Shown here: piece by piece, positions 1-64,000 of the stretch
How the letters are laid out: each line of letters begins with the position of its first letter
Position numbering within the stretch: position 1 is the stretch's first letter
Assembly (NCBI GenBank): GCA_021325195.1
Contig: JAJPHQ010000065.1
Location: 1-64,000 of the forward strand
Source of the DNA: Gammaproteobacteria bacterium
GTDB taxonomy: Bacteria > Pseudomonadota > Gammaproteobacteria > Xanthomonadales > Rhodanobacteraceae
Direction: 5' to 3'
DNA: 64,000 bases
The notes under the pieces: generated by a model
Databases searched by the model: none
Seen by the model: only the letters and a program-made list of their open reading frames with translations
Told to the model about the DNA's origin: nothing
Made by a program: the position numbers and the translations under genes

Positions 1-200
1 AGGTTGGAGCCTCCGGGAAAGCCGGGGCGGTTCACTTGCTTTCCCCACAAGCTGGTTGTGTTGCGCTGCAGTTCTTCGCTTGGAAACCCGGGGAGCACGT
101 CACCAAATGGCGAAATGGTATCTTTAATGGTCAAACTTTTACAAACCAATTCATACCAATCTTTATGGCTTATTTTTGTGGCCATTTCTTTCACACTCAT
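1..200 (-). CDS. Probable SAM methyltransferase, N-terminal part only (cut by window edge)
   Basis: Reading leftward from an ATG at 200 the frame stays open to the window edge, giving about 66 residues that start MSVKEMATKISHKDWYELV and contain GDVLPGFPSEELQRNTT. From memory this resembles the start of class I methyltransferases found in O-antigen loci; the SAM-binding motifs would lie outside the window, so the function is inferred. It is the last visible gene of the minus-strand polysaccharide cluster, 76 bases after the preceding stop. Base composition is clearly lower in GC than most of the window (the 60 bases from 121 are roughly 30% GC), typical of exchanged O-antigen genes. Confidence 0.5.
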   Translation of the reverse strand, partial: MSVKEMATKISHKDWYELVCKSLTIKDTISPFGDVLPGFPSEELQRNTTSLWGKQVNRPGFPGGSN

Positions 201-276
201 GCCTTCACGCCTTGCATAGACATTCTCGATGTCACCGACGCCTGCTGCGGTGAAATCAGAGTTTTAGCCATGCGTC

Positions 277-1356
277 TCATGGACGCGGACGCGACCAGAA
301 GTCCAGGAGGTGTGCCCGTTCCGTTTCGCTGAAAAAGAACCGCATGTACGGGGTAGCGTACAACTCCTGCAGCAGGCGACGCGGGAAAACCAATCTCCTC
401 ATCAATTCCCGGTAGGCATGGCTATAGCTTTTTTCTTCACCCGCATTTTTCAATGACAACCGGAAGTCGCGTACGCCGAGGAACCGCCCCAGTGGCGCCT
501 CGAGGCGGGGCAGGTTCTCCAGCCTGTAAAGAAACAGATCGACCTGCCCGTTGCCGATGCGGATATACCCATCGCAATGATTGAACTGGTGTGCATAGAT
601 ATCGAGGTCGCAGTGGAATCTGTGGTCGAACCAGTTCGCGATCACCTCGCAGTCGTCCACAAAATGCTCATGGAGGTGCGCTACCACTTCGTCCAATCGC
701 AGATCTTCCTCACCCTTGCGTGAAACGGAGTCCAGATACTGGAAGGTCCCCGAGAGCACGCGCGCCACCAGATCGCACCCTCCCGAGATCACTTGCAGCG
801 GCTTCGACCGTGGCTGGGTGAAGATCTTGGACAAGGGTACCGGACAAGCCGGCACGTGAAGCGCCAAGTCGGTAGGCCAGTGCAATTGCCAGACCTTTCC
901 AGGATAGCTGCCTTCCAGCGCAGCCCCGATGGCTTGCGACCCGATCTTGCCGTGCTGGTAGACGAAGAGATCGACACTGCACATCCATTCCGTGTCGGCA
1001 TTCGGGAACCGGTCCTCGTAGTATCCGAAGTAGCAGTAGTGCATCTGCGCCTGTGCATCCGATTCCAGTCCCAGTTCCGGATATCTCATCCGGTAATAGC
1101 CGGGATCGAGCAAATTGAGACGTTCGGGATCCATCAGCCGCTGCTCACGGTAGCCGTTGTAAACAAAGTGCCAGCGTGCGTGCTGTTCGCTCGGAAAGCA
1201 GAGATCGGGATTGGCGCGTAGGTACCCGTCCGCGCGGAAGTCGCGCATGATGCGTTCCGCATGGGGATTGACGAAGATATTTCGGAAACGCAAGGGCGAG
1301 TGATCGCGCTTGAGTGCAATTTCGATTGCATCCAACGTTTTTGCAGCATTCTGCAT
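277..1356 (-). CDS. Putative capsular-polysaccharide/sulfotransferase-like protein
   Basis: A 359-residue protein. The start at 1356 is preferred over an upstream in-frame start because GGGGAGG precedes it by a few bases. The first ~120 residues carry two similar stretches (DGYLRANPDL...HFVYNGYREQR and PGYYRMRYPEL...HYCYFGYYEDR), a degenerate repeat common in polysaccharide-locus proteins. The following VDLFVYQHGKIGSQAIG resembles the PAPS/nucleotide-binding loop of the 'putative capsular polysaccharide synthesis' (NKWYS-type, sulfotransferase-like) family, and LFLYRLENLP plus the following FLG fit its C-terminal part. The acceptor is unknown. It would modify surface polysaccharide in the cytoplasm before export. 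Confidence 0.55.
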   Translation of the reverse strand: MQNAAKTLDAIEIALKRDHSPLRFRNIFVNPHAERIMRDFRADGYLRANPDLCFPSEQHARWHFVYNGYREQRLMDPERLNLLDPGYYRMRYPELGLESDAQAQMHYCYFGYYEDRFPNADTEWMCSVDLFVYQHGKIGSQAIGAALEGSYPGKVWQLHWPTDLALHVPACPVPLSKIFTQPRSKPLQVISGGCDLVARVLSGTFQYLDSVSRKGEEDLRLDEVVAHLHEHFVDDCEVIANWFDHRFHCDLDIYAHQFNHCDGYIRIGNGQVDLFLYRLENLPRLEAPLGRFLGVRDFRLSLKNAGEEKSYSHAYRELMRRLVFPRRLLQELYATPYMRFFFSETERAHLLDFWSRPRP

Positions 1357-1485
1357 GGCGCCCTCCCCAGGCCGCGCTTGTTTTACCCGATCGCGGAGCT
1401 TCGGCGCACCGCGCACGCCGCTTCCGCGGCCCACCGCTGGGAAACCAGCGGCACCCTGCAACCACACCGCCTGCCCTGCCCGCCA

Positions 1486-2058
1486 TCACGGCCCGAAGTT
1501 CACCTGCCGGCCATTGTCGCAGACATGATCCATGCCGTTGCCGACAACGGCCAGATAGACATGATAGTGACCGGCCGGCAGCACATTGGCAGGCAGTCCG
1601 AACTTGAATCCGGAAAGTGCAGGTGCACCCGCGACGGATGCAGCGACATCGGGGCGCTGAACGTTCAATGTCAGGCGCGCCTGCAGGAAGCGGGCCGCCT
1701 GTTTGTCGTCGAACCTGAGCCAGTACTGCGAATCCTTGATGGCCGGCGCGGCGATCCAGCCTGCCACGCTGTGCGCAGATCCGGTTGCAGCGGTCACGGC
1801 CGGCCCCTGGAATTTCGCGTCATCGAATTGTTCGAGATTGCAGGTCGTCAAGGGTGTCATGGCCGCCGACGGCGTGTAAGCCGTCAACCCTGCCGCGGTG
1901 GTTTCAATCGCGGCGTTCGGTGCCTTGGGAGCCGTGTTGGCTTCGTTGTGAGTACCCGCGACACGTTGGCTGCCGGGTTCATGACAGCCCACAAGCAGAA
2001 ACATCAGCAGCGCAATCGACACAGACCACATTTTTGCGAACCCGTTTTCTATATTCAT
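1486..2058 (-). CDS. Hypothetical lipoprotein in polysaccharide locus
   Basis: 190 residues, beginning MNIENGFAKM followed by a hydrophobic stretch and a lipobox LLVGC with the lipidated Cys at about residue 25, so it should be anchored in the envelope. An Ala/Thr-rich linker (residues ~30-70) precedes a small domain with two Cys residues (TCNLEQF near 72 and DHVCDNGRQVNF near the end) that could form a disulfide. No family was recognised. It lies 47 bases after the acyltransferase gene and 129 bases before the next gene, all on the same strand, so it is probably in the polysaccharide operon. Confidence 0.6.
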   Translation of the reverse strand: MNIENGFAKMWSVSIALLMFLLVGCHEPGSQRVAGTHNEANTAPKAPNAAIETTAAGLTAYTPSAAMTPLTTCNLEQFDDAKFQGPAVTAATGSAHSVAGWIAAPAIKDSQYWLRFDDKQAARFLQARLTLNVQRPDVAASVAGAPALSGFKFGLPANVLPAGHYHVYLAVVGNGMDHVCDNGRQVNFGP

Positions 2059-2105
2059 TATCGATTCTCTGATGAGTGAAAGTCAGCTCTGCCGCCTGCT
2101 GAATG

Positions 2106-3299
2106 TCAACGAGCGCCCTCGTGTTGCGGCGCCTGACGGACTGGCTTGGCATGCGCTTCGCACCATGCATAGCAACGCTTGCCCAGCTGGATACCGGGCC
2201 GCTCGATGAAGGTATAGGTCAGAATCGCCACCGGTACCACCACCAGACAGGTCAACAGAAACGAGCCGACGAAGGCAATCGACAGATTATTGCCTGTCAA
2301 GAGATAGATTTTCCGATAGACGGGTTCGAGCAACAGGATGGCTGTCGGTTGCGTCAAATAGACCGAATAGCTGATCTTGCCAAGATAAGCGGTCACACGA
2401 TTGACCAGCACCTTGAGCGATCGCAGCGCCAGACCCACCACCAGCAGCAGACAACAGATCGCCTTTGCGTACCGATTGTCTGGCAAACCAAGCTGGCCGA
2501 CGTTCTGCATCACCGCGAGGTAGAGGAGCGCTGCCAGCAGGACCAGGAGCATGCCTAGCCCACGCGCCATTTCCTGCTTCCGTTCGATCTTGGGAACCAC
2601 GTCTCTGATCAGGAAGTACGCCACGGCACCGCACGCAAACTCTGGCAGGAAGCGTGGGAAGAACCATTGGTACATCGACGCGGATGCGGCCGGACCGATC
2701 GCGAGATACTCAATGACGACCTGAATGAACATCCATATCAGTATGCAAGCGACTACCAAGGTCGCTGCCGACCATACGTTCCTGACCCTGACATACATGA
2801 AAGGAAAGACGACGTAAAACAGCATTTCCACGCCGATCGTCCAGCTTGCCCAGACGAAGCCCTGCTGATGCGTGGGAATCAGGTTGAACAGGAACGATCC
2901 GCTCGCCGCAATCTCCCACCATGGATGCGTTGCGTGAAACACCAAATGGTCCCGGATGACGGTCAACACGATCCACAGATAGAACAACGGCGCAATGCGG
3001 AAGAATCTGTGCATCCCGTAACTCAACCAGGGCCAGCGTTGCTTCTGACGGGCCGGCATGGTGTAGAACAACGAGAATGCACTTATCACGAAGAACAGGG
3101 TGACGCCGGTCCCGCCATTCACCGACCACAGGTGTGCCCAAGCAGGTACCTCCAGATTCGGATTGGGCACGAAGATCAGGTGGTACGCGATTACATACAT
3201 GGCAGCAAGACCGCGCAGCGCGTCGAGAAAGTCGAGCCTGCGCGGACTTGCCTCTGCCAGCCCGGATGGCTGCGTTGAAACCCGCGCGGATTCTCTCAT
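2106..3299 (-). CDS. Acyltransferase 3 family membrane protein (O-antigen acetylase type)
   Basis: 397 residues from the ATG at 3299; the alternative start at 3416 would run into the preceding gene. The N-terminal LDFLDALRGLAAMYVIAYH is the hallmark of the acyltransferase-3 (OafA/NodX-like) family, with the His that is important for catalysis. About ten hydrophobic segments follow. Such proteins transfer acetyl or other acyl groups to sugars of surface polysaccharides at the inner membrane. It follows the large glycosyltransferase by 67 bases and probably decorates the same glycan. The exact acyl group cannot be read from the sequence. Confidence 0.85.
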   Translation of the reverse strand: MRESARVSTQPSGLAEASPRRLDFLDALRGLAAMYVIAYHLIFVPNPNLEVPAWAHLWSVNGGTGVTLFFVISAFSLFYTMPARQKQRWPWLSYGMHRFFRIAPLFYLWIVLTVIRDHLVFHATHPWWEIAASGSFLFNLIPTHQQGFVWASWTIGVEMLFYVVFPFMYVRVRNVWSAATLVVACILIWMFIQVVIEYLAIGPAASASMYQWFFPRFLPEFACGAVAYFLIRDVVPKIERKQEMARGLGMLLVLLAALLYLAVMQNVGQLGLPDNRYAKAICCLLLVVGLALRSLKVLVNRVTAYLGKISYSVYLTQPTAILLLEPVYRKIYLLTGNNLSIAFVGSFLLTCLVVVPVAILTYTFIERPGIQLGKRCYAWCEAHAKPVRQAPQHEGAR

Positions 3300-3366
3300 C
3301 GGCCCACTGTGCCCTGAAAATCGAGGGATCGATTGCGCACGTTCCTGCCTCTCTGTCTGCCGCGCG

Positions 3367-6300
3367 TCAGTTGGCAGTACGCCAGACCAGCCCCGTCTGG
3401 TCAAGCGCGGATTCAAGCTGCCGCATTTCCGCGACGTCTAGATTGAAGTGGCGCTGCAGCCTGCGGTTGTATTCCTCGACCTTGCGCAGCGCGCGTTCCC
3501 CGGGCCGGAAATGCCGGGCCACCAGCCGCTGGACACGCAGGATCTCCAGCATATGCGCCCTGCTTTCACCGCCGATGGTGACGCTGGAGCGGTGCCGGCG
3601 ATGGAGATTGAGCGGATCCGGCACGTAGGCGATGTCGCCCTGTTCGAGCACTGCGAGGTAGGCTACCCAGTCGCCGGCAATCCTGAAGCTGCACATGGCG
3701 TCGATTTGCCGGTCGAGTGCCCTGCACAGCGCGTCGCGCCGGAACAGGACTGCGCTGACATTCGGGATCGTGTTCTTGATCGCAAGGCATTCCCTGATCT
3801 CGTCGATGCCGGTGGCACGGTAAGCGTTACGCCAGTGCTCGCATGAGATGTCATCCGTGTAGTGGAGGTAATGGTTGGCCATGACGCGTCCATGCTCATC
3901 GATCTGCCTCGACTGGCAGTATGCGAGTACGACCTCAGGGTCGGCCATCGCTTCCAGCAGGGTTTCCAGAAACCGTGGTTCCGACAGGTCGTCCGCCTCC
4001 GCGATCCATACGTACCCTCCACGCGCTAGGCTGGCGCCCTTCGCCCACTGCCGTGATACCGAGCCGGAATTCACCGCGCCGCGTACCACCCGGATTTGTA
4101 CGCCGCGCTGGGCGGCAAGCTTTTCGACCACCTCCACGCTGTCGTCCGTCGAGGCATCGTCCAGCACGATCAGCTCATAGAACGGCACCGTCTGTCCGAG
4201 GATCGAATCGATCCGGCCGGGCAGTAGGGGCGCGTAGTTGTAGTTCGGCACGATCACTGAAACACACGGGATGTCCACGCCGAGCAGATCAAGCAGGTCG
4301 AACAGGTAGCATCGGAAATCGTGGCGTTCCGCCACCAGTTCCCGGCCACGTGCGCCGATTGCGGCAAGGCGCGTGGAATCACCGAGCAAACCCGAGACGG
4401 CCTCCGCAAATGCACCAACGTCGTCCGCGGGCACCGTCACGCCTGCCCCGGCGTCCAGCAATTCGGTGAAACCACCGGCCCCTGCAAACCCCACCACCGG
4501 CACCTCGACCTGCAAGGCCTCCAACACGACCGACGGGAACGGGTCCTCGCGGGAGGTCAGGGCGTACACGTCTGCGCCTGCGTAGAACAAATCCGTGTCG
4601 GAGGCGAAGCCCGGGAAATGGAAGCGCCGTTCGAACCCGGACTTCCGGACCGCCTCGCGAATATCCGGCTCTAGGTTCTGGTCGAAATGTCCGACCCACA
4701 GGAAATGCGCATCCTCGCGCCGCCGCATCACCCGCGTGGCGATGTCGACGAACAAATCGATGCCCTTGCGGTGGTCCGCGTAGCCCACGCAGAGGATCAC
4801 TTTCGAATCGGGAGGAATGCCCAGCTTGCGTCGCAGTTCCGCGGCGGCTTCCCTGCGCCCGCCCGGCCAGGCATATCGATTCAGCTTGTACAGACCCTGC
4901 GCCCTCACTTCGGCGCGCTCGACAGGTGAGCCGAAGAACTGCTCGAACCCGTGCCTGACCTGTTCGGCCGGAAAAACAACATGGTCCGCGTGTATCGCGA
5001 TCGCCCGGGCATGCTTTTCGAGAGAGTAATTCCTCAAGACGCCGGGCAATTCATGCACGAGGCTTATGACCCTGAAACCGGCGGCCTTCAACGTTCCGGC
5101 AAATAGGCCGGAAACGGTGGTGTTGGCGATCGCGCGACGTGCGCCGGTTTCGAAGAGTTCGCGTGCGACGCTTTCGGCCTCCCGCCCGCATGGGTCACAG
5201 CCGCTCAGGTCATGGACGGTCGCCCAGTGCGCGAATTCGGTTTTCAGCCTGCCCTCGCCAAGCAGCACGAGGTGGACGTCGAAGCGGAAGGTTTCGCTGT
5301 ACATCCTGGCCATGTTCAGGGCCAGGTATTGCGCGCCGTGCGGATGGGCATCGTGCGACACGATGACGATGCTTTCGGGTTCCCGGATCGGGTCGGCCAG
5401 CAGGGCCTCGCGTGTCTCGCGAAGGTACGCGTAGCCATAGCGGCGATCGGGCTCAAGATAGGCGCCTTCGCCCCATTCGTTCCATGCGTTGATGAACACC
5501 AGACTCTCGCCGGCTACCGGGTGCCAGCGCGCGTATTCAACGGCCATGTCGAGCCATTCGCGATAGCGGGCGGGTGTGGCATTCGCGAAGGTGTAGCCCG
5601 CGCCCGGCTTGCGTGCTTCGTTGTCCCATGACGGGAACACACCGCGGATCATCTCGTAGTTGACCGGCGGATGCCGGCGTGCACGCTCGACCACCTCCGC
5701 ATAATCGATCACGACGCCTTGATAGGCCGGGTTGACGATCTCCAGGCGGTTGTTGATCGGTTGCAGTCCGGCAGCCAGCTTGTGCGGCGGAAACTCGATT
5801 GCCGCATCGAATCCGTAGATGCGCGGATCTTCCACATCGAATTGGACCATGGCCAGGAACAGTTCCCCCAGACCCGCCTTGCGGCAATAGTCGCGCCAGC
5901 GATCGATGGTGGCCGCTGCATCGGGAAGGATCGACGGCCGGTAAAGCACGATCAACGGGCGGTTGTCCACCCTGATGTAGCGGGAATCGCGCAGCATCGG
6001 TTCGAGCGAGGCGATGAACGCATAATCGTCCTCAGCCGAATACTGCTGCGCCATGAGGACGTCCTGTTCGCGGCCATCCCAGCGCCGGGTCCAGTTTTCG
6101 TTGGCCCAGCAGACGCAAAAGGGAAAATCGATGCCGCGATGGGCCAGGAACTGGTTCAACGGCTTTTCCAGCAGCCGCCGCCCGCCGAACCAGTAATAAT
6201 GGAAGCAAAAACCATGCACACCGTAGTGCCTGGCAAGTTCGACCTGACGCCGCATGACATCGACCACGCGCAGATCGTAGAAGCCGAGCTCGCCCGGCAG

Positions 6301-6576
6301 GCGTGGCTGATAATGGCCGACGAATTGCGGCATCGCCTTGGCGACATTGTTCCATTCGGTGAAGCCGCGCCCCCACCACTCGTCGTTCTCCGGAATCGGG
6401 TGGAACTGCGGCAGATAAAAGGCGATAGCCCGCACATCGAGCCGCGACGGGTCGGCCGGATGATTGTCATGCGCCACATACTCTTTGTCTGCAACACCTG
6501 CCGCCGTGGCGTAGAGATCATCCAGTACGTGTCTCGCCCCCTGATCGGACATCGGTGATTCGCTGCCAGAGACCAT
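3367..6576 (-). CDS. Three-domain WbsX - GT4 - GT2 glycosyltransferase
   Basis: 1069 residues with three recognisable parts. Residues ~48-400 are a WbsX-type domain (AIAFYLPQFHPIPENDEWW, then WGRGFTEWNNV, HYYWFGGRRLL, INAWNEWGEG), a family related to GH99 glycan enzymes common in O-antigen loci. Residues ~405-745 form a GT-B domain of family 4 (VIVSHDAHPHGAQ, LCVGYADHRKGIDLF, SREDPFPSVVLEALQ with the EX7E-type glutamates). Residues ~748-1010 form a GT-A family 2 domain (SVIVPNYNYAPLL, LDDASTDDS, WIAEADDLSEP). One polypeptide could add two or more sugars in sequence. It sits 38 bases downstream of the coiled-coil gene in the exporter operon. A second in-frame ATG at 6552 is possible, but a purine-rich GGGGGAAAGGAG precedes 6576. 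Confidence 0.9.
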   Translation of the reverse strand: MVSGSESPMSDQGARHVLDDLYATAAGVADKEYVAHDNHPADPSRLDVRAIAFYLPQFHPIPENDEWWGRGFTEWNNVAKAMPQFVGHYQPRLPGELGFYDLRVVDVMRRQVELARHYGVHGFCFHYYWFGGRRLLEKPLNQFLAHRGIDFPFCVCWANENWTRRWDGREQDVLMAQQYSAEDDYAFIASLEPMLRDSRYIRVDNRPLIVLYRPSILPDAAATIDRWRDYCRKAGLGELFLAMVQFDVEDPRIYGFDAAIEFPPHKLAAGLQPINNRLEIVNPAYQGVVIDYAEVVERARRHPPVNYEMIRGVFPSWDNEARKPGAGYTFANATPARYREWLDMAVEYARWHPVAGESLVFINAWNEWGEGAYLEPDRRYGYAYLRETREALLADPIREPESIVIVSHDAHPHGAQYLALNMARMYSETFRFDVHLVLLGEGRLKTEFAHWATVHDLSGCDPCGREAESVARELFETGARRAIANTTVSGLFAGTLKAAGFRVISLVHELPGVLRNYSLEKHARAIAIHADHVVFPAEQVRHGFEQFFGSPVERAEVRAQGLYKLNRYAWPGGRREAAAELRRKLGIPPDSKVILCVGYADHRKGIDLFVDIATRVMRRREDAHFLWVGHFDQNLEPDIREAVRKSGFERRFHFPGFASDTDLFYAGADVYALTSREDPFPSVVLEALQVEVPVVGFAGAGGFTELLDAGAGVTVPADDVGAFAEAVSGLLGDSTRLAAIGARGRELVAERHDFRCYLFDLLDLLGVDIPCVSVIVPNYNYAPLLPGRIDSILGQTVPFYELIVLDDASTDDSVEVVEKLAAQRGVQIRVVRGAVNSGSVSRQWAKGASLARGGYVWIAEADDLSEPRFLETLLEAMADPEVVLAYCQSRQIDEHGRVMANHYLHYTDDISCEHWRNAYRATGIDEIRECLAIKNTIPNVSAVLFRRDALCRALDRQIDAMCSFRIAGDWVAYLAVLEQGDIAYVPDPLNLHRRHRSSVTIGGESRAHMLEILRVQRLVARHFRPGERALRKVEEYNRRLQRHFNLDVAEMRQLESALDQTGLVWRTAN

Positions 6577-6614
6577 CTCCTTTCCCCCTTGCCTCCCTGA
6601 GTTTGTTGCGCTAT

Positions 6615-8267
6615 TTAATCTACGCGTGCCCGGGGCCGCAACCGCGTTTTGAGCCAGCGCAAGGGAGCCGTAACCCTCCAGCTCGTGGATGAGGTCATGG
6701 CTTGAATCCTTTCGGTGAGCTCCCGCACGGTGGCATCCGTGTCCGCTTTCCTGGCTGACAATTCCCGCTGCAAGTCCTGCAATTCCCGCTGCAAGTCCTG
6801 CAGTTTCTGCCCCAGCACGTCATCACGCCGGCACAGTTCGGCGTAGCCCGCGTCCAGCTTGCCGGTCAGCATCGGTTCGAGTTGTTCGATCCGGCGGTGC
6901 AGCGTCTGCAGCAGCCGCTCCTGCCGGTCGACACGGCGCTGCAAGCGCAATTCCAGGGCGGACAACGCCGACGCCTGCTGGCCCGCTCGCTGTTCCATCT
7001 GGCCCAACTGTTCCTGTACCTCTCGCAATGGCTGGTCCACCCGCGAGCGGATTTCTCCGATGCGTTCGGTCAAACGCGCTTCGGTCTGCACCGATTCGAG
7101 GGCCAGCTTTTCGAAACGCCGTTCCATGGTATGTGCGCTTTCCGTGAACCGTGCATTGGTTTCCGTGAGCTGCCCGGCAAGTTCCTCGTTGCGCTGTTCG
7201 AGTGCTTGAACACGTGCGCTGTCTGCCATAACCCGTTCTTCCAATTGCTGCAAAACAACAAGCCGGCTTTCCAACCCATCAATGCGCGATGACTGCTCGC
7301 GAATCGTCTCATTCTTTTGTACTGCTTCCTGTTTAAGTCGCTCATTTTGGCTTCGCAGGTCTTCAGCAACGCTTTTTGTACTAATCATTTCATTTACACT
7401 ATGATCAATGCGCTCAGCCAAAAAACTGGTCGCATGCGACATCAAACGAGCGAGGACATCAGGCAAAACAGTATCAACAACATACTCGATGTCATAGATC
7501 TCATCGGTAGGCAATAACTTTCGATCAATCTCTTCCCAACTTGTGGCATCCAAAGCAACTACTGTTGCGCATTTCGGCGAGTCGGACTCCACATTCCGTG
7601 ATCTACTCAATCCGCAATACAGTATTCCACGATGGAGCGCAATTCCACGTGTGTAGCCATCGAGTTTTTTCGAACGCAGCAAGTTGCCATCGGGTCCGTA
7701 TTCGCGAATTTCGAAGTTGGCGGAGTTGGCGAGTAACAGATTTCTCCCCTCTGGCAAGAGGCTGTGAGGTTGATTCAAATTGGTGATAAGCCGCTCCCCG
7801 GAATGCAAATCCTGTACAAAGCCTGCACCACTAGGCACATCTTTGTATTGCTTGCTCAGACGCAAATCTGCGAAAGCACTGAACACCAGTCGGCCATTCC
7901 ATCGAGCCAGAGAGTTGATATGCCACGAATCGGGTTCGCCGGGGAAAGTCCATTGCTGGCACTCATGGCCTTCTCGACTGAGCTTCACGATCCTATTTGC
8001 AGCTGTCACGGCCACATAACGGAATTCTTCATCTGCCAAGACATCGTGGATGTCATCAAAAGCTCTTTCTAACCCGGTCACGCTCCCATGCTCGCTCTCG
8101 AACTGCAACAATTGTGCAGGTTGTAAAGCACGCAGAAGTGTATCTCCATGAACTACTAAGCCGGTCGTGTCCAAAGTATCGAGCTTATGAATTACTCCTC
8201 TATGAAACAGGAACAGCCCTCCATTGTTTGGGCAGGATATCAACAAATTTGCAAAGACATCACGCAC
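6615..8267 (-). CDS. DUF4915-like/beta-propeller domain plus long coiled coil; candidate O-chain length protein
   Basis: 550 residues, starting with GTG and overlapping the end of wzt by 8 bases, so translation is probably coupled. Residues 1-~280 form a globular domain with repeated strands and DSWHINSLARWNGRLVFSAF, which resembles the DUF4915/TIGR03032 family (recognition from memory). Residues ~290-520 are almost continuous heptads with Leu/Gln/Arg/Glu. The C-terminus carries STSWRVTAPLRWLKTRLRPR, a short basic amphipathic tail seen at the ends of many O-antigen proteins and possibly membrane-binding. No enzyme motif was found. By analogy with the coiled-coil ruler of WbdD, which works with a Wzt carbohydrate-binding domain, it may measure or terminate chains; this is inference. 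Confidence 0.7.
   Translation of the reverse strand: MRDVFANLLISCPNNGGLFLFHRGVIHKLDTLDTTGLVVHGDTLLRALQPAQLLQFESEHGSVTGLERAFDDIHDVLADEEFRYVAVTAANRIVKLSREGHECQQWTFPGEPDSWHINSLARWNGRLVFSAFADLRLSKQYKDVPSGAGFVQDLHSGERLITNLNQPHSLLPEGRNLLLANSANFEIREYGPDGNLLRSKKLDGYTRGIALHRGILYCGLSRSRNVESDSPKCATVVALDATSWEEIDRKLLPTDEIYDIEYVVDTVLPDVLARLMSHATSFLAERIDHSVNEMISTKSVAEDLRSQNERLKQEAVQKNETIREQSSRIDGLESRLVVLQQLEERVMADSARVQALEQRNEELAGQLTETNARFTESAHTMERRFEKLALESVQTEARLTERIGEIRSRVDQPLREVQEQLGQMEQRAGQQASALSALELRLQRRVDRQERLLQTLHRRIEQLEPMLTGKLDAGYAELCRRDDVLGQKLQDLQRELQDLQRELSARKADTDATVRELTERIQAMTSSTSWRVTAPLRWLKTRLRPRARVD
6760..6801. repeat. Perfect 21-bp tandem duplication encoding one coiled-coil heptad
   Basis: The 21-base unit at 6760-6780 is repeated exactly at 6781-6801. 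In the minus-strand protein it encodes LQDLQRE twice in a row, i.e. one heptad of the coiled coil duplicated in frame. A duplication of this size leaves the coiled coil intact and lengthens it by about 1 nm. Confidence 0.95.
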
Positions 8268-9060
8268 GAAGCATCACCTTCGATTCGACATTGAAATCAA
8301 CCAGTTCTGTTGATTTGTTTTCTTCTATAGGCAGAACACGGAACGCAACAGCATCGGCAATACGATGAAGAAGTGTTTCCTGTTCTTCCTCCACACCAAA
8401 AACTCCCGCATTCATGAAATACGTGCCCGGATTTAGCATGCAATCGAACAAAAATTCTACTGTTGCAGACTCTCCAGCTCGTTCGACCACCAACCCATCC
8501 CGAAGCGCTGCATGCGACATTGTGCCGCAAATAGGCAGACCGGTGACACTCTTGATCAAGCAGCCGAATCGTACCTTAAACACCGGTTTCAAAAAATCGA
8601 CATTGAAACAGAATCGATAGCGCCTTCCACGCACCAGCCCGTTGACCGGCCTGCCGCTCTCAGTAAGCAATTTCACCTCAGTGATTACAGCACCCTTCGA
8701 AGCGAATATGGCTGTACTCTCAGGCTTCAGCTGTGGGTCATAGGTTTCCTGTGTCTCATGTGCATCGTTGACCGGCAATAAAGCTACATTCACTTCGCCT
8801 TTGCAATCCGTTAGATCTTTAAGCCGAGGGTCTTCATCATTACGTATTGTTTTACGGATCCTTGCTGCCTCCCCGGTCGGAGAATACAACAATCTGTGAT
8901 AATCGTTAATTATTTTCTTGGGTTGTCCTTGCGCCAACATTTCACCCGCGTCGACAAGTATGGCTCGATCGCACAGTTCAACAACTGCATTTGCAGCGTG
9001 GGATACAAACAAAATAGTCGCACCGTTTTCACGGATCGCTTCGATTCGCGAGAAGCACTT
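7200..9060. other. Low-GC segment inside the O-antigen operon
   Basis: Counting 60-base rows, GC is about 57% near 7081 and 58% near 9361, but 48% at 7201, 45% at 7321, 42% at 7381, 38% at 8281, 35% at 8881 and 47% at 9001. The segment begins inside the coiled-coil part of the 550-residue gene and ends inside wzt, where the ATPase domain gives way to the C-terminal domain. This looks like a replaced cassette. Confidence 0.7.
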
Positions 9061-9642
9061 GCGCTGAAATAGCTCATCACCCACAGAGAGGGCTTCATCG
9101 ACCACCAGGATGTCGGGGGTGACGTTGATTGCGACGGCAAAGGCCAGGCGTATGTACATGCCGCTGGAATAAGTCTTCACCGGTTGTTCGATGAACTCGC
9201 CGATGTCGGCAAACGCCACGATGTCCTCGAAACGGGCATCGATCTCCTCGCGGCTCAGGCCCAGCACTGTGGCATTCAGATAGGCGTTTTCGCGCCCGGT
9301 GAATTCGGGATTGAAACCCGAGCCAAGTTCCAGCAGCGCGGCCACGCGTCCATGCACGCTGACTTGTCCCAGGGTTGGCGTGAGCGTGCCACAGATGATC
9401 TGGAGCAGTGTCGATTTGCCGGAACCGTTTCGGCCGACGATGCCGACGGTCTCGCCACGGTGCACATCGAAGCTGACGTCACGCAGCGCCCAGAACTCGT
9501 GGAAATAGCCGCGTACCGGTCGGTGCATGAAACGCTGCAGCCTTGGCAAAACCATCTGCTTCAGGCGATCGGCCGGTTGCGTGTAGATCTCGTAGCGCTT
9601 GGCCAGATTTTCGACGCGGATGCTGAACTGGTCAGAGGACAT
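8260..9642 (-). CDS. wzt: O-antigen ABC exporter ATPase Wzt with C-terminal carbohydrate-binding domain
   Basis: 460 residues from the ATG at 9642, which overlaps the wzm stop by 11 bases; an in-frame start at 9678 is less likely. Residues ~1-240 are an ABC ATPase with Walker A GRNGSGKSTLL, signature-like YSSGMYIRLAFAVA and Walker B ILVVDEALSVGDE. Residues ~320-460 form the extra Wzt-C beta-sandwich domain (GAVITEVKLLTESGRPV, YRFCFNVDF, NPGTYFMNAGVFG). In known systems this domain recognises the capped end of a finished O-chain before export through Wzm. The C-terminal half has much lower GC than the ATPase, pointing to exchange of the specificity domain. Confidence 0.95.
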   Translation of the reverse strand: MSSDQFSIRVENLAKRYEIYTQPADRLKQMVLPRLQRFMHRPVRGYFHEFWALRDVSFDVHRGETVGIVGRNGSGKSTLLQIICGTLTPTLGQVSVHGRVAALLELGSGFNPEFTGRENAYLNATVLGLSREEIDARFEDIVAFADIGEFIEQPVKTYSSGMYIRLAFAVAINVTPDILVVDEALSVGDELFQRKCFSRIEAIRENGATILFVSHAANAVVELCDRAILVDAGEMLAQGQPKKIINDYHRLLYSPTGEAARIRKTIRNDEDPRLKDLTDCKGEVNVALLPVNDAHETQETYDPQLKPESTAIFASKGAVITEVKLLTESGRPVNGLVRGRRYRFCFNVDFLKPVFKVRFGCLIKSVTGLPICGTMSHAALRDGLVVERAGESATVEFLFDCMLNPGTYFMNAGVFGVEEEQETLLHRIADAVAFRVLPIEENKSTELVDFNVESKVMLRA

Positions 9643-10459
9643 CGGCAAACCCCTTGCGGGTACGCTGGAACCATGCAAAGGCCAGCCACGCGAACAGACA
9701 GGAGACGAGCGCGTACAAGCCGAGGTGCAGCCACGACGGCGGCCTTCCCCAGATCAGCACATCCTGCGAAGCAACCACGATCACCGTAAGCGGATTCAGG
9801 TACATCCAGTCGCGGTACTGCGTCGGAATCATTGTCATGGGGTACATGATTGGTGCGAGGAACATCAGCGCCGTGGTGACGATGGTGATGGCCTGCTTGA
9901 GATCGCGCAGGAACACGCCAAACGAAGCCAGCAACCAGATGATGCCTGCCACGAACGGCAGGAATATCGCAACCACGATCGGAAACAGCACCACTGTCCA
10001 CGGAATATGTCCTTTCACCAACAACTCGATGACCAGCAAGGCAATCGTGGAGATCAACAGGTGAAACAGTGCCGATCCGAGCGTGCTCCACGAAAGGGTT
10101 TCCAACGGGAACACCACTTTTTTCACGAAATTGGTGTTTTCTATTATCAATGTCGCTGCGCGGTTGGCGCACTCGGCGAACAGGGAATTGATGTTCAGGC
10201 CGGCGAACAAGACCAGCGCGAATCCGAAGTGTCCCGATACTTGGCCATTCCAGCGCGCCTTGAAGATCACGCCGAACACGAAGGTGTAGATCACCAGCAT
10301 CAGCAGGGGGTTGAAGAACGACCAGAACAGCCCGGCAAACGAGCCGCGATAACGGCCGGCGACATCCCGTTTCGCCATCTGCACGATCAGGGCGAAATGA
10401 CGCTTTAGCGCGATGTACGGGGAAAGGGGGTCGATCAGACGATAAGCGGTCGTGCTCAT
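9632..10459 (-). CDS. wzm: O-antigen ABC exporter permease Wzm
   Basis: 275 residues with the ABC-2 permease layout: a cytosolic start with DVAGRYRGSFAGLFWSFFNP, the usual coupling region, then six hydrophobic segments (LLMLVIYTFVFGVIF, FGFALVLFAGLNI, LLISTIALLVIELL, VVLFPIVVAIFLPFV and others). It forms the inner-membrane channel that exports undecaprenyl-linked O-polysaccharide, powered by Wzt. It is the first gene of the minus-strand export operon; the 295 bases upstream to the next gene hold no other gene that I can support. Confidence 0.95.
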   Translation of the reverse strand: MSTTAYRLIDPLSPYIALKRHFALIVQMAKRDVAGRYRGSFAGLFWSFFNPLLMLVIYTFVFGVIFKARWNGQVSGHFGFALVLFAGLNINSLFAECANRAATLIIENTNFVKKVVFPLETLSWSTLGSALFHLLISTIALLVIELLVKGHIPWTVVLFPIVVAIFLPFVAGIIWLLASFGVFLRDLKQAITIVTTALMFLAPIMYPMTMIPTQYRDWMYLNPLTVIVVASQDVLIWGRPPSWLHLGLYALVSCLFAWLAFAWFQRTRKGFADVL

Positions 10460-10754
10460 GGGGCTCGTATCGGTTGAGGCCTGGGTGCCTGGCCGCGGCG
10501 GGCGATTATCGTGTCGCGACGCTGACTATTGGTTGTATGACGCGTCTTGTAACGCCCCATCCCCGCCCGGCAGCGGATCCGGCCAGCCGTTGCGGACATT
10601 TCCGACGTCGATGGATCCTGCTTGGGCAACCGCCATTGCCGAGCCCGCGACGGCTGCCGGATCATCGGTCTTTGCCCGGCGCGATCGGAATTGTAGTGCA
10701 CGGGCGGAGCAGTCGCCATCGCAAACCGGGCACGAGCCGGCCATGGCCGCCCGC

Positions 10755-11735
10755 TCATCCCCGCCGGGCCAGGTCGCGCAACGCCGAACGCCAGCCTGAC
10801 GCATAGCGCCGGTAGCGGCCGCTGGCGGCTTCACGCAACACGGGCACGAATCGCGACCACGGCATTCCACGCATTGCCTGTCTCGTGCGCAGGTGGGCGA
10901 GTTTTTCCGCAACCAGTGCGCAATGGGCGGAGGACACCTTCCCCGCCAGCGTGCGCAGACGATCGAGCAATGCTTCCTCGCGGCGGATCAGTGCATCGAT
11001 CATGGCTGCACGCGGCTTCAACAAGTCGGCCCATTTTTCCGCAAGTCCGCGCTCGGGCATGCCGATCTGGTTGGCGTCGTGCTGGCGGTAGTCGATCAGC
11101 GCGGATTCCAGGCAATCGAATCCGCCGAGTGCCGCCGCGACGATGGCAAGCCATTCGTCGTGCACCCAGCCGGCGCCGACCGGCAAGGCATCGTCGAGCA
11201 GGGACCGCCGCAACGCGATCGTCGCGCCAGTCGCGAGGCTGCGCCGCAACAGCACCTCGAATCCTTTTCCTTCGTGGATCCGTTTCGTCTCGCCTGCCGT
11301 GACCCGCAGCACGTCGAACAGCGACAGGCGGAGATGCCTGCCGGCCTCGTCGACACGCCGCGCATTGCCGCACAGAAGCTGCAGGGACGGGCGTCGTGAA
11401 AACTCGGTCAGTTGCGTGTCCAGCTTGCCGGGATGCCACGCGTCGTCCTGGTCGCAAAGCAGCAACACGTCGCCGGCGGCATCTTGCAACGCGGCCTCGA
11501 AATTGGCGACGTATCCGATGTTGTGCGGGTTCCGTGAGATCCGCACCCGGATTCCGCGCTCGGCAGCGGCCCGGCCCAGGTTTTCCAACAAATCAAGCGT
11601 CGCATCAGTCGAGGCGTCGTCGCGGACCACGATCTCGTCGGGCAGGCGCGATTGGCGCAGAAGGCTTTCCCAGAGTGCAGCGAGAAAGCGCGCGCCATTG
11701 TAGGTACACAGGACGACGGACGTGGAAAGCGGCAT
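10755..11735 (-). CDS. Family 2 glycosyltransferase (rhamnosyltransferase type)
   Basis: 326 residues. Residues ~5-220 form a GT-A fold of family 2: SVVLCTYNGARFLAALWESL, VVRDDASTDATLDLL, then LLLCDQDDAWHPGKL containing the metal-binding DxD-like acidic cluster. The CDQDDAW form is frequent in rhamnosyltransferases, which fits the GDP-rhamnose genes next door, though the sugar donor is an inference. The C-terminal ~90 residues are Arg/Leu-rich and probably helical. It stands alone between the exporter operon and the reductase gene, 81 bases after the latter. Confidence 0.85.
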   Translation of the reverse strand: MPLSTSVVLCTYNGARFLAALWESLLRQSRLPDEIVVRDDASTDATLDLLENLGRAAAERGIRVRISRNPHNIGYVANFEAALQDAAGDVLLLCDQDDAWHPGKLDTQLTEFSRRPSLQLLCGNARRVDEAGRHLRLSLFDVLRVTAGETKRIHEGKGFEVLLRRSLATGATIALRRSLLDDALPVGAGWVHDEWLAIVAAALGGFDCLESALIDYRQHDANQIGMPERGLAEKWADLLKPRAAMIDALIRREEALLDRLRTLAGKVSSAHCALVAEKLAHLRTRQAMRGMPWSRFVPVLREAASGRYRRYASGWRSALRDLARRG

Positions 11736-11816
11736 GACGGCTTGATTGTCACCGCCCGCGCGACGGCTTCACAGCCCCGAGCACTGCGTTGCCGGCCCGA
11801 AACCGTGGCCGGGACG

Positions 11817-12731
11817 TCACGCGGCATGCATCCATGCGAGGGTCTCGCGAAGGGGGATGGACGGCACGAACCCGGACAACGCGCGCAAGCGCGCGTTCGA
11901 ACCGACCAGCCGCTGCACTTCATGGCTGCGCGCGAAGGCGGGATTGAACCGCACCTCGATCCGGTAACCCGCGATCGCGGCCATCATGTCCAGCACGTCG
12001 TGCAGCGAATGCGCGACGCCCGAGCAGATATTGATCGTTTCGCCAGCCGGGGCTTTCGCGACGATGGCCGCATACGCGCGTGCCACGTCGCGCACGTCGG
12101 AAAAATCCCGTGCCACGTCCGTATTGCCCAGCTCGATGGTTTTCTCGCCGCGCTTGAAGTGCGCGACGATCTTGGGGATCAGGAAGTTCTCGCTCTGGCC
12201 CACGCCGGTGTAGTTGAACGGGCGTACCAACGTGATGGGCAAGCGGTCCATCCACAGTCTGGCCATGTATTCCATTGCAAGCTTGGAGACCGCGTAGTCG
12301 TTGGCCGGCGCGGGGGGCGCGTCCTCGGTGATCGGCTCGACCTTCGCGTTGCCGTAGATGTTGGCGCTGCTGGCCAGCACCACGCTGCGAGGCTTGTGGC
12401 CGCATTCCGCCAGTGCCTCCAGCAGGTTGCGGGTGCCGAGGATGTTGACGCGATAGATTTCGTCCACGTCCCCGTGCGCCACGAACGAGATCGCCGCGAG
12501 GTGCACCACCACGTCTGGGCGCGCCTCGCCCACGGCTCGTCGCACCGCCGCACGATCCAGCAGGTTCGCGCGCAACACGCCTTCACGGGGCGGCTCGCCG
12601 TCGTGGGCCAATCCGACCACCTCGTAGCCGGCGCCTTCGAGTTCGGCTGCGACATAGCGACCGGTGAAACCGTGGCAGCCGGTCAGCAGCGCACGGTTTT
12701 TTTGCTGCCCAGGGTGGTTGATGTGAGTCAT
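11817..12731 (-). CDS. rmd: NAD-dependent epimerase/dehydratase, likely GDP-6-deoxy-D-mannose reductase
   Basis: 304 residues from the ATG at 12731 (a TTG at 12764 is also in frame). Short-chain dehydrogenase features: nucleotide-binding LLTGCHGFTGRYVAAEL, VVHLAAISFV, Ser in SSANIYGNA and the catalytic YAVSK. Substrate loop region RPFNYTGVGQSENFLIPKIV and DFSDVRDVARAY are typical of Rmd-type GDP-4-keto-6-deoxymannose reductases. With Gmd close by on the same strand it would make GDP-D-rhamnose. An alternative is another nucleotide-sugar reductase of the same family. The BrnTA pair separates it from gmd. Confidence 0.75.
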   Translation of the reverse strand: MTHINHPGQQKNRALLTGCHGFTGRYVAAELEGAGYEVVGLAHDGEPPREGVLRANLLDRAAVRRAVGEARPDVVVHLAAISFVAHGDVDEIYRVNILGTRNLLEALAECGHKPRSVVLASSANIYGNAKVEPITEDAPPAPANDYAVSKLAMEYMARLWMDRLPITLVRPFNYTGVGQSENFLIPKIVAHFKRGEKTIELGNTDVARDFSDVRDVARAYAAIVAKAPAGETINICSGVAHSLHDVLDMMAAIAGYRIEVRFNPAFARSHEVQRLVGSNARLRALSGFVPSIPLRETLAWMHAA

Positions 12732-12782
12732 CAGGGCAGTCCATTGGCTTCGCGATTGCTGCAACGGGTGCCGGTGCTGGAC

Positions 12783-12811
12783 TTGCTGTCGCTTACTTTT
12801 GTATATACAAT
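12783..12811 (+). promoter_or_regulatory. brnT promoter with 12-bp palindromic operator
   Basis: TTGCTG (12783-12788) and TACAAT (12806-12811) are separated by 17 bases, a good sigma-70 pair. The perfect palindrome TTGTATATACAA (12799-12810) overlaps the -10 box, where a repressor such as the BrnA dimer or BrnTA complex could bind. The predicted start of transcription falls about at the GTG start codon (12818), and no Shine-Dalgarno sequence is visible, so the brnT mRNA may be leaderless. Confidence 0.6.
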
Positions 12812-12817
12812 AATATC

Positions 12818-13114
12818 GTGATCTATGAATGGGATGAAACCAAACGCGCAGCGAACCTGAAAAAGCACGGGTTGGACTTCGCCGATGCCGATATGGTGCT
12901 GGAAAGCGAATACGCCCTCATCATGGAAAGTCCCCGCGTAGGTGAAATGCGCCAGCAAGCCTTCGCCTACGTGTTTGAAGTGCTGGCAGTGCTGACGGTC
13001 GTGTTCGTACGCCGTGACGATCGCTGCCGTGTAGTGAGTTTTCGTCCGGCAAAGCGGACAGAGTGTGAGAAGTACTATGCGTGGCTCAAAGAAAATTACC
13101 GTGATGACCAGTGA
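12818..13114 (+). CDS. brnT: BrnT-family toxin (DUF497)
   Basis: 98 residues from a GTG. The start IYEWDETKRAANLKKHGLDF is the classic opening of BrnT, a RelE-fold ribonuclease toxin, followed by DADMVLESEY and the RVVSFRPAKRTECEKYYAW end with basic residues thought to act in RNA cleavage. It lies immediately downstream of a promoter with a palindrome and overlaps the antitoxin gene. BrnT inhibits translation by mRNA cleavage when free of BrnA. The pair is on the plus strand against the direction of the polysaccharide genes, so it looks inserted between rmd and gmd. Confidence 0.93.
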   Translation: MIYEWDETKRAANLKKHGLDFADADMVLESEYALIMESPRVGEMRQQAFAYVFEVLAVLTVVFVRRDDRCRVVSFRPAKRTECEKYYAWLKENYRDDQ

Positions 13115-13373
13115 GGGGATGCGCGCATCCCGCGCACGCGGGAACAGTCGTACCGACTGGGTACGCGTCCGGCGTGAGGCAGCCCGTGATCCCCGGACCG
13201 TCGCAGTGAATCGCGAGATTGGCGAGATGCTGACGCGCAAGCGTGGGCGCCCGATCAGGGACGAGCAGAAGCAAGCCATTTCATTGCGCATTCCCCAATC
13301 GGTACTGAAACGCTGGAAGGCGACAGGACCGGGTTGGCAGACGCGCATGGTGGAGCGGCTTTCCGCGCCGTGA
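13077..13373 (+). CDS. brnA: BrnA-family antitoxin
   Basis: About 98 residues. The ATG at 13077 is chosen because KKITVMTSEGMRASRARG and TDWVRVRREA align with the usual N-terminal stretch of BrnA; a GTG at 13065 and an ATG at 13104 are also possible. The C-terminal half has KRGRPIRDEQKQAISLRIP, a ribbon-helix-helix DNA-binding segment, ending in RWKATGPGWQTRMVERL. It overlaps brnT by 38 bases at the chosen start, so the two are translated together. BrnA neutralises BrnT and represses the shared promoter in known systems. Confidence 0.88.
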   Translation: MRGSKKITVMTSEGMRASRARGNSRTDWVRVRREAARDPRTVAVNREIGEMLTRKRGRPIRDEQKQAISLRIPQSVLKRWKATGPGWQTRMVERLSAP

Positions 13374-13466
13374 CATCGACGCCGTGGGTCAGCCCTCGAC
13401 CCATCGCTTGCCGCTGTCCGTGCAATGGTCGCCCCGGGCAACGAGGTCAACAGCGCACGCGGCCGG

Positions 13467-15702
<2,236 letters not shown>

Positions 15703-15721
15703 GAACCGGTGGACTCCAGAA

Positions 15722-15860
15722 TATTCCGTCACTCCGGGGCCATTGCCGGCTTCATCGGCAATGGAACCCGGAATCCGGTTTTCGTTGCGCCATCGAGCAT
15801 CGTCAGAGCTGGATTCCGGGTTCCGTCTGCGGTGAAACTGCAGACGGCCCCGGAATGACG
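15722..15860. repeat. ATTCCGG-type intergenic repeat with hairpins
   Basis: The block starts with ATTCCG and ends with CCGGAATGACG. It holds two hairpins: CCATTGCCG (15740-15748) with CGGCAATGG (15756-15764), and CCGTCTGC (15823-15830) with GCAGACGG (15840-15847). Related blocks lie at about 37326-37483 and 49346-49440. Confidence 0.75.
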
Positions 15861-15885
15861 AAAACGAGAAGACGCCACGTTCGTG

Positions 15886-16080
15886 TCACGCATCGCGCGG
15901 GAACATTCCGCGGCAGGTGTCGCGCAAGTTTTCTGCCAACTCTTCCGGCGTCTCGCCAGGGCTCGTGATCCCCGGCTGATCGACCAGTTTACCGACCCGG
16001 AAGCGCTCGCCGCGCCAGTACAGCCTGTTCAGGGCATTCATTGGCCTGTACCCATCCTCGCCAATCATTTCACTTTTCAC
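15886..16080 (-). CDS. Small HicB-like protein (orphan)
   Basis: 64 residues if the GTG at 16080 is used (GTGA overlap with the cbs stop), or 60 from an ATG at 16068. After about 18 residues comes WRGERFRVGKLVDQPGITSP followed by GETPEELAENLRDTC, which resembles the HicB fold: a strand, a 'P-G' turn, and a G-x-T-xEE-a-x-N-L helix. There is no HicA-like toxin next to it and no DNA-binding tail, so it may be one of the widespread single-domain HicB-like proteins. The close overlap suggests co-expression with cbs. Confidence 0.55.
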   Translation of the reverse strand: MKSEMIGEDGYRPMNALNRLYWRGERFRVGKLVDQPGITSPGETPEELAENLRDTCRGMFPRDA

Positions 16081-17471
16081 GCTACCCGTCTGCGCAGGTA
16101 ATTCAGCAGGTCGATCCGGGTGATCAGGCCGAGGAACCTCTCGCCGTCCATCACGATCGCGACGTGGCCGGCGTCGAACACCGGCAGCAGCGCCTCGATC
16201 GGCGATTTCACGTCCAGCAACTGCAGCTTGCCGACCATTGCGCTGGAAACGGGATCGAGGAAGCGCTTTTCGTCACCGTACACGTGCAGCAGCAGGTCTG
16301 ATTCGTCGATGATGCCGACGATCCGATCGCCCTCCATCACCGGCAGTTGCGAGACGTCGTACAGCTTCATCCGGTTGTACGCGGTGACCAGCAAATCGGA
16401 CGGGGCCGCGACCACGGTATCGCGCTGTGCATACGGGCGCAGGATCAGGTCACGCAGGTCGCCGGTCGGCTGCCGCTCCAGGAAGCCGTTGTCCAGCATC
16501 CAGTAATCGTTGTAGAGCTTGGACAGATACTTGTTGCCGGTGTCGCACACCAGCGTGACCACGCGTTTCGGTTCGGTCTGCTCGCGGCAGTAACGCAGCG
16601 CGGCAGCCAGCAACGTGCCGGTGGATGACCCGCCCAGAATGCCTTCCTGCTTCAGCAGTTCGCGCGCGGTCAGGAAGCTTTCCCTGTCGGAAATGGAATA
16701 GGCCCTCTTCACCCGCGAGAAATCGCTGATCACCGGCAGGAAATCCTCGCCGATGCCTTCCACCATCCAGGTCGCGGATTTCTTCGAGAGCGTGCCTTCG
16801 TTGATGTACTGCGCCAGGATCGAGCCGACCGGATCGGCAAGGATCAATTCCGTCTGCGGCGAGACTTTTTCGAAATAGCGCGACAAGCCGGTCATCGTGC
16901 CCGAGGAACCGCAACCGAACACGATCGCATCCACGCGGCCATCCATCTGCTCGAAGATTTCCGGGCCGGTGGTGGTCTCGTGCGCCAACGGATTGTCGGG
17001 ATTCCCGAACTGGTTGATGAAATACGCACCGGGCGTTTCCTCGGCGATCTGCGCGGCGAGGTCCTGGTAGTACTCGGGATGACCCTTGGCGACGTCCGAG
17101 CGCGTCAGCACCACTTCCGCGCCCATGGCCTTCAGGTTGAAGATCTTCTCGCGGCTCATCTTGTCGGGCACGACCAGGATCAGCTTGTAGCCCTTGGCCT
17201 GCGCGACCAGCGCGAGTCCCAACCCGGTGTTGCCGGCGGTGCCCTCCACCCGCGTGGCGCCGGATTTGATCCTGCCGGCCTTTTCCGCGCCCGCGATCAT
17301 CGACAGGCCGATCCGGTCCTTGATCGAACCGCCGGGATTGGCCGATTCCAGCTTCAGGAACAGCTCGCACCTGCCGGTGTCGAGCCGGCGCGCGCGCACC
17401 ATCGGCGTGCGGCCGATCAGATCGAGGACGCTGTCGACGATCTCGGGATTGGCGCTTGGCGTGGGCGGCAT
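16077..17471 (-). CDS. cbs: Cystathionine beta-synthase
   Basis: 464 residues. Residues ~10-325 form a fold-II PLP domain of the cysteine synthase type: DLIGRTPMVRARRL, the PLP lysine in NPGGSIKDRIGLS, EGTAGNTGLGLALVA for the substrate loop, and FGCGSSGTMTGLSRYF for phosphate binding. Residues ~340-464 contain two CBS motifs (DVSQLPVMEGDRIVGIID and HVAIVMDGERFLGLI). This layout matches bacterial cystathionine beta-synthase, which condenses serine and homocysteine. It is followed by the HicB-like ORF and then the metB-family gene, so the pair would form reverse transsulfuration from methionine to cysteine. Confidence 0.93.
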   Translation of the reverse strand: MPPTPSANPEIVDSVLDLIGRTPMVRARRLDTGRCELFLKLESANPGGSIKDRIGLSMIAGAEKAGRIKSGATRVEGTAGNTGLGLALVAQAKGYKLILVVPDKMSREKIFNLKAMGAEVVLTRSDVAKGHPEYYQDLAAQIAEETPGAYFINQFGNPDNPLAHETTTGPEIFEQMDGRVDAIVFGCGSSGTMTGLSRYFEKVSPQTELILADPVGSILAQYINEGTLSKKSATWMVEGIGEDFLPVISDFSRVKRAYSISDRESFLTARELLKQEGILGGSSTGTLLAAALRYCREQTEPKRVVTLVCDTGNKYLSKLYNDYWMLDNGFLERQPTGDLRDLILRPYAQRDTVVAAPSDLLVTAYNRMKLYDVSQLPVMEGDRIVGIIDESDLLLHVYGDEKRFLDPVSSAMVGKLQLLDVKSPIEALLPVFDAGHVAIVMDGERFLGLITRIDLLNYLRRRVA

Positions 17472-17537
17472 GGCTCAACGATCGTCGGGCGCGCGCGGGG
17501 CGCGGCGGACTGGGCATGATACCCGACCATCGACAAA

Positions 17538-17560
17538 CCGGCCCGCGCAAGGCGGGCCGG
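17538..17560 (-). terminator. Hairpin terminator after the YdcH-like gene
   Basis: CCGGCCCGC (17538-17546) pairs with GCGGGCCGG (17552-17560) around a 5-base loop. Read on the minus strand the stem is followed by TTTGTC, a short T run, so it fits a weak intrinsic terminator for the small gene ending at 17592. Confidence 0.55.
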
Positions 17561-17591
17561 CACGGATTCACGGGATGGCTGGCGGCGGGGC

Positions 17592-17813
17592 TTACGCCGT
17601 GCCCAACTGGTTCCACATTCGGGTGAGGCGGTCCTTGACGTACAGTTTTTCCCTTTTCATGCCGGCCAGGGCGTTGTCATCGAGCGGCAGCACGCCGAGT
17701 TCCGCGTCGCGCACCTTGCTGTCCAGCTCCTGATGGTGCTGGTAAAGGCGGCGGAACTCGGGATTCGCCTTCATCAGCGCTTCGATATCCTCTTTCTGCT
17801 GGTTTTCGAACAT
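17592..17813 (-). CDS. YdcH-like DUF465 protein
   Basis: 73 residues starting MFENQQKEDIEALMKANPEF; the start is fixed by AAGGAGG eight bases upstream of the ATG at 17813. It is short, charged and helical, with RRLYQHHQELDSKVRDAE and LKREK-type basic segments near the end (MKREKLYVKDRLTRMW), which is the DUF465/YdcH pattern. The function of this family is not established; the fold is a helical hairpin. It is flanked downstream by a hairpin terminator and upstream by a 437-base stretch of repeats. Confidence 0.85.
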   Translation of the reverse strand: MFENQQKEDIEALMKANPEFRRLYQHHQELDSKVRDAELGVLPLDDNALAGMKREKLYVKDRLTRMWNQLGTA

Positions 17814-17876
17814 TGCCGAGCCTCCTTCAATCAAGTGCACCTCGGATTCAACAACGGAGTAAAGCTTCTTGAAAAG

Positions 17877-18030
17877 TGCGGCCACGGATGGCCGCTTTGT
17901 TGCGCAGGGACGCGCAATGAAGTTGCGGCCACGGATGGCCGCTTTGTTGCGCAGGGACGCCCATTGAAGTTGCGGCCACGGAGTTCTGGCCATGGATGGC
18001 GTTTCGGGCCGCTTTCACGCGCAGGGACAG
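17877..18030. repeat. 47-bp tandem repeat of GGCCACGGATGGCC hairpins
   Basis: Units begin at 17877, 17924 and 17971, each opening with TGCGGCCACGGA; the first two are nearly identical and the third is diverged and enlarged. Each of the first two contains the perfect hairpin GCGGCCA-CGGA-TGGCCGC followed by TTTGTTGCGCAGGGACGC. The same hairpin, reversed and with one more GC pair, occurs in the dispersed elements near 33389 and 58768. The rest of the 17814-18250 gap shows no gene that I can support. Confidence 0.85.
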
Positions 18031-18250
18031 CGCACAGACCAACTCCACGCGCCGCGGTCGCGGAGCGTGGAGGACTGGAGAGTGCGGGATTCATGTGGTG
18101 CGGAAGGGGGACCGGCATGGGGCCGGTCCCGACCCGGAAACTACTCCTGTCAGGCCGGCTTGGCAACCTGGAACAGGCCGGGCGTGGACGGCGTGCCCGC
18201 AGCGCGCCCGCCGACCCGCGGCGCGCATGCAAGCATTTGATTCAGCGTGT

Positions 18251-19138
18251 TTATGGCAGGGCGCGGAGCTCGACTTCCGCGCCGTGCGAGGTGCGGCCCA
18301 TCGGCCGGATCTCGACCCGGCTTGCGCCGGCGGCGACCAGCGCGTCACGCACCGCCACCGCACGCCGGCCGGCCAGCACGCGCAGGTCACCGGATGCGCG
18401 CGGCTCGATCCGGATGCGCTGGTTCGCGTGCGCACGGGCGAAGTCGGCCACGCGGCGCTGGCCCGCTGCACTCAATTCCGCCGTGCCGCCGAGGAAGGCG
18501 CTGTCGGCGAGACCCAGGCTGCCGCCCCCCGTGCTCGCCGCCCCGGTGTCGCTGCTTCCGCCCAGCGCACGCGTGGCGGCCTCGGCCAGTTGCGCTTCCC
18601 GACGCGCCAAGGCGGCCGCACGGGCCTGTGCCGCCGCGAGCTTCCTGGCCTGCGCGGCTTCGAGCTGCGCCTGCTGGGCCTGCTGCGCGGCCTGCGCACC
18701 CTGCTGCTGCAGCATCTGCGCCTGCTCCACCGCGGCCTCGTACTGCAGGCGCTGGCGCGCCAGTTCGGCCTGCGCGATCGCCGCGTCCGCCTGCGCGGCT
18801 TCCAGCATGATCTGGTCGCGCTGGCGCTCGAGCTGATCCAGCTTGGCACGGTCTGCCTCCACCCGGGCCGCCGCGCGTGCCAGGGCGACGCGTTGTTCGG
18901 CCATGAACAGCGCGTGGTCGCGTTCACGCCGGCCGGCGTTCTGCAACGCCGTGATCGCGTTGCGCGCAAGAATCTGCTGCGCTCCCGCGTACTGGCCCAG
19001 CACCGGATCGTTGCTCAACTGGTCCAGTTGCGCCGACAGGCGCTGCACGTCGGCATCGACCGACGATGCGTGCGCGCCGGTCGGCAAGGCGCCGATGAGC
19101 GCGAGACCCGCGGCAAGAACAATGGCCATCGCGCGCAT
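18251..19138 (-). CDS. Secreted coiled-coil protein with OmpA-like C-terminus
   Basis: 295 residues, with the ATG at 19138 overlapping the stop of the upstream lipoprotein gene (ATGA). A signal peptide MRAMAIVLAAGLALIGALPTG ends near GAHA. Residues ~45-185 are an Ala/Gln/Glu/Arg-rich coiled coil (repeated Q-A-Q-A runs). Residues ~225-295 (LSAAGQRRVADFARAHANQR, RIEPRASGD, GRRAVAVRDALVAAGASRVE) look like an OmpA/peptidoglycan-binding domain, somewhat degenerate. It probably sits in the periplasm bound to the wall and acts with the lipoprotein encoded just before it. The minus-strand frame stays open far upstream through pilU, but that part is not coding. Confidence 0.75.
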   Translation of the reverse strand: MRAMAIVLAAGLALIGALPTGAHASSVDADVQRLSAQLDQLSNDPVLGQYAGAQQILARNAITALQNAGRRERDHALFMAEQRVALARAAARVEADRAKLDQLERQRDQIMLEAAQADAAIAQAELARQRLQYEAAVEQAQMLQQQGAQAAQQAQQAQLEAAQARKLAAAQARAAALARREAQLAEAATRALGGSSDTGAASTGGGSLGLADSAFLGGTAELSAAGQRRVADFARAHANQRIRIEPRASGDLRVLAGRRAVAVRDALVAAGASRVEIRPMGRTSHGAEVELRALP

Positions 19139-19710
19139 CACGGCATGCTCCCGGATTCCGGATCGGGCTTGCCCGACGTGCCCCCGGGTGTGGGGACGCC
19201 GCTGCCGGACGAGGACGCGGGCGCCGCGCTGCTGCCGGATGCCGGCTGGCCCAGTTCGATCGACGGCAGGTTCACGGGTGCGGCTCCGGAAGACGATGCG
19301 GACGGCGGCGCGGCGGCGGCCTGCGCCGCGGCCGCCGCGGCCTGACGGCGCTGGAGGTCGGCCTGCAGGCTCTGGTTCTCGGCCGTCTGCTCGCGGATCT
19401 GCCGGTCCAGGGCGGCGGCTTGCGCGCGGGCGCGCGCCGTCTCGGCGGCGGCCTCCGCTTCCTCGGCGCTCCACGCGGCCTTGTCGTTGTCGCCGTTCAT
19501 GGTGAACTGTTGCGCCGCGGCCAGGCGGCGTTCCGCCTCGGCCAGCGCTTCGGGCGCGGAGGACGCGGCGCCTGCATTGCGCGCCGCGCGGATTTCCGAC
19601 TGCGCCCGGTCCATCAGCTGGATGGGCGGCGGGGCGGTGGCGCAACCGGCCAGCGCTGCGATCGCCAGAATGGGCAGCAGGCAATGGATTTTTGGCCGCA
19701 TGCGTGCCAT
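19138..19710 (-). CDS. DUF4398-type lipoprotein
   Basis: 190 residues. MARMRPKIHCLLPILAIAAL leads into the lipobox LAGC (Cys near residue 22). Residues ~30-95 (LMDRAQSEIRAARNAGA, PEALAEAERRLAAAQQF, DKAAWSAEEAEAAAETAR) are helical repeats in the style of DUF4398. The last ~80 residues are low-complexity Ala/Ser/Pro. A start at the second Met (19701) is also possible. It forms a translationally coupled pair with the following OmpA-like protein. DUF4398 proteins are envelope lipoproteins of unknown role. Confidence 0.75.
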   Translation of the reverse strand: MARMRPKIHCLLPILAIAALAGCATAPPPIQLMDRAQSEIRAARNAGAASSAPEALAEAERRLAAAQQFTMNGDNDKAAWSAEEAEAAAETARARAQAAALDRQIREQTAENQSLQADLQRRQAAAAAAQAAAAPPSASSSGAAPVNLPSIELGQPASGSSAAPASSSGSGVPTPGGTSGKPDPESGSMP

Positions 19711-19740
19711 AACACGATCCCGGGGGAAGCAACGGGATTA

Positions 19741-19769
19741 TTGTCGGTGCCCCCCCTTGCCTTTGCAAT
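19741..19769 (+). promoter_or_regulatory. Candidate pilU promoter
   Basis: TTGTCG (19741-19746) and TGCAAT (19764-19769) are 17 bases apart, giving a 5' leader of about 34 bases before the pilU ATG. The -10 box is imperfect. Confidence 0.35.
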
Positions 19770-19810
19770 GCGGCCAAGCGGCCCGCGCGGTTTTGCCCAG
19801 GTGACAGCGG

Positions 19811-20923
19811 ATGGACATCGGATATTTCCTCAAGCTGATGATGGACAAGGGTGCCTCGGACATGTTCCTGAGCACCGGCACGCCCGTGCACATCAAGGTC
19901 GAGGGCAAGCTGTACGCGCTGGGCAGCACCGGCCTGCCGCACGGCATGGCCAAGAAGATCGCCTACTCGCTGATGGACGAAGGTCAGGTGCCGCAGTTCG
20001 AGCGGGATCTGGAATTGAACATGGCGATCGCGGTCAAGGACGTCGGCCGCTTCCGGGTCAACGTGTTCAAGCAGCGCGGCGAGGTGGCGCTGGTGATCCG
20101 CGCGATCAAGAGCGAGATCCCCACCATCGAGCAACTGCTGCTGCCGCAGATCTACAAGCAGTTGATCATGGAACCGCGCGGCCTGATCCTGGTGGTGGGC
20201 TCCACCGGCTCGGGCAAGTCCACCACGCTGGCCTCGATGATCGACTACCGCAACAGCAACACCTCGGGGCACATCCTGACCATCGAGGACCCGATCGAGT
20301 ACCTGCACAAGCACAAGAAGTCGATCGTCAACCAGCGCGAGGTGGGGCTGGACACCCACAGCTACCACGAGGCGCTCAAGAACGCGATGCGCGAAGCCCC
20401 GGACGTGATCCTGATCGGCGAGATCCGCGACACCGAGACCATGGACGCCGCGATCGCGTTCTCCGAGACCGGCCACATCTGCCTCGCCACGCTGCATTCC
20501 AACAACGCCGACCAGACCATCGAGCGCATCCTCAACTTCTTCCCCGAGGCCGCGCACAAGAACATCCTGATGAACCTGGCGCTGAACCTGAAGGCGGTGA
20601 TCTCGCAACGGCTGGTGGTCGGCAAGGACGGTCGCCGGCGTCCGGCGGTGGAGGTGCTGATCAACACCCCGCACATCCGCGACCTGCTGCGCCGCGGCGA
20701 AGTCCACGAGATCAAGCTGGCGATGGAACGCAGCCTGGAGGAAGGCATGCAGACCTTCGACCAGTCGCTGTTCAAGCTGTACAAGGAAGGCGTGATCGAT
20801 CTCGAGGAAGCCCTGTCCAAGGCCGACTCGCGCGACGGGCTTGCGCTCAAGATCCGGCTGGCCGAAGGCGCCAGCGGCACCGACCTGCCGCAGGACGATC
20901 CGTACGGGATGGCGACGCTGTAG
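19811..20923 (+). CDS. pilU: Type IV pilus retraction ATPase PilU
   Basis: 370 residues with AGGTGA seven bases before the ATG. It belongs to the PilT/PilU family of secretion ATPases: N-terminal MDIGYFLKLMMDKGASDMFL, Walker A GSTGSGKSTTLASMIDYRN, Asp box TIEDPIEYLHKHKKSIVNQR, Walker B VILIGEIRDTETM and the His box LATLHSNNADQT. The length and the FLKLMMDKGASD start fit PilU rather than PilT. PilU assists PilT in depolymerising pili and powering twitching. No pilT or other pilus gene lies within the window. Transcription is convergent with sppA over a 621-base gap. Confidence 0.92.
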   Translation: MDIGYFLKLMMDKGASDMFLSTGTPVHIKVEGKLYALGSTGLPHGMAKKIAYSLMDEGQVPQFERDLELNMAIAVKDVGRFRVNVFKQRGEVALVIRAIKSEIPTIEQLLLPQIYKQLIMEPRGLILVVGSTGSGKSTTLASMIDYRNSNTSGHILTIEDPIEYLHKHKKSIVNQREVGLDTHSYHEALKNAMREAPDVILIGEIRDTETMDAAIAFSETGHICLATLHSNNADQTIERILNFFPEAAHKNILMNLALNLKAVISQRLVVGKDGRRRPAVEVLINTPHIRDLLRRGEVHEIKLAMERSLEEGMQTFDQSLFKLYKEGVIDLEEALSKADSRDGLALKIRLAEGASGTDLPQDDPYGMATL

Positions 20924-21086
20924 CGCCCGTTCGATTCGCTCTCGGAATCCGTGCTTTGGTCGCGCTCGACATCCATGTCCTGATTCCGCGCGGACATGAC
21001 GGTTTTCTCGCCTGCCGCAATGCGCAGCAAGCAGTCGTCCATGAATCGCTTTGCTGCCCGCACTTCCCTGTGCGGGCGTTCGCCGG

Positions 21087-21114
21087 CGCGAGATGCCATT
21101 CAAGGCATCTCGCG
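21087..21114. repeat. Perfect 11-bp inverted repeat
   Basis: CGCGAGATGCC (21087-21097) and GGCATCTCGCG (21104-21114) with a 6-base loop ATTCAA. No T run follows, so it is not a clear terminator. Confidence 0.8.
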
Positions 21115-21434
21115 AAAGCTCCGGCTCACCCCTGCGCGTCTCGCCAATCGCGTACGGCACCGGGTCCTGCTTTGCTGACGGCCGTCCATGGCCTGCAACA
21201 TCGCAAGATCAAGCGACAAGGTTTCATCAAGCCGAGCGCACAGGATGTGCGTCCAATGGGGCCCCTGTGCCGCGGTGAGGCACGGACGATCAGGCCCGCA
21301 GGGTGAGCGCGAGGGATCGCGCTCATTCGGCCGCCGCGCCAAGGACGGCGCGTCGGTCGAACCCGTCCGCGCCGAACGCACTTTTCGGCCAGGGATGGCA
21401 CGAAAAGCGCGGCACCGGGGTGGCCTTTCTTTGG

Positions 21435-21468
21435 GCCACCTTTCTTTGGCCACGCAAAGAAAGGTGGC
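21435..21468. repeat. Perfect 14-bp inverted repeat of CTTTCTTTGG type
   Basis: GCCACCTTTCTTTG (21435-21448) pairs with CAAAGAAAGGTGGC (21455-21468) around the loop GCCACG. A near copy of the left arm (GGCCTTTCTTTGG) directly precedes it. It lies between two convergent genes and may limit read-through in both directions, although no T run follows. Confidence 0.75.
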
Positions 21469-21544
21469 ACGCGCGCCTTGGAGGCGCGCGGAAAAAGGAC
21501 ATGGATGTCAAACAACTTGATGATCGGTTGTCAGCAATCGACCA

Positions 21545-23392
21545 TCAATGCAGCGTGCAGAAGCAGTACGCGTACATCTCGGGTTTGCCGACCTGCGCGT
21601 GCTCCAGCAGCTTCAGTTCCGGCGCCAGCCCGGGCGCCTGCGCCAGCCACGCCGCGGGCAGGCGAATCCCGAGCGAAGTCATCAGGCTGGTGAGCGCCGA
21701 TCCGCGGCTCATGCCCACGAGCATGCGCTGGAACGCGCCCATCGGTTTCTCGACGTAGCGCACCGAATAGTTGTTGCCGAGCCTGGCGTCCCCGGCCGCG
21801 ATCGCGATCGCGTCGTGCAGGCCGCCCAGTTGATCGACCAGGCCGCGCTGCAGCGCCTGCTCGCCGGTCCACACCCTTCCCTGCGCGATGGCGTCGATGT
21901 CGGCGAACGGCTTGCCGCGGGCCTTGGCGACATTGCCCACGAAATCGCGGTAGCCCTTGTCGATCACGCTCTGGATCGTGGCGCCCAGCGCGGGATCCAG
22001 CGGGCGGCGGAAGTCGAACGCGCCCGCCATCGGCGTGGTGCCGACGCCGCCGGTGTTGATGCCCAGCTTGGCCAGCCCGTCCGAGGCGGTGAAGAAAAGA
22101 CCGAAGATGCCGATCGAACCGGTGATGGTGTCGGGCTCGGCGACGATCCGGTCGGCGTCCATCGAGATCCAGTAGCCGCCGCTGGCCGCCACGTCGCCCA
22201 TCGACACGATCACCGGCTTGCCGGCCTGGCGCGCCAGCATCACTTCGCGGCGGATCTGTTCCGCAGGAAACACCGCGCCGCCGGGCGAATCCACCCGCAG
22301 CACGAGCGCGCGCACCGAGGGATCGGCGCGGGCGGCCCGGATCAGCGCGGCAGTGGATTCACCGCCGATGCTGCCGGGCGCTTGTTCACCCGGAACGATG
22401 CCGCCCTCGGCCACGATCACCGCCACCGCCGGCTTGCCGATCCCGAGTTCGCGGGTGTGCGGCAGATAGCCGTCTAGATCGACGGCCCGGAAACCGGTGC
22501 CGCGCTGGTCGGGCACGCCTTCCTTCTGCATCAGCCGCACCACGTCCTCGCGGGTGGCGAGGCCATCGACCAGGTGCAGTTTCAGCGCGAGCTGCGCCAG
22601 GTCGCCCTGCGCCGCCGGGATTTCCCGCGGCAGCGCGTCGATCTCCTCGTTCAGGGTCGCGGGATCGATCCCGCGCAGCTTGCCGACCTCGCCGAGCCAG
22701 GTGTTCCACAACCCGTCCAGCCAGTATTTGTCGGCTTCCAGCGCGGCCGGCGAAGGCTGGTCCAGCACGAAGGGTTCCGCCGCCGACTTGAACTGCCCGA
22801 CCCGGAACAGGTGCGCGTGCACGCCCAGCTTGTCCAGCAGATCCTTGAAGTAGCTGCGGTAGTTCGACAGCCCCGTGATCATCAGCGAGCCGTCGGGATC
22901 GAGCAGCACCTTGCCGGCATGCGCCGCCAGCAGGTACTGCATCTGGTCCATGCCGGTGCCCCACGCGATCACCGGCTTGCCGGCGGCCCGGAAGCGGTCC
23001 AGCGCCGCGCCGACTTCCTCCAGCGCGCCCATGCCGCCGAACTGCAGTTCGTCGGTGTCGAGCAGGATGCGCGAGATGTCAGGATCGTGTGCCGCGGTGT
23101 CGATCGCGGCGACCAGGTCACGCACCTGCACCTGCCCCACCGGCTGCCCCGACAAGCGCGCCAGCGCACGGCTGGCGGCGTCGATGCTGTACTGTTCCAC
23201 CAGTTGTCCTTGCGGTTTCAGCAGCAGCACAGTGTTCGGGCCCAGCCGCGGCACGCCGCGCGCCAGCAGCGCGAGGATCACGAACACGAGGAAGAAAAAC
23301 ACGCCGTTGACGATCACCAGCCGCGCGACGTTGATGCCGCGTCCCAGCGCGAACAGGAAACCTGGAAATCCGCGGCGCGGCGTGGTGTTCAT
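21545..23392 (-). CDS. sppA: Signal peptide peptidase SppA (67-kDa type)
   Basis: 615 residues, the long tandem-domain form like E. coli SppA. A single N-terminal membrane helix (VNGVFFFLVFVILALLARGV) anchors it in the inner membrane facing the periplasm. The N-terminal half provides the catalytic lysine in GQFKSAAEPF, and the C-terminal half the nucleophile serine in VAASGGYWISMDADRI, with PGGAVFPAEQIRREV just before. It degrades signal peptides left after secretion. It is 60 bases from the MATE gene on the same strand. Confidence 0.95.
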   Translation of the reverse strand: MNTTPRRGFPGFLFALGRGINVARLVIVNGVFFFLVFVILALLARGVPRLGPNTVLLLKPQGQLVEQYSIDAASRALARLSGQPVGQVQVRDLVAAIDTAAHDPDISRILLDTDELQFGGMGALEEVGAALDRFRAAGKPVIAWGTGMDQMQYLLAAHAGKVLLDPDGSLMITGLSNYRSYFKDLLDKLGVHAHLFRVGQFKSAAEPFVLDQPSPAALEADKYWLDGLWNTWLGEVGKLRGIDPATLNEEIDALPREIPAAQGDLAQLALKLHLVDGLATREDVVRLMQKEGVPDQRGTGFRAVDLDGYLPHTRELGIGKPAVAVIVAEGGIVPGEQAPGSIGGESTAALIRAARADPSVRALVLRVDSPGGAVFPAEQIRREVMLARQAGKPVIVSMGDVAASGGYWISMDADRIVAEPDTITGSIGIFGLFFTASDGLAKLGINTGGVGTTPMAGAFDFRRPLDPALGATIQSVIDKGYRDFVGNVAKARGKPFADIDAIAQGRVWTGEQALQRGLVDQLGGLHDAIAIAAGDARLGNNYSVRYVEKPMGAFQRMLVGMSRGSALTSLMTSLGIRLPAAWLAQAPGLAPELKLLEHAQVGKPEMYAYCFCTLH

Positions 23393-23452
23393 GGAATCGT
23401 GACCCGGAAACGGAATGTCATTCGCACAGCGTAACCGAGCCGATTTCCGGCG

Positions 23453-24859
23453 TCACCCGGCGTCCGGTGAACCGGCCGCGCCCGCCGCCAGCGGCCCGCG
23501 CCGCCAGCCCTCGTTCTTCGCGAGCCGGAAGAAGCGGGCGAACAGCAGCGCCGCCGCCACCGACAGCCCCGCGATCATGCCCACCCACATGCCCGGCGCG
23601 CGCCAGCCGGCCTCGAACGCCAGCCACCAGCCCAGCGGCATGCCGACCGCCCAGTACGCGAACAGCGTGATCGCCATCGGCATCCGGGTGTCCTTGAGGC
23701 CCCGCAATGCACTGTTCGAGACGACCTGGATGCCGTCGGAAAACTGGAAGATGCCGGCGAGGACCAGCAACTGCGCGGCCAGCGCGATCACGGCCGCGTT
23801 GGTGGTGTAGATCCGCGCGATCAGGTGCGGAATCGTCAGCATCAGCGTGGCCGACACGCATTGCGTCGCCAGCGTCAGCGCGACGCCGCAGAGGCCGGCG
23901 TAGCGCACGCCGCGCGCGTCGCCGCGACCCGCCGCGTTGCCCACCCGCACCGTCACCGCCAGCGCCAGACCCAGCGGCACCATGAAGGTGACCGAGGCGA
24001 CGTTGATCGCGATCTGGTGGCCGTCGATCGCCACCGTGCCCAGCCGGCTGATCAGCAGCGCCGCGATCACGAACATCCCGGCTTCCATCAGCAGCGTCAC
24101 CGCCATCGGCACGCCGATCCACAGCAGATGCCCCAGCGCGCGGAAATCGGGGCGTTCCAGCCGGGCGAACAGGTGCAAATCGCGGAAACGCGATCCGAAC
24201 CGCACGTAGATCCCGAACGCCAGCAGTTGCAGCCACAGCACGATCGCGTTGGCGATGCCGCTGCCCTCGGCGCCCAGCGCCGGCAATCCGAATTTTCCGT
24301 AGATCAGCACGTAGCCCAGCGGGCCCAGCATCAACAGCCCCAGCAGGCCGAACAGCATGGTCGGGCGGGTCCAGCTGCTGCCTTCGCACAGGCCGCGCAA
24401 GGCGAAGTAGCCGCACAGCGCCGGCGCGCCCCAGCTCAGCGCGTGCAGGAATGCCTGCACGTCGCCGATCAGCGCGGCTTCCACGCCCAGCAGCCGCAGC
24501 AGCGGCTGCGCGTGGCGCACCGCGAACCACAGCACCACGCTCATCCCGGCGGCCAGCCACAGCGCCTGCCGGAACAGCGGTCCGATCTTCGCACGTTCGC
24601 CGCCGCCGTCGAGGTGCGCGACCGAGGGCGGCAGGGCCATCATCACCCCGATCGCGCACACCTGTGCCAGCACCCACACGTTGGCGCCCACCGCCACCGC
24701 GGCCAGCGTGCGGGCGTTGTAATGCCCGGCCAGCGCGACATCGACCGCGTTCATGCCCACCGCCGAAAGCTGTCCGGCGATCAGCGGCAAGGCCAGCTTC
24801 ACGGTGGCCCCCGTTTCACGCGCGAAGCGCGCCTTGTCCGCGGCTAGAATCCTGAACAT
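23453..24859 (-). CDS. MATE family multidrug exporter (NorM-like)
   Basis: 468 residues starting MFRILAADKARF at 24859, then about twelve hydrophobic segments. Family signs are LALPLIAGQLSAVGMNAVD at the first helix, GHYNARTLAAVAVGAN, and the second-half counterpart LLWIGVPMAVTLLMEAGMF. MATE proteins export cationic drugs and metabolites using H+ or Na+. Its start codon overlaps that of the divergent DUF3667 gene (CATG), leaving no space for a conventional leader; upstream in-frame starts would lie inside the neighbouring gene. Confidence 0.9.
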   Translation of the reverse strand: MFRILAADKARFARETGATVKLALPLIAGQLSAVGMNAVDVALAGHYNARTLAAVAVGANVWVLAQVCAIGVMMALPPSVAHLDGGGERAKIGPLFRQALWLAAGMSVVLWFAVRHAQPLLRLLGVEAALIGDVQAFLHALSWGAPALCGYFALRGLCEGSSWTRPTMLFGLLGLLMLGPLGYVLIYGKFGLPALGAEGSGIANAIVLWLQLLAFGIYVRFGSRFRDLHLFARLERPDFRALGHLLWIGVPMAVTLLMEAGMFVIAALLISRLGTVAIDGHQIAINVASVTFMVPLGLALAVTVRVGNAAGRGDARGVRYAGLCGVALTLATQCVSATLMLTIPHLIARIYTTNAAVIALAAQLLVLAGIFQFSDGIQVVSNSALRGLKDTRMPMAITLFAYWAVGMPLGWWLAFEAGWRAPGMWVGMIAGLSVAAALLFARFFRLAKNEGWRRGPLAAGAAGSPDAG

Positions 24860-25895
24860 GCAATCCGTCCCGTCCCAAACCGGCAATCCGCCGCCCGGCG
24901 CGGCACCCGATCCCCCGGCGGCACCGTCCCCCGCGTGCGCCAACTGCGGCGCGCCGCTGTACGGCAAGTACTGCTATGCGTGCGGCCAGCCGACCGAGGG
25001 GCTGGTGCGGCATTTCGGCAGCGTGCTGAGCGACGTGGCGGACAGCGTGCTCAACGTCGATGAGCGCATCCTGCACACGCTGGTGCCATTGTACCTGCGC
25101 CCCGGCAAGCTCACCCTGGATTACTTCGCCGGCAAGCGCGCGCGTTACGTCACTCCGTTCCGGCTGGTGTTCTTCCTTGCGATCATCGCGTTCTTCGCGG
25201 TGCAGATCACGGTGCGTTCCGGACTGACGCGCTACGCGCACTTCGAGGCGCCGCCCGGCAGCGCCGCGGCCGGGACCGGCGAGCAGGACCGGCACTTCGC
25301 CAACGGCGACATCACCTTCAACGGCAAGGTGGTCTGGAACCGCCAGAGCAAGCCGCTCAGGCTCGCGTGGCTGCCGGATTTCGCCGACGACTGGTTCAAC
25401 GACCTGATCGAGAACGCCCGCGTCAACCTGCACGACTTCAGTTCCGGCAACCCCGCCCAGATCAAGGCCGCCGCGACGCGGGTCACGCTGGGCATGTTCT
25501 CGGTCGCGCCCACGGTGCTGTTCGTGCTGCTGCCGATCTTCGCGCTGATCCTCAAGATCTTCTACGTCTTCAAGCGGCGGTTCTACATGGAGCACCTGAT
25601 CGTGGCCATGCACAGCCACGCCTTCCTGATGTTCTCGATCCTGGTGCTGATCGCACTGAGTCTGCTGCGCGGCTGGATCACGCCGCACGCGGCATGGATG
25701 GGCGTGCCGTTCTCGCTGCTGCACGCCGCGGCGTGGATCTGGATCTTCATCTATCTGTTCCTGATGCAGAAGCGCGTGTACCGGCAGGGCTGGTTCATGA
25801 CCGGCCTGAAATTCTGCTGCATCGGTTTCTGCTACAGCATCCTGGTCACGTTCGGGCTGATGTTCGCCGCCCTGATCAGCCTGACCGGCGCATGA
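24858..25895 (+). CDS. DUF3667 membrane protein with N-terminal zinc ribbon
   Basis: 345 residues. After a Pro-rich start, CANCGAPLYGKYCYACGQPT is a four-cysteine zinc ribbon, followed by LSDVADSVLNVDERILHTLV and GKLTLDYFAGKRARYVTPFR, the conserved core of DUF3667. Membrane segments follow (LVFFLAIIAFFAVQI, then four in the C-terminal half). The function is unknown. The ATG is at 24858; TAGAAT lies seven bases before it and could be a -10 box for a leaderless mRNA. The stop overlaps the start of the next gene by ATGA. Confidence 0.8.
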   Translation: MQSVPSQTGNPPPGAAPDPPAAPSPACANCGAPLYGKYCYACGQPTEGLVRHFGSVLSDVADSVLNVDERILHTLVPLYLRPGKLTLDYFAGKRARYVTPFRLVFFLAIIAFFAVQITVRSGLTRYAHFEAPPGSAAAGTGEQDRHFANGDITFNGKVVWNRQSKPLRLAWLPDFADDWFNDLIENARVNLHDFSSGNPAQIKAAATRVTLGMFSVAPTVLFVLLPIFALILKIFYVFKRRFYMEHLIVAMHSHAFLMFSILVLIALSLLRGWITPHAAWMGVPFSLLHAAAWIWIFIYLFLMQKRVYRQGWFMTGLKFCCIGFCYSILVTFGLMFAALISLTGA

Positions 25896-26197
25896 TCGTC
25901 TATACCGTCGAGCTGGAAATGGACGCGGCACTCCGCGACGAGTACCTGGCGTGGCTGCGCGAACACGTCCGCGCGATGCTGGCGCTGCCGGGTTTCGTTG
26001 CCGCCGAGATCCTGGAGCCGCTGGACCCGATGCCGCCCGCCGGACGCTGCGTGCTGGTGGCGGAATACCGCTTGACGGATCGGACCGCTTGGCAGGCTTA
26101 CCTGGTCGGGGACGCCCCGTCCATGCGCGGGGCGGGCTTGCGCCGTTTCGGCGAACGGGTGCGTGCGACCCGGCGCGTGCTGGAAAGCGCGTCGTGA
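25892..26197 (+). CDS. DUF4286 family protein
   Basis: 101 residues, translationally coupled to the DUF3667 gene by an ATGA overlap. MIVYTVELEMDAALRDEYLAW, ALPGFVAAEILEPLDP, VLVAEYRLTDRTAWQAYL and RRFGERVRATRRVLE fit DUF4286, a small ferredoxin-like (dimeric alpha/beta-barrel) fold related to antibiotic monooxygenase-type proteins. No catalytic role is known. The two genes likely form a two-gene operon. Confidence 0.8.
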   Translation: MIVYTVELEMDAALRDEYLAWLREHVRAMLALPGFVAAEILEPLDPMPPAGRCVLVAEYRLTDRTAWQAYLVGDAPSMRGAGLRRFGERVRATRRVLESAS

Positions 26198-26406
26198 CCG
26201 CTCCCGGCCGCTTGTTGTGCACAGCCGCAAAGCCGACCGTCCCGTCCTTTCGGACCGGCCTACGGTTCCCCGTTCCGCATCCGATTCACGGCGTTACATG
26301 ACTGATTCGACAAGACTATTCCGAGGTGGTCAAAAATTCGCCAAGCCGTCGCGGGGCGCGTACGGACGCGCCCCCGGCGACGCTTCGCCGCAGGTCTTCC
26401 ACAACG

Positions 26407-26429
26407 TTATCCACACGGACTGTGGATAA
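26407..26429. promoter_or_regulatory. Inverted pair of consensus DnaA boxes upstream of priA
   Basis: TTATCCACA (26407-26415) and TGTGGATAA (26421-26429) are two perfect DnaA boxes facing each other with a 5-base spacer, 81 bases before the priA start. The rest of the 26198-26510 gap shows nothing else that I can name. DnaA could bind here and regulate priA, or the site could titrate DnaA. Confidence 0.75.
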
Positions 26430-26510
26430 GCACGAAACCGCCACGGCGCTGCCCACTTACCGCACACTCCTGCAACGAATGGCAGCAATGCGGCGCAACT
26501 CGGGAACACG

Positions 26511-28727
26511 ATGCACGAACCCGTCGCCGGCGACATGAAACCCCTGGTGCGGGTCGCCCTGCCGGTGCCGTTGCCGCAGGCATTCGATTACCTGCCCGGC
26601 GGCTTCGATCCCGCACGCGGCTGCCGCGTGCGCGTGCCATTCGGCCGTTCGCAGCGGATCGGCGTGGTGATCGAACGCGTGCCGGGCGCGGAGCTGCCCG
26701 TGGAACGCCTGAAGCCGGTGCTCGAACTGCTCGACGAGCAACCTCTGCTGGACGCCGAGTTGCTGGGCAATCTGCGCCGCGCGGCGGATTACTGGTGCGG
26801 CGCGATCGGCGAAGTGATTTTCGGCGCGCTGCCCCGCCTGTTGCGCGAAGGCAAAGCCCTGCCGGCCTTCGAGGACGAAGCGTGGCGACTGACCGAGGCG
26901 GGCCGGGGTGCGCACGCCGCGCGCAACCGGCGCGGCAAATCCGCGGCGTTGCTGGAAGCCTTGTCGGACGGCGCCACCCGCGCGGAGGACCTGGACGCGC
27001 TGCTGCCGGGCTGGCGCGCGGCGGCGCGACGCCTGCAATCGGCGAAACTGATCGAACGCTGCCGTCCCGGCGGGGACGATGCGCCGGTTCGCATTCGCCC
27101 CGCGCCCGTGTTGACCGGCGAACAGCGCAGCGCGGTGGACACGATCGCCGCAAGCGCTGGTTTCCACCCGTGGCTGTTGCAGGGCGTCACCGGCAGCGGC
27201 AAGACCGAGGTGTACATGGCGCTGGCCGGACACGCGCTGCGTGCCGGCCGCCAGGTGTTGTGGCTGGTACCGGAAATCGGGCTGGTGCCGCAGGCGTTGC
27301 GGCGCCTGCGCGCACGCTTCGATGCGCGGATCGCGGTGCTGCATTCGCATCTCGCCGAGGGCGAACGCGCACGCGCGTGGCTGGCCGCGCGGCGCGGCGA
27401 GGCTGCGATCGTGCTGGGTGCGCGCTCGGCGGTCTTTGCGCCGCTGCCTAAGGCCGGGCTGATCGTGGTGGACGAGGAACACGACGCCTCGTACAAGCAG
27501 CAGGACGGCGGTTTCCGCTATCACGCGCGCGACTTCGCGCTGATGCGCGCGCAGACGCTGGACGTTCCGATCGTGCTGGGCAGCGCCACGCCTTCGCTGG
27601 AAACGCTGGCGAACGTGGAGGCCGGCCGCTACACCCGGCTCCGGTTGCCCAGGCGCATCCACGAACGCCCGCCCTCGCCGGTGCACGTCCTGGACCAGCG
27701 CGGGCTGACGCTCCAGCACGGACTTTCGCCGGCCCTGCTGGACGCGCTGGATGCCTGCATCGCGCGCGGCGAGCAGGCGCTGGTGTTCAGGAACCGCCGC
27801 GGCTACGCGCCGGTGCTGCTGTGCCACGCCTGCGGCTGGCACGCGGCCTGTTCGCGTTGCGACAAGCCGCTGACCCTGCACCGCGGCCGCGCACGGTTGC
27901 TTTGCCACCACTGCGGTCATTCGCAGCCGGTGCCGGCGACGTGCCCGCAATGCGGCGCCGCGGCGCTCACGCCCCAGGGCCACGGCACCGAACGTCTGGA
28001 AGAGGCGCTGCGTGCGCGCCATCCGTCCGTGCCGGTGCTGCGGGTCGATCGCGAAAGCACCCGCGGCCGCGACGGCTTCGAAAGGCTGCTGGACAAGCTG
28101 GCCGACGGCAAACCCGCGTTCCTGGTCGGCACCCAGATGCTGGCCAAGGGACACGACCTTCCCAATCTCACCACGGTCGCGATCACGGGCGTGGACGAGG
28201 GGCTGCACAGCGTGGACTTCCGGGCCGGCGAACGGCTGGCGCAATTGATCGTGCAGGTGGCCGGACGCGCCGGCCGCGCCGACAAACCGGGCGAGGTATG
28301 GCTGCAAACCCACGAACCGGATCATCCGCTGCTGAAGACGTTGCTGACGGGCGGCTACGAGGCGGCCGCCGCGCGGCTTCTGGAGGAACGCCGCGCGCTG
28401 GGCCTGCCGCCCTGCGGACATCTCGCGCTGCTGCGCGCCGACGCCGCCCACCGCGGCGCGCTGGACGGGTTTCTCGCCGCGGCCCGCGACGCCATCGTGA
28501 CGATCAACGCCGGGCTGCCCACGCCGCAACGCCTGCGCCTCGACGGTCCGCTGCCCGCGCCGATGTCGCTGCGCGCGGGGCGCCATCGCGCGCAACTGCT
28601 GCTGGAATCATCGCAACGCGCACCGCTTCGGCACGCGCTGGTCGCGTGGCTGCCGATGCTGCATGCGCTGCCGCAACCGCGCGGTCTGCGCTGGTCGCTC
28701 GATGTCGATCCGGTGGATTTGTATTGA
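26511..28727 (+). CDS. priA: Primosomal protein N' (replication restart helicase PriA)
   Basis: 738 residues. The N-terminal DNA-binding domain begins VRVALPVPLPQAFDYLPGG. The helicase core has Walker A GVTGSGKTEVYMALA, VVDEEHDASYKQQDGG (DEEH box), GSATPSLETLANV and the late motif AGRAGRADKPGEVWLQT. Between the helicase lobes sit eight cysteines (CHACGWHAACSRC and LLCHHCGHSQPVPATCPQCG) that bind two zinc ions. PriA recognises stalled forks and reloads DnaB. A start at the second Met (26535) is possible. A strong terminator follows 9 bases after the stop. Confidence 0.97.
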   Translation: MHEPVAGDMKPLVRVALPVPLPQAFDYLPGGFDPARGCRVRVPFGRSQRIGVVIERVPGAELPVERLKPVLELLDEQPLLDAELLGNLRRAADYWCGAIGEVIFGALPRLLREGKALPAFEDEAWRLTEAGRGAHAARNRRGKSAALLEALSDGATRAEDLDALLPGWRAAARRLQSAKLIERCRPGGDDAPVRIRPAPVLTGEQRSAVDTIAASAGFHPWLLQGVTGSGKTEVYMALAGHALRAGRQVLWLVPEIGLVPQALRRLRARFDARIAVLHSHLAEGERARAWLAARRGEAAIVLGARSAVFAPLPKAGLIVVDEEHDASYKQQDGGFRYHARDFALMRAQTLDVPIVLGSATPSLETLANVEAGRYTRLRLPRRIHERPPSPVHVLDQRGLTLQHGLSPALLDALDACIARGEQALVFRNRRGYAPVLLCHACGWHAACSRCDKPLTLHRGRARLLCHHCGHSQPVPATCPQCGAAALTPQGHGTERLEEALRARHPSVPVLRVDRESTRGRDGFERLLDKLADGKPAFLVGTQMLAKGHDLPNLTTVAITGVDEGLHSVDFRAGERLAQLIVQVAGRAGRADKPGEVWLQTHEPDHPLLKTLLTGGYEAAAARLLEERRALGLPPCGHLALLRADAAHRGALDGFLAAARDAIVTINAGLPTPQRLRLDGPLPAPMSLRAGRHRAQLLLESSQRAPLRHALVAWLPMLHALPQPRGLRWSLDVDPVDLY

Positions 28728-28736
28728 GCACATGCG

Positions 28737-28764
28737 AAAACGGCCCGATCACTCGGGCCGTTTT
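28737..28764. terminator. Bidirectional terminator between priA and rpoH
   Basis: AAAACGGCCCGA (28737-28748) pairs perfectly with TCGGGCCGTTTT (28753-28764) around a TCAC loop. The stem carries T runs on both strands, so it can stop both the plus-strand priA and the minus-strand rpoH transcripts, which converge here. Confidence 0.92.
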
Positions 28765-28788
28765 CTGCATGACGGATCGCCGCAAGAC

Positions 28789-29646
<858 letters not shown>

Positions 29647-29738
29647 GTATCCGCCCTCTTGGACTTGGAGTTGGCACTCTTGCCGTTGGAGTGCCACGTC
29701 CGGACGGGGTTCCCGTCGCCCGCCGGAGAGACGCGATA

Positions 29739-29766
29739 ATTATACCCACTGGTTCAGAAATGACAA
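29739..29766 (-). promoter_or_regulatory. Sigma-70 promoter of rpoH
   Basis: On the minus strand TTGTCA (plus 29761-29766) and TATAAT (plus 29739-29744) are 16 bases apart, with TGGG just before the -10 box. The predicted start near 29732 gives an untranslated leader of about 86 bases before the rpoH ATG, long enough for a structured leader, which was not modelled here. Confidence 0.75.
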
Positions 29767-29824
29767 GGGCCGGGCCCTGCGAAAGCAAAGACCGTCCGGC
29801 CGCCGCGCCGCTTGCACGGCGGCC

Positions 29825-30529
29825 TCAGATCACCAGCTCCGCCCGGGGCGGCAACGACCAGTCGATGGGGCCTTGGCCGCGCCCGGCGAGGAATTCGTTG
29901 GCGTGGGAAAAGTGCCCGCAGCCCAGAAAACCGCGGTGGGCCGAGAGCGGCGAGGGATGCGGCGCCTTCAATACCAGATGGCGGGAGCGGTCGATCAGCC
30001 GCCCCCTGGCCTGCGCGTAGGCACCCCACAACAGGAAGACCAGCCCCTCGCGTCCGCGGTTCAGCGCGTCGATCACCCGGTCGGTGAAGCCTTCCCAGCC
30101 CTTGCCCTGATGCGAGCCGGGCATCCCGGCCTGCACGGTCAGCACGGCGTTGAGCAGCAGCACGCCGCGTTTCGCCCACGGCAGCAGGCAGCCGTGATCG
30201 GGACGCGGGATGCGGAGGTCGCGTTCGATCTCCGCGAAGATGTTCTGCAACGACGGCGGCACCGGCACACCCGGCAGCACCGAGAAACACAGGCCGTGCG
30301 CCTGACCCGGACCATGGTACGGATCCTGGCCCAGGATCACCACCTTGACGGCGTCGAACGGCGTGGCGTCCAGTGCGGCGAAGATCTGCGGACCCGGCGG
30401 ATAGATCCGCTTGCCCGCGCGCTTTTCCGCGATCAGGAACTGGCGCAGCGCAACCATCTCCGGACGCTCGAAGTGGTCGCCCACCCGCGCCTTCCATGAA
30501 GGTTCCAGCTTCAGGCGTTCGTCGGTCAT
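29825..30529 (-). CDS. ung: Uracil-DNA glycosylase
   Basis: 234 residues, the usual family length. The catalytic water-activating loop is [18 protein letters not shown], the uracil-binding [12 protein letters not shown] follows, and the minor-groove [18 protein letters not shown] loop closes the set, so it is a family 1 UDG. It removes uracil from DNA as the first step of base excision repair. It lies between the receiver protein and rpoH on the same strand; rpoH has its own promoter just beyond the ung stop. Confidence 0.97.
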
Positions 30530-30601
30530 CAGGCAAGCACGGCTGTCCGTCGAGGCAGGTGAATCGGCGCAAACGGATTCAGCTTAACGGTACCGATGGT
30601 C

Positions 30602-31459
30602 TCAGCGGTGACCATTCGCGGGCGGACTTGCCGTCTGCACGCGCCGGCGATGCGCTACGCGCAACTGGAACAGCAGCTTGGTGGCCAGCAGGCGTTCGTC
30701 CACCGGTTTCACGACCAGATCGTTGGCGCCGGCCCTGAGCAGCGCCGCCTGATGCTTGGGGTCTTCCTCGGCGGTCATCACCAGCACCGGCAGACAGCCC
30801 TTGCCCAGCGCCAGCTCGCCGCGTATCCACTTGAGCAGGTCGCCGCCCGACAGCGTGCCTTTCAGATTGACATCGGTCAGCACCAGGTCGGCGCCGCTCT
30901 CGCCGCGCGCACGCGCCGCCTGCAGGATCGCGACCGCATCTTCCGCGCTGTTCGCGAGCGTCACCGTCAGGCCGTAGCGTGCCAGCATCCGGCTGGTCGC
31001 CAGCGCCACGACCTTGCTGTCCTCCACGTACAACACGTTGCCCTCGCCCCGCGCGATCGGCTCGACATAGCCGCGGATGAAGTCCGCCAGCGCCTCGTAG
31101 CCGCCGCCCTTGTCGAAATAGTCGGTGATCTCGCCGCCCAGTTCGCGGTTCTGCAGGCGTTGCTCGACGTCTCCCGACACCGCGACGATCGGGATGTAGG
31201 CCTGCGGCGCGTGTTCGCGCAGGTAGCGCGCCAGCGCCTGCCCATCCATGTCGGGCAGCCGCAGCGCGGTGGTGACCAGATCGACCGCGCCCTCGTGCAA
31301 GGCACGCTGCGCCTCGGCACCGCTGGCGCAGGCGATCACCGTGACGCCCGGCAGCGTCCGCTCCAGCACCTGCGTGATCAGCTTGCGCGCCACCTTCGAG
31401 CCATCGACCACCATCACGCGCGGCTCGTCGCTGGAAATGTGCCGGATGACGTCGGTCAT
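30602..31459 (-). CDS. Double receiver-domain response regulator without output domain
   Basis: 285 residues made of two receiver domains. The first (residues ~14-125) has VMVVDGSKVARKL and the conserved Lys in DYFDKGG, but at the phosphorylation site reads VTTALRLPDMDG, so the usual Asp is Ala. The second (~139-270) has VLYVEDSKVV, an intact site LVLTDVNLKG and the Lys in LVVKPVDE. No DNA-binding, GGDEF or EAL output follows. It probably works as a phospho-relay or adaptor, with the first domain not phosphorylated. It is 19 bases after ftsX on the same strand. Confidence 0.85.
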   Translation of the reverse strand: MTDVIRHISSDEPRVMVVDGSKVARKLITQVLERTLPGVTVIACASGAEAQRALHEGAVDLVTTALRLPDMDGQALARYLREHAPQAYIPIVAVSGDVEQRLQNRELGGEITDYFDKGGGYEALADFIRGYVEPIARGEGNVLYVEDSKVVALATSRMLARYGLTVTLANSAEDAVAILQAARARGESGADLVLTDVNLKGTLSGGDLLKWIRGELALGKGCLPVLVMTAEEDPKHQAALLRAGANDLVVKPVDERLLATKLLFQLRVAHRRRVQTASPPANGHR

Positions 31460-31478
31460 GGCGCCCCGTTCCCGTTCG

Positions 31479-32432
31479 TCATGGACTCGGGCGCAGCAGA
31501 TGCCGGGTGCTGGCCAGCCACGCGCCGAGCCAGCCCAGCGCGGCCGCGCACAACGGGGTGAGCAGCAAGGCCGTGGAGGGGAGGCCGCCGAATTGCAGGC
31601 GGCCGGCGTAGCTGGCGACCAGTTCGCGCACCGGCGCGGCCAGCACCGCTTCCAGCAGCAGCACCAGCAGCACCGCCACGATCCCGGCGGCGAGGCCGTA
31701 CCACACGCCTTCGTAAAGATAGGGTCTGCGCACGAACGACGCGCTGGCGCCGACCAATTGCTGCACGGCGATCTCGTCCGCCCGGGTCCGGATGTCCAGG
31801 CGCACGGTATTGCCGATCACCAGCACCGCGGCGGCGCCCAGCAGCACCGCCAGCAGCAGCGTGGCCCGCCGGCCCAGCGCGATCAGTGCGTCCAGCCGGG
31901 CCCGCCATTGGCCGTCGTCCTGGACCAGATCGACCTGCGGCAGCGCGCGCAGGGCCTGCACCATCGCCCCCGCCTGCGCACGGTCCAGACCCTTGCGCGG
32001 CTGCACCAGCAGCACGTAAGGCAGCGGGTTGGCGGGCAGCGCGTGCAGCGCCTCGCCGAAACCCTGCACCGCAGCCAGCTCGGCCAGGCCCTGCCGCGGT
32101 GTCCGGATCGTGACCTCGGCGACGTCCGCGCGCGCACGCAGGTCCTGCGCCAGCGATTCGGCCGTATCCATCGTGATCGACGGTTTCAGGAACACGCTGA
32201 CCGACTGCGATTCGCCCAGCGCCCCCGACAGGTGCTGCACGTTCGCGAGCAACAGATAGAACGCCAGCGGCAACGACAGCGCCAGACCCATCACCACGAT
32301 CGTCAGCGCGGTGCCGAACGGACGCCGGGCCAGTTGATGCAGGCTGTCGCGCAGGCACCAGGCGTGCTGACGGCGCCACGCCGCGAGACGCGGCCGGCCG
32401 CGGGGAGCCGTGGTGGCCGCGCGCGCGTTCAC
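31479..32432 (-). CDS. ftsX: Cell division ABC permease FtsX
   Basis: 317 residues starting at a GTG that overlaps the ftsE stop (GTGA). A short basic cytosolic N-terminus with HQLARRPFGTALTIVVMGLA leads into the first membrane helix, then a periplasmic domain of about 130 residues (LKPSITMDTAESLAQDL, PYVLLVQPRKGLDRAQAG) and three further helices (ATLLLAVLLGAAAVLVIGNT, YGLAAGIVAVLLVLLLEAVL, TPLCAAALGWLGAWLA). FtsX relays ATPase signals from FtsE to periplasmic amidase activators at the septum. Confidence 0.95.
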   Translation of the reverse strand: MNARAATTAPRGRPRLAAWRRQHAWCLRDSLHQLARRPFGTALTIVVMGLALSLPLAFYLLLANVQHLSGALGESQSVSVFLKPSITMDTAESLAQDLRARADVAEVTIRTPRQGLAELAAVQGFGEALHALPANPLPYVLLVQPRKGLDRAQAGAMVQALRALPQVDLVQDDGQWRARLDALIALGRRATLLLAVLLGAAAVLVIGNTVRLDIRTRADEIAVQQLVGASASFVRRPYLYEGVWYGLAAGIVAVLLVLLLEAVLAAPVRELVASYAGRLQFGGLPSTALLLTPLCAAALGWLGAWLASTRHLLRPSP

Positions 32433-33106
32433 GCCACCTCGCTCGCGGGCACGTCGTCGATCAGGCGGCCGTGGTCGAGCACGATCGCCCGCTGCTTCAT
32501 CCGCTTCAACAGCGGCAGGTCATGACTGGCGATCAGGATGGTGGTGCCCGCTTCGCGCAGGCCGACGAACAGCCGCATGATTTCCTCCGCAAGCTGCGGA
32601 TCGAGATTGCCGGTCGGCTCGTCGGCGATGATCAGCGCGGGACGTCCCGCGATCGCGCGCGCGATCCCGACGCGCTGCTGCTCGCCGGCGGACAGGGCCG
32701 CCGGTGCATCGCCGCCGCGTCCGCCCAGGCCCACCTTGTCGAGCGCGGCGCGCACGCGCCGGGCGCGTTCCTCGCGCGGCATGCCGGCAATCACCAGCGG
32801 CAACGCCACGTTGTCCGCCACGCTGCGGTCCATCAGCAGGCGATGATCCTGGAACACCATGCCGATTCCGCGGCGCAGGCGCGCCACGCCGCCGCGTTTC
32901 ACCCGCGCGAGGTTCTGGCCGCCCACCTCGATCGCGCCGCCGGTGGGCCGCTCGATCAGCGCGATCAGTTTCAGGAGCGTGGTCTTGCCCGCGCCGGAAT
33001 GGCCGGTAACGAATGCCATTTCGCCGGTCTCGACGCGAAAGGACAGGTTGCTCAACGCCTCGCGGCCGCCGGGATAGCGTTTGCTGACGGAATCGAAGCG
33101 GATCAC
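32429..33106 (-). CDS. ftsE: Cell division ABC ATPase FtsE
   Basis: 225 residues from a GTG at 33106 (MIRFDSVSKRYPGGREAL), the normal FtsE length; longer in-frame readings upstream run into repeat sequence and are not credible. Walker A is GHSGAGKTTLLKLIAL, signature LSAGEQQRVGIARAIAG, Walker B LIIADEPTGNLD and the switch His in ASHDLP. It pairs with FtsX in the divisome. Upstream, 33107-33422 holds no gene but a dispersed repeat element. Confidence 0.96.
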   Translation of the reverse strand: MIRFDSVSKRYPGGREALSNLSFRVETGEMAFVTGHSGAGKTTLLKLIALIERPTGGAIEVGGQNLARVKRGGVARLRRGIGMVFQDHRLLMDRSVADNVALPLVIAGMPREERARRVRAALDKVGLGGRGGDAPAALSAGEQQRVGIARAIAGRPALIIADEPTGNLDPQLAEEIMRLFVGLREAGTTILIASHDLPLLKRMKQRAIVLDHGRLIDDVPASEVA

Positions 33107-33214
33107 GCAGGCAGTGGATCGACCAGGTGGCGAGGAATGAGCGAAGCCTACCAACTTTGCCGCCATTCCGGACGCCGCGGCAGCGGCGATCCGACTGCGG
33201 AGGCAGGACGCCCA

Positions 33215-33412
33215 ACAGGTTGTCGAGAAAGTGCAGTCCTGCACTTGACTCGCGCCATCCATGGCGCTCGCCCTGCGGGCCAGCTTCGCTGTCCGCATCC
33301 GCTCCTGCGGAGGCAGTCTCAACGTCGCGAGTCCGGCTCATGTCCGGACTCGCTCCCGACGGATCAGCGCTTGCGCGCTTGATCCGCGGCGGGCCATCCG
33401 TGGCCCGCGCTT
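33215..33412. repeat. Dispersed hairpin element, copy 1 (with 70-bp internal insertion)
   Basis: Shares long near-identical stretches with the copy at 58663-58815, including GAGAAAGTGCAGTCCTGCAC and the block from TCTCAACGTCGCGAGTCCGG through the hairpin GCGGGCCA-TCCG-TGGCCCGC (33389-33408). Relative to that copy, 70 extra bases (33247-33316), containing the palindrome GCGCCATCCATGGCGC, interrupt the left hairpin, and the right terminal repeat is missing. It abuts the stop of rhlB. Confidence 0.85.
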
Positions 33413-33422
33413 ATCGAACCGG

Positions 33423-34751
33423 TCAAGCGCTGGCAGCAGGGGGTGCGGAATGGTTCGGGGTGCGGCGACGACGCCGGCGCCTGTGCGCGGCGGGCTTGTC
33501 CGCCGCGGCCGCGGGCTGCGGCTCGGTGGTGTCCGGATGCGCGTGATGGACATGCGCCGGCATCGCCCGGGGCGGCGGCATCACCAGCAGGTCCGGATCG
33601 ATCGGCTGCACCGGAATCTTCATGCCGATGTAGCGCTCGATGTCGGGCAGGCTCATCGCGTACAGATCGCAGGCGAAGCTGATGGCGTCGCCCTCGGCGC
33701 CCAGCCGCGCGGTACGGCCGATCCGGTGCACGTAGTCTTCGCCGTCCTGCGGCAGGTCGTAATTGAACACGTGCGACACCTCCGGAATGTGCAGGCCGCG
33801 CGCGGCCACGTCGGTCGCGACCAGCACCTCCACCTCGCCGCGCTTGAAGCGTTCCAGCAGTTTCTGGCGCTTGGCCTGCGGCACGTCGCCCGACAGCGCA
33901 CCCACCGTGTAGCCCTGCCGGGACAGGCGCTGGGTCACGCGGTCGGCGGCGGCGCGGGTGTTGACGAACACGATGCTGCGGTGCGGATCGGTGCGTTGCA
34001 GCAGGTTCAGCAGCAGCGGAATCTTGTCCTCTTTCGACGGGAAATACACCTGCTGGCGCACCCGGTCGGCGGTGACGTTCTCGGTTTCGACGGTCAGCTT
34101 CTGCGGCTGGTCCATGTGCTCGTAGGCCAGCTCCAGCACGCGATAGCTCAAGGTGGCCGAGAACAGCAGGCTCTGGCGTTCCTCGCGGGGCGGCAGGCGG
34201 CGCATCAGGTAGCGCACGTCCTTGATGAAGCCGAGGTCGAACATCCGGTCGGCCTCGTCGATCACGCACGATTCGACCGCGTGGAAGCTGAACACGTGCT
34301 GCTTGAAGTAGTCGATCAGCCGGCCGGGCGTGGCGATGATCACGTCGCAGCCGTCGCGCAATTGCTGGCGCTGTTTGTCGTAATCCACGCCGCCGTAGAT
34401 CAGCGCGAGGCGCAGCCCGGTGTGGCGGCCGATCGCGCGCGCGTCCTTGTCGATCTGAATCGCCAGTTCCCGGGTCGGCGCGATGATCACCGCGCGCGGG
34501 TCGTTGTCGTGGCGTTCCGGCATCGCCGGTTTCGTCAGCAGCCGGTTCATCACCGCGACCAGGAACGCGCAGGTCTTGCCGGTGCCGGTCTGCGCCTGCC
34601 CGGCCACGTCGCGCCCGGCCAGCGCCACCGGCAGGGTCAGCGCCTGGATCGGCGTGCAGCGGACGAAACCGCAATCGGCAAGGCCGGCGGCCAACTGGGG
34701 ATGCAGGTCGAACTGTTCGAAGAAGATGTCGGTGAGAACGTGGTCAGCCAT
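33423..34751 (-). CDS. rhlB: DEAD-box RNA helicase (RhlB-like)
   Basis: 442 residues from the ATG at 34751. Q motif [20 protein letters not shown], Walker [16 protein letters not shown] box [18 protein letters not shown] and the [15 protein letters not shown] motif [22 protein letters not shown] at the start and the Arg-rich tail ([11 protein letters not shown]) fit RhlB, the RNA-degradosome helicase. It is divergent from trxA. The nearby trxA-rho arrangement is the same context in which rhlB is often found in gammaproteobacteria. Confidence 0.92.
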
Positions 34752-35032
34752 GCGCTGATTTTCTTGAAGTACGGTCGGAAGCCACCCGCCGGGGCCCGAC
34801 GATCCGTGACCGCCTGATTTGCGATCGGGGACGATCGCACGCCCTTGAACCGCGCGACGGGTTGCGATGAAATGCCTCGGTGGCGGGCAGCGGGAGTGAC
34901 GAGGCGCACACCCGCGCGGTGGTCCAGGTGCAAGTGATTGGAATGATTGTAGCAGGACGCCCGTCCCGCCCGTCCTTGCAATGCCCGGCTGCGCCCCCAC
35001 CTATCCGGTTTGCCTTCTTCCACAGGTTCCCC

Positions 35033-35359
35033 ATGAGCGACTACATCACCCACGTCAAAGACGAGGACTTCGAAGCCCAGGTGCTGCAATCCGAGACACC
35101 GGTGCTGCTGGATTTCTGGGCGGAGTGGTGCGGCCCGTGCAAGTCGATCGCGCCGATGCTGGACGACATCGCCCGCGATTACGCCGGCAGGCTGAAGGTC
35201 GCCAAGATCAACATCGACGAGAACCAGAAGACCCCGCGCGCCTACGGCATCCGCGGCATTCCGACCCTGATGGTGTTCAAGGGCGGCAAGGTCGAGGCCA
35301 CCCAGATCGGCGCGGTGGGCAAGAGCCAGTTGACCCAGATGATCGACAAGGCGATCTAG
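35033..35359 (+). CDS. trxA: Thioredoxin
   Basis: 108 residues, the standard length. The redox site is FWAEWCGPCKSIAPML, followed by the buried IDENQ segment and the cis-proline loop YGIRGIPTLMVFKGG. It reduces cytosolic disulfides, supplying ribonucleotide reductase and other enzymes. The chosen ATG opens with MSDYITHVKDEDF, a typical thioredoxin start. It stands upstream of rho in the same direction, a long-conserved neighbourhood. Confidence 0.98.
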   Translation: MSDYITHVKDEDFEAQVLQSETPVLLDFWAEWCGPCKSIAPMLDDIARDYAGRLKVAKINIDENQKTPRAYGIRGIPTLMVFKGGKVEATQIGAVGKSQLTQMIDKAI

Positions 35360-35390
35360 AGTTTCCAGGCGGCGCAGGGACGTGCCGCCC

Positions 35391-35429
35391 GCCCATCAAG
35401 CACGCGCCGGTTGCACGGGCTTGATGGGC
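35391..35429 (+). repeat. Inverted repeat downstream of trxA
   Basis: GCCCATCAAGC (35391-35401) and GCTTGATGGGC (35419-35429) form an 11-bp stem with a 17-base loop, 32 bases after the trxA stop. No T run follows; it may be a processing or attenuation structure. Confidence 0.6.
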
Positions 35430-35506
35430 GAAGCCGGATCCGGGCGTGTGCGGGATTCGGCGTGTCCTGACAAATTCCGGATGGACTTGTTCAGGGCTGC
35501 GATCCG

Positions 35507-35645
35507 GCGGGGCGCTGAAAACGCCCTGCCGAATGCGGACCACGGATGGTCTGCGGTGCGAGCGCCTCGTGGATGGGGCAAGTCGAGCGCACCGGCCTGT
35601 CCCGGACTCGATCCGGGGACAGCACTTTCCCAACAACCTGTCAGG
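35507..35645. repeat. Dispersed hairpin element, inverted and diverged copy
   Basis: Read on the minus strand from 35645 it opens with CAGGTTGTTGGGAAAGTGC, close to the left end of the 58663 copy (CAGGTTGTTGAGAAAGTGC), and contains GCAGACCATCCGTGGTCCGC, matching the central hairpin. Its other end is the hairpin GCGGGGCG (35507-35514) with CGCCCTGC (35522-35529). It sits in the trxA-rho gap. Confidence 0.65.
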
Positions 35646-35677
35646 GATATTCGAATCTGAACCATCGCACTGCCCGC

Positions 35678-35707
35678 TTGTCGCGGCGACGCGAGCGGTG
35701 CTAGATT
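35678..35707 (+). promoter_or_regulatory. Candidate rho promoter
   Basis: TTGTCG (35678-35683) and TAGATT (35702-35707) are 18 bases apart, with an extended -10 TGC just before. This gives a leader of about 75 bases before the rho GTG. The full 35360-35788 gap holds the inverted repeat, the dispersed element and this promoter, with no gene seen. Confidence 0.5.
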
Positions 35708-35788
35708 GTCGCTGCCGATGGCGCCCGGCGCCCGGCCCTTCCTTTCCATTCCCCCCGCTTTTCTTTACGGCGCCGACGAGGCCTGCCC

Positions 35789-37282
35789 GTGTCCGATACC
35801 GAAAACTCCGTCCAGGGCGAAGACGCCCGCACGTCTGTACCCGCTCCAGAATCCAGCCCTGCATCCGCCGAAGGCGACACGTCGCAGCGCGGCAATCGCC
35901 CCGACCGGCGCCGCCGCCGCGGCCGCCATGCGCGCGGCAACGGCCAGCAGGGCGGCAACGGCAGCGGCCTGCCCGCCGACGTGTCCGCCGATGAAGGCGA
36001 TGCCGGCGATCCCAACCGCCTGATCAACCTCACCGAGCTCAAGCGCAAGAATTCGGTGCAGTTGCTGGAGATGGCCGAGGAACTCGGCATCCAGGAAGGC
36101 GTGGCGCGCGCGCGCAAGCAGGACATGATCTTTGCGATCCTGAAGGCGCACGCCCGTTCCGGCGGCGGCATCTGGGCCGAAGGCGTGCTGGAGATCCTGC
36201 AGGACGGCTTCGGCTTCCTGCGTTCGGCCGACGAGTCGTATCTGGCCGGGCCGGATGACATCTACGTCTCGCCCTCGCAGATCCGCCGCTTCAACCTGCG
36301 CACCGGCGACTACATCACCGGCCGCGTCCGGCACCCGAAGGACGGCGCGCGCTACTTCGCGCTGCTGAAGCTGGACGACATCAACGGCGATCCGCCGGAA
36401 GCTTCCAAGAACAAGCTGCTGTTCGAGAACCTGACCCCGCTGTTCCCGCGCAAGGCGTTCCGGCTGGAACGCGGTAACGGTTCCACCGAGGACATCACCG
36501 GACGGATTCTGGATTTGATCGCGCCGGTCGGGCGCGGCCAGCGCGGTCTGATCGTGTCGCAGCCCAAGGCCGGCAAGACCATGATGCTGCAGAACGTCGC
36601 GCAGGCGCTGGTGCACAACCACCCGGACGTGCACCTGATCATCCTGCTGATCGACGAGCGTCCGGAAGAAGTCACCGAGATGCAGCGCAGCGTCAAGGCG
36701 GAGGTGGTGTCTTCCACCTTCGACGAACCCGCGGTGCGTCACGTGCAGGTCGCCGAGATGGTGATCGAGCGCGCCAAGCGCCTGGTCGAGCACAAGCGTG
36801 ACGTGGTGATCCTGCTCGATTCGATCACCCGCCTGGCGCGCGCCTACAACACCGTGGTGCCGAGTTCCGGCAAGGTGCTGACCGGCGGTGTCGATGCCAA
36901 TGCGCTGCAGCGCCCGAAGCGCTTCTTCGGCGCCGCGCGCAACGTCGAGGAGGGCGGCTCGCTGACCATCCTCGCCACCGCGCTGATCGACACCGGCAGC
37001 AAAATGGACGAGGTGATCTACGAGGAATTCAAGGGCACCGGCAACATGGAAGTGCACCTCGACCGCCGCATTTCCGAAAAGCGCGTGTATCCCTCCATCA
37101 ACATCAACCGTTCCGGCACCCGCCGCGAGGAACTGCTGATCCCGCCGGACCTGCTGCAGAAGATCTGGATCCTGCGCAAGCTGCTGCACCCGATGGACGA
37201 GCTGGCCGCGATGGAATTCATGCTGGACAAGATGAAGAACACCAAGACCAACGAGGAGTTTTTCAACGCGATGAAGCGTTGA
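35789..37282 (+). CDS. rho: Transcription termination factor Rho
   Basis: 497 residues from a GTG at 35789. The first ~75 residues are an Arg/Gly/Asp-rich low-complexity extension ([19 protein letters not shown]), so the protein is longer than the 419-residue E. coli form. The conserved body follows: [23 protein letters not shown]-binding [13 protein letters not shown], Walker [15 protein letters not shown], Walker [16 protein letters not shown], and the Q/R loops. It is the hexameric RNA helicase that stops transcription. Extensions of this type in GC-rich bacteria bind RNA and change Rho stringency; here that is inferred. Confidence 0.97.
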
Positions 37283-37325
37283 GAGGAACCGGGACTCGGG
37301 ACTCGGAGAAAGCATAAAACCGGCG

Positions 37326-37483
37326 CCATTCCGGGGCCAGCCGAAGGCTGGAACCCGGAATCTGCTTTTGTGGATACCCTTGAAAGCAGATTCCGGATCG
37401 CCCCACCACTTGCGTGAGACAAAGCACTTCGCAACAGCGGAGGAATATCGCAAACGCAAGTGGCGGGGCGTCCGGAATGACGC
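37326..37483. repeat. ATTCCGG-type repeat block between rho and the LOG gene
   Basis: Begins CATTCCGG and ends CCGGAATG. Inside, GCCCCACCACTTGCGT (37400-37415) pairs with ACGCAAGTGGCGGGGC (37454-37469) with one mismatch, and a smaller CCAGCC/GGCTGG hairpin lies near the left end. Same family as 15722-15860 and 49346-49440. Confidence 0.75.
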
Positions 37484-37537
37484 GGGGGTAGTGGGGCGCT
37501 ACGCTTCCCGCCTTCCGCCTCCGTGATCACGCACCCC

Positions 37538-38116
37538 ATGCGCATCTGCGTCTATTGCGCTTCCAGCAGCCAGGCCGATCCGCGCTACCGCGAGGCGGCA
37601 TTCCGGCTGGGCGAATTGATCGCCGCCGAAGGCCACAGCCTCGTGTACGGCGGCGGTTCGACCGGTTCGATGGGCGCGGTGGCCGACGGCGCGCTGTCGA
37701 AGGGCGGCGAGGTGATCGGCATCATTCCCCGCTTCATGGCCGACCTCGAATGGGGCCATCCGGGCGTGACCCGGCTCGAACTGGTCGGCGACATGCGCGA
37801 GCGCAAGCACAAGCTGCTGACCGGCTCGGACGCGGTGGTCGCGCTGCCCGGCGGCTGCGGCACGCTGGAGGAACTGTTCGAGGCCATCACGCTGAAACGC
37901 CTGGGCCTCTATTTCAACCCGATCGTGCTGCTGGACACGCTGGGTTTCTACGCGCCGCTGGATGCCTTCCTCCGGCAGGTGATCGCGCAGCGCTTCATGA
38001 ACCCCGAACACGCGGCGATGTGGACGCGCGTGGCCGAACCCGAAGACGTGCTGCCCGCGATCTGCAACACGCCGGCGTGGCGCGAAGACGCACGCGATTA
38101 CGCCGTGGTGCGTTGA
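37538..38116 (+). CDS. LOG-family nucleoside 5'-monophosphate phosphoribohydrolase
   Basis: 192 residues from the ATG at 37538 (a GTG at 37523 adds five). It has RICVYCASSSQADPRY at the start, GGGSTGSMGAVADGAL and the family signature PGGCGTLEELFEAI. LOG proteins release the base from nucleoside monophosphates; in some organisms they make active cytokinins, in most bacteria the physiological role is nucleotide clean-up. It is separated from rho by a repeat block and is convergent with the fRMsr gene. Confidence 0.92.
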   Translation: MRICVYCASSSQADPRYREAAFRLGELIAAEGHSLVYGGGSTGSMGAVADGALSKGGEVIGIIPRFMADLEWGHPGVTRLELVGDMRERKHKLLTGSDAVVALPGGCGTLEELFEAITLKRLGLYFNPIVLLDTLGFYAPLDAFLRQVIAQRFMNPEHAAMWTRVAEPEDVLPAICNTPAWREDARDYAVVR

Positions 38117-38209
38117 ACGGGGCGCTGGCCGCGAGCGTGCCTGCGGCCGCGGAGCGCCTGGCCGCGGCGGCAACCCTCGTCGCCCGCCCGCAGGCTCCTG
38201 ACGGAATGC

Positions 38210-38713
38210 TCACGCCGCGCGCGTCTGCACCAGCGATGCCATGAACACCGCGCACAGCGCCTGCATGCCGGCGCGGTCGTCGTCGTCGAAGCGCGCCAGC
38301 ACCGGGCTGTCCACGTCCCACACCCCCAGCAGCGAGCCGTCCTTGCGGATCAGCGGCACCACGATTTCCGAACGCGAGGCGCCGTCGCAGAAGATGTGGT
38401 CGGGAAACGCGTTCACGTCCGGCACCACCTGGGTCTGGCGCGACACCGCCGCCGCGCCGCACACGCCGCGCCCGTGCGCGATCCGGACGCAGGCGGGCTT
38501 GCCCTGGAAAGGCCCGACGATCAGGCCGTCGCCGTCGCGGAAATAGAATCCGCACCAGTTGATGTCCGGCAGCGTGTGATAGACCAGCGCGGCGAAGTTG
38601 GCCGCGTTGGCGACCAGGTTGGTTTCGCCGCGCAGCAGGCCGGTGACCTGGTCGAGCAGCTCGGCGTACAGCTGGGGCTTGCTGGCGGCGGTGAGGGGCG
38701 GGAGTTCGTGCAT
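38210..38713 (-). CDS. Free methionine-(R)-sulfoxide reductase (GAF domain)
   Basis: 167 residues from the ATG at 38713 (MHELPPLTAASKPQLYAEL). It is a single GAF domain of the fRMsr type: INWCGFYFRDGD, LIVGPFQGKPACVRIAHGRG, the active-site Cys of GVCG, and FCDGASRSEIVVPLI with the second and third conserved cysteines. It reduces free L-methionine-(R)-sulfoxide with thioredoxin as electron donor. The gene starts 38 bases from the divergent small ORF at 38752. Confidence 0.92.
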   Translation of the reverse strand: MHELPPLTAASKPQLYAELLDQVTGLLRGETNLVANAANFAALVYHTLPDINWCGFYFRDGDGLIVGPFQGKPACVRIAHGRGVCGAAAVSRQTQVVPDVNAFPDHIFCDGASRSEIVVPLIRKDGSLLGVWDVDSPVLARFDDDDRAGMQALCAVFMASLVQTRAA

Positions 38714-38751
38714 GGACGGTGTGCGGTGGCGGAAAGCCGTATTATCGCGCA

Positions 38752-38880
38752 ATGCCGGATGCCGTCACGCCTGCCGAATCGCGCGCGCGCAAGGATCGCG
38801 CCGAAAGCGCGCGCCTGGACCATTTCGCGGATGGCGCGTTTGCGGTTGCGCCCGGCGGTGGGGAGAGCTCGATCGCATGA
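38752..38880 (+). pseudogene. Possible remnant of a TMEM175/DUF1211 N-terminus
   Basis: A 42-codon frame, MPDAVTPAESRARKDRAES followed by ARLDHFADGAFAVAPGGGES. The LDHFADGAFAVA piece matches the first-helix motif of the TMEM175/DUF1211 family (RLExFsDGVFAIA), but the hydrophobic continuation is missing. Its stop overlaps the start of the intact family member that follows (ATGA). It may be the leftover of a tandem duplicate, or a short coupling peptide. Confidence 0.4.
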
Positions 38881-39602
38881 TCGGGGAAATGCGCCGCGAT
38901 GAAGCGGGTTTTCGCATTCGCGCCGAGCAGCCGACGCGCGTGGAAGGCTTCGTGGATGCCGCGTTCGCATTTGCGGTCACGCTGCTGGTGGTTTCCGTCG
39001 GCCGCGTACCCGAATCGGTTGCCGAATTGCTGCAAGCGATGCGCGGCGTGCCGGCCTTTGCGTTCAGTTTTCTGCTGATAGTGCGGTTCTGGTGGGCGCA
39101 CCGTCTGTGGTCGCGCCGGTTTGCACTCGAGGACAGCTACAGCGTCAAACTCAGCCTCGCGCTGGTTTTCGTGATCCTGATTTATGTCTATCCATTGCGA
39201 ATGACGGCGCAGATGGTGTTGGCGTCGTGGAGCGGCGGATTCTTGAGCGAGCGTCCGATCGGCTCGTTCGGTGACAGCGATTTTCGTGATCTGTATCTGA
39301 TCTTTGCCGTCGGCTACGGCGTCGTGCTCGGAATTTTCATGCTGTTGCACAAGCACGCACTGCGTTGCGCAGACGCGATCGGCCTGTCGCCGCTGGAGCG
39401 GCTGCGCACCCGCTTCAATCTGCTGCGCAACGGCGCATTTCTCGGCACCGCGCTGCTTTCGCTGCTGCTTTCCTTGTTGCCGCTGCAAGGCGGGCAATGG
39501 GCGCTGCCCGGCCTGGCCTACGTGCTGATTTCACCGCTCTCCTTCGGCATCCGGCATTGGGAACGGCGCCGGCTGCCAGCAACCGGTCTGCGCGCGACAT
39601 GA
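38877..39602 (+). CDS. TMEM175/DUF1211-family potassium-channel-like protein
   Basis: 241 residues from the ATG at 38877, with GGGGAGAG upstream. The signature RVEGFVDAAFAFAVTLLVVSV corresponds to the RxxxFSD pore helix of bacterial TMEM175, here with V-D in place of S-D and Ala/Phe changes. Five more hydrophobic stretches follow (FAFSFLLIVRFWWAHRLW, LALVFVILIYVYP, LYLIFAVGYGVVLGIFMLL and others), and WWAHRLWSR fits the family. Bacterial members form tetrameric K+ channels. It overlaps bioD by ATGA. Confidence 0.75.
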   Translation: MIGEMRRDEAGFRIRAEQPTRVEGFVDAAFAFAVTLLVVSVGRVPESVAELLQAMRGVPAFAFSFLLIVRFWWAHRLWSRRFALEDSYSVKLSLALVFVILIYVYPLRMTAQMVLASWSGGFLSERPIGSFGDSDFRDLYLIFAVGYGVVLGIFMLLHKHALRCADAIGLSPLERLRTRFNLLRNGAFLGTALLSLLLSLLPLQGGQWALPGLAYVLISPLSFGIRHWERRRLPATGLRAT

Positions 39603-40306
39603 GCGCACGCGGCCCGCTTCGATCTGGCGTGTTCATCGCCGGCACCGACACCGGGATCGGCAAGACCTTCGCGGCCTGCGCGCTGCTGCAGGCGCTGCGC
39701 GCGGAGGGTCTGCGTGCCAGCGGCATGAAACCGGTCGCCAGCGGTTGCGAAGCGACGCCGCAGGGCCTGCGCAACGAGGATGCGTTGAGGCTGATCGCCG
39801 CCAGCGACCCGAAGCCCGACTACGCCGACTGCAATCCGTTCGCGTTCGCGGAAGCGGTGTCACCGCATGTCGCTGCCGCGGCCATGCACGCCGAAGTGAC
39901 GTTGCCGCCGATCGAGCACGCATACGGGCGGCTTGCGATGCACGCCGACGTGGTGGCGGTGGAGGGCGTGGGCGGCTGGCTGGCACCGCTGTCCGGCACG
40001 CTGCTGGCGAACGCGCTGCCGCAGGCGCTGCATCTTCCGGTGATCCTGGTGGTCGGCCTGAAACTGAGCTGCCTCAACCACGCGCAACTCACCGCCCGCA
40101 CCATCATCGACGACGGCTGTGAACTGCTGGGCTGGATCGGCAACCGGATCGATCCCGCGATGGCGCGCGCCGAAGAAAATGTGGCCACGTTGCGCCGCCT
40201 GCTGCCTGCGCCGTGCCTCGGCATCCTCGAGCACGGCGTGGAACCCGCACGCGCGGCAGCGGGGCTGCGCGATGCCGTGGCCGCGATCCGGAGCCTGCCC
40301 GCATGA
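39599..40306 (+). CDS. bioD: Dethiobiotin synthetase
   Basis: 235 residues from the ATG at 39599, overlapping the upstream stop. P-loop GVFIAGTDTGIGKTFAACAL, substrate loop MKPVASGCEA, and EGVGGWLAPLSGTLLANALP are the BioD motifs. It closes the ureido ring of dethiobiotin from diaminopelargonate, CO2 and ATP. No other biotin gene is in the window. It overlaps the following methyltransferase by ATGA, so three or four genes (38877-41111) look like one translational unit. Confidence 0.95.
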   Translation: MSARGPLRSGVFIAGTDTGIGKTFAACALLQALRAEGLRASGMKPVASGCEATPQGLRNEDALRLIAASDPKPDYADCNPFAFAEAVSPHVAAAAMHAEVTLPPIEHAYGRLAMHADVVAVEGVGGWLAPLSGTLLANALPQALHLPVILVVGLKLSCLNHAQLTARTIIDDGCELLGWIGNRIDPAMARAEENVATLRRLLPAPCLGILEHGVEPARAAAGLRDAVAAIRSLPA

Positions 40307-41111
40307 CCTGCAGGCTGTGCGGCGGCGCCACCGAAGCGTTCGGCGAAACGGCCGTGTTGGGCCGTCATCGCGCGACCTATTTGCGTTGTGCCGCGTGCGG
40401 CTACGTGTTCGTGGAAGACCCGCACTGGCTGGCGGAAGCCTATGCCGATCACGCGATCGCGGCGCTGGATACCGGCATCGTGATGCGCAACCTGTGGCTG
40501 GCCGACGCGGTGGACGCGCTGCTGCGCTGGCGTTTCCGCGGCGTTCGCACCGCGCTGGACTGGGGCGGCGGCACCGGCCTGTTCGTGCGGCTGATGCGCG
40601 ACCGCGGCCACGACTTCCGCTGGTCCGATCCGCATTGCGAAAACCTTTTCGCGCTGGGTTTCGAGGCCGACGAACAACAGCCATTCGACCTCGTGACCTG
40701 TTTCGAGGTGGTCGAACACCTGACCGATCCGCTGCCGGCATTCGAGCGGCTCGCACCCGCGCGCCGATCCTGCTGTTCTCCACCGAGCTGCTGCCGGAGC
40801 ACAACAACCGGCCCGGCGAATGGCATTACTACGCGCCGGAAACCGGCCAGCACGTCGGGTTCTTCACCGCCGCGAGCCTGCAACGCGTCGCGCAACATCT
40901 CAGGCGCCATTTCGCCAGCGACGGCCGGATGCTGCACGCGATCACCGCCGAACCGCTGGATCCGCGCTGGCTGCGCTTCGTCGCGAAGCAGCGCCGTGCG
41001 CGCCGGCTGCTGAAGCTCACGCGCAAACGCGCGCCGCTGACCTGGCGCGACGCCGAGGCGCTGACGCAGCGCCTGCGCGCGCGGCAATCCACACAAGCGC
41101 CGCGTCGCTGA
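40303..41111 (+). pseudogene. SAM methyltransferase with N-terminal zinc ribbon, frameshifted
   Basis: Reading from the ATG at 40303: CRLCGGATEAFGETA and CAACGYVFVEDPHW form a zinc ribbon, followed by TALDWGGGTGLFVRLM (SAM-binding) and FDLVTCFEVVEHLTDPLPAF. Around 40745-40770 the sense switches to the frame one base earlier, which continues RAPILLFSTELLPEHNNRPG, HYYAPETGQHVGFFTAASL and RAPLTWRDAEALTQRL to a stop at 41111. The intact product would be about 269 residues. Either a base is missing in the assembly or the gene is truly broken (or uses programmed shifting). It is coupled to bioD. Confidence 0.8.
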
Positions 41112-41112
41112 G

Positions 41113-41141
41113 GCGTGCGCCGGCTTGCTGCCGGCGCACGC
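41113..41141. terminator. Strong hairpin between convergent genes
   Basis: GCGTGCGCCGGC (41113-41124) pairs with GCCGGCGCACGC (41130-41141) with a 5-base loop. It lies exactly in the 39-base gap between convergent genes; no T run follows, so any terminator action is inferred. Confidence 0.5.
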
Positions 41142-41150
41142 GGAATCCGC

Positions 41151-44100
41151 TCAGCTCGAGGGCGGCGCCGTGGACGGCGATTTCGGCCGCATGGCCGGCG
41201 GCGCCTTGTCCGGTCCCGGCGGCTGCGGCGGCAGCGTCACCGGATGCGTCTTGATCTCCTGCTGCAGCACCTCGATCGCCTTGTCGAGTTGCGGGTCCCT
41301 GCCGGCCAGTTGCTGCGACACGTCCTCGTTGACGACGATGTCGGGATCGACCCCATGGCCCTCGACCGCGTACTTGCCGTCGAGGGCGACGATGCCCGCG
41401 TACTGCGGCACGAACACGTCGCCGCCGTCGATCAGCGGCCCGAGGCCGCCGATCCCGATCACGCCGCCCCAGGTGCGCGTGCCGATCAATGGCCCCAGCT
41501 TCGCCTGCCTGAACATGTACGAGAAGATGTCGCCGTCCGAGGCGGACGTGCCGTTCGAAAGCGCCGCGAGGTGCCCGAGGTAGGTCGCGCCCGGATAGGT
41601 GCCGGTGATCGAGGTGCCACGCAGGTAGTTGTAGGCCAGCAGCTTGCGCGCCAGACGCTCGATGATCGTCTGCGACACGAAACCGCCGCCGTTATCGCGC
41701 ACGTCGATGATCAGGCCCGGCTTGCGCAGTTGCGGGTAGTACCACTTGATGAATTCGCGCAGGCCGTCCGCGCCCATGTCGGGGATGTGCAGGTAACCGA
41801 TCTGCCCGTTGCTGGCCTTGGCGACGTACTCGCGGTTGGCCTGCACCCAGCCGTAATAGTGCAGCGGCATTTCATCGTCGATCGGCTTCACCAGCACGGT
41901 GCGTGCGCCGTCCGGCGTCGGCCGCGAGTTGACGGTCAGCTGCACCATCTGCCCGGGCGCGATCCTGAGCAGCCGGTACGGATTCTCGTCGGCGGTCAGC
42001 GGCGTGCCGTTGATCGCCAGTATGTAATCGCCGGGTTTGACCTCCACGCCGACTTCCGTCAGCGGCGAGCGATAGCGTTCCTCGCCGTTCTCGCCGGGGA
42101 AGATGGTGGCGATCCGGTAACGGCCGCTGGCCGCATCCAGCTCGAAGTCGGCGCCCAGCAGCCCGACGTGCGGCTTGTCCGGCAGGCCCAGATCGCCGCC
42201 CGCCACGTAGGTGTGCGAGTTGGACAGCTCGGCGATCATCTCGCCCAGCACGTAGTTCAGGTCGGTGCGGTCGCCGACGTACTGCAGCAACGGCTGGTAC
42301 TTGGCGCGGATCGCGTTCCAGTCGTAGCCGTTCATGTTGGTGACATAGAAATAGTCGCGATAACGCCGCCACACGTCGTTGAAGATCTCGGCGTATTCGG
42401 CCCTGGGATCGACGCGCATGAACAGCCCGTCGAGGTTCACGTCCCTGGCTTCGGGCTTGGGCGCATCGAGGTCGATGGCCTTGTAGTCCTTGCCGTCGTG
42501 CACCAGCAGGGTCGAGCCGTCGGCCGACAGCGCCAGTGGTGCGGGACCGCCGCCACCTCCCTGCTTGCTCTTCCAGGTGTACACGTCGTCCGGCTTGCGG
42601 TCCTTGAACGACCATGCCACGACCTTCATCGGGACCGCACCCGGGCGGCCGAGCCAGGGCGCGTCGGTGGCGAGATACAGGATCGCCTTGGAGGTGACCG
42701 CGAACCAGGCAATGTTGTCCGGTTCGATCGGCGCCCGGATCAGGCGCTGTTCGATGCCGTCGAAGTCGATCCGGTCGTCGACTTCCGCGGCGGGCCTGGC
42801 CTCCGCGTTGGCGTGACCGGAAGGCTTCTTCTGCGCGTTGTCGCTACCCGTGGCACTGTCGTTGCGCGGCGCGAACGGGTTGCCGACGTCCTTGCGCAAC
42901 GCATAGGCCAGGATTTCGGTGCTGCGGTTGGTGGCGTAGTCGAGCTCGACGCCGGACAGCTGCGGCGACCATTCGCGGTCGCCCATGAAGTACAGGTATT
43001 TGCCGTCCGGCGAAAAGGCCGGCCCGCTGGCGTCGGCGTACGCGCGCCCCAGTTCGACGGCCTTGCCGGAGGCGAGCTCGTACACGTACAGCCGCGACAA
43101 CTGGGTGTCCTTGTCGGTCAGCGAATAGGCGAGGTAATGGCCGCCGGGCGACCATGCGTAGTCGCGCCGCGACACACCGGGATCCCGCGCGACCACCTGG
43201 TCGTTTGCACCGGCCGAGGTGCCGACCACGTGGAGGCGGTTGTCCGAATCCACGAACGCGACGCGTTTGCCGTCCGGCGACCACAGCGTGTCGTACAGGC
43301 GCCCGATCACGCCTTGCGTCAGCATCACGGGATGCGTGCCGTCGGCATCGCGCACCCACACCTCTTCCTCGCCGCTCTCATCGGAGATGTAGGCGACGCG
43401 CTTGCCGTCGGGCGACCAGCTCACCTCGCGTTCGTGCACGCCCGGCGTGTGGGTCAGGTCCAGCGTGATGCCGTGTTCCAGCGGCAGGCTGAAGAGGTCG
43501 CCGCGGGCGGTGAAGGCCGCGCGCTTGCCGTTGGCGCTGAGCGCGAAATCCTCGATGTATGGCTTGACGCTGCGCTCGGAGACACGGGTCGCCACGAGGT
43601 CGCTGGGCACGTGGATCGCCAGGGCGCGGTCGGTGTGGTCGCGGGTGTCGTAGACGTGCAGCGTGCCGGTGACTTCGTAAACGATCCGGCCGGCCTGATC
43701 GCCGCTGGCCCAGCGGGCGTCGTCGTTCTGGTAGTCCGTCAGCTGCGTGGTCTTGCCGTTCGTCGTGTCGTAGCGGTACAGGTTCAAGTGCGGGCCGCGG
43801 TCGGAAAGGAAATAGATGTCCCTGCCGATCCACACCGGGTCGCGGTCGGTGTTGGGATCATTGGTGATGTTCCTGGCCGACTTCGAGGCGAAGTCGTAGA
43901 TGAAGAGATCCTGCGCCCAGCCGCCCTGGTAGCGGTCCCAGTCACGGAAATCGCGGAACTTGGGCGAATACACGATCTGCCTGCCGTCGGGCGAGAAACG
44001 CGCCACGCCCGATTGCGGCATCGGCAACGCGGTCGGCAGGCCGCCCGTGACGGGCACGGTGAACACGCGCGGATCGGAAATGTTGCGCGAGTCGCGCCAC

Positions 44101-44642
44101 GAGCGGAACAGCACCGATTTCCCGTCCGGCGTCCAGCCGTACACCTGGTTGTCGAAGCCCCAGCGCTGCGGCAGCGGGCCCATCGCGGGATAGAAGGTCA
44201 ATTGTTTCGGCTCGCCGCCGTCGGCGGACACCACATAGACCTGGCTGTCGCCGCCGTACTGGCCGGTGAAGGCGATCTGCCTGCAGTCGGGCGAGAAGCG
44301 CGCGGCCATTTCCAGGCCCGGCCCGGCGGTCAGGCGCGTCGCGGTGCCACCCTGCGCCGACACCGTCCACAGGTCGCCCGCGTAGGTGAACACCACGCGG
44401 TCACCGCAGATGTCGGGAAAGCGCAACAGGCGCGTGCCTTCGACGTTCGCGCCGCGGGTGGCCGTCGCCGACGTGCCGGCAGGGGCCGGCGGCGTCATCG
44501 CGGTCGCGCCCCGGGACAAGGACGCCGGCGTACCGCCGGCCGTCGAAGGCGGTGGCGAAGATGGCGAACAGCCGGCGAGACCGAGGGCGCCGGCCAGCAG
44601 CGTGCAGCCGGCCAGCGCGGACCTGCGTATCGCGAGCGACAT
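41151..44642 (-). CDS. Tricorn-protease-like S41 peptidase, lipoprotein
   Basis: 1163 residues from the ATG at 44642, with GAGGGA just upstream. The lipobox [10 protein letters not shown] predicts envelope anchoring. Residues ~65-640 are WD40/TolB-like propeller repeats ([33 protein letters not shown] and others). A central region and PDZ domain ([18 protein letters not shown]) precede the S41 core: [15 protein letters not shown] and [11 protein letters not shown] with the nucleophile Ser, then [10 protein letters not shown]. This is the bacterial tricorn homologue, which cuts peptides. No signal for a partner protease was seen, but the M3 peptidase gene is close by. Confidence 0.9.
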
Positions 44643-44931
44643 GGGGCATCCCTCGTGCCGTGACGTGAGCCGCCCGTATAGCCGGTTTTCCCCGCACCCG
44701 CCACTGCAACTGGTCAGGGTGCGCCCGGCAACGGCGTCACGCCGCGCCGGCGCGACCCTCGCCTGCGCGTGCCCCCAAGAACCGTCGCGAACGGAGGCGG
44801 CGAACCCGCAAGCTTGTTTGCGGGACGGCATATCGGGGGGTTACCAACGGCACGGATGGAACCTTGACGACAATCGCGGCATTATCGGCGGCTGATTCTC
44901 CCCGCCACCGCCCCGTTTCCGGAGCACCGAC

Positions 44932-45282
44932 TTGAGCCAGGCCCAACGTTATTACCTCACCATCGCCGACCTCGCCACCGCGCGCGGTCCCGACCCCGAC
45001 TTGGCGTTTCACGGCTCGTCGCCGCAGGCATTCGCCGAGGCCCTGCAACAGGCGCTGCGGCAGACCGTGCTGTTCCAGCGCTGGAAGGCGCGCCAGCCCG
45101 ATCCCGACGAGGTGGACAACTCGCTGGCGCCGGCCGATCCCGACGCCACCGTCACCGCCGAACAGGACGACCTGCACACCGACGTGCAGGTGGTCACCAG
45201 CCTGCCGCACGCGATCCTGCGGCACCGGCTGTTCATCCTGATCGGGCCGAATTGGCAGTTGCGCGACGTGCGCGCTGCCTAG
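44932..45282 (+). CDS. Conserved hypothetical protein
   Basis: 116 residues starting at a TTG (44932) with GGAG eight bases before it. MSQAQRYYLTIADLATARGP, PQAFAEALQQALRQTVLFQR and LHTDVQVVTSLPHAILRHRL are the notable segments; there are no membrane helices, cysteines or known motifs. I did not recognise the family. It is 70 bases upstream of the M3 peptidase gene in the same direction and may share its transcript. Confidence 0.65.
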   Translation: MSQAQRYYLTIADLATARGPDPDLAFHGSSPQAFAEALQQALRQTVLFQRWKARQPDPDEVDNSLAPADPDATVTAEQDDLHTDVQVVTSLPHAILRHRLFILIGPNWQLRDVRAA

Positions 45283-45352
45283 AACCGCCGCATTCGCAAA
45301 GCTGCCGCGTTTCCACATCCCCGTTTCCATCCGCCGTGCAAGGAACTCCGAC

Positions 45353-47605
45353 ATGCACCTGCTGCGCACCAAGCCCATCACCCTCGCCTGCTGCGCCCTG
45401 CTGGCCGGAGCGGCCGGCTTGAGCGCGTGCTCGCAAGCGCCGGCGCCGACGGCCGAAAGCAGCGCGCCGTCCGCCGCCAGCACCGCGCCGGCCAAGCCCG
45501 CGCCCGCGAGCACCGCCGAAGCCGCCGGCAGCGACATCACCGCCAACCCCTTCTACAAGGCCAGCACGCTGCCGTTCGAGGCGCCCGATTTCAGCAAGAT
45601 CAGGAACGGCGATTTCCAGCCGGCGATCGAGGAGGGCATGAAGCAGCAGTTGGCCGAGATCGAGAAGATCGCCGACAACCCGGATGCGCCGACCTTCGAC
45701 AACACCATCGTGGCGATGGAGAAGAGCGGCCGGATGCTCGACCGCGTGATGGCGGTGTTCGGCCTGCTGACCGGCGCCGACACCAATCCCGCGCTGCAGA
45801 TGGTGCAGGAGGAAGAGGCGCCCAGGCTCGCCGCGCACCAGGACGCGATCTTCCTCAACAAGAAGCTGTTCGACCGGATCCAGACGCTCTACGACGAGCG
45901 CAGCAGGCTGAAACTCGACCCCGAATCCGAACGGCTGCTGGAATACGACTATCAGCAGTTCGTGCACAACGGCGCCAGGTTGTCGGATGCCGACAAGGCC
46001 ACCCTGAAACAGTACAACGAACAACTGTCCACGCTGTCCGCGCAGTTCCAGAACAAGCTGCTGGCGGCCACCAAGGCCGCTGCGCTGGTGGTGGACAACA
46101 GGGACGAGCTGGCCGGGCTTTCGCCCGCGCAGATCGACGCCGCCGCACAGGACGCGAAAGCGCGCGATTTGACCGGCAAATGGGTGATCCCGCTGCAGAA
46201 CACCACCCAGCAGCCGGCGCTGGCGTCGCTGGAGAACCGCGACGTGCGCCACCGGTTGTTCGAGAACGGCTGGACGCGCGCCGAGAAGGGTGACGCCAAC
46301 GACACCCGCGACACCATCACGCAGATCGCGAAGATCCGCGCCGAGAAGGCCAAGCTGCTTGGCTTCGACAACTTCGCCGCGTGGAAACTGGAAGACCAGA
46401 TGGCCAGGACGCCGTCCGCGGTGATGAAGTTCCTCGACCAGCTCGCGCCGCCCGCGGTGGCGCGCGCCGAGGCCGAAGCCCGGGACCGCCAGCAGACCAT
46501 CGACGGCGACCAGAAAAAGCTCGGCAAGCCGTCCTTCAAGCTGGAACCGTGGGACTGGGAGTACTACGGCGAACAGGTGCGCAAGGCCAGGTACGACATC
46601 GACGAAGCGCAGGTCAGGCCGTACTTCGAGTTGAACGACGTGCTGCAGAACGGCGTGTTCTATGCCGCCAACCAGCTCTACGGGCTCACCTTCAAGGAGC
46701 GCCACGACATCCCGGTGTGGGAACCGGACGTGCGCGTGTTCGAAGTCGATGACAAGGACGGCAAGCCGCTGGCGCTGTTCTACTGCGACTACTTCAAGCG
46801 CGACAACAAGTCCGGCGGCGCGTGGATGGACAACCTCGTCCGGCAGTCCAGGCTGCTCGACCAGAAGCCGGTGATCTACAACGTCGCCAACTTCACCAAG
46901 CCCGCGCCGGGCCAGCCCGCGTTGCTGTCGTTCGACGACGTGATCACGATGTTCCACGAGTTCGGCCACGCGCTGAACGGCATGTTCGCCGACCAGGAAT
47001 ATCCGAGCCTGTCCGGCACCGTGCCGCAGCGCGATTTCGTGGAGTTCCCCTCGCAGTTCAACGAGCACTGGGCGCTGTATCCCGGGGTGTTCGCCCACTA
47101 CGCGAAGCACTACAAGACCGGCCAGCCGATGCCGCAGGCACTGGTGGACAAGCTAAAGAATTCGCAGCTCTTCAACAAGGGCTACGACATGACCGAGCTG
47201 ATTTCCGCCGCGCTGCTGGACATGTCCTGGCACACCCTGCCGGCTTCCGCGCCGAAAGTGGCCGACGTCGATGCGTTCGAGGCCAGGGCGCTCGAGGACA
47301 ACCACGTCGATCTCTCCTACGTGCCGCCGCGCTACCGTTCCAGCTATTTCGCGCACATCTGGGGCAGCGGCTATGCGGCCGGCTACTACGCCTACCTGTG
47401 GACGCAGATGCTGGCCGACGACGCCTTCGCGTGGTTCCAGGAGCACGGCGGCCTGACCCGTGCCAACGGCGACCGCTTCCGCGAGATGGTGCTGTCGCGC
47501 GGCAACACCGAGGACCTCGCCAAGATGTACGCCGATTGGCGCGGCCGTCCGCCCACGATCGAGGCGATGAAGAAGGACCGCGGGCTGGAACCGGAAAAGC
47601 CATGA
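45353..47605 (+). CDS. dcp: M3 family dipeptidyl carboxypeptidase (Dcp-like), lipoprotein
   Basis: 750 residues with AAGGA nine bases before the ATG. A lipid signal TLACCALLAGAAGLSACS ends in the lipobox LSAC, unlike the cytosolic E. coli enzyme, so this copy should sit in the envelope. The zinc site is VITMFHEFGHALNGMF, with the third ligand Glu in EFPSQFNEHW; EPWDWEYYGEQVRKARYD and GSGYAAGYYAYLW are typical M3 motifs. It removes C-terminal dipeptides from oligopeptides. A terminator follows 47 bases after the stop. Confidence 0.93.
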   Translation: MHLLRTKPITLACCALLAGAAGLSACSQAPAPTAESSAPSAASTAPAKPAPASTAEAAGSDITANPFYKASTLPFEAPDFSKIRNGDFQPAIEEGMKQQLAEIEKIADNPDAPTFDNTIVAMEKSGRMLDRVMAVFGLLTGADTNPALQMVQEEEAPRLAAHQDAIFLNKKLFDRIQTLYDERSRLKLDPESERLLEYDYQQFVHNGARLSDADKATLKQYNEQLSTLSAQFQNKLLAATKAAALVVDNRDELAGLSPAQIDAAAQDAKARDLTGKWVIPLQNTTQQPALASLENRDVRHRLFENGWTRAEKGDANDTRDTITQIAKIRAEKAKLLGFDNFAAWKLEDQMARTPSAVMKFLDQLAPPAVARAEAEARDRQQTIDGDQKKLGKPSFKLEPWDWEYYGEQVRKARYDIDEAQVRPYFELNDVLQNGVFYAANQLYGLTFKERHDIPVWEPDVRVFEVDDKDGKPLALFYCDYFKRDNKSGGAWMDNLVRQSRLLDQKPVIYNVANFTKPAPGQPALLSFDDVITMFHEFGHALNGMFADQEYPSLSGTVPQRDFVEFPSQFNEHWALYPGVFAHYAKHYKTGQPMPQALVDKLKNSQLFNKGYDMTELISAALLDMSWHTLPASAPKVADVDAFEARALEDNHVDLSYVPPRYRSSYFAHIWGSGYAAGYYAYLWTQMLADDAFAWFQEHGGLTRANGDRFREMVLSRGNTEDLAKMYADWRGRPPTIEAMKKDRGLEPEKP

Positions 47606-47652
47606 TCGCGCTGCGGGAGCCCGCGCGCCGGCGATGGCGGTGACTTCAGGCA

Positions 47653-47676
47653 AAAGGCCCGCTCCGGCGGGCCTTT
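47653..47676. terminator. Terminator between dcp and the transglutaminase-like gene
   Basis: AAAGGCCCGC (47653-47662) and GCGGGCCTTT (47667-47676) form a 10-bp stem with loop TCCG, with A/T runs on both sides. It can stop dcp transcripts; the minus-strand gene's TAA stop (47675-47677) lies at its edge, so it may work in both directions. Confidence 0.85.
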
Positions 47677-49213
47677 ACTTCGCGGGCGGCGCAAGGATCT
47701 TCCAGTCGAAGCGATAATCCCATTTGTTGTAGTACAGGTTGCCGCCGTCCCACTCGACTTCACCGCGTTGCGAATCGACGGTGTCGGAGCGGAAGAACCG
47801 CTTGGGCGGCACGAACGGCTGCGAGAAGTCGTCGTTGAAGGCGATCCGGAAATCGTCCAGCCCGCCCAGGTAGAACCATTTCAGCCCGGGATCGCCCGAG
47901 TCGAGCCGTCCGTAGGTCACATCCACCGGAATCCAGCCGTAGGGCGCGAGATAGATCTCGGCCCAGTCGTGGATGTTGTCGTAACCGTCATCGGTGAAGA
48001 TCCAGCCCGATTGCCAGCGCGCCGGGATGCCGTTCATGCGCATCAGCGTGATCAACAGCATGGTCTGCTCGCCGCAGTCGCCATGACCCGCGTGCAGCGT
48101 GTAGGCGCTCAGGTCCGGAATCGTCGAATACTCGCGCGCGCCGGCCCAGGGAATCTCGTCCACCGCGGCAAAGATTCTCCGCGCGATCCGGTAGGGATTG
48201 GCGGCATCCCCCACCACCTGGCGAGAAAACACCCGCAGCGGTTCGGTGAACACGATGTGCGGCGGACGCTCGGCCAGGTAGGGTGCGAGTTCCGGCGTGA
48301 CCTTCACCGGCACCACCTTGTCCGGATCGATCGGATGGTACTGCGCGTACAGCTTCACCTCGTAGGTCACCGCAAACACGGTCGGCTTGCCTGCCCGCGC
48401 GGCCTGCTCGAGATACACCGTGCGTTGCAGCGCCGATGCCGGCGCGATCCGGTGCACGGACGGCTGGCTGGCAACGAAGCGGATGTCTTCCTGTTGCCCG
48501 GGGATGGCGCGCGGGTAGGGAATCCAGGCGCGCACGGTCTTGCCGGCGGGCACGGCGCCGGGCTGCACCGTCAGGGTCTGCGTCACCCGCACGCGCTGCG
48601 GCAGCACGCTGGAACGGCCGTCCGCTTCCGCCTGCCGGATCACCTTGCGGTCGAAGTCGATGTAACGAGCATTGACCTGCGCGGGCAGACCGCTCGCGAC
48701 GAAGGACGACGCGCCCATGCGCCGCGCGCGCGCCTCCGCGCTCAGATGAAACAGGTTGGACGGCGCGCGGTTGAAATACAGCCGCTGCCCGTCGATGTCC
48801 ATGTGCTCGAACAGCCCGTGCGCGTCCCAGCGCGCGAAGTCGGCGTCGCTGAGTCTTGGAATCTGCCTGCGCAGTTCGGCCTCGACCTGATCGGCGGTGA
48901 GGCTGAAGTCCTTGCGCATCCGCTGCATCCGCTCGCGCTGGAACATCAACGCCGCGCGCGCGGTTCCGGAAAGGCCCGGCTGCCTCAGCGCGGCATCGAT
49001 GCGGGCCTCGGCTTCGCGGAACTGCCCGGCGGAAACCAGTTCCACGACCGCGCTGACGCTGCGGTCGCCGGTGTTCGCCGAAGGAATGCCGGAGGCCATG
49101 ACGGCCACGGACAGCGAGATCGCCGACAGCAGCGTCAACGCCGCAAGGCTTGCGCGGGCGCCATGCGATCGGATGATCCGCCGTCGGCTTCGAGCATCGA
49201 ACACGTTGGACAA
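47675..49213 (-). CDS. Secreted transglutaminase-like (papain-fold) protein
   Basis: 512 residues from a TTG at 49213 with AGGAG close upstream (a GTG at 49204 is an alternative). SLAALTLLSAISLSVAVMASG is a signal segment. Residues ~190-340 are a beta-rich N-terminal domain of the transglutaminase-like type (VRAWIPYPRAIPGQQEDIR). The catalytic triad is Cys in HAGHGDCGEQTMLLITLMR, His in NIHDWAEIYL and Asp in GWIPVDVTYG. Such proteins are usually hydrolases or crosslinkers of peptides in the periplasm; substrate unknown. It is convergent with dcp. Confidence 0.88.
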   Translation of the reverse strand: MSNVFDARSRRRIIRSHGARASLAALTLLSAISLSVAVMASGIPSANTGDRSVSAVVELVSAGQFREAEARIDAALRQPGLSGTARAALMFQRERMQRMRKDFSLTADQVEAELRRQIPRLSDADFARWDAHGLFEHMDIDGQRLYFNRAPSNLFHLSAEARARRMGASSFVASGLPAQVNARYIDFDRKVIRQAEADGRSSVLPQRVRVTQTLTVQPGAVPAGKTVRAWIPYPRAIPGQQEDIRFVASQPSVHRIAPASALQRTVYLEQAARAGKPTVFAVTYEVKLYAQYHPIDPDKVVPVKVTPELAPYLAERPPHIVFTEPLRVFSRQVVGDAANPYRIARRIFAAVDEIPWAGAREYSTIPDLSAYTLHAGHGDCGEQTMLLITLMRMNGIPARWQSGWIFTDDGYDNIHDWAEIYLAPYGWIPVDVTYGRLDSGDPGLKWFYLGGLDDFRIAFNDDFSQPFVPPKRFFRSDTVDSQRGEVEWDGGNLYYNKWDYRFDWKILAPPAK

Positions 49214-49270
49214 TTCTCCTCACCGTCTCGTCGCAATGACCCCGTACCCTTCATCCCCTCTAGCTGGTTT

Positions 49271-49325
49271 CCGCGGCAGGCCATCCATGGCCTGCGCTAG
49301 CGGGGTGTTTTTCAGCACCATGCTA
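49271..49325. repeat. Dispersed hairpin element, right-half copy
   Basis: CCGCGGCAGGCCATCCATGG then CCTGCGCTAGCGGGGTGTTT match the right half of the 58663 element with few changes; GCAGGCCATCCATGGCCTGC is a perfect palindrome here. The left half is absent. Confidence 0.75.
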
Positions 49326-49345
49326 GAGCGAGAGAAGGCTTGTTG

Positions 49346-49440
49346 CATTCCGGAAGTTCCGGGGAAGCTCCGGACCAAGTCCATCCAGAAAGGGAAACAG
49401 ATTCCGGATCTCACCCGCTTCGCGGGCTGGTCCGGAATGA
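49346..49440. repeat. ATTCCGG-type repeat block
   Basis: Starts CATTCCGG, ends CCGGAATGA, with GGAAGTTCCGGGGAAGCTCC and CCCGCTTCGCGGG hairpins inside. Third member of the family seen at 15722 and 37326. Confidence 0.7.
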
Positions 49441-49464
49441 CCAAGATGTTTTCGGGACACCACT

Positions 49465-51366
49465 CTAGTCGTTGGCCACCGGTTTCGGTGCAAGGATCTG
49501 CTCCAGATAATCGGCGCTGCCCTGCACGCGGACGAGGTGGGGAAACTTCAACCCGCCGTCGTAACGGATCGTGCGTGATCCGATCACGCCGTCGTCCTGC
49601 ACGCGGATCTCCAGCGGTTTCCTGTCACGCTGCGCCTGAGCGACAGCCTCGCGCAGTACGGAGGTGCTGTAGCCGCGGCCGTTGATGGAGACCAGCTTCA
49701 TGCCCGGCGCGAGGCCAGCCTTGAAGGCCGGCCCGTTCCACAACACGTCCAGGATCTTGCCGTCGCGGTCCAGGAACAGGCCCATCGAATACATCGCGTT
49801 GACGCCCTTGCCTTCCAGTTCGCCCTCGCCCACGTTCTCGAGTGCGTTCTGGTAGCGCGATGGCTTGTCCGTGTAGACGAGCCGCCAGCCGCTGGCTTCG
49901 ATGCCGGACAGGAGCGGCACCTGATCGTCCACACCGTTCAGCCAGCCTTGCAGAAAACCGGCCCAGCCGTACGGTTGCACCGCGTCGAGCGCGTTGACGA
50001 CGTCGTCGAAGGCATAGGTGTGCGTGACGAAGCTGCCATTGTCGGCGCCGAAAAACTTCCGCGCGAAATCGTCGATCGAACGTTGACCGTGGCTCAACTG
50101 CCGGATCTTCGCATCGACCGCCAGCCACAGGAGTTCGCCCTCGCGATAGAAGTCGGTCTGCCGGCGCCAGTTCGACCACGCTTCGGTCGAACCGTACAGC
50201 AACTGCGCGGCCACGGTGGTGTCGATCAGCGGCCGCCACGCGCGGCCGGTCCGGTGCGCCATCGCGGCCGCGCGGTACGCGATCACGTCGCGCCACGTGT
50301 CGGGCGACCACAGCCCGCTGCGCGCCGTCAGCACGTCGCCGAGGTAGGCCGTGAGTCCCTCGTACACCCACAGCATCCGGGTGTGTTCGGGGCGCTCGAA
50401 GTCGGGCTGCCACAGCCCCGCCGGGCGCATGAACTTCCCGTTCCACGAATGGGTGTATTCGTGCGGCAGCAGCGAGCCGTCGAGCATGAAATGGTCGGCG
50501 TCGGCGAACATCCTGGAGCCGCTGCGCGCGCGATCGTCGCTGGACTGGTGGTGCTCCAGCCCGCCGACCGAGGTGTGATCGCTCAACGTCAGCAAGAAGT
50601 GATAGTCGTCGTAATGATGCGAACGGAACAGCGCCTGCGCCTGCTCGACCAGCTGACGATAGCCGGCGACCTGCGCGTCGGAGATCGCGATGGCCGCGGC
50701 ATTGTCGCCCACCATGTCGAGGTAGCGGTGCACCGGTGAGCCGGGCGGCGTGATGTCGATCTGCCGGAAATACCTGCCTGCGATCACCGGCGAATCGACC
50801 AGCGTGTTGAACGGCACGGGCTTGAACGCGATCCGGCCGCCCTCACGCCTGTCCGTTCCGAGCGCGCTGGCGTATTGCCAGCCGGCGGGAATGACCAGCG
50901 CGGGCAGATACGTCTGCGCGCTGGCCGGATAGCCGGCCTGGTATAGCGCGACGTGATCCCACGTGAGGTCCAGCAAATCGGGCGTGATCCGCTCCGGGTC
51001 CGGGAACTGGAAACGGATGTCGATCCGGTCAACGCCCGCCGGCACCGCGAGGTGAAACGCGAACATGTCCTCTTCGTCGCGTTGCCATGCGAGCCGCTTG
51101 CCGTCGGCCGTGATTTGCAGACCCATCATGTCGCCGATCGGACCATCCGGCGAGTGGTCGCCGGGAATCCACTTCGGGTAGCGGAGCGTCAAGGCTCCCG
51201 GCCTGACCGGCATCGCCTCGTCCACGTACAGGATCTTCTGCGCCGGATCGGGCAGACGCACCGTCAACGACACCGGACCGGCCGGAACCTCCGCGGCCGT
51301 TTGCGCGGCACCGGACAGCGACGCGGCGAACACCAGCAAGCCTGCAAGCCACGACCGTCGTTTCAT
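49465..51366 (-). CDS. M61 family glycyl aminopeptidase with PDZ domain
   Basis: 633 residues from the ATG at 51366, preceded by GGAGGGG. A signal peptide (WLAGLLVFAASLSGAAQTAA) directs export. The N-terminal beta domain has LRYPKWIPGDHSPDGPIGD; the zinc site is LPHEYTHSWNGKFMRP, with the third ligand in WVYEGLTAYLGDVL. The C-terminal ~110 residues form a PDZ-like domain (GPAFKAGLAPGMKLVSINGR). M61 enzymes release N-terminal Gly/Ala from peptides. The gene is divergent from the TonB receptor with 569 bases between starts. Confidence 0.92.
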   Translation of the reverse strand: MKRRSWLAGLLVFAASLSGAAQTAAEVPAGPVSLTVRLPDPAQKILYVDEAMPVRPGALTLRYPKWIPGDHSPDGPIGDMMGLQITADGKRLAWQRDEEDMFAFHLAVPAGVDRIDIRFQFPDPERITPDLLDLTWDHVALYQAGYPASAQTYLPALVIPAGWQYASALGTDRREGGRIAFKPVPFNTLVDSPVIAGRYFRQIDITPPGSPVHRYLDMVGDNAAAIAISDAQVAGYRQLVEQAQALFRSHHYDDYHFLLTLSDHTSVGGLEHHQSSDDRARSGSRMFADADHFMLDGSLLPHEYTHSWNGKFMRPAGLWQPDFERPEHTRMLWVYEGLTAYLGDVLTARSGLWSPDTWRDVIAYRAAAMAHRTGRAWRPLIDTTVAAQLLYGSTEAWSNWRRQTDFYREGELLWLAVDAKIRQLSHGQRSIDDFARKFFGADNGSFVTHTYAFDDVVNALDAVQPYGWAGFLQGWLNGVDDQVPLLSGIEASGWRLVYTDKPSRYQNALENVGEGELEGKGVNAMYSMGLFLDRDGKILDVLWNGPAFKAGLAPGMKLVSINGRGYSTSVLREAVAQAQRDRKPLEIRVQDDGVIGSRTIRYDGGLKFPHLVRVQGSADYLEQILAPKPVAND

Positions 51367-51614
51367 GCGCCCCTCCGAAGCCGTCGGTGCGTGCAAGTTA
51401 TGCCGAATCAGGTTCGCGCGCCATGTGCCGAATCGCACATCGGCGCCGTTTCCGCAAATGCCGTGCCGGATCCGGCGCACCGCCGTCCGCTCCCGTGATG
51501 CATTCTCCGCACGCGTCCGGCCGCGCGCTGGGGACGGCGACATCATCGCACCTGCATCCGGAAAATCCACGCGCGGGATCGTTCAGATTGGCGCCATCCC
51601 CGGATCCCGGCGGC

Positions 51615-51689
51615 GTGTCCATAACCCCGGGCTATGCCGCGTAGCTGTTTTTTCATTGGCGGCCTTCGCCTGCCGGTATTTATGCTCGA
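51615..51689 (+). promoter_or_regulatory. 75-bp element shared with the dgcN upstream region
   Basis: Aligned without gaps to 59041-59115, 52 of 75 bases are identical, including TTTTCATTGG, CCTGCCG and TATGCTCGA. The last part looks like a promoter: TTGGCG and TATGCT (51681-51686) at the same spacing as in the other copy. It lies 246 bases before the TonB receptor ATG. The remainder of the 51367-51935 gap has an extra TTATGCC near 51396 and some hairpins, but no gene. Confidence 0.7.
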
Positions 51690-51935
51690 CAGCCGACTGC
51701 ATCCGGTCGGTGAAAAGTCCGGTCGATGCACATCGCTGCCACGCGCGAGGTCTGCCTGTGAACTGCCGGGCAAGAGAAACGGGGGTCCGGGTTTGCGGCA
51801 ACGCCTTATCGGCACCACGTAGCCGTTCGCTCGACGGACGGCTCGGACGCCTTCCGTCAATCCGATGAGGCCTCACGACGGACGACGTGTCGGGGTCACC
51901 GTACCGGCTGTTTGAATCGAGAGGGGTGCACATCC

Positions 51936-54900
51936 ATGAAGGGCAAATCTCCACGCACGTCCAATCGCAACGACGTCTTCCGGCGCAAGGCGCTGGCTGT
52001 CGCCATCGGTTCGTCGGTGGCTTTGGGATTCACCGGCGCGGCCTGGTCACAGGCAACCACCGGCACCATCTACGGCACGGTCCCGGCGGCTTCCGGCGAA
52101 ACCATCCAGATCACCGGCGGCGCGGGCTTCAACCGCACCATCACGGTGGGACCGTCCGGCAAATACTCGATTACCCTGCCGGTCGGCACCTACACCGTGT
52201 CGCTGCTGCAGAACGGCAAGGTCGTGCAGACCAGGACGAACGTCAGCCCGGTCGCGGCGGGCGCGGTGGCGGTGGATTTCTCGAGCTCGGCAGGCACCCA
52301 GAACATCACGACCCTCAACGCGATCAACGTCACGGCCAGGGCCATTCCCGCGATCGACGTGACCACCACCAACCAGGTCACCACGATCACGGCGAGGGAG
52401 TTGCAGCAACTGCCGCTGCAGCGCGATGCCGCCGACATCGCCATGCTGGCGCCGGGTGTCAACATGGGTTCGCCGCAACTGGTGCCGGGTCCGGTGGGCA
52501 ATCCGATCAACGTGTTCGGTGGCGCCTCGACGGCCGAGAACGCGTACTACATCGACGGCATGAACGTTACCGACGCACTCTACGCGCAGGGCGGTTTCGA
52601 ATTGCCGTACGGCGCGATCGAGCAGCAACAGACCTACATCAGCGGTTATGGCGCCAAGTACGGCCGCTCGATCGGCGGCGTGATCAACCAGATCGGCAAG
52701 AGCGGCTCCAACGAGTGGCATTTCGGCGTACGCGCCCTGTGGCAACCGGCAGCTTGGCGAAGCGATCCCATCAACTACTACTTCGCCAATCCGCTGGAGA
52801 CGCAACCCGGCGAGCAGCCCGGAGATCTGCTTTCCTACAACAAGGACAACCGCACCCAGGAAACGATCTACGACGCCTATGTCAGCGGACCCATCATCAG
52901 GGACAAGCTGTTTTTCTTCCTGAGCGCCGAGCAGGACAACTCCCACACCAGCACCACCGGCATCAACAGCGGCACCGCGGAGAGGTTCTTCGTCACGCAA
53001 CACAGCCCGAAGATCTACGCCAAGCTGAACTGGAACATCAACGACAGCAACTTCCTGACCCTGACCGGCGTGCAGAATTCCCTCAAGAGATGGGGTTCCT
53101 ACGATACCTTCGATTACGACACCCTGCAGGTCGTCCCGGGTACCGCCGGGCTGAACCAGACCAGCAAGGACACCTTCCGGATATGGGCGCTCAACTACAC
53201 GTCCTACCTCACCGACAACCTGACCTTGAACGCGATGTTCGGCAAGATACGCGGCGAGTACTACACCCAGCAGCCCGCATACCCGGGGTTCGATCCGAGT
53301 TTGCCGAACATCCAGAGCGCCTCCCTGCAGAACCCGGCGTTCGTCCCGCCCGGAGGCATTTCCAACGCGCAAGTCAACTCGACGCAGGCGATACCCTCGC
53401 ACCGCGTCGACGTCATGAGCTATCGCGTGAGCCTGGATTACAAATGGCGCAACCACGATTTTCAAATCGGCATCGACAACATCAACTCCTGGGACCGGGA
53501 TGACGGTTTCGAAATGACGGGGCCCGGCTATGCATGGGTGTACGGAAGCAGCGCCCCGGGGGTGCCGCTTTTCGGCGTCAACCCCAACGTGCCGCCGTTT
53601 GTCGCGCCGTCGCCCGACTGTCACCCGGTGCCCAACTCGACCCCGGTCTGCTATTACGTGGCGAAACAGATCGACATGCAGTCCGCGTCGGTGAAAGTCT
53701 TCCAGCGCGCGCAGTACGTCGAGGACAACTGGCAGGTCACGCCCAACCTGCTGCTGAACCTGGGGTTGCGCAACGACCAGTTCACCAACTTCGACTCGTT
53801 CGGCGTGCCCTACATCAGGTTGACCAAGCCGCAATGGGCACCCCGCTTCGGCTTCAGCTGGGACGTGCACGGCGACTCCACGATGAAGGTGTTCGGCAAT
53901 GCAGGCCGCTATTACCTGGCGCTGCCGTTGACGACCGCAACGTCGATTGCCGCGCCGGTGATCGCCACCAATCTGTACGGGACCTACACCGGCATCGATC
54001 CCGCGACCGGCGCACCGATCGGTTTCACGCCGCTGCCGCAGAACCCCTCGACGGGCGTGTCGATCGACAACGAATACGGCCAGCCGAAGGATCCGAGGGT
54101 ATCCGCGGCCCAGAACATCAAGGCCGAGTTTTCGGACAACTTCGTGCTGGGCATGCAGCAGGAATTCCGGATGCTGGGCACGCAGTGGGTATTCGGGGCC
54201 ACCGCGACGTACCAGAAGATGAGCCGGATCATCGACGACTTCGACGACGAGCAGATCGAATGTGCGGCGGGACGGAGCCAGGGCTACGCCTGGATGACGC
54301 CGGATACCTGCAGCAACTGGGCCCAGAGCCTGGTCCTGATCAACCCGGGCGTCACCAACAACCTTTTGATGAAGGCACCCGACGGCAGCCTGGTCCCGGT
54401 GACGCTCACGGCTGCGGACCAGGATTTTCCGAAAGGGCCGACCCGCAAGTACTACTCGATGGACCTGTCGTTGCAGCACGTGTGGGACGGCAAGTGGTTC
54501 GTCAAATTCGACTACGTGTGGTCGCAGACCATCGGCAACACCGAAGGACCGGTGAGCACCTTTTCCCAGCAGAGCGGCTCGTACGAATCGATCACGACGG
54601 CGTGGGATTTCCCGGAGAGGATGCAGTATTCGTACGGCTTCCTGCCCAACGACCGCAGGAACCAGATCAAGATCTACGGCGCCTACGCGATCAACAAGGA
54701 CTGGACGGTCGGCGGCAATCTGTACATGGCGTCGGGCACGCCGCGCATGTGCCGGGGCGGCTACGGGCCGGACGAGCTGGCCCTGCACGGTTCGCATACG
54801 TACTACTGGTGCGGCGGCGTGCCGGTTCCGCCGGGATCGCTGGGCCGTCTGCCGTGGACCCGCCGCGTGGACCTCAGCGTGGATTACAGGCCGGCCTGGG

Positions 54901-55073
54901 CCCGGCACAAGCTGGACTTCAATCTGGCGGTGTTCAACGTGTTCAACAGCCAGACGGCGCTGTTCATCAACGACTTTTTCCACACCACCGCAAGTCCCAA
55001 CCCCGAATACGGGTCCATCGAGAATTCCACGCCGCCGCGCTCGGTGCGATTCTCCATGGCCTACGATTTTTGA
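51936..55073 (+). CDS. Oar-type TonB-dependent outer-membrane receptor
   Basis: 1045 residues from the ATG at 51936, with GAGAGGGG upstream. A signal peptide (KALAVAIGSSVALGFTGAAW ending SQA) is followed by a carboxypeptidase-regulatory-like domain (TIYGTVPAASGETIQITG, SITLPVGTYTVSLLQNGK), the plug (VTARAIPAIDVTTTNQVTT, DIAMLAPGVNMGS, YYIDGMNVTDALYAQGG) and a long beta-barrel ending in the aromatic FSMAYDF. This is the Oar layout used for protein or oligopeptide uptake. A clean intrinsic terminator follows. Expression is likely driven from the shared 75-bp element. Confidence 0.93.
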   Translation: MKGKSPRTSNRNDVFRRKALAVAIGSSVALGFTGAAWSQATTGTIYGTVPAASGETIQITGGAGFNRTITVGPSGKYSITLPVGTYTVSLLQNGKVVQTRTNVSPVAAGAVAVDFSSSAGTQNITTLNAINVTARAIPAIDVTTTNQVTTITARELQQLPLQRDAADIAMLAPGVNMGSPQLVPGPVGNPINVFGGASTAENAYYIDGMNVTDALYAQGGFELPYGAIEQQQTYISGYGAKYGRSIGGVINQIGKSGSNEWHFGVRALWQPAAWRSDPINYYFANPLETQPGEQPGDLLSYNKDNRTQETIYDAYVSGPIIRDKLFFFLSAEQDNSHTSTTGINSGTAERFFVTQHSPKIYAKLNWNINDSNFLTLTGVQNSLKRWGSYDTFDYDTLQVVPGTAGLNQTSKDTFRIWALNYTSYLTDNLTLNAMFGKIRGEYYTQQPAYPGFDPSLPNIQSASLQNPAFVPPGGISNAQVNSTQAIPSHRVDVMSYRVSLDYKWRNHDFQIGIDNINSWDRDDGFEMTGPGYAWVYGSSAPGVPLFGVNPNVPPFVAPSPDCHPVPNSTPVCYYVAKQIDMQSASVKVFQRAQYVEDNWQVTPNLLLNLGLRNDQFTNFDSFGVPYIRLTKPQWAPRFGFSWDVHGDSTMKVFGNAGRYYLALPLTTATSIAAPVIATNLYGTYTGIDPATGAPIGFTPLPQNPSTGVSIDNEYGQPKDPRVSAAQNIKAEFSDNFVLGMQQEFRMLGTQWVFGATATYQKMSRIIDDFDDEQIECAAGRSQGYAWMTPDTCSNWAQSLVLINPGVTNNLLMKAPDGSLVPVTLTAADQDFPKGPTRKYYSMDLSLQHVWDGKWFVKFDYVWSQTIGNTEGPVSTFSQQSGSYESITTAWDFPERMQYSYGFLPNDRRNQIKIYGAYAINKDWTVGGNLYMASGTPRMCRGGYGPDELALHGSHTYYWCGGVPVPPGSLGRLPWTRRVDLSVDYRPAWARHKLDFNLAVFNVFNSQTALFINDFFHTTASPNPEYGSIENSTPPRSVRFSMAYDF

Positions 55074-55095
55074 GCGATGGACACGATCTCTCCCT

Positions 55096-55122
55096 CGCCG
55101 GGCTTGCGCCCGGCGTTTTTTT
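55096..55122 (+). terminator. Intrinsic terminator of the TonB receptor gene
   Basis: CGCCGGGC (55096-55103) and GCCCGGCG (55108-55115) form an 8-bp stem with loop TTGC, followed directly by seven T residues. Confidence 0.95.
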
Positions 55123-55158
55123 GCAGTCCATCCGCGGGTGTCGTAACTTGCGCCCACG

Positions 55159-56796
55159 ATGCCGCAGCTCCGTGACGACATGACCGCGCACACACGATCC
55201 CTGCCGGCGCAGGATCCCTCCCGGCCACCACGCTCGCCCGTGACCGCACGCCTGCTGGAGAGGGCGCGCAGGGAATGGGCAAGGCAGGAGTACGAAGCCG
55301 CCGAGCGCTCGCTGACCAACGCGCTGGCCCTGGCGCCGGACGACCCGGAGGCCACGCGGATGCTGGGCGGGGTGGTGCTGCGCCGCGGCAAGTACGTCAG
55401 GGCCATCGAATGTTTCCGGAAGGTGCTGCCCGTGTGGCCCGACGACGACGACCTGCGCATCGGGCTTGGCATCGCCTTGTACGAACAGGGTGAAGTCCCG
55501 GAAGCCGTGATGCATCTGCGGCGCGCCTGCGAACTCGCGCCGGCTTCCGCGTCGGCCTGGTTCAACCTCGGCGAGGCGCTCGCACGGGATGCGCGCACGA
55601 CGGAAGCCGTGGCGGCGTTGCAGAAGGCGCTGGAACTCGATCCCGCGCATCTCTCGGCCCGGCTTTCGCTGGCCAGGGCACAGGCGAACCTGGGACGGAT
55701 CGACGCGGCGGTGGCGGGATTCCGCGAAGTGCTGCAGCGCGATCCCGGCAACGCCGAAGGCTGGTTCGGACTCTCCAACCTCAACACGGTCCGCTTCGAT
55801 GCCGCGGATCTCGCGTCCCTGCAGCGAGCCTTGGCGCGTCAAAACCTGCCCGACCGCGACCGGGAGCTGCTCGGTTTCACTTTTGCGAAGGCGCTGGAAA
55901 ACCAGGGGGACTACGCACAAGCCTTCGAGGTGTTCCGGGCCGCCAATGCATCGCGCCGCCGCCGGGTGAAGTGGGATGCGGCGGGGCACCGCGAACGCAT
56001 CGTGGCGACCCGGCGTGCGTTCGCCGAAGGGAAGCCGGAGCCACTGGACCCCGGGTTCGGCCATGAGGCCATCCTGATCATCAGCGTCCCCCGCTCCGGA
56101 TCGACGCTGGTCGAACACATCCTGGCCTCGCATCCGCAGGTCGAGGGCGCCAACGAGATCCGGGACCTGATGCAGGTGATCGACGGGGAGAGCGCGCGAC
56201 GCGGCATCGAGTTCCTGTCGTGGGTGCCGAGCGCGACCGCGCAGGACTGGCAACGACTGGGCCGCGAATACCTCGCGCGCACCGCGCGCTGGCGCGAACG
56301 CAAGCCGCGTTTCACCGACAAGAATCTGGTGAGCTGGTATCTGGTGGGCGCGGCGCTGGCGATGTTGCCGGCCGCGCGCGTGATCGTGGTCCGGCGCGAT
56401 CCGGTGGAAACCTGCCTGGCGTGTTTCCGCCAGTGCTTCAGCGAAAGAAGCGGGTTCTCCTGCGATCTCGACGACATGGCCGATTACCTGATCGACTTCC
56501 TGGACCTGACGCGTTTCTGGCTCGAGAAATATCCGGACCGCGTGTTCGATATGCCGTACGAGGCGCTGCTGGCCGAACCGGAAGCGATGATCCGCCGGCT
56601 GCTGGATTTCTGCGATCTGCCGTTCGACCCGGCCTGCCTCGAGTTCCACAAGACGCCGCGCACGGTGCAGAGCCTGCCCAGCGCCGCGCAGGTGCGGCAA
56701 CCGCTGCGCCGCGACACCGCGCGCAGCGCCCACTACGGCGACAAGCTGGACCACCTGCGCCAACGCCTGCGCGAAAGCGGCGTGCTGGCGGGATGA
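55159..56796 (+). CDS. TPR-repeat sulfotransferase
   Basis: 545 residues. Residues ~30-260 contain about six TPR units (EYEAAERSLTNALALAPDDP, KYVRAIECFRKVLPVWPDD, TTEAVAALQKALELDPAHL and others). Residues ~290-540 are a PAPS-dependent sulfotransferase: 5'-phosphosulfate loop LIISVPRSGSTLVEHILASH, the 3'-phosphate region VIVVRRDPVETCLACFRQCF and FDMPYEALLAEPEAMIRRLL. Such fusions resemble the tyrosyl-protein/peptide sulfotransferase-like family of Xanthomonadales; here the acceptor is unknown. It is 20 bases from the aminotransferase gene in the same direction. The start could also be the Met at 55180. Confidence 0.88.
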   Translation: MPQLRDDMTAHTRSLPAQDPSRPPRSPVTARLLERARREWARQEYEAAERSLTNALALAPDDPEATRMLGGVVLRRGKYVRAIECFRKVLPVWPDDDDLRIGLGIALYEQGEVPEAVMHLRRACELAPASASAWFNLGEALARDARTTEAVAALQKALELDPAHLSARLSLARAQANLGRIDAAVAGFREVLQRDPGNAEGWFGLSNLNTVRFDAADLASLQRALARQNLPDRDRELLGFTFAKALENQGDYAQAFEVFRAANASRRRRVKWDAAGHRERIVATRRAFAEGKPEPLDPGFGHEAILIISVPRSGSTLVEHILASHPQVEGANEIRDLMQVIDGESARRGIEFLSWVPSATAQDWQRLGREYLARTARWRERKPRFTDKNLVSWYLVGAALAMLPAARVIVVRRDPVETCLACFRQCFSERSGFSCDLDDMADYLIDFLDLTRFWLEKYPDRVFDMPYEALLAEPEAMIRRLLDFCDLPFDPACLEFHKTPRTVQSLPSAAQVRQPLRRDTARSAHYGDKLDHLRQRLRESGVLAG

Positions 56797-56817
56797 GTCT
56801 TCCAGCGAGGGGTTTCG

Positions 56818-57681
56818 ATGGCCGACGCACTCCCCGTTTGCCTGCTCGACGGCGCCTTCGTGCCTGCCGGCGAAGCCCGCGTTTCGCCGTTCGACCGCGG
56901 CTTCCTGTTCGGCGACGGCGTTTACGAGGTCGTGCCCTGTTACGGCGGCAAACCGTTCCGCTTGGAAGCGCACCTCGACCGTCTGCAGTCGGGCCTCGCT
57001 GCGCTCGCGATCCCCAACCCCCATTCGCGTGCACGCTGGACCGGGCTGGTGCAGCAACTCGTCGCCGTCAACGGCGGCGGCGACCTGGGCCTGTATCTCG
57101 AGGTCACGCGCGGCGCCGGTTCGGGCCGCGACTTCCTGCCCCGCGCCGGCATGCAACCCACGGTCTTCGGTTTCTGCTGGCGGCTCGCGGCGAGCGGGTC
57201 GGGGCAGCCCGAGCGCGGCCTCGCGTGCGTGACGCTGGACGACATCCGCTGGCTGCGCTGCGACATCAAGTCCATCGCCCTGCTGGGATCGGTGCTGCTG
57301 CGGATGGAGGCGGGGCGCCGCGGTGCGGACGAGGCGATCCTGCTGCGTGACGGACGTCTCGCCGAAGGCAGTTCCAGCAGCGTGTTCGTGGCCCGGCGCG
57401 GACGCGTGGCGACGCCGCCGGCCAACCACGAGCGGCTTCCCGGCATCACCCGCCAGGTCGTCGGCGACGTGCTCGCCACGCTCGGCCTGCCGCTGGACGT
57501 GCGCGACGTGCATCGCGAAGAATTGCACGCGGCGGACGAAATCTGGATCGCGAGTTCGACCCGCGAAGCGTTGCCGGTGACACGGCTCGACGGCCGCGCC
57601 GTCGGCACCGGCAGGCCCGGTCCGCTCTGGCGCCGGGTGTTCGACGCCTTCCAGGCGCTCAAGCGGCGCGAAACGGCGTGA
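56818..57681 (+). CDS. dat: D-amino-acid transaminase (class IV aminotransferase)
   Basis: 287 residues. The class IV PLP fold is shown by LLDGAFVPAGEARVSPFDRG, FLFGDGVYEVVPCYGGKPFR, RLEAHLDRLQSGLAAL and EGSSSSVFVARRGRV. The PLP lysine lies in RWLRCDIKSIALLGSVLLR, the form typical of D-alanine/D-amino-acid transaminases rather than branched-chain enzymes. It exchanges amino groups between D-amino acids and 2-oxoglutarate, yielding D-glutamate. It lies next to the dgcN/dgcA system, which consumes D-glutamate, and is convergent with the LysR gene. Confidence 0.88.
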   Translation: MADALPVCLLDGAFVPAGEARVSPFDRGFLFGDGVYEVVPCYGGKPFRLEAHLDRLQSGLAALAIPNPHSRARWTGLVQQLVAVNGGGDLGLYLEVTRGAGSGRDFLPRAGMQPTVFGFCWRLAASGSGQPERGLACVTLDDIRWLRCDIKSIALLGSVLLRMEAGRRGADEAILLRDGRLAEGSSSSVFVARRGRVATPPANHERLPGITRQVVGDVLATLGLPLDVRDVHREELHAADEIWIASSTREALPVTRLDGRAVGTGRPGPLWRRVFDAFQALKRRETA

Positions 57682-57717
57682 CCGGCGCGGGGGTCTGCGG
57701 CGGGTCCGGCGAGGTGC

Positions 57718-58620
57718 TCAGTCTTGCGCCAGCATCTGCTGCGCGAGCTGGCGCACCAGATCGAGAAAACGCTTCTGCACGGGGTTCAACGGGCTGTCAG
57801 AGCGGTACATCGCGTACAGCACGACGTCCAGATGCAGTTCCAGCGGGCGCATCTGCACGCGCTCGGCGCCACCGGCACGGGCGGTGAAGGGATCGACCAG
57901 CGCCAGACCGTCGCCCTGCGCGACCAGCGCATACGCCAGTTGATACGTCTGCACCCACACCGAGATCACGGGTGCCGGATCGAGCTGCGACAGATGGCTT
58001 TGCAGCATGCTGCCCAGCGCGTCGCGCACCGTGATGCCGATCATCCGCTGGCCGGCCAGCGCGCCGACCCGCAACGGTTGCGACAGTTCCCTGTCCGGCC
58101 ACCAGCCGGGCGGCGCGATCACCATCACCTGGCCACGGCACAGCGGCAGCTTGCGCAGATTGTGCTCGCGGGTGTCCTGCAGCGTGAGGCCGATGTCGGT
58201 TTCGCGCAGCGCCAGCGACTTGCACATCACCGCCGAATGCTGGGTGGAGAGTTCGGCGACGGTGTTCGGAAATGCCTTGCGCAGCAGCACGGTCGCATCG
58301 GGCACCAGCGCCAGAGCCAGCGCCGGCGTGCACGTCACCCGCAGCGGACAGCTTTCCGGGCGGCTGATGTTCATGGTGAGGCGCTGCAGGTCCTGCAGTT
58401 CCTGCATGATCCTCTCGATGTCGCGACGCAGCAGCAGCGCCTGCTGCGTCGGTTGCAGGCGTCCGCGCACGCGGCTGAACAACGGAAAGCCGAGCTGGTC
58501 CTCGGCGTGCTGCAACGCCTTGCTGGCGGCCGGCTGCGAAATGTTGAGCAGCTTGGCGGCGCCGGTCAGGCTGCCGGTGGTCAGCACGGCATGGAACAGT
58601 TCGATGTAGCGCAGGTGCAT
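57718..58620 (-). CDS. LysR-family regulator (DgcR-like)
   Basis: 300 residues from the ATG at 58620. The N-terminal winged helix is MHLRYIELFHAVLTTGSLTG, AAKLLNISQPAASKALQHAE and DQLGFPLFSRVRGRLQPT; the C-terminal two-lobe binding domain follows. It is divergent from dgcN over 535 bases, the usual place for a LysR regulator of its neighbour. A LysR protein (DgcR) controls dgcN genes responding to D-glutamate in marine gammaproteobacteria, so the same role is likely. The intergenic region also contains a dispersed hairpin element. Confidence 0.85.
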   Translation of the reverse strand: MHLRYIELFHAVLTTGSLTGAAKLLNISQPAASKALQHAEDQLGFPLFSRVRGRLQPTQQALLLRRDIERIMQELQDLQRLTMNISRPESCPLRVTCTPALALALVPDATVLLRKAFPNTVAELSTQHSAVMCKSLALRETDIGLTLQDTREHNLRKLPLCRGQVMVIAPPGWWPDRELSQPLRVGALAGQRMIGITVRDALGSMLQSHLSQLDPAPVISVWVQTYQLAYALVAQGDGLALVDPFTARAGGAERVQMRPLELHLDVVLYAMYRSDSPLNPVQKRFLDLVRQLAQQMLAQD

Positions 58621-58662
58621 GTCGGTTCGCTCAAGAATTGTCTGATCGACCTGCCGGCTGGA

Positions 58663-58815
58663 GCAGGTTGTTGAGAAAGTGCAGTCCTGCACTTTCTCAA
58701 CGTCGCGAGTCCGGCACATGTCCGGACTCGCTCCCGACGGATCAGCGCTTGCGCGCTTGATCCGCGGCGGGCCATCCGTGGCCCGCGCTTAGCAGGGTGT
58801 TTCTCAACACCCTGC
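58663..58815. repeat. Complete 153-bp hairpin element with terminal inverted repeats
   Basis: The ends GCAGGTTGTTGAGAAA (58663-58678) and TTTCTCAACACCCTGC (58800-58815) are inverted repeats, 15 of 16 matching. Inside are four hairpins: GTTGAGAAAGTGCAG/CTGCACTTTCTCAAC (58670-58701, 15-bp stem), GCGAGTCCGG/CCGGACTCGC (58705-58731), GCGGGCCA/TGGCCCGC, and GCAGGGTGTT/AACACCCTGC (58792-58815). No target duplication was evident. Other copies lie at 33215, 35507 and 49271. Confidence 0.88.
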
Positions 58816-59040
58816 CAGCTGCATGTCTGCAAGCCCGCTCTTCCGGGACCCCATCAGGCCCTTGCCGCGCGAGGGCCTGATCACCCCATTGACCCGAGGG
58901 GTTTTAAGGGCGGGAGCCTCGCGAGAGCGCGACACCGGAAGTCCCTCATGCCGCAGCGGCGGCGTCCGAGTGCAGCACAGGTCGCCGCCGCGGGCAACCG
59001 TCGCCGCCTCCCGAGACAACCGCGCAGACACGGAACCGCT

Positions 59041-59115
59041 GCGTCCACAACTTCCAGTTATGCCACATGTCCGTCTTTTCATTGGTGACCCGGACCTGCC
59101 GCTGGGTATGCTCGA
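59041..59115 (+). promoter_or_regulatory. 75-bp element shared with the TonB receptor upstream region
   Basis: Second copy of the 51615-51689 element (52/75 identical, no gaps). TTGGTG and TATGCT (59107-59112) could be the promoter hexamers although the 19-base spacing is long; the predicted start is about 37 bases before the dgcN ATG. The other bases between the LysR and dgcN genes are the dispersed element and GC-rich sequence without a gene. Confidence 0.7.
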
Positions 59116-59155
59116 TCGGGTGTCCTGGTCCTGAATGGAGTCCGGCGGAGCAAAC

Positions 59156-60199
59156 ATGTCGAACCGCGGGGAAGCAGTCGCCCCCCAGCACTGGGGTCCG
59201 CCTTATCTTCTGTACCTGGGCAATCCGGCCGATGAGCTGGCCATCAAGACGGCCCGCGGCGTGGCGCATTGGCGGCCCGAATGGTGCGTGGGCCAGTACC
59301 GGAGCCCCGCCTGCAAGCTGTCGCTGGGACTGCCCGACCTGGGCATGGCCGAGGCCAGGGCCGCGGGCGCCAAGACCATGCTGGTCGGCACCGCGAATGC
59401 CGGCGGCGTGATGGCGCCAGAAACCGTCGCCGACGTGCTCGCCGCGCTCGATGCCGGCCTCAACGTCGCGGCCGGCCTGCATCAGAAGCTGCGCGACAAC
59501 GCCGACATCCTCGCCGCCGCCCGGCGCAACGGCCGGGTGCTGTTCGACGCCCGCGAAGCGACCCGCAGCATCCCGGTGGGCACCGGCCGCAAACGCCCCG
59601 GCCTGCGGCTGCTGACGGTGGGCACCGATTGTTCGGTCGGCAAGATGTACACCGCGCTGGCGATCGAGCGCAGCCTGCGCAGACTCGGCTGCAAGGCCGA
59701 TTTCCGCGCCACCGGCCAGACCGGCATTTTCATCGCCGGCGACGGCATTCCCGTCGATGCGGTGATCGCCGATTTCATTTCGGGCGCGGCCGAACTGATC
59801 TCGCCGGCGCGTGACGACGGCGGCTGGGATCTGATCGAAGGCCAGGGTTCGCTGTTCCATCCCTCCTACGCCGGCGTGTCGCTGGGGCTGCTGCACGGCT
59901 CCCAGCCCGATGCCTTGGTGCTTTGTCACGAACCCACGCGGCGTCACATGCGCGGACTGCCGGAATACCCGCTGCCCGATCTCGAAGCCTGCCTGCAAGC
60001 CAACCTCGCCGCCGCCCGCTTGACCAATCCGGCGGTCAAGGCGGTCGGCGTCGCGCTCAACACCTCGAATCTCCCGCAACGGGAAGCGTGGGCAGCCTGC
60101 AGGGCGATCAGCGACCGGCTCGGGCTGCCTTGCCAGGACCCGGTCAGCATGGGCGTCGAGGCCATCGTGGACAACCTGCTCGCATGCTGCGCGGCCTGA
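59156..60199 (+). CDS. dgcN: DUF1611 N-acetyltransferase, D-glutamate type (DgcN)
   Basis: 347 residues from the ATG at 59156, preceded by GGCGGAG. The Rossmann-like start YLLYLGNPADELAIKTARGV and the P-loop LLTVGTDCSVGKMYTALAIE, plus IPVDAVIADFISGAAELISP and GQGSLFHPSYAGVSLGLLHG, identify DUF1611 (COG3367). DgcN uses acetyl-CoA to acetylate D-glutamate, and it is always paired with an epimerase, as it is here. The gene overlaps dgcA by 16 bases, so the two are translationally coupled. Confidence 0.88.
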   Translation: MSNRGEAVAPQHWGPPYLLYLGNPADELAIKTARGVAHWRPEWCVGQYRSPACKLSLGLPDLGMAEARAAGAKTMLVGTANAGGVMAPETVADVLAALDAGLNVAAGLHQKLRDNADILAAARRNGRVLFDAREATRSIPVGTGRKRPGLRLLTVGTDCSVGKMYTALAIERSLRRLGCKADFRATGQTGIFIAGDGIPVDAVIADFISGAAELISPARDDGGWDLIEGQGSLFHPSYAGVSLGLLHGSQPDALVLCHEPTRRHMRGLPEYPLPDLEACLQANLAAARLTNPAVKAVGVALNTSNLPQREAWAACRAISDRLGLPCQDPVSMGVEAIVDNLLACCAA

Positions 60200-61167
60200 A
60201 CATCCGGCAGCGCAGCCTGCCGCTCCGGGCGCCGTTCCGGATCTCGCGCGGCGTCAAGCACGCGGCGGACGTGGTGAGCGTCGAACTGGAGCAGGACGGC
60301 CGGATCGGACGCGGCGAGTCGGTGCCCTACGCGCGCTACGGCGAATCGGTGGCTTCCGTGATCGAGCAGATGGAAACGCTGCGCGATGCGTTGTGCGCAG
60401 GCATGGGCCGCGACGCCTTGCAGGTCCGCCTTCCGGCGGGCGCCGCGCGCAACGCGCTGGACGCGGCGCTGTGGGATCTGGAAGCGCGGCTGAGCCGGGT
60501 TCCCGTGCGGGCGCAACTGGCGCGGCCGCCGCTGGCACCGCTCCTCACCGCATTGACCGTGGTGATCGACACGCCGCAGCGGATGGGCGAAGCGGCGGCG
60601 CGCATCGCGGACGCGGGGCTGATCAAGATCAAGGTCGATGCCGCCGATCCCGCCGCGCGGATCGAAGCCGTGCGCAATGCGGCGCCCGCCGCCGCGCTGA
60701 TCGTCGATCCCAACGAAAGCTGGACGATCGACATCCTGCGCGACGTCCGGCCCGTACTGGAACGCACGCGCGTCGCCCTGCTCGAACAGCCGCTGCCCGC
60801 CGGCGCCGACGAGGCCCTGCTGGAGTTTTCCTGCCGGATTCCCGTCTGCGCCGACGAAGCCTGTCACGCGACCCCGGATCTGGCGAAGCTGCGCGGCCGT
60901 TACCAGGCGGTCAACATCAAGCTGGACAAGACCGGCGGCCTGACCGAAGCATGGCGCCTGTTGCACGCCGCGCGTGCCGAGGGCTTCGGGATCATGGTCG
61001 GCTGCATGGTGTGTTCCTCGCTGGGCATTGCGCCCGCGCTGGAACTGGCGCGCGAGGCGGACTTCGTCGATCTGGACGGCCCGCTGTGGCTGGCGAACGA
61101 TCTTCCCGGCGGCGTCAGCCTGCAGGGCGGACGGCTGTTGCCGCCGGCACCGGGATTCTGGGGATGA
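60184..61167 (+). CDS. dgcA: Enolase-superfamily epimerase, N-acetyl-D-glutamate racemase type (DgcA)
   Basis: 327 residues from the ATG at 60184. Muconate-lactonizing subgroup of the enolase superfamily: first catalytic Lys in LIKIKVDAADP, metal ligands in IVDPNESWT, LLEQPLPAG and CADEAC, second catalytic Lys in VNIKLDKTGGL. Members are annotated as dipeptide (L-Ala-D/L-Glu) epimerases; the fused position with dgcN points to DgcA, which turns N-acetyl-D-glutamate into N-acetyl-L-glutamate. A dipeptide-epimerase role, which would also fit wall-peptide salvage, cannot be excluded. Confidence 0.85.
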   Translation: MLRGLNIRQRSLPLRAPFRISRGVKHAADVVSVELEQDGRIGRGESVPYARYGESVASVIEQMETLRDALCAGMGRDALQVRLPAGAARNALDAALWDLEARLSRVPVRAQLARPPLAPLLTALTVVIDTPQRMGEAAARIADAGLIKIKVDAADPAARIEAVRNAAPAAALIVDPNESWTIDILRDVRPVLERTRVALLEQPLPAGADEALLEFSCRIPVCADEACHATPDLAKLRGRYQAVNIKLDKTGGLTEAWRLLHAARAEGFGIMVGCMVCSSLGIAPALELAREADFVDLDGPLWLANDLPGGVSLQGGRLLPPAPGFWG

Positions 61168-61231
61168 ACCGGCACGCGCGGCCATGGCTCGATCGCATTG
61201 GTCGGAGATTCCTTCGGGAAGGAGAAGCTTG

Positions 61232-63058
61232 ATGCCCGGACGCCACACGCCTCGGCTCGATGAAGCCTCCGCGCCCAAGCCGCCGGCGCGCCGCGGACCG
61301 CGGGGATGGCGCCGACCCCTGCTGATCGCGGCCATCGCCGCTTTCGGCACGCCGGCCGGCGCAAGAAACCTCGAAGCGCCGCTGCCCACCGCGATCGCCC
61401 ATGCACCGGCCGCCACCCGTGCGATGCTGGAAAAGTCGCGGCCGGTCACCGCGCAACATGCGATGGTGGTCAGCGCGCAGCATCTGGCGACACTGGCGGG
61501 TGTGCAGATCCTCAAGCAAGGCGGCAACGCGATCGACGCCGCGGTGGCGGTGGGTTATGCCGAGGCCGTGGTGCACCCCTGCTGCGGCAACCTCGGCGGC
61601 GGCGGCTTCATGACCATCCACTTGAAGGACGGCCGGAACCTGTTCCTGAACTTCCGCGAGAAGGCGCCGCTGAAGGCGACCCCCGGCATGTTCCAGGACG
61701 CGCACGGCGACGTGGTGCCGGGCCGCAGCACCGACTCGTACCTCGGCGTGGGCGTGCCGGGCACGGTGATGGGCCTCGATGCCGCGCTCGCGAAGTACGG
61801 CACGATGTCGCTGAAGCAAGTGATGGCGCCGGCCATCAAGCTGGCGCGCGACGGTTATGTGCTGGAACAGGGCGACGTCGATATCCTCGACGACAGCAGC
61901 GGGGATTTCGCCCGGCATCCGAATGTCGCCGCGATTTTCCTCGATCACGGCAAACCCTTCGTCGCCGGCCAGCGGCTGGTGCAGAAGGATCTGGCGCACA
62001 CGCTGGAGCTGATCGCCGACGGCGGCGCAGACGCCTTCTACAAGGGTCCGATCGCGCGCGCCGTGGTCGCGGCCAGCGAAGCCCGCGGCGGCATCCTGTC
62101 GATGCAGGATTTCGCCGGTTACACCGTGCAGTGGGAAAAGCCGATCGAGTGCCGTTACCACGGCTACACCATCATCTCGGCGCCGCCGCCCAGTTCCGGC
62201 GGCACCACGCTGTGCGAGATCCTGCAGATCATCCAGCCTTATCCGTTCGCAAGGTGGGGCTACGGTTCGGTGCAGACCGTGCGCCATCTCGCCGAGGCCG
62301 AACGCCGCGCCTTCGCCGACCGCAACACCTATCTCGGCGACCCCGCATTCGTGCACAACCCGATCGCACGCCTGCTGTCGTCCGAACACGCGGCCAGGCT
62401 GCGCGCCACGATCCTGCCCGACAGGGCCACGCCTTCGTCCGAGATCCAGGGCAGCCTCGGCGCGGCCGAAGGCAACCACACCACGCATTACTCGGTGATC
62501 GACCGGTACGGCAATGCGGTGTCAGTGACCTACACCCTCAATTTCCTGTTCGGGATCCGGCAGATCGCCGGCGACACCGGCTTCTTCCTCAACGACGAGA
62601 TGGACGACTTCACGTCCAAGCCCGGCGTGGCGAACGCGGCCGGTCTGGTGCAGGGCACGGCCAACGAGGTGCAGCCGGGCAAGCGTCCCTTGAGTTCGAT
62701 GACGCCGACCATCGTGATGAAGGGCGGCAAGCCGTATCTGCTGACCGGCAGTCCCGGCGACGCGACCATCATCTCGACCACGCTGCAAAGCATCCTCAAC
62801 GTGGTGGATTTCGGAATGAACGTACAGCAGGCGGTGAACGCGCCGCGCATGCACCAGCAATGGTATCCGCAGGCGGTGTGGATCGAGCCCGGACTGCTCA
62901 CGCCGGTGTCGCAACGGATGCTGCAGGCGATGGGCTACACGTTCAAGCCGGTCCGCGCGATGGGCGCCGACGAAGCCATCCTGATCGATCCCGCGACCGG
63001 CATCCGCGAAGGCGCCAACGACCGCCGGCGGCCGGCGGGCCTGGCGGCCGGTTACTGA
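61232..63058 (+). CDS. ggt: Gamma-glutamyltransferase
   Basis: 608 residues from the ATG at 61232, with AAGGAG upstream. A hydrophobic stretch WRRPLLIAAIAAFGTPAGAR suggests export. VTAQHAMVVSAQHLATLAG, GGNAIDAAVAVGYAEAVVHP and CCGNLGGGGFMTIHL belong to the large subunit; the self-cleavage site and nucleophile Thr (about residue 417) lie in GNHTTHYSVIDRYGNAVSVT; MTPTIVMKGGKPYLLTGSPG follows. It moves or hydrolyses gamma-glutamyl groups, including from peptides with D-Glu-like linkages. It follows dgcA by 64 bases. Confidence 0.94.
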   Translation: MPGRHTPRLDEASAPKPPARRGPRGWRRPLLIAAIAAFGTPAGARNLEAPLPTAIAHAPAATRAMLEKSRPVTAQHAMVVSAQHLATLAGVQILKQGGNAIDAAVAVGYAEAVVHPCCGNLGGGGFMTIHLKDGRNLFLNFREKAPLKATPGMFQDAHGDVVPGRSTDSYLGVGVPGTVMGLDAALAKYGTMSLKQVMAPAIKLARDGYVLEQGDVDILDDSSGDFARHPNVAAIFLDHGKPFVAGQRLVQKDLAHTLELIADGGADAFYKGPIARAVVAASEARGGILSMQDFAGYTVQWEKPIECRYHGYTIISAPPPSSGGTTLCEILQIIQPYPFARWGYGSVQTVRHLAEAERRAFADRNTYLGDPAFVHNPIARLLSSEHAARLRATILPDRATPSSEIQGSLGAAEGNHTTHYSVIDRYGNAVSVTYTLNFLFGIRQIAGDTGFFLNDEMDDFTSKPGVANAAGLVQGTANEVQPGKRPLSSMTPTIVMKGGKPYLLTGSPGDATIISTTLQSILNVVDFGMNVQQAVNAPRMHQQWYPQAVWIEPGLLTPVSQRMLQAMGYTFKPVRAMGADEAILIDPATGIREGANDRRRPAGLAAGY

Positions 63059-63072
63059 TCCGGCACCGCGTG

Positions 63073-64000
63073 ATGACGACCACCGCCAGCCCCGCAACCG
63101 TGCGCGCGGACACCACCTGTCTGGACGGCGTCGATCTCGCGGCACTGGCGCAACGCGCGGGCACGCCGCTGCATGCGTATTCCGCATCCGCGATCCGGCA
63201 GCGCATCGGCGCATTGAAAAACGCACTGCGCGGACTGGATGCGCTGGTGTGCTATGCGGTCAAGGCCAACGGCAACCTTGCCGTCCTGCAGCTGATGGCG
63301 GACGCGGGGCTGGGCGCCGACATCGTGTCGGCCGGAGAACTGCGGCGCAGCCTGCGCGCCGGCATTCCGGCGCAGCGCATCGTGTTTTCGGGCGTCGGCA
63401 AGACGGCCGGGGAAATCGCCGCGGCGCTGGCCGCCGGCATCGCGCGCTTCAACGTGGAGTCGGAGGACGAGCTGCATCTGCTGCAACGTCTGGCGGCCGA
63501 ACGGGACGTGATCGCGCGCGCCGCGGTGCGGATCAATCCCGGCGTCGATGCCCACACGCACGCCAAGATTTCCACCGGCAACGCGGACAACAAGTTCGGC
63601 GTCGGCATCGACGAGGCACGCCGCTGGTTTGCCGGCAGCGCGACCCTGTCGCACGTCCATCTCGACGGTTTGCACGTGCACATCGGCTCGCAGATGCTGA
63701 GCCTCGAGCCGCTCCGGCAGGCGCTGCACCGCACGGCCGACCTGTGGTGCGAACTGGCCGCGGCGGGACACGCGATCACCAGCATCGACGTCGGCGGCGG
63801 GCTCGGCGTGTGCTATCGCGCGGGCCACGACCATCCGGTCGCGATCGAGGACTACACCGACGTGATCCGCCATGCGCTGGCCGGTTTCGACGGCCGCATC
63901 CTGCTGGAACCGGGACGCTGGCTGGTGGCCGAAGCCGGCGTGCTGCTGACGCGCGTGATCCGGATCAAGCGGGGCCGCCAGCGGCGCTTCGTGGTGGTGG
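63073..64000 (+). CDS. lysA: Diaminopimelate-decarboxylase family enzyme, C-terminus beyond window
   Basis: 309 residues visible from the ATG at 63073, open to the right edge. Fold-III PLP decarboxylase: the PLP lysine in LDALVCYAVKANGNLAVLQL, LGADIVSAGELRRSLRAGI, RINPGVDAHTHAKISTGN, LDGLHVHIGSQMLSLEPLRQ and SIDVGGGLGVCYRAGHDHP are DAP-decarboxylase motifs. It would make L-lysine from meso-DAP. Its place directly after dgcN-dgcA-ggt leaves open that it acts on another D-centred substrate, such as D-lysine or D-ornithine. C-terminal motifs cannot be seen. Confidence 0.85.
   Translation, partial: MTTTASPATVRADTTCLDGVDLAALAQRAGTPLHAYSASAIRQRIGALKNALRGLDALVCYAVKANGNLAVLQLMADAGLGADIVSAGELRRSLRAGIPAQRIVFSGVGKTAGEIAAALAAGIARFNVESEDELHLLQRLAAERDVIARAAVRINPGVDAHTHAKISTGNADNKFGVGIDEARRWFAGSATLSHVHLDGLHVHIGSQMLSLEPLRQALHRTADLWCELAAAGHAITSIDVGGGLGVCYRAGHDHPVAIEDYTDVIRHALAGFDGRILLEPGRWLVAEAGVLLTRVIRIKRGRQRRFVVV

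Follow-up and report, generated by a model that had tools for sequence, protein, structure and literature searches.

Why should two stretches of non-coding DNA some 7.4 kb apart, one in front of an outer-membrane receptor gene and the other in front of a D-glutamate gene cluster, carry a matching element of 75 bp? Within the 64-kb window (the whole stretch of DNA analysed), the answer that we favour is that both copies represent one conserved control site linking outer-membrane receptors to enzymes of D-glutamate breakdown, a site whose probable binder, judging from sequence, is the LysR-type regulator encoded nearby. We put at roughly 0.86 the probability that each copy is a complete LysR-activated promoter and that uptake and breakdown are induced together.

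The first copy precedes a gene for an Oar-type TonB-dependent receptor (51936..55073, + strand; Pfam OMP_b-brl_4, TonB_dep_Rec_b-barrel and Plug), for which a search of its own genome at E<=1e-20, sought as a negative control, returned no paralogue besides the receptor itself. Behind it lie a TPR-repeat sulfotransferase (55159..56796, + strand; Pfam Sulfotransfer_3 and TPR), which from gene order probably belongs to the receptor operon, and a class IV aminotransferase (56818..57681, + strand), which scores 229.7 bits against TIGR01121, D-amino-acid transaminase, below the cut-off of 277.45. The second copy precedes four genes on the + strand: dgcN, encoding D-Glu N-acetyltransferase (59156..60199, the frame being open from 59135; NCBIfam NF041892, 522.3 bits, cut-off 480); dgcA, encoding N-acetyl-D-Glu racemase (60184..61167, searched as 60196-61167; NF042940, 429.3 bits, cut-off 400); the gamma-glutamyltransferase gene ggt (61232..63058, 61232 being the likely start, searched as 60974-63055; TIGR00066, 544.6 bits, cut-off 357.85); and lysA, encoding diaminopimelate decarboxylase (63055..64000, cut by the window end and with an approximate start; TIGR01048, 306.9 bits, cut-off 297.9). 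A DgcN-DgcA pathway of D-glutamate with an activator, DgcR, as its regulator was reportedly described by Yu et al. in 2023. The present locus resembles it in encoding the DgcN and DgcA equivalogs together, both above their NCBIfam cut-offs, with a regulator linked to both, whereas a link to outer-membrane receptors, ggt or lysA was not found for that system in the literature searched. The gene order dgcN-dgcA-ggt-lysA points to D-Glu and meso-DAP out of peptidoglycan peptides as the substrates; for the Oar-type receptor we infer a peptide as cargo.

Copy 1 (51615..51689, + strand) and copy 2 (59041..59115, + strand) align without a gap at 52 of 75 positions, and the similarity ends at both edges of the element. 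The next best ungapped 75-mer match within the window reaches 37 of 75 for copy 1 and 38 for copy 2, and 300 dinucleotide shuffles of both upstream regions gave a mean of 36.5 and a maximum of 43, so that chance is excluded. Copy 1 is flanked by a divergently oriented reading frame (49465-51570) and by the receptor gene with its ATG at 51936, and copy 2 by the LysR gene, which starts at 58620, and dgcN with its ATG at 59156; some mechanical ORFs of at least 120 aa cross both sites, none of which was taken as a gene. The alignment described in the earlier note was thus reproduced, and its statement that neither copy overlaps a coding region holds for the likely genes. Its list of conserved blocks fared less well: CCTGCCG is indeed common to both copies, and is weakly conserved in the wider element family (about 0.1-0.4 bit per position in the logo), but the list passed over the most informative stretch, a dyad that reads CATAACCCCGGGCTATG in copy 1 (51620-51636) and CACAACTTCCAGTTATG in copy 2 (59046-59062).

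This imperfect dyad, CAYAAC-N5-GYTATG, is centred 65 bp before the predicted transcription start and is the putative LysR recognition site, reading CATAAC-N5-GCTATG with a T-N11-A motif in copy 1 (51620..51636, + strand, centre 51628) and CACAAC-N5-GTTATG with no strict T-N11-A in copy 2 (59046..59062, + strand, centre 59054). Downstream of it lies the block TTTTCATTGG, the predicted LysR activation site (51650..51659 in copy 1, about -43 to -34, and 59076..59085 in copy 2, both + strand), followed by a predicted -10 box, TATGCT, at 51681..51686 and 59107..59112 (+ strand), with transcription starts expected at about 51693 and 59119. In the logo of the element family conservation is confined to about 70 bp, with none outside; constraint falls on defined positions while the spacers are free, and the TATGCT-like -10 box is conserved although the seed pattern did not include it. 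Across 74 sites the dyad pairs at exactly five of its six positions in 56, at all six in 6 and at three or four in 12; strict T-N11-A occurs at 32, its A being kept in all 74. The block TTTTCATTGG is intact at 69 of the 74 and the dyad is more variable, although all matrix seeds had to contain CATTGG, whose fixity in that logo is therefore by construction. Anchoring on the exact dyad alone tests the conservation of TTTTCATTGG without that demand: the window and 40 fetched stretches together held 62 such places, and the block was intact at the right distance in 53 of them, nearly so in 3 and not in 6. A sigma-70 consensus scan found a promoter at neither copy, which is expected of an activator-dependent promoter but also of no promoter at all.

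The element, its conservation, its specificity in the genome and its co-occurrence with the LysR gene were computed directly. In the 2.92 Mb of its own genome only the two copies, with PWM scores of 80.4 and 82.6 for copies 1 and 2, are present at up to three mismatches, and the reversed-pattern control gave none. Element matches were found in 20 of 119 relatives, against none in all 119 for the reversed pattern; these genomes carry up to eight copies, often clustered, which precede TonB receptors, dgcN, gamma-glutamyltransferase and other genes. Of the 74 distinct sites, drawn from 19 genomes, 29 were grouped as lying before TonB receptors (two of these via short reading frames of 74 and 243 aa; just three of the 29 encoded proteins were profiled), 14 before dgcN, 9 before ggt and 22 before other or unassigned genes. 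For seven sites the simple gene caller gave no gene of at least 70 aa, including three of the four (L145, L158, L161 and L167) behind which it missed dgcN and which were assigned by hand from positions; one two-mismatch match (G095) fell below the matrix threshold and one site at a contig end (G003:C221) is unscored.

The regulator gene itself (57718..58620, - strand; PF00126 HTH_1, 64.6 bits, and PF03466 LysR_substrate, 89.6 bits, both above cut-off) adjoins dgcN in the window, encodes the predicted element binder, and was found in each of the 11 fetched loci L004-L014. It is present in 17 of the 18 element genomes, own genome included, at 100% identity in the latter, 71-80% in 15 others and 77% in a contig-end fragment, a count that sets aside G095 and G108, each with a single two-mismatch match. 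Over 233 family genomes, 45 have both the element and the LysR orthologue, 3 the element only, 1 LysR only and 184 neither (Fisher p 2.6e-43), and the overlap of 45 compares with an expected 20.7 and a maximum of 32 in 200,000 within-genus draws. The exceptions that have the element but no LysR match are G006 and, at the strict cut-off, G269 and G003, the last of which does carry a LysR fragment; in G224 a partial LysR match occurs without the element. Outside the family, 29 of the 34 dgcN loci that hold a LysR relative carry a diverged site before dgcN, as does 1 of the 27 that lack one; these are raw counts that ignore kinship. In three loci (L016, L020 and L028) the site is present with no LysR relative within the fetched locus, while L023 and five of the 34 dgcN loci have the relative without a clear site. 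Pseudoxanthomonas dokdonensis (L019) has one site before dgcN and a second before the gene for a TonB receptor that immediately follows a LysR of 53% identity, and several Sphingopyxis carry CTATAGC-N3-GCTATAG with GATATTGG in place of the dyad and downstream box. The earlier proposal of a shared promoter or operator recognised by the LysR protein next to dgcN is favoured by these sequence comparisons, since the element tracks LysR in 233 genomes, recurs in relatives and has a layout like that of LysR-type (LTTR) promoters.

In the model that we propose, the LysR protein would be anchored at the dyad, centred at -65, and, once loaded with an inducer (we expect D-Glu, N-acetyl-D-Glu or a peptide that contains D-Glu), would touch the TTTTCATTGG block around -38 and recruit RNA polymerase to the core promoter, a weak one made up of TTGGYG, a 19-bp spacer and TATGCT. 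Copy 1 would then drive the TonB receptor, sulfotransferase and aminotransferase genes, and copy 2 dgcN-dgcA-ggt-lysA; with both promoters under one LysR, uptake and breakdown would be switched on jointly. LysR binding, activation over repression, operon extent, inducer and receptor cargo are the parts of this model that we infer. The strict T-N11-A motif is absent from copy 2, for which we rate the LysR model slightly lower and a different binder slightly higher.

Such a binder, another transcription factor acting on a shared operator or a second factor at TTTTCATTGG, with LysR a bystander or partial controller, is unlikely. It would accommodate the intact block at 69 of 74 sites beside a more variable dyad (given the CATTGG demanded of the seeds), the strict motif at only 32 of 74, and the three family genomes with the element and no LysR match at the strict cut-off; co-occurrence also fits another regulator inherited with the same cluster. 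We would not normally expect so strongly fixed a 10-bp block in an LTTR activation site, and the block could be the site of a second protein. Against this stand the dyad centre at -65, the element in 45 of 46 LysR-bearing family genomes, and the distant loci that keep a LysR relative near dgcN though dyad and downstream box have changed. That LysR is instead mainly a repressor at these sites, relieved by inducer, we consider quite improbable: in its favour, a distance of 52-187 bp separates the dgcN element from the start of LysR in seven named relatives, but the site has its centre at -65 relative to the predicted transcription start, the core promoter looks poor (a 19-bp spacer, a weak -35, no consensus promoter found), and the layout resembles that of the activator PltR, as far as the available part of that source goes (PMC3382589). 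The idea of a dispersed repeat, or of a duplicated promoter fragment, with no regulatory role has almost nothing left to it, for although two similar copies lie 7.4 kb apart with a dispersed inverted repeat nearby, there are two copies per 2.92 Mb, defined positions are constrained and spacers free, unrelated gene families follow the element, and its traces extend across large phylogenetic distance. The scattering at unrelated sites that the earlier note named as refuting its claim was absent from the own genome, and the profile search that it proposed showed the element recurring in relatives before receptors and D-glutamate genes; a scattered repeat was rejected on the two own copies, the element's unconserved flanks and the frequent clustering of copies.

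The reading of each copy as a LysR-activated promoter can be set beside known systems. PltR has its lys box at -74 to -53 (PMC3382589), and the BsrA paper gives a general account of LTTR-activated promoters with recognition and activation sites (PMC8407307). To the extent that the available parts of these sources describe such promoters, the element shares with them an imperfect dyad ahead of a weak core promoter, with T-N11-A in copy 1, and a LysR gene next to a target; unlike them, it lacks strict T-N11-A in copy 2 and most sites, has a strongly fixed 10-mer as its downstream block, and recurs before receptor, transporter and enzyme genes. HutC, HypR and NagR, for instance, govern catabolic regulons with a TonB receptor among their members, and the arrangement predicted here likewise places one regulator over outer-membrane uptake and catabolic genes, although in the available part of that source the regulators and substrates are others and no D-glutamate regulator appears (PMC5343134). 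Titles and abstracts among the matches listed in our literature search held nothing that brings D-glutamate genes together with both a LysR regulator and TonB receptors.

Bacterial cell walls are the main source of D-glutamate in the environment; to our knowledge its sensing and import by bacteria have been little studied. It is possible, though we advance it tentatively, that a single LysR lineage, retained from Rhodanobacter-like gammaproteobacteria through to sphingomonads, governs a regulon for scavenging peptidoglycan peptides, with receptors, enzymes and two operator versions. If so, dedicated TonB receptors would bring D-Glu-containing muropeptides across the outer membrane, GGT, D-aminoacylase-like enzymes, DgcN-DgcA and LysA would dismantle the gamma-D-Glu-mDAP unit, and the two operator versions, with their different dyad defects, would give uptake and breakdown different sensitivities. 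The element also offers a searchable signature, suggesting D-Glu-containing peptides as the substrate class of TonB receptors and transporters that have no assigned cargo, and it points to the LysR protein of 57718-58620 as a regulator worth testing.

Some minor observations concern the surroundings of the element. An Rfam search of 45000-64000 returned no family at the gathering threshold, and a dispersed inverted repeat lies near the element copies. The stretch 51550-51950 holds two terminator-like matches, both within copy 1, which were taken for chance.

The 75-bp match that the earlier note had reported between two upstream regions was borne out: 51615-51689, in front of an Oar-type TonB receptor gene, and 59041-59115, in front of dgcN, align without a gap at 52/75 identical bases, and neither copy overlaps a likely gene, as had also been claimed. 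The best match of either copy elsewhere in the window is 38/75, and 300 dinucleotide shuffles of both upstream regions reached a maximum of 43, compared with the 52 observed. Pattern searches of the whole genome (2.92 Mb, 118 contigs, 99.85% complete) at up to three mismatches returned these two copies only. Gene order and profiles place a TPR-sulfotransferase and then a class IV aminotransferase after the receptor, and in the right-hand gene run the equivalog cut-offs for DgcN, DgcA, gamma-glutamyltransferase and diaminopimelate decarboxylase (LysA, truncated at the window end) were all reached in the profile search. Profiles identify the regulator between the two groups (57718-58620, minus strand) as a LysR protein, whose solved relatives by sequence at E≤1e-10 are AdmX and BenM.

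That the copies form a shared operator tied to this LysR protein, as the earlier note had supposed, is favoured by co-occurrence, the element being found in 45 of 46 LysR-bearing family genomes. Across 233 family genomes, 45 carry both, three the element only, one LysR only and 184 neither (Fisher p 2.6e-43). The overlap within genera, with genus sizes counted by hand, was 45 against 20.7 expected and exceeded the maximum of 32 in 200,000 draws, so the association is not only a clade effect. The discordant genomes are G003, whose LysR is present as a contig-end fragment, G224, with a partial LysR match (198/300 residues), G269, which is 89% complete and has a single two-mismatch element match, and G006, a draft of about 220 contigs. 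G108, from another family, has a weak match of 27.6 bits, which was one of the matches scanned; it is flanked by a LysR of 33% identity on one side and, on the other, by a lysA-like gene that falls below the lysA model's cut-off.

The search of related genomes that the earlier note had proposed used a pattern built from both conserved blocks, allowing up to two mismatches, which was present in 20 of 119 relatives and matched 48 of the 233 family genomes; the reversed pattern matched none of either set. The 89 elements behind a position weight matrix came from the window, from 13 named gammaproteobacterial loci and from 40 fetched stretches, mostly picked for carrying matches; CATTGG was demanded of every seed. 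The matrix consensus reads CCAyAAC-N5-GyTATGCC, then GTCTTTTCATTGGyGGC, then TATGCTCG, with no conservation beyond about 70 bp. Scanning 1.15 million positions on both strands gave 75 matches of more than 5 bits, of which the weakest scored 27.6. This score gap arises partly by construction, because many matched sites trained the matrix. Subtracting one site counted twice in overlapping loci leaves 74 sites in 19 genomes. The seed pattern excluded positions beyond 40, so the evidence for a -10 box at 62-67 is independent of it: TAnnnT occurs there in 54/74 sites, or 68/74 with a one-base shift allowed. With the exact dyad as sole anchor (62 places), the TTTTCATTGG block stood at the right distance intact in 53, nearly intact in three and not in six. 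LysR offers a motif-independent anchor and is present in all 11 named loci L004-L014 (70.5-78.3% identity); in nine the element stands in front of dgcN, its TTTTCATTGG block intact, and in two it stands before a gene upstream of dgcN, judged by eye rather than by profile to be gamma-glutamyltransferase-like. The locus and genome sets are not independent, since four of the loci, L006, L007, L010 and L012, belong to genomes that the other set contains as G023, G013, G008 and G037.

The unchanged matrix was also applied to dgcN loci outside the family. A site before dgcN (scored present when better than 98% of control stretches) was found in 29/34 of those whose fetched stretch (up to 21 kb) contained a LysR relative at any position, versus 1/27 of those without one (Mann-Whitney p 3.9e-10, uncorrected for phylogeny). 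These counts exclude eight intermediate loci, L015-L021 and L023; a site before dgcN is recognisable in each of L016-L021 (7.7 to 33.7 bits), the matrix scan found none before dgcN in L015 and L023, and a LysR relative occurs in L017, L018, L019, L021 and L023. Sphingomonads and other alphaproteobacteria frequently have a LysR relative (31-37%) immediately in front of dgcN, and the site has diverged there, in several Sphingopyxis to CTATAGC-N3-GCTATAG with GATATTGG. Elsewhere in these loci, sites stand in front of genes for a penicillin-amidase-family protein, a sodium:dicarboxylate symporter and an amidohydrolase, each kind profiled on a single member. A diverged form of the site stands before a penicillin-amidase-like gene, at some 4-10 kb from dgcN, in 12 sphingomonad loci (L033, L036, L050, L052, L054, L055, L057, L064, L072, L073, L078 and L080), called by eye and confirmed by Pfam for L073 alone. 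Pseudoxanthomonas dokdonensis has one site before dgcN and a second before a TonB receptor gene located just downstream of a LysR gene with 53% identity.

Transcription is predicted to begin some 7 nt past TATGCT, close to 51693 and 59119. From this predicted start TTTTCATTGG lies at about -43 to -34, some two helical turns from the right half-site, and the dyad centre at -65, compared with a box at -74 to -53 in the account of PltR of Pseudomonas in PMC3382589. LTTR sites, as outlined in PMC8407307, comprise a T-N11-A recognition site of imperfect dyad symmetry and an activation site, over 50-60 bp; strict T-N11-A is present in copy 1, absent from copy 2 and found in 32/74 sites. TTGGYG, a 19-bp spacer and TATGCT make a poor core promoter, as an activator-dependent one would be, and a consensus promoter scan found none at either copy. 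We infer that LysR binds at the element and activates from it with an inducer. Most sites have one of two operator versions, CATAAC/GCTATG (11/15 Oar-receptor sites, the Oar type assigned from a motif close to the N terminus) or CACAAC/GTTATG (12/14 dgcN sites). Each lacks one dyad pair, a different one; exactly 5/6 pairs form in 56/74 sites and all six in 6. The two versions may reflect affinity tuning, or merely descent.

The 74 sites were grouped by the gene behind them into 29 at TonB receptors, 14 at dgcN, nine at gamma-glutamyltransferases and 22 at other or unassigned genes; profiles were run on three of the receptors and on one gamma-glutamyltransferase. Among the other genes, profiles of single representatives per group showed two amidohydrolase kinds, a sodium:solute symporter, glucokinase, a GH20 hexosaminidase, a GH18 protein, a GDSL hydrolase and a beta-lactamase-family protein. 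One amidohydrolase looks like a D-aminoacylase, its best match, NCBIfam NF006560, falling below cut-off (218.6 vs 340); we take this model to have formerly been named D-glutamate deacylase. The adjoining functions for D-Glu, gamma-glutamyl cleavage and meso-DAP decarboxylation fit breakdown of the peptidoglycan gamma-D-Glu-mDAP unit. An alternative source to peptidoglycan would be poly-gamma-glutamate. As for lysA, it may just serve biosynthesis. The literature searches made found no description of this LysR/D-glutamate/TonB-receptor regulon. The element also precedes GH18, GH20, GDSL-hydrolase and glucokinase genes in two relatives, G012 (L154, L156, L157) and G009 (L148), as though the regulon there had taken on amino-sugar use.

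Left of the receptor, within 45353-51570, lies a peptidyl-dipeptidase Dcp (985.8 bits, cut-off 944); the minus-strand genes 47675-49213 and 49468-51570 had no NCBIfam match at E≤1e-10. The receptor transcript would begin with a leader of some 240 nt (51693-51935), which matched no Rfam family; site-to-gene distances at other receptors are 9 to 270 nt, which are lower bounds because the gene caller uses the first start codon. Between lysR and dgcN, a dispersed inverted repeat, TGTTGAGAAAGTGCAG..CTGCACTTTCTCAAC, occupies 58669-58702, inside the stretch 58663-58815, and occurs at 6 distinct places in the genome at up to three mismatches (10 rows, both strands). The lysR-to-operator gap is 425 bp here versus 52-187 bp in seven named relatives, and this repeat may have widened it.
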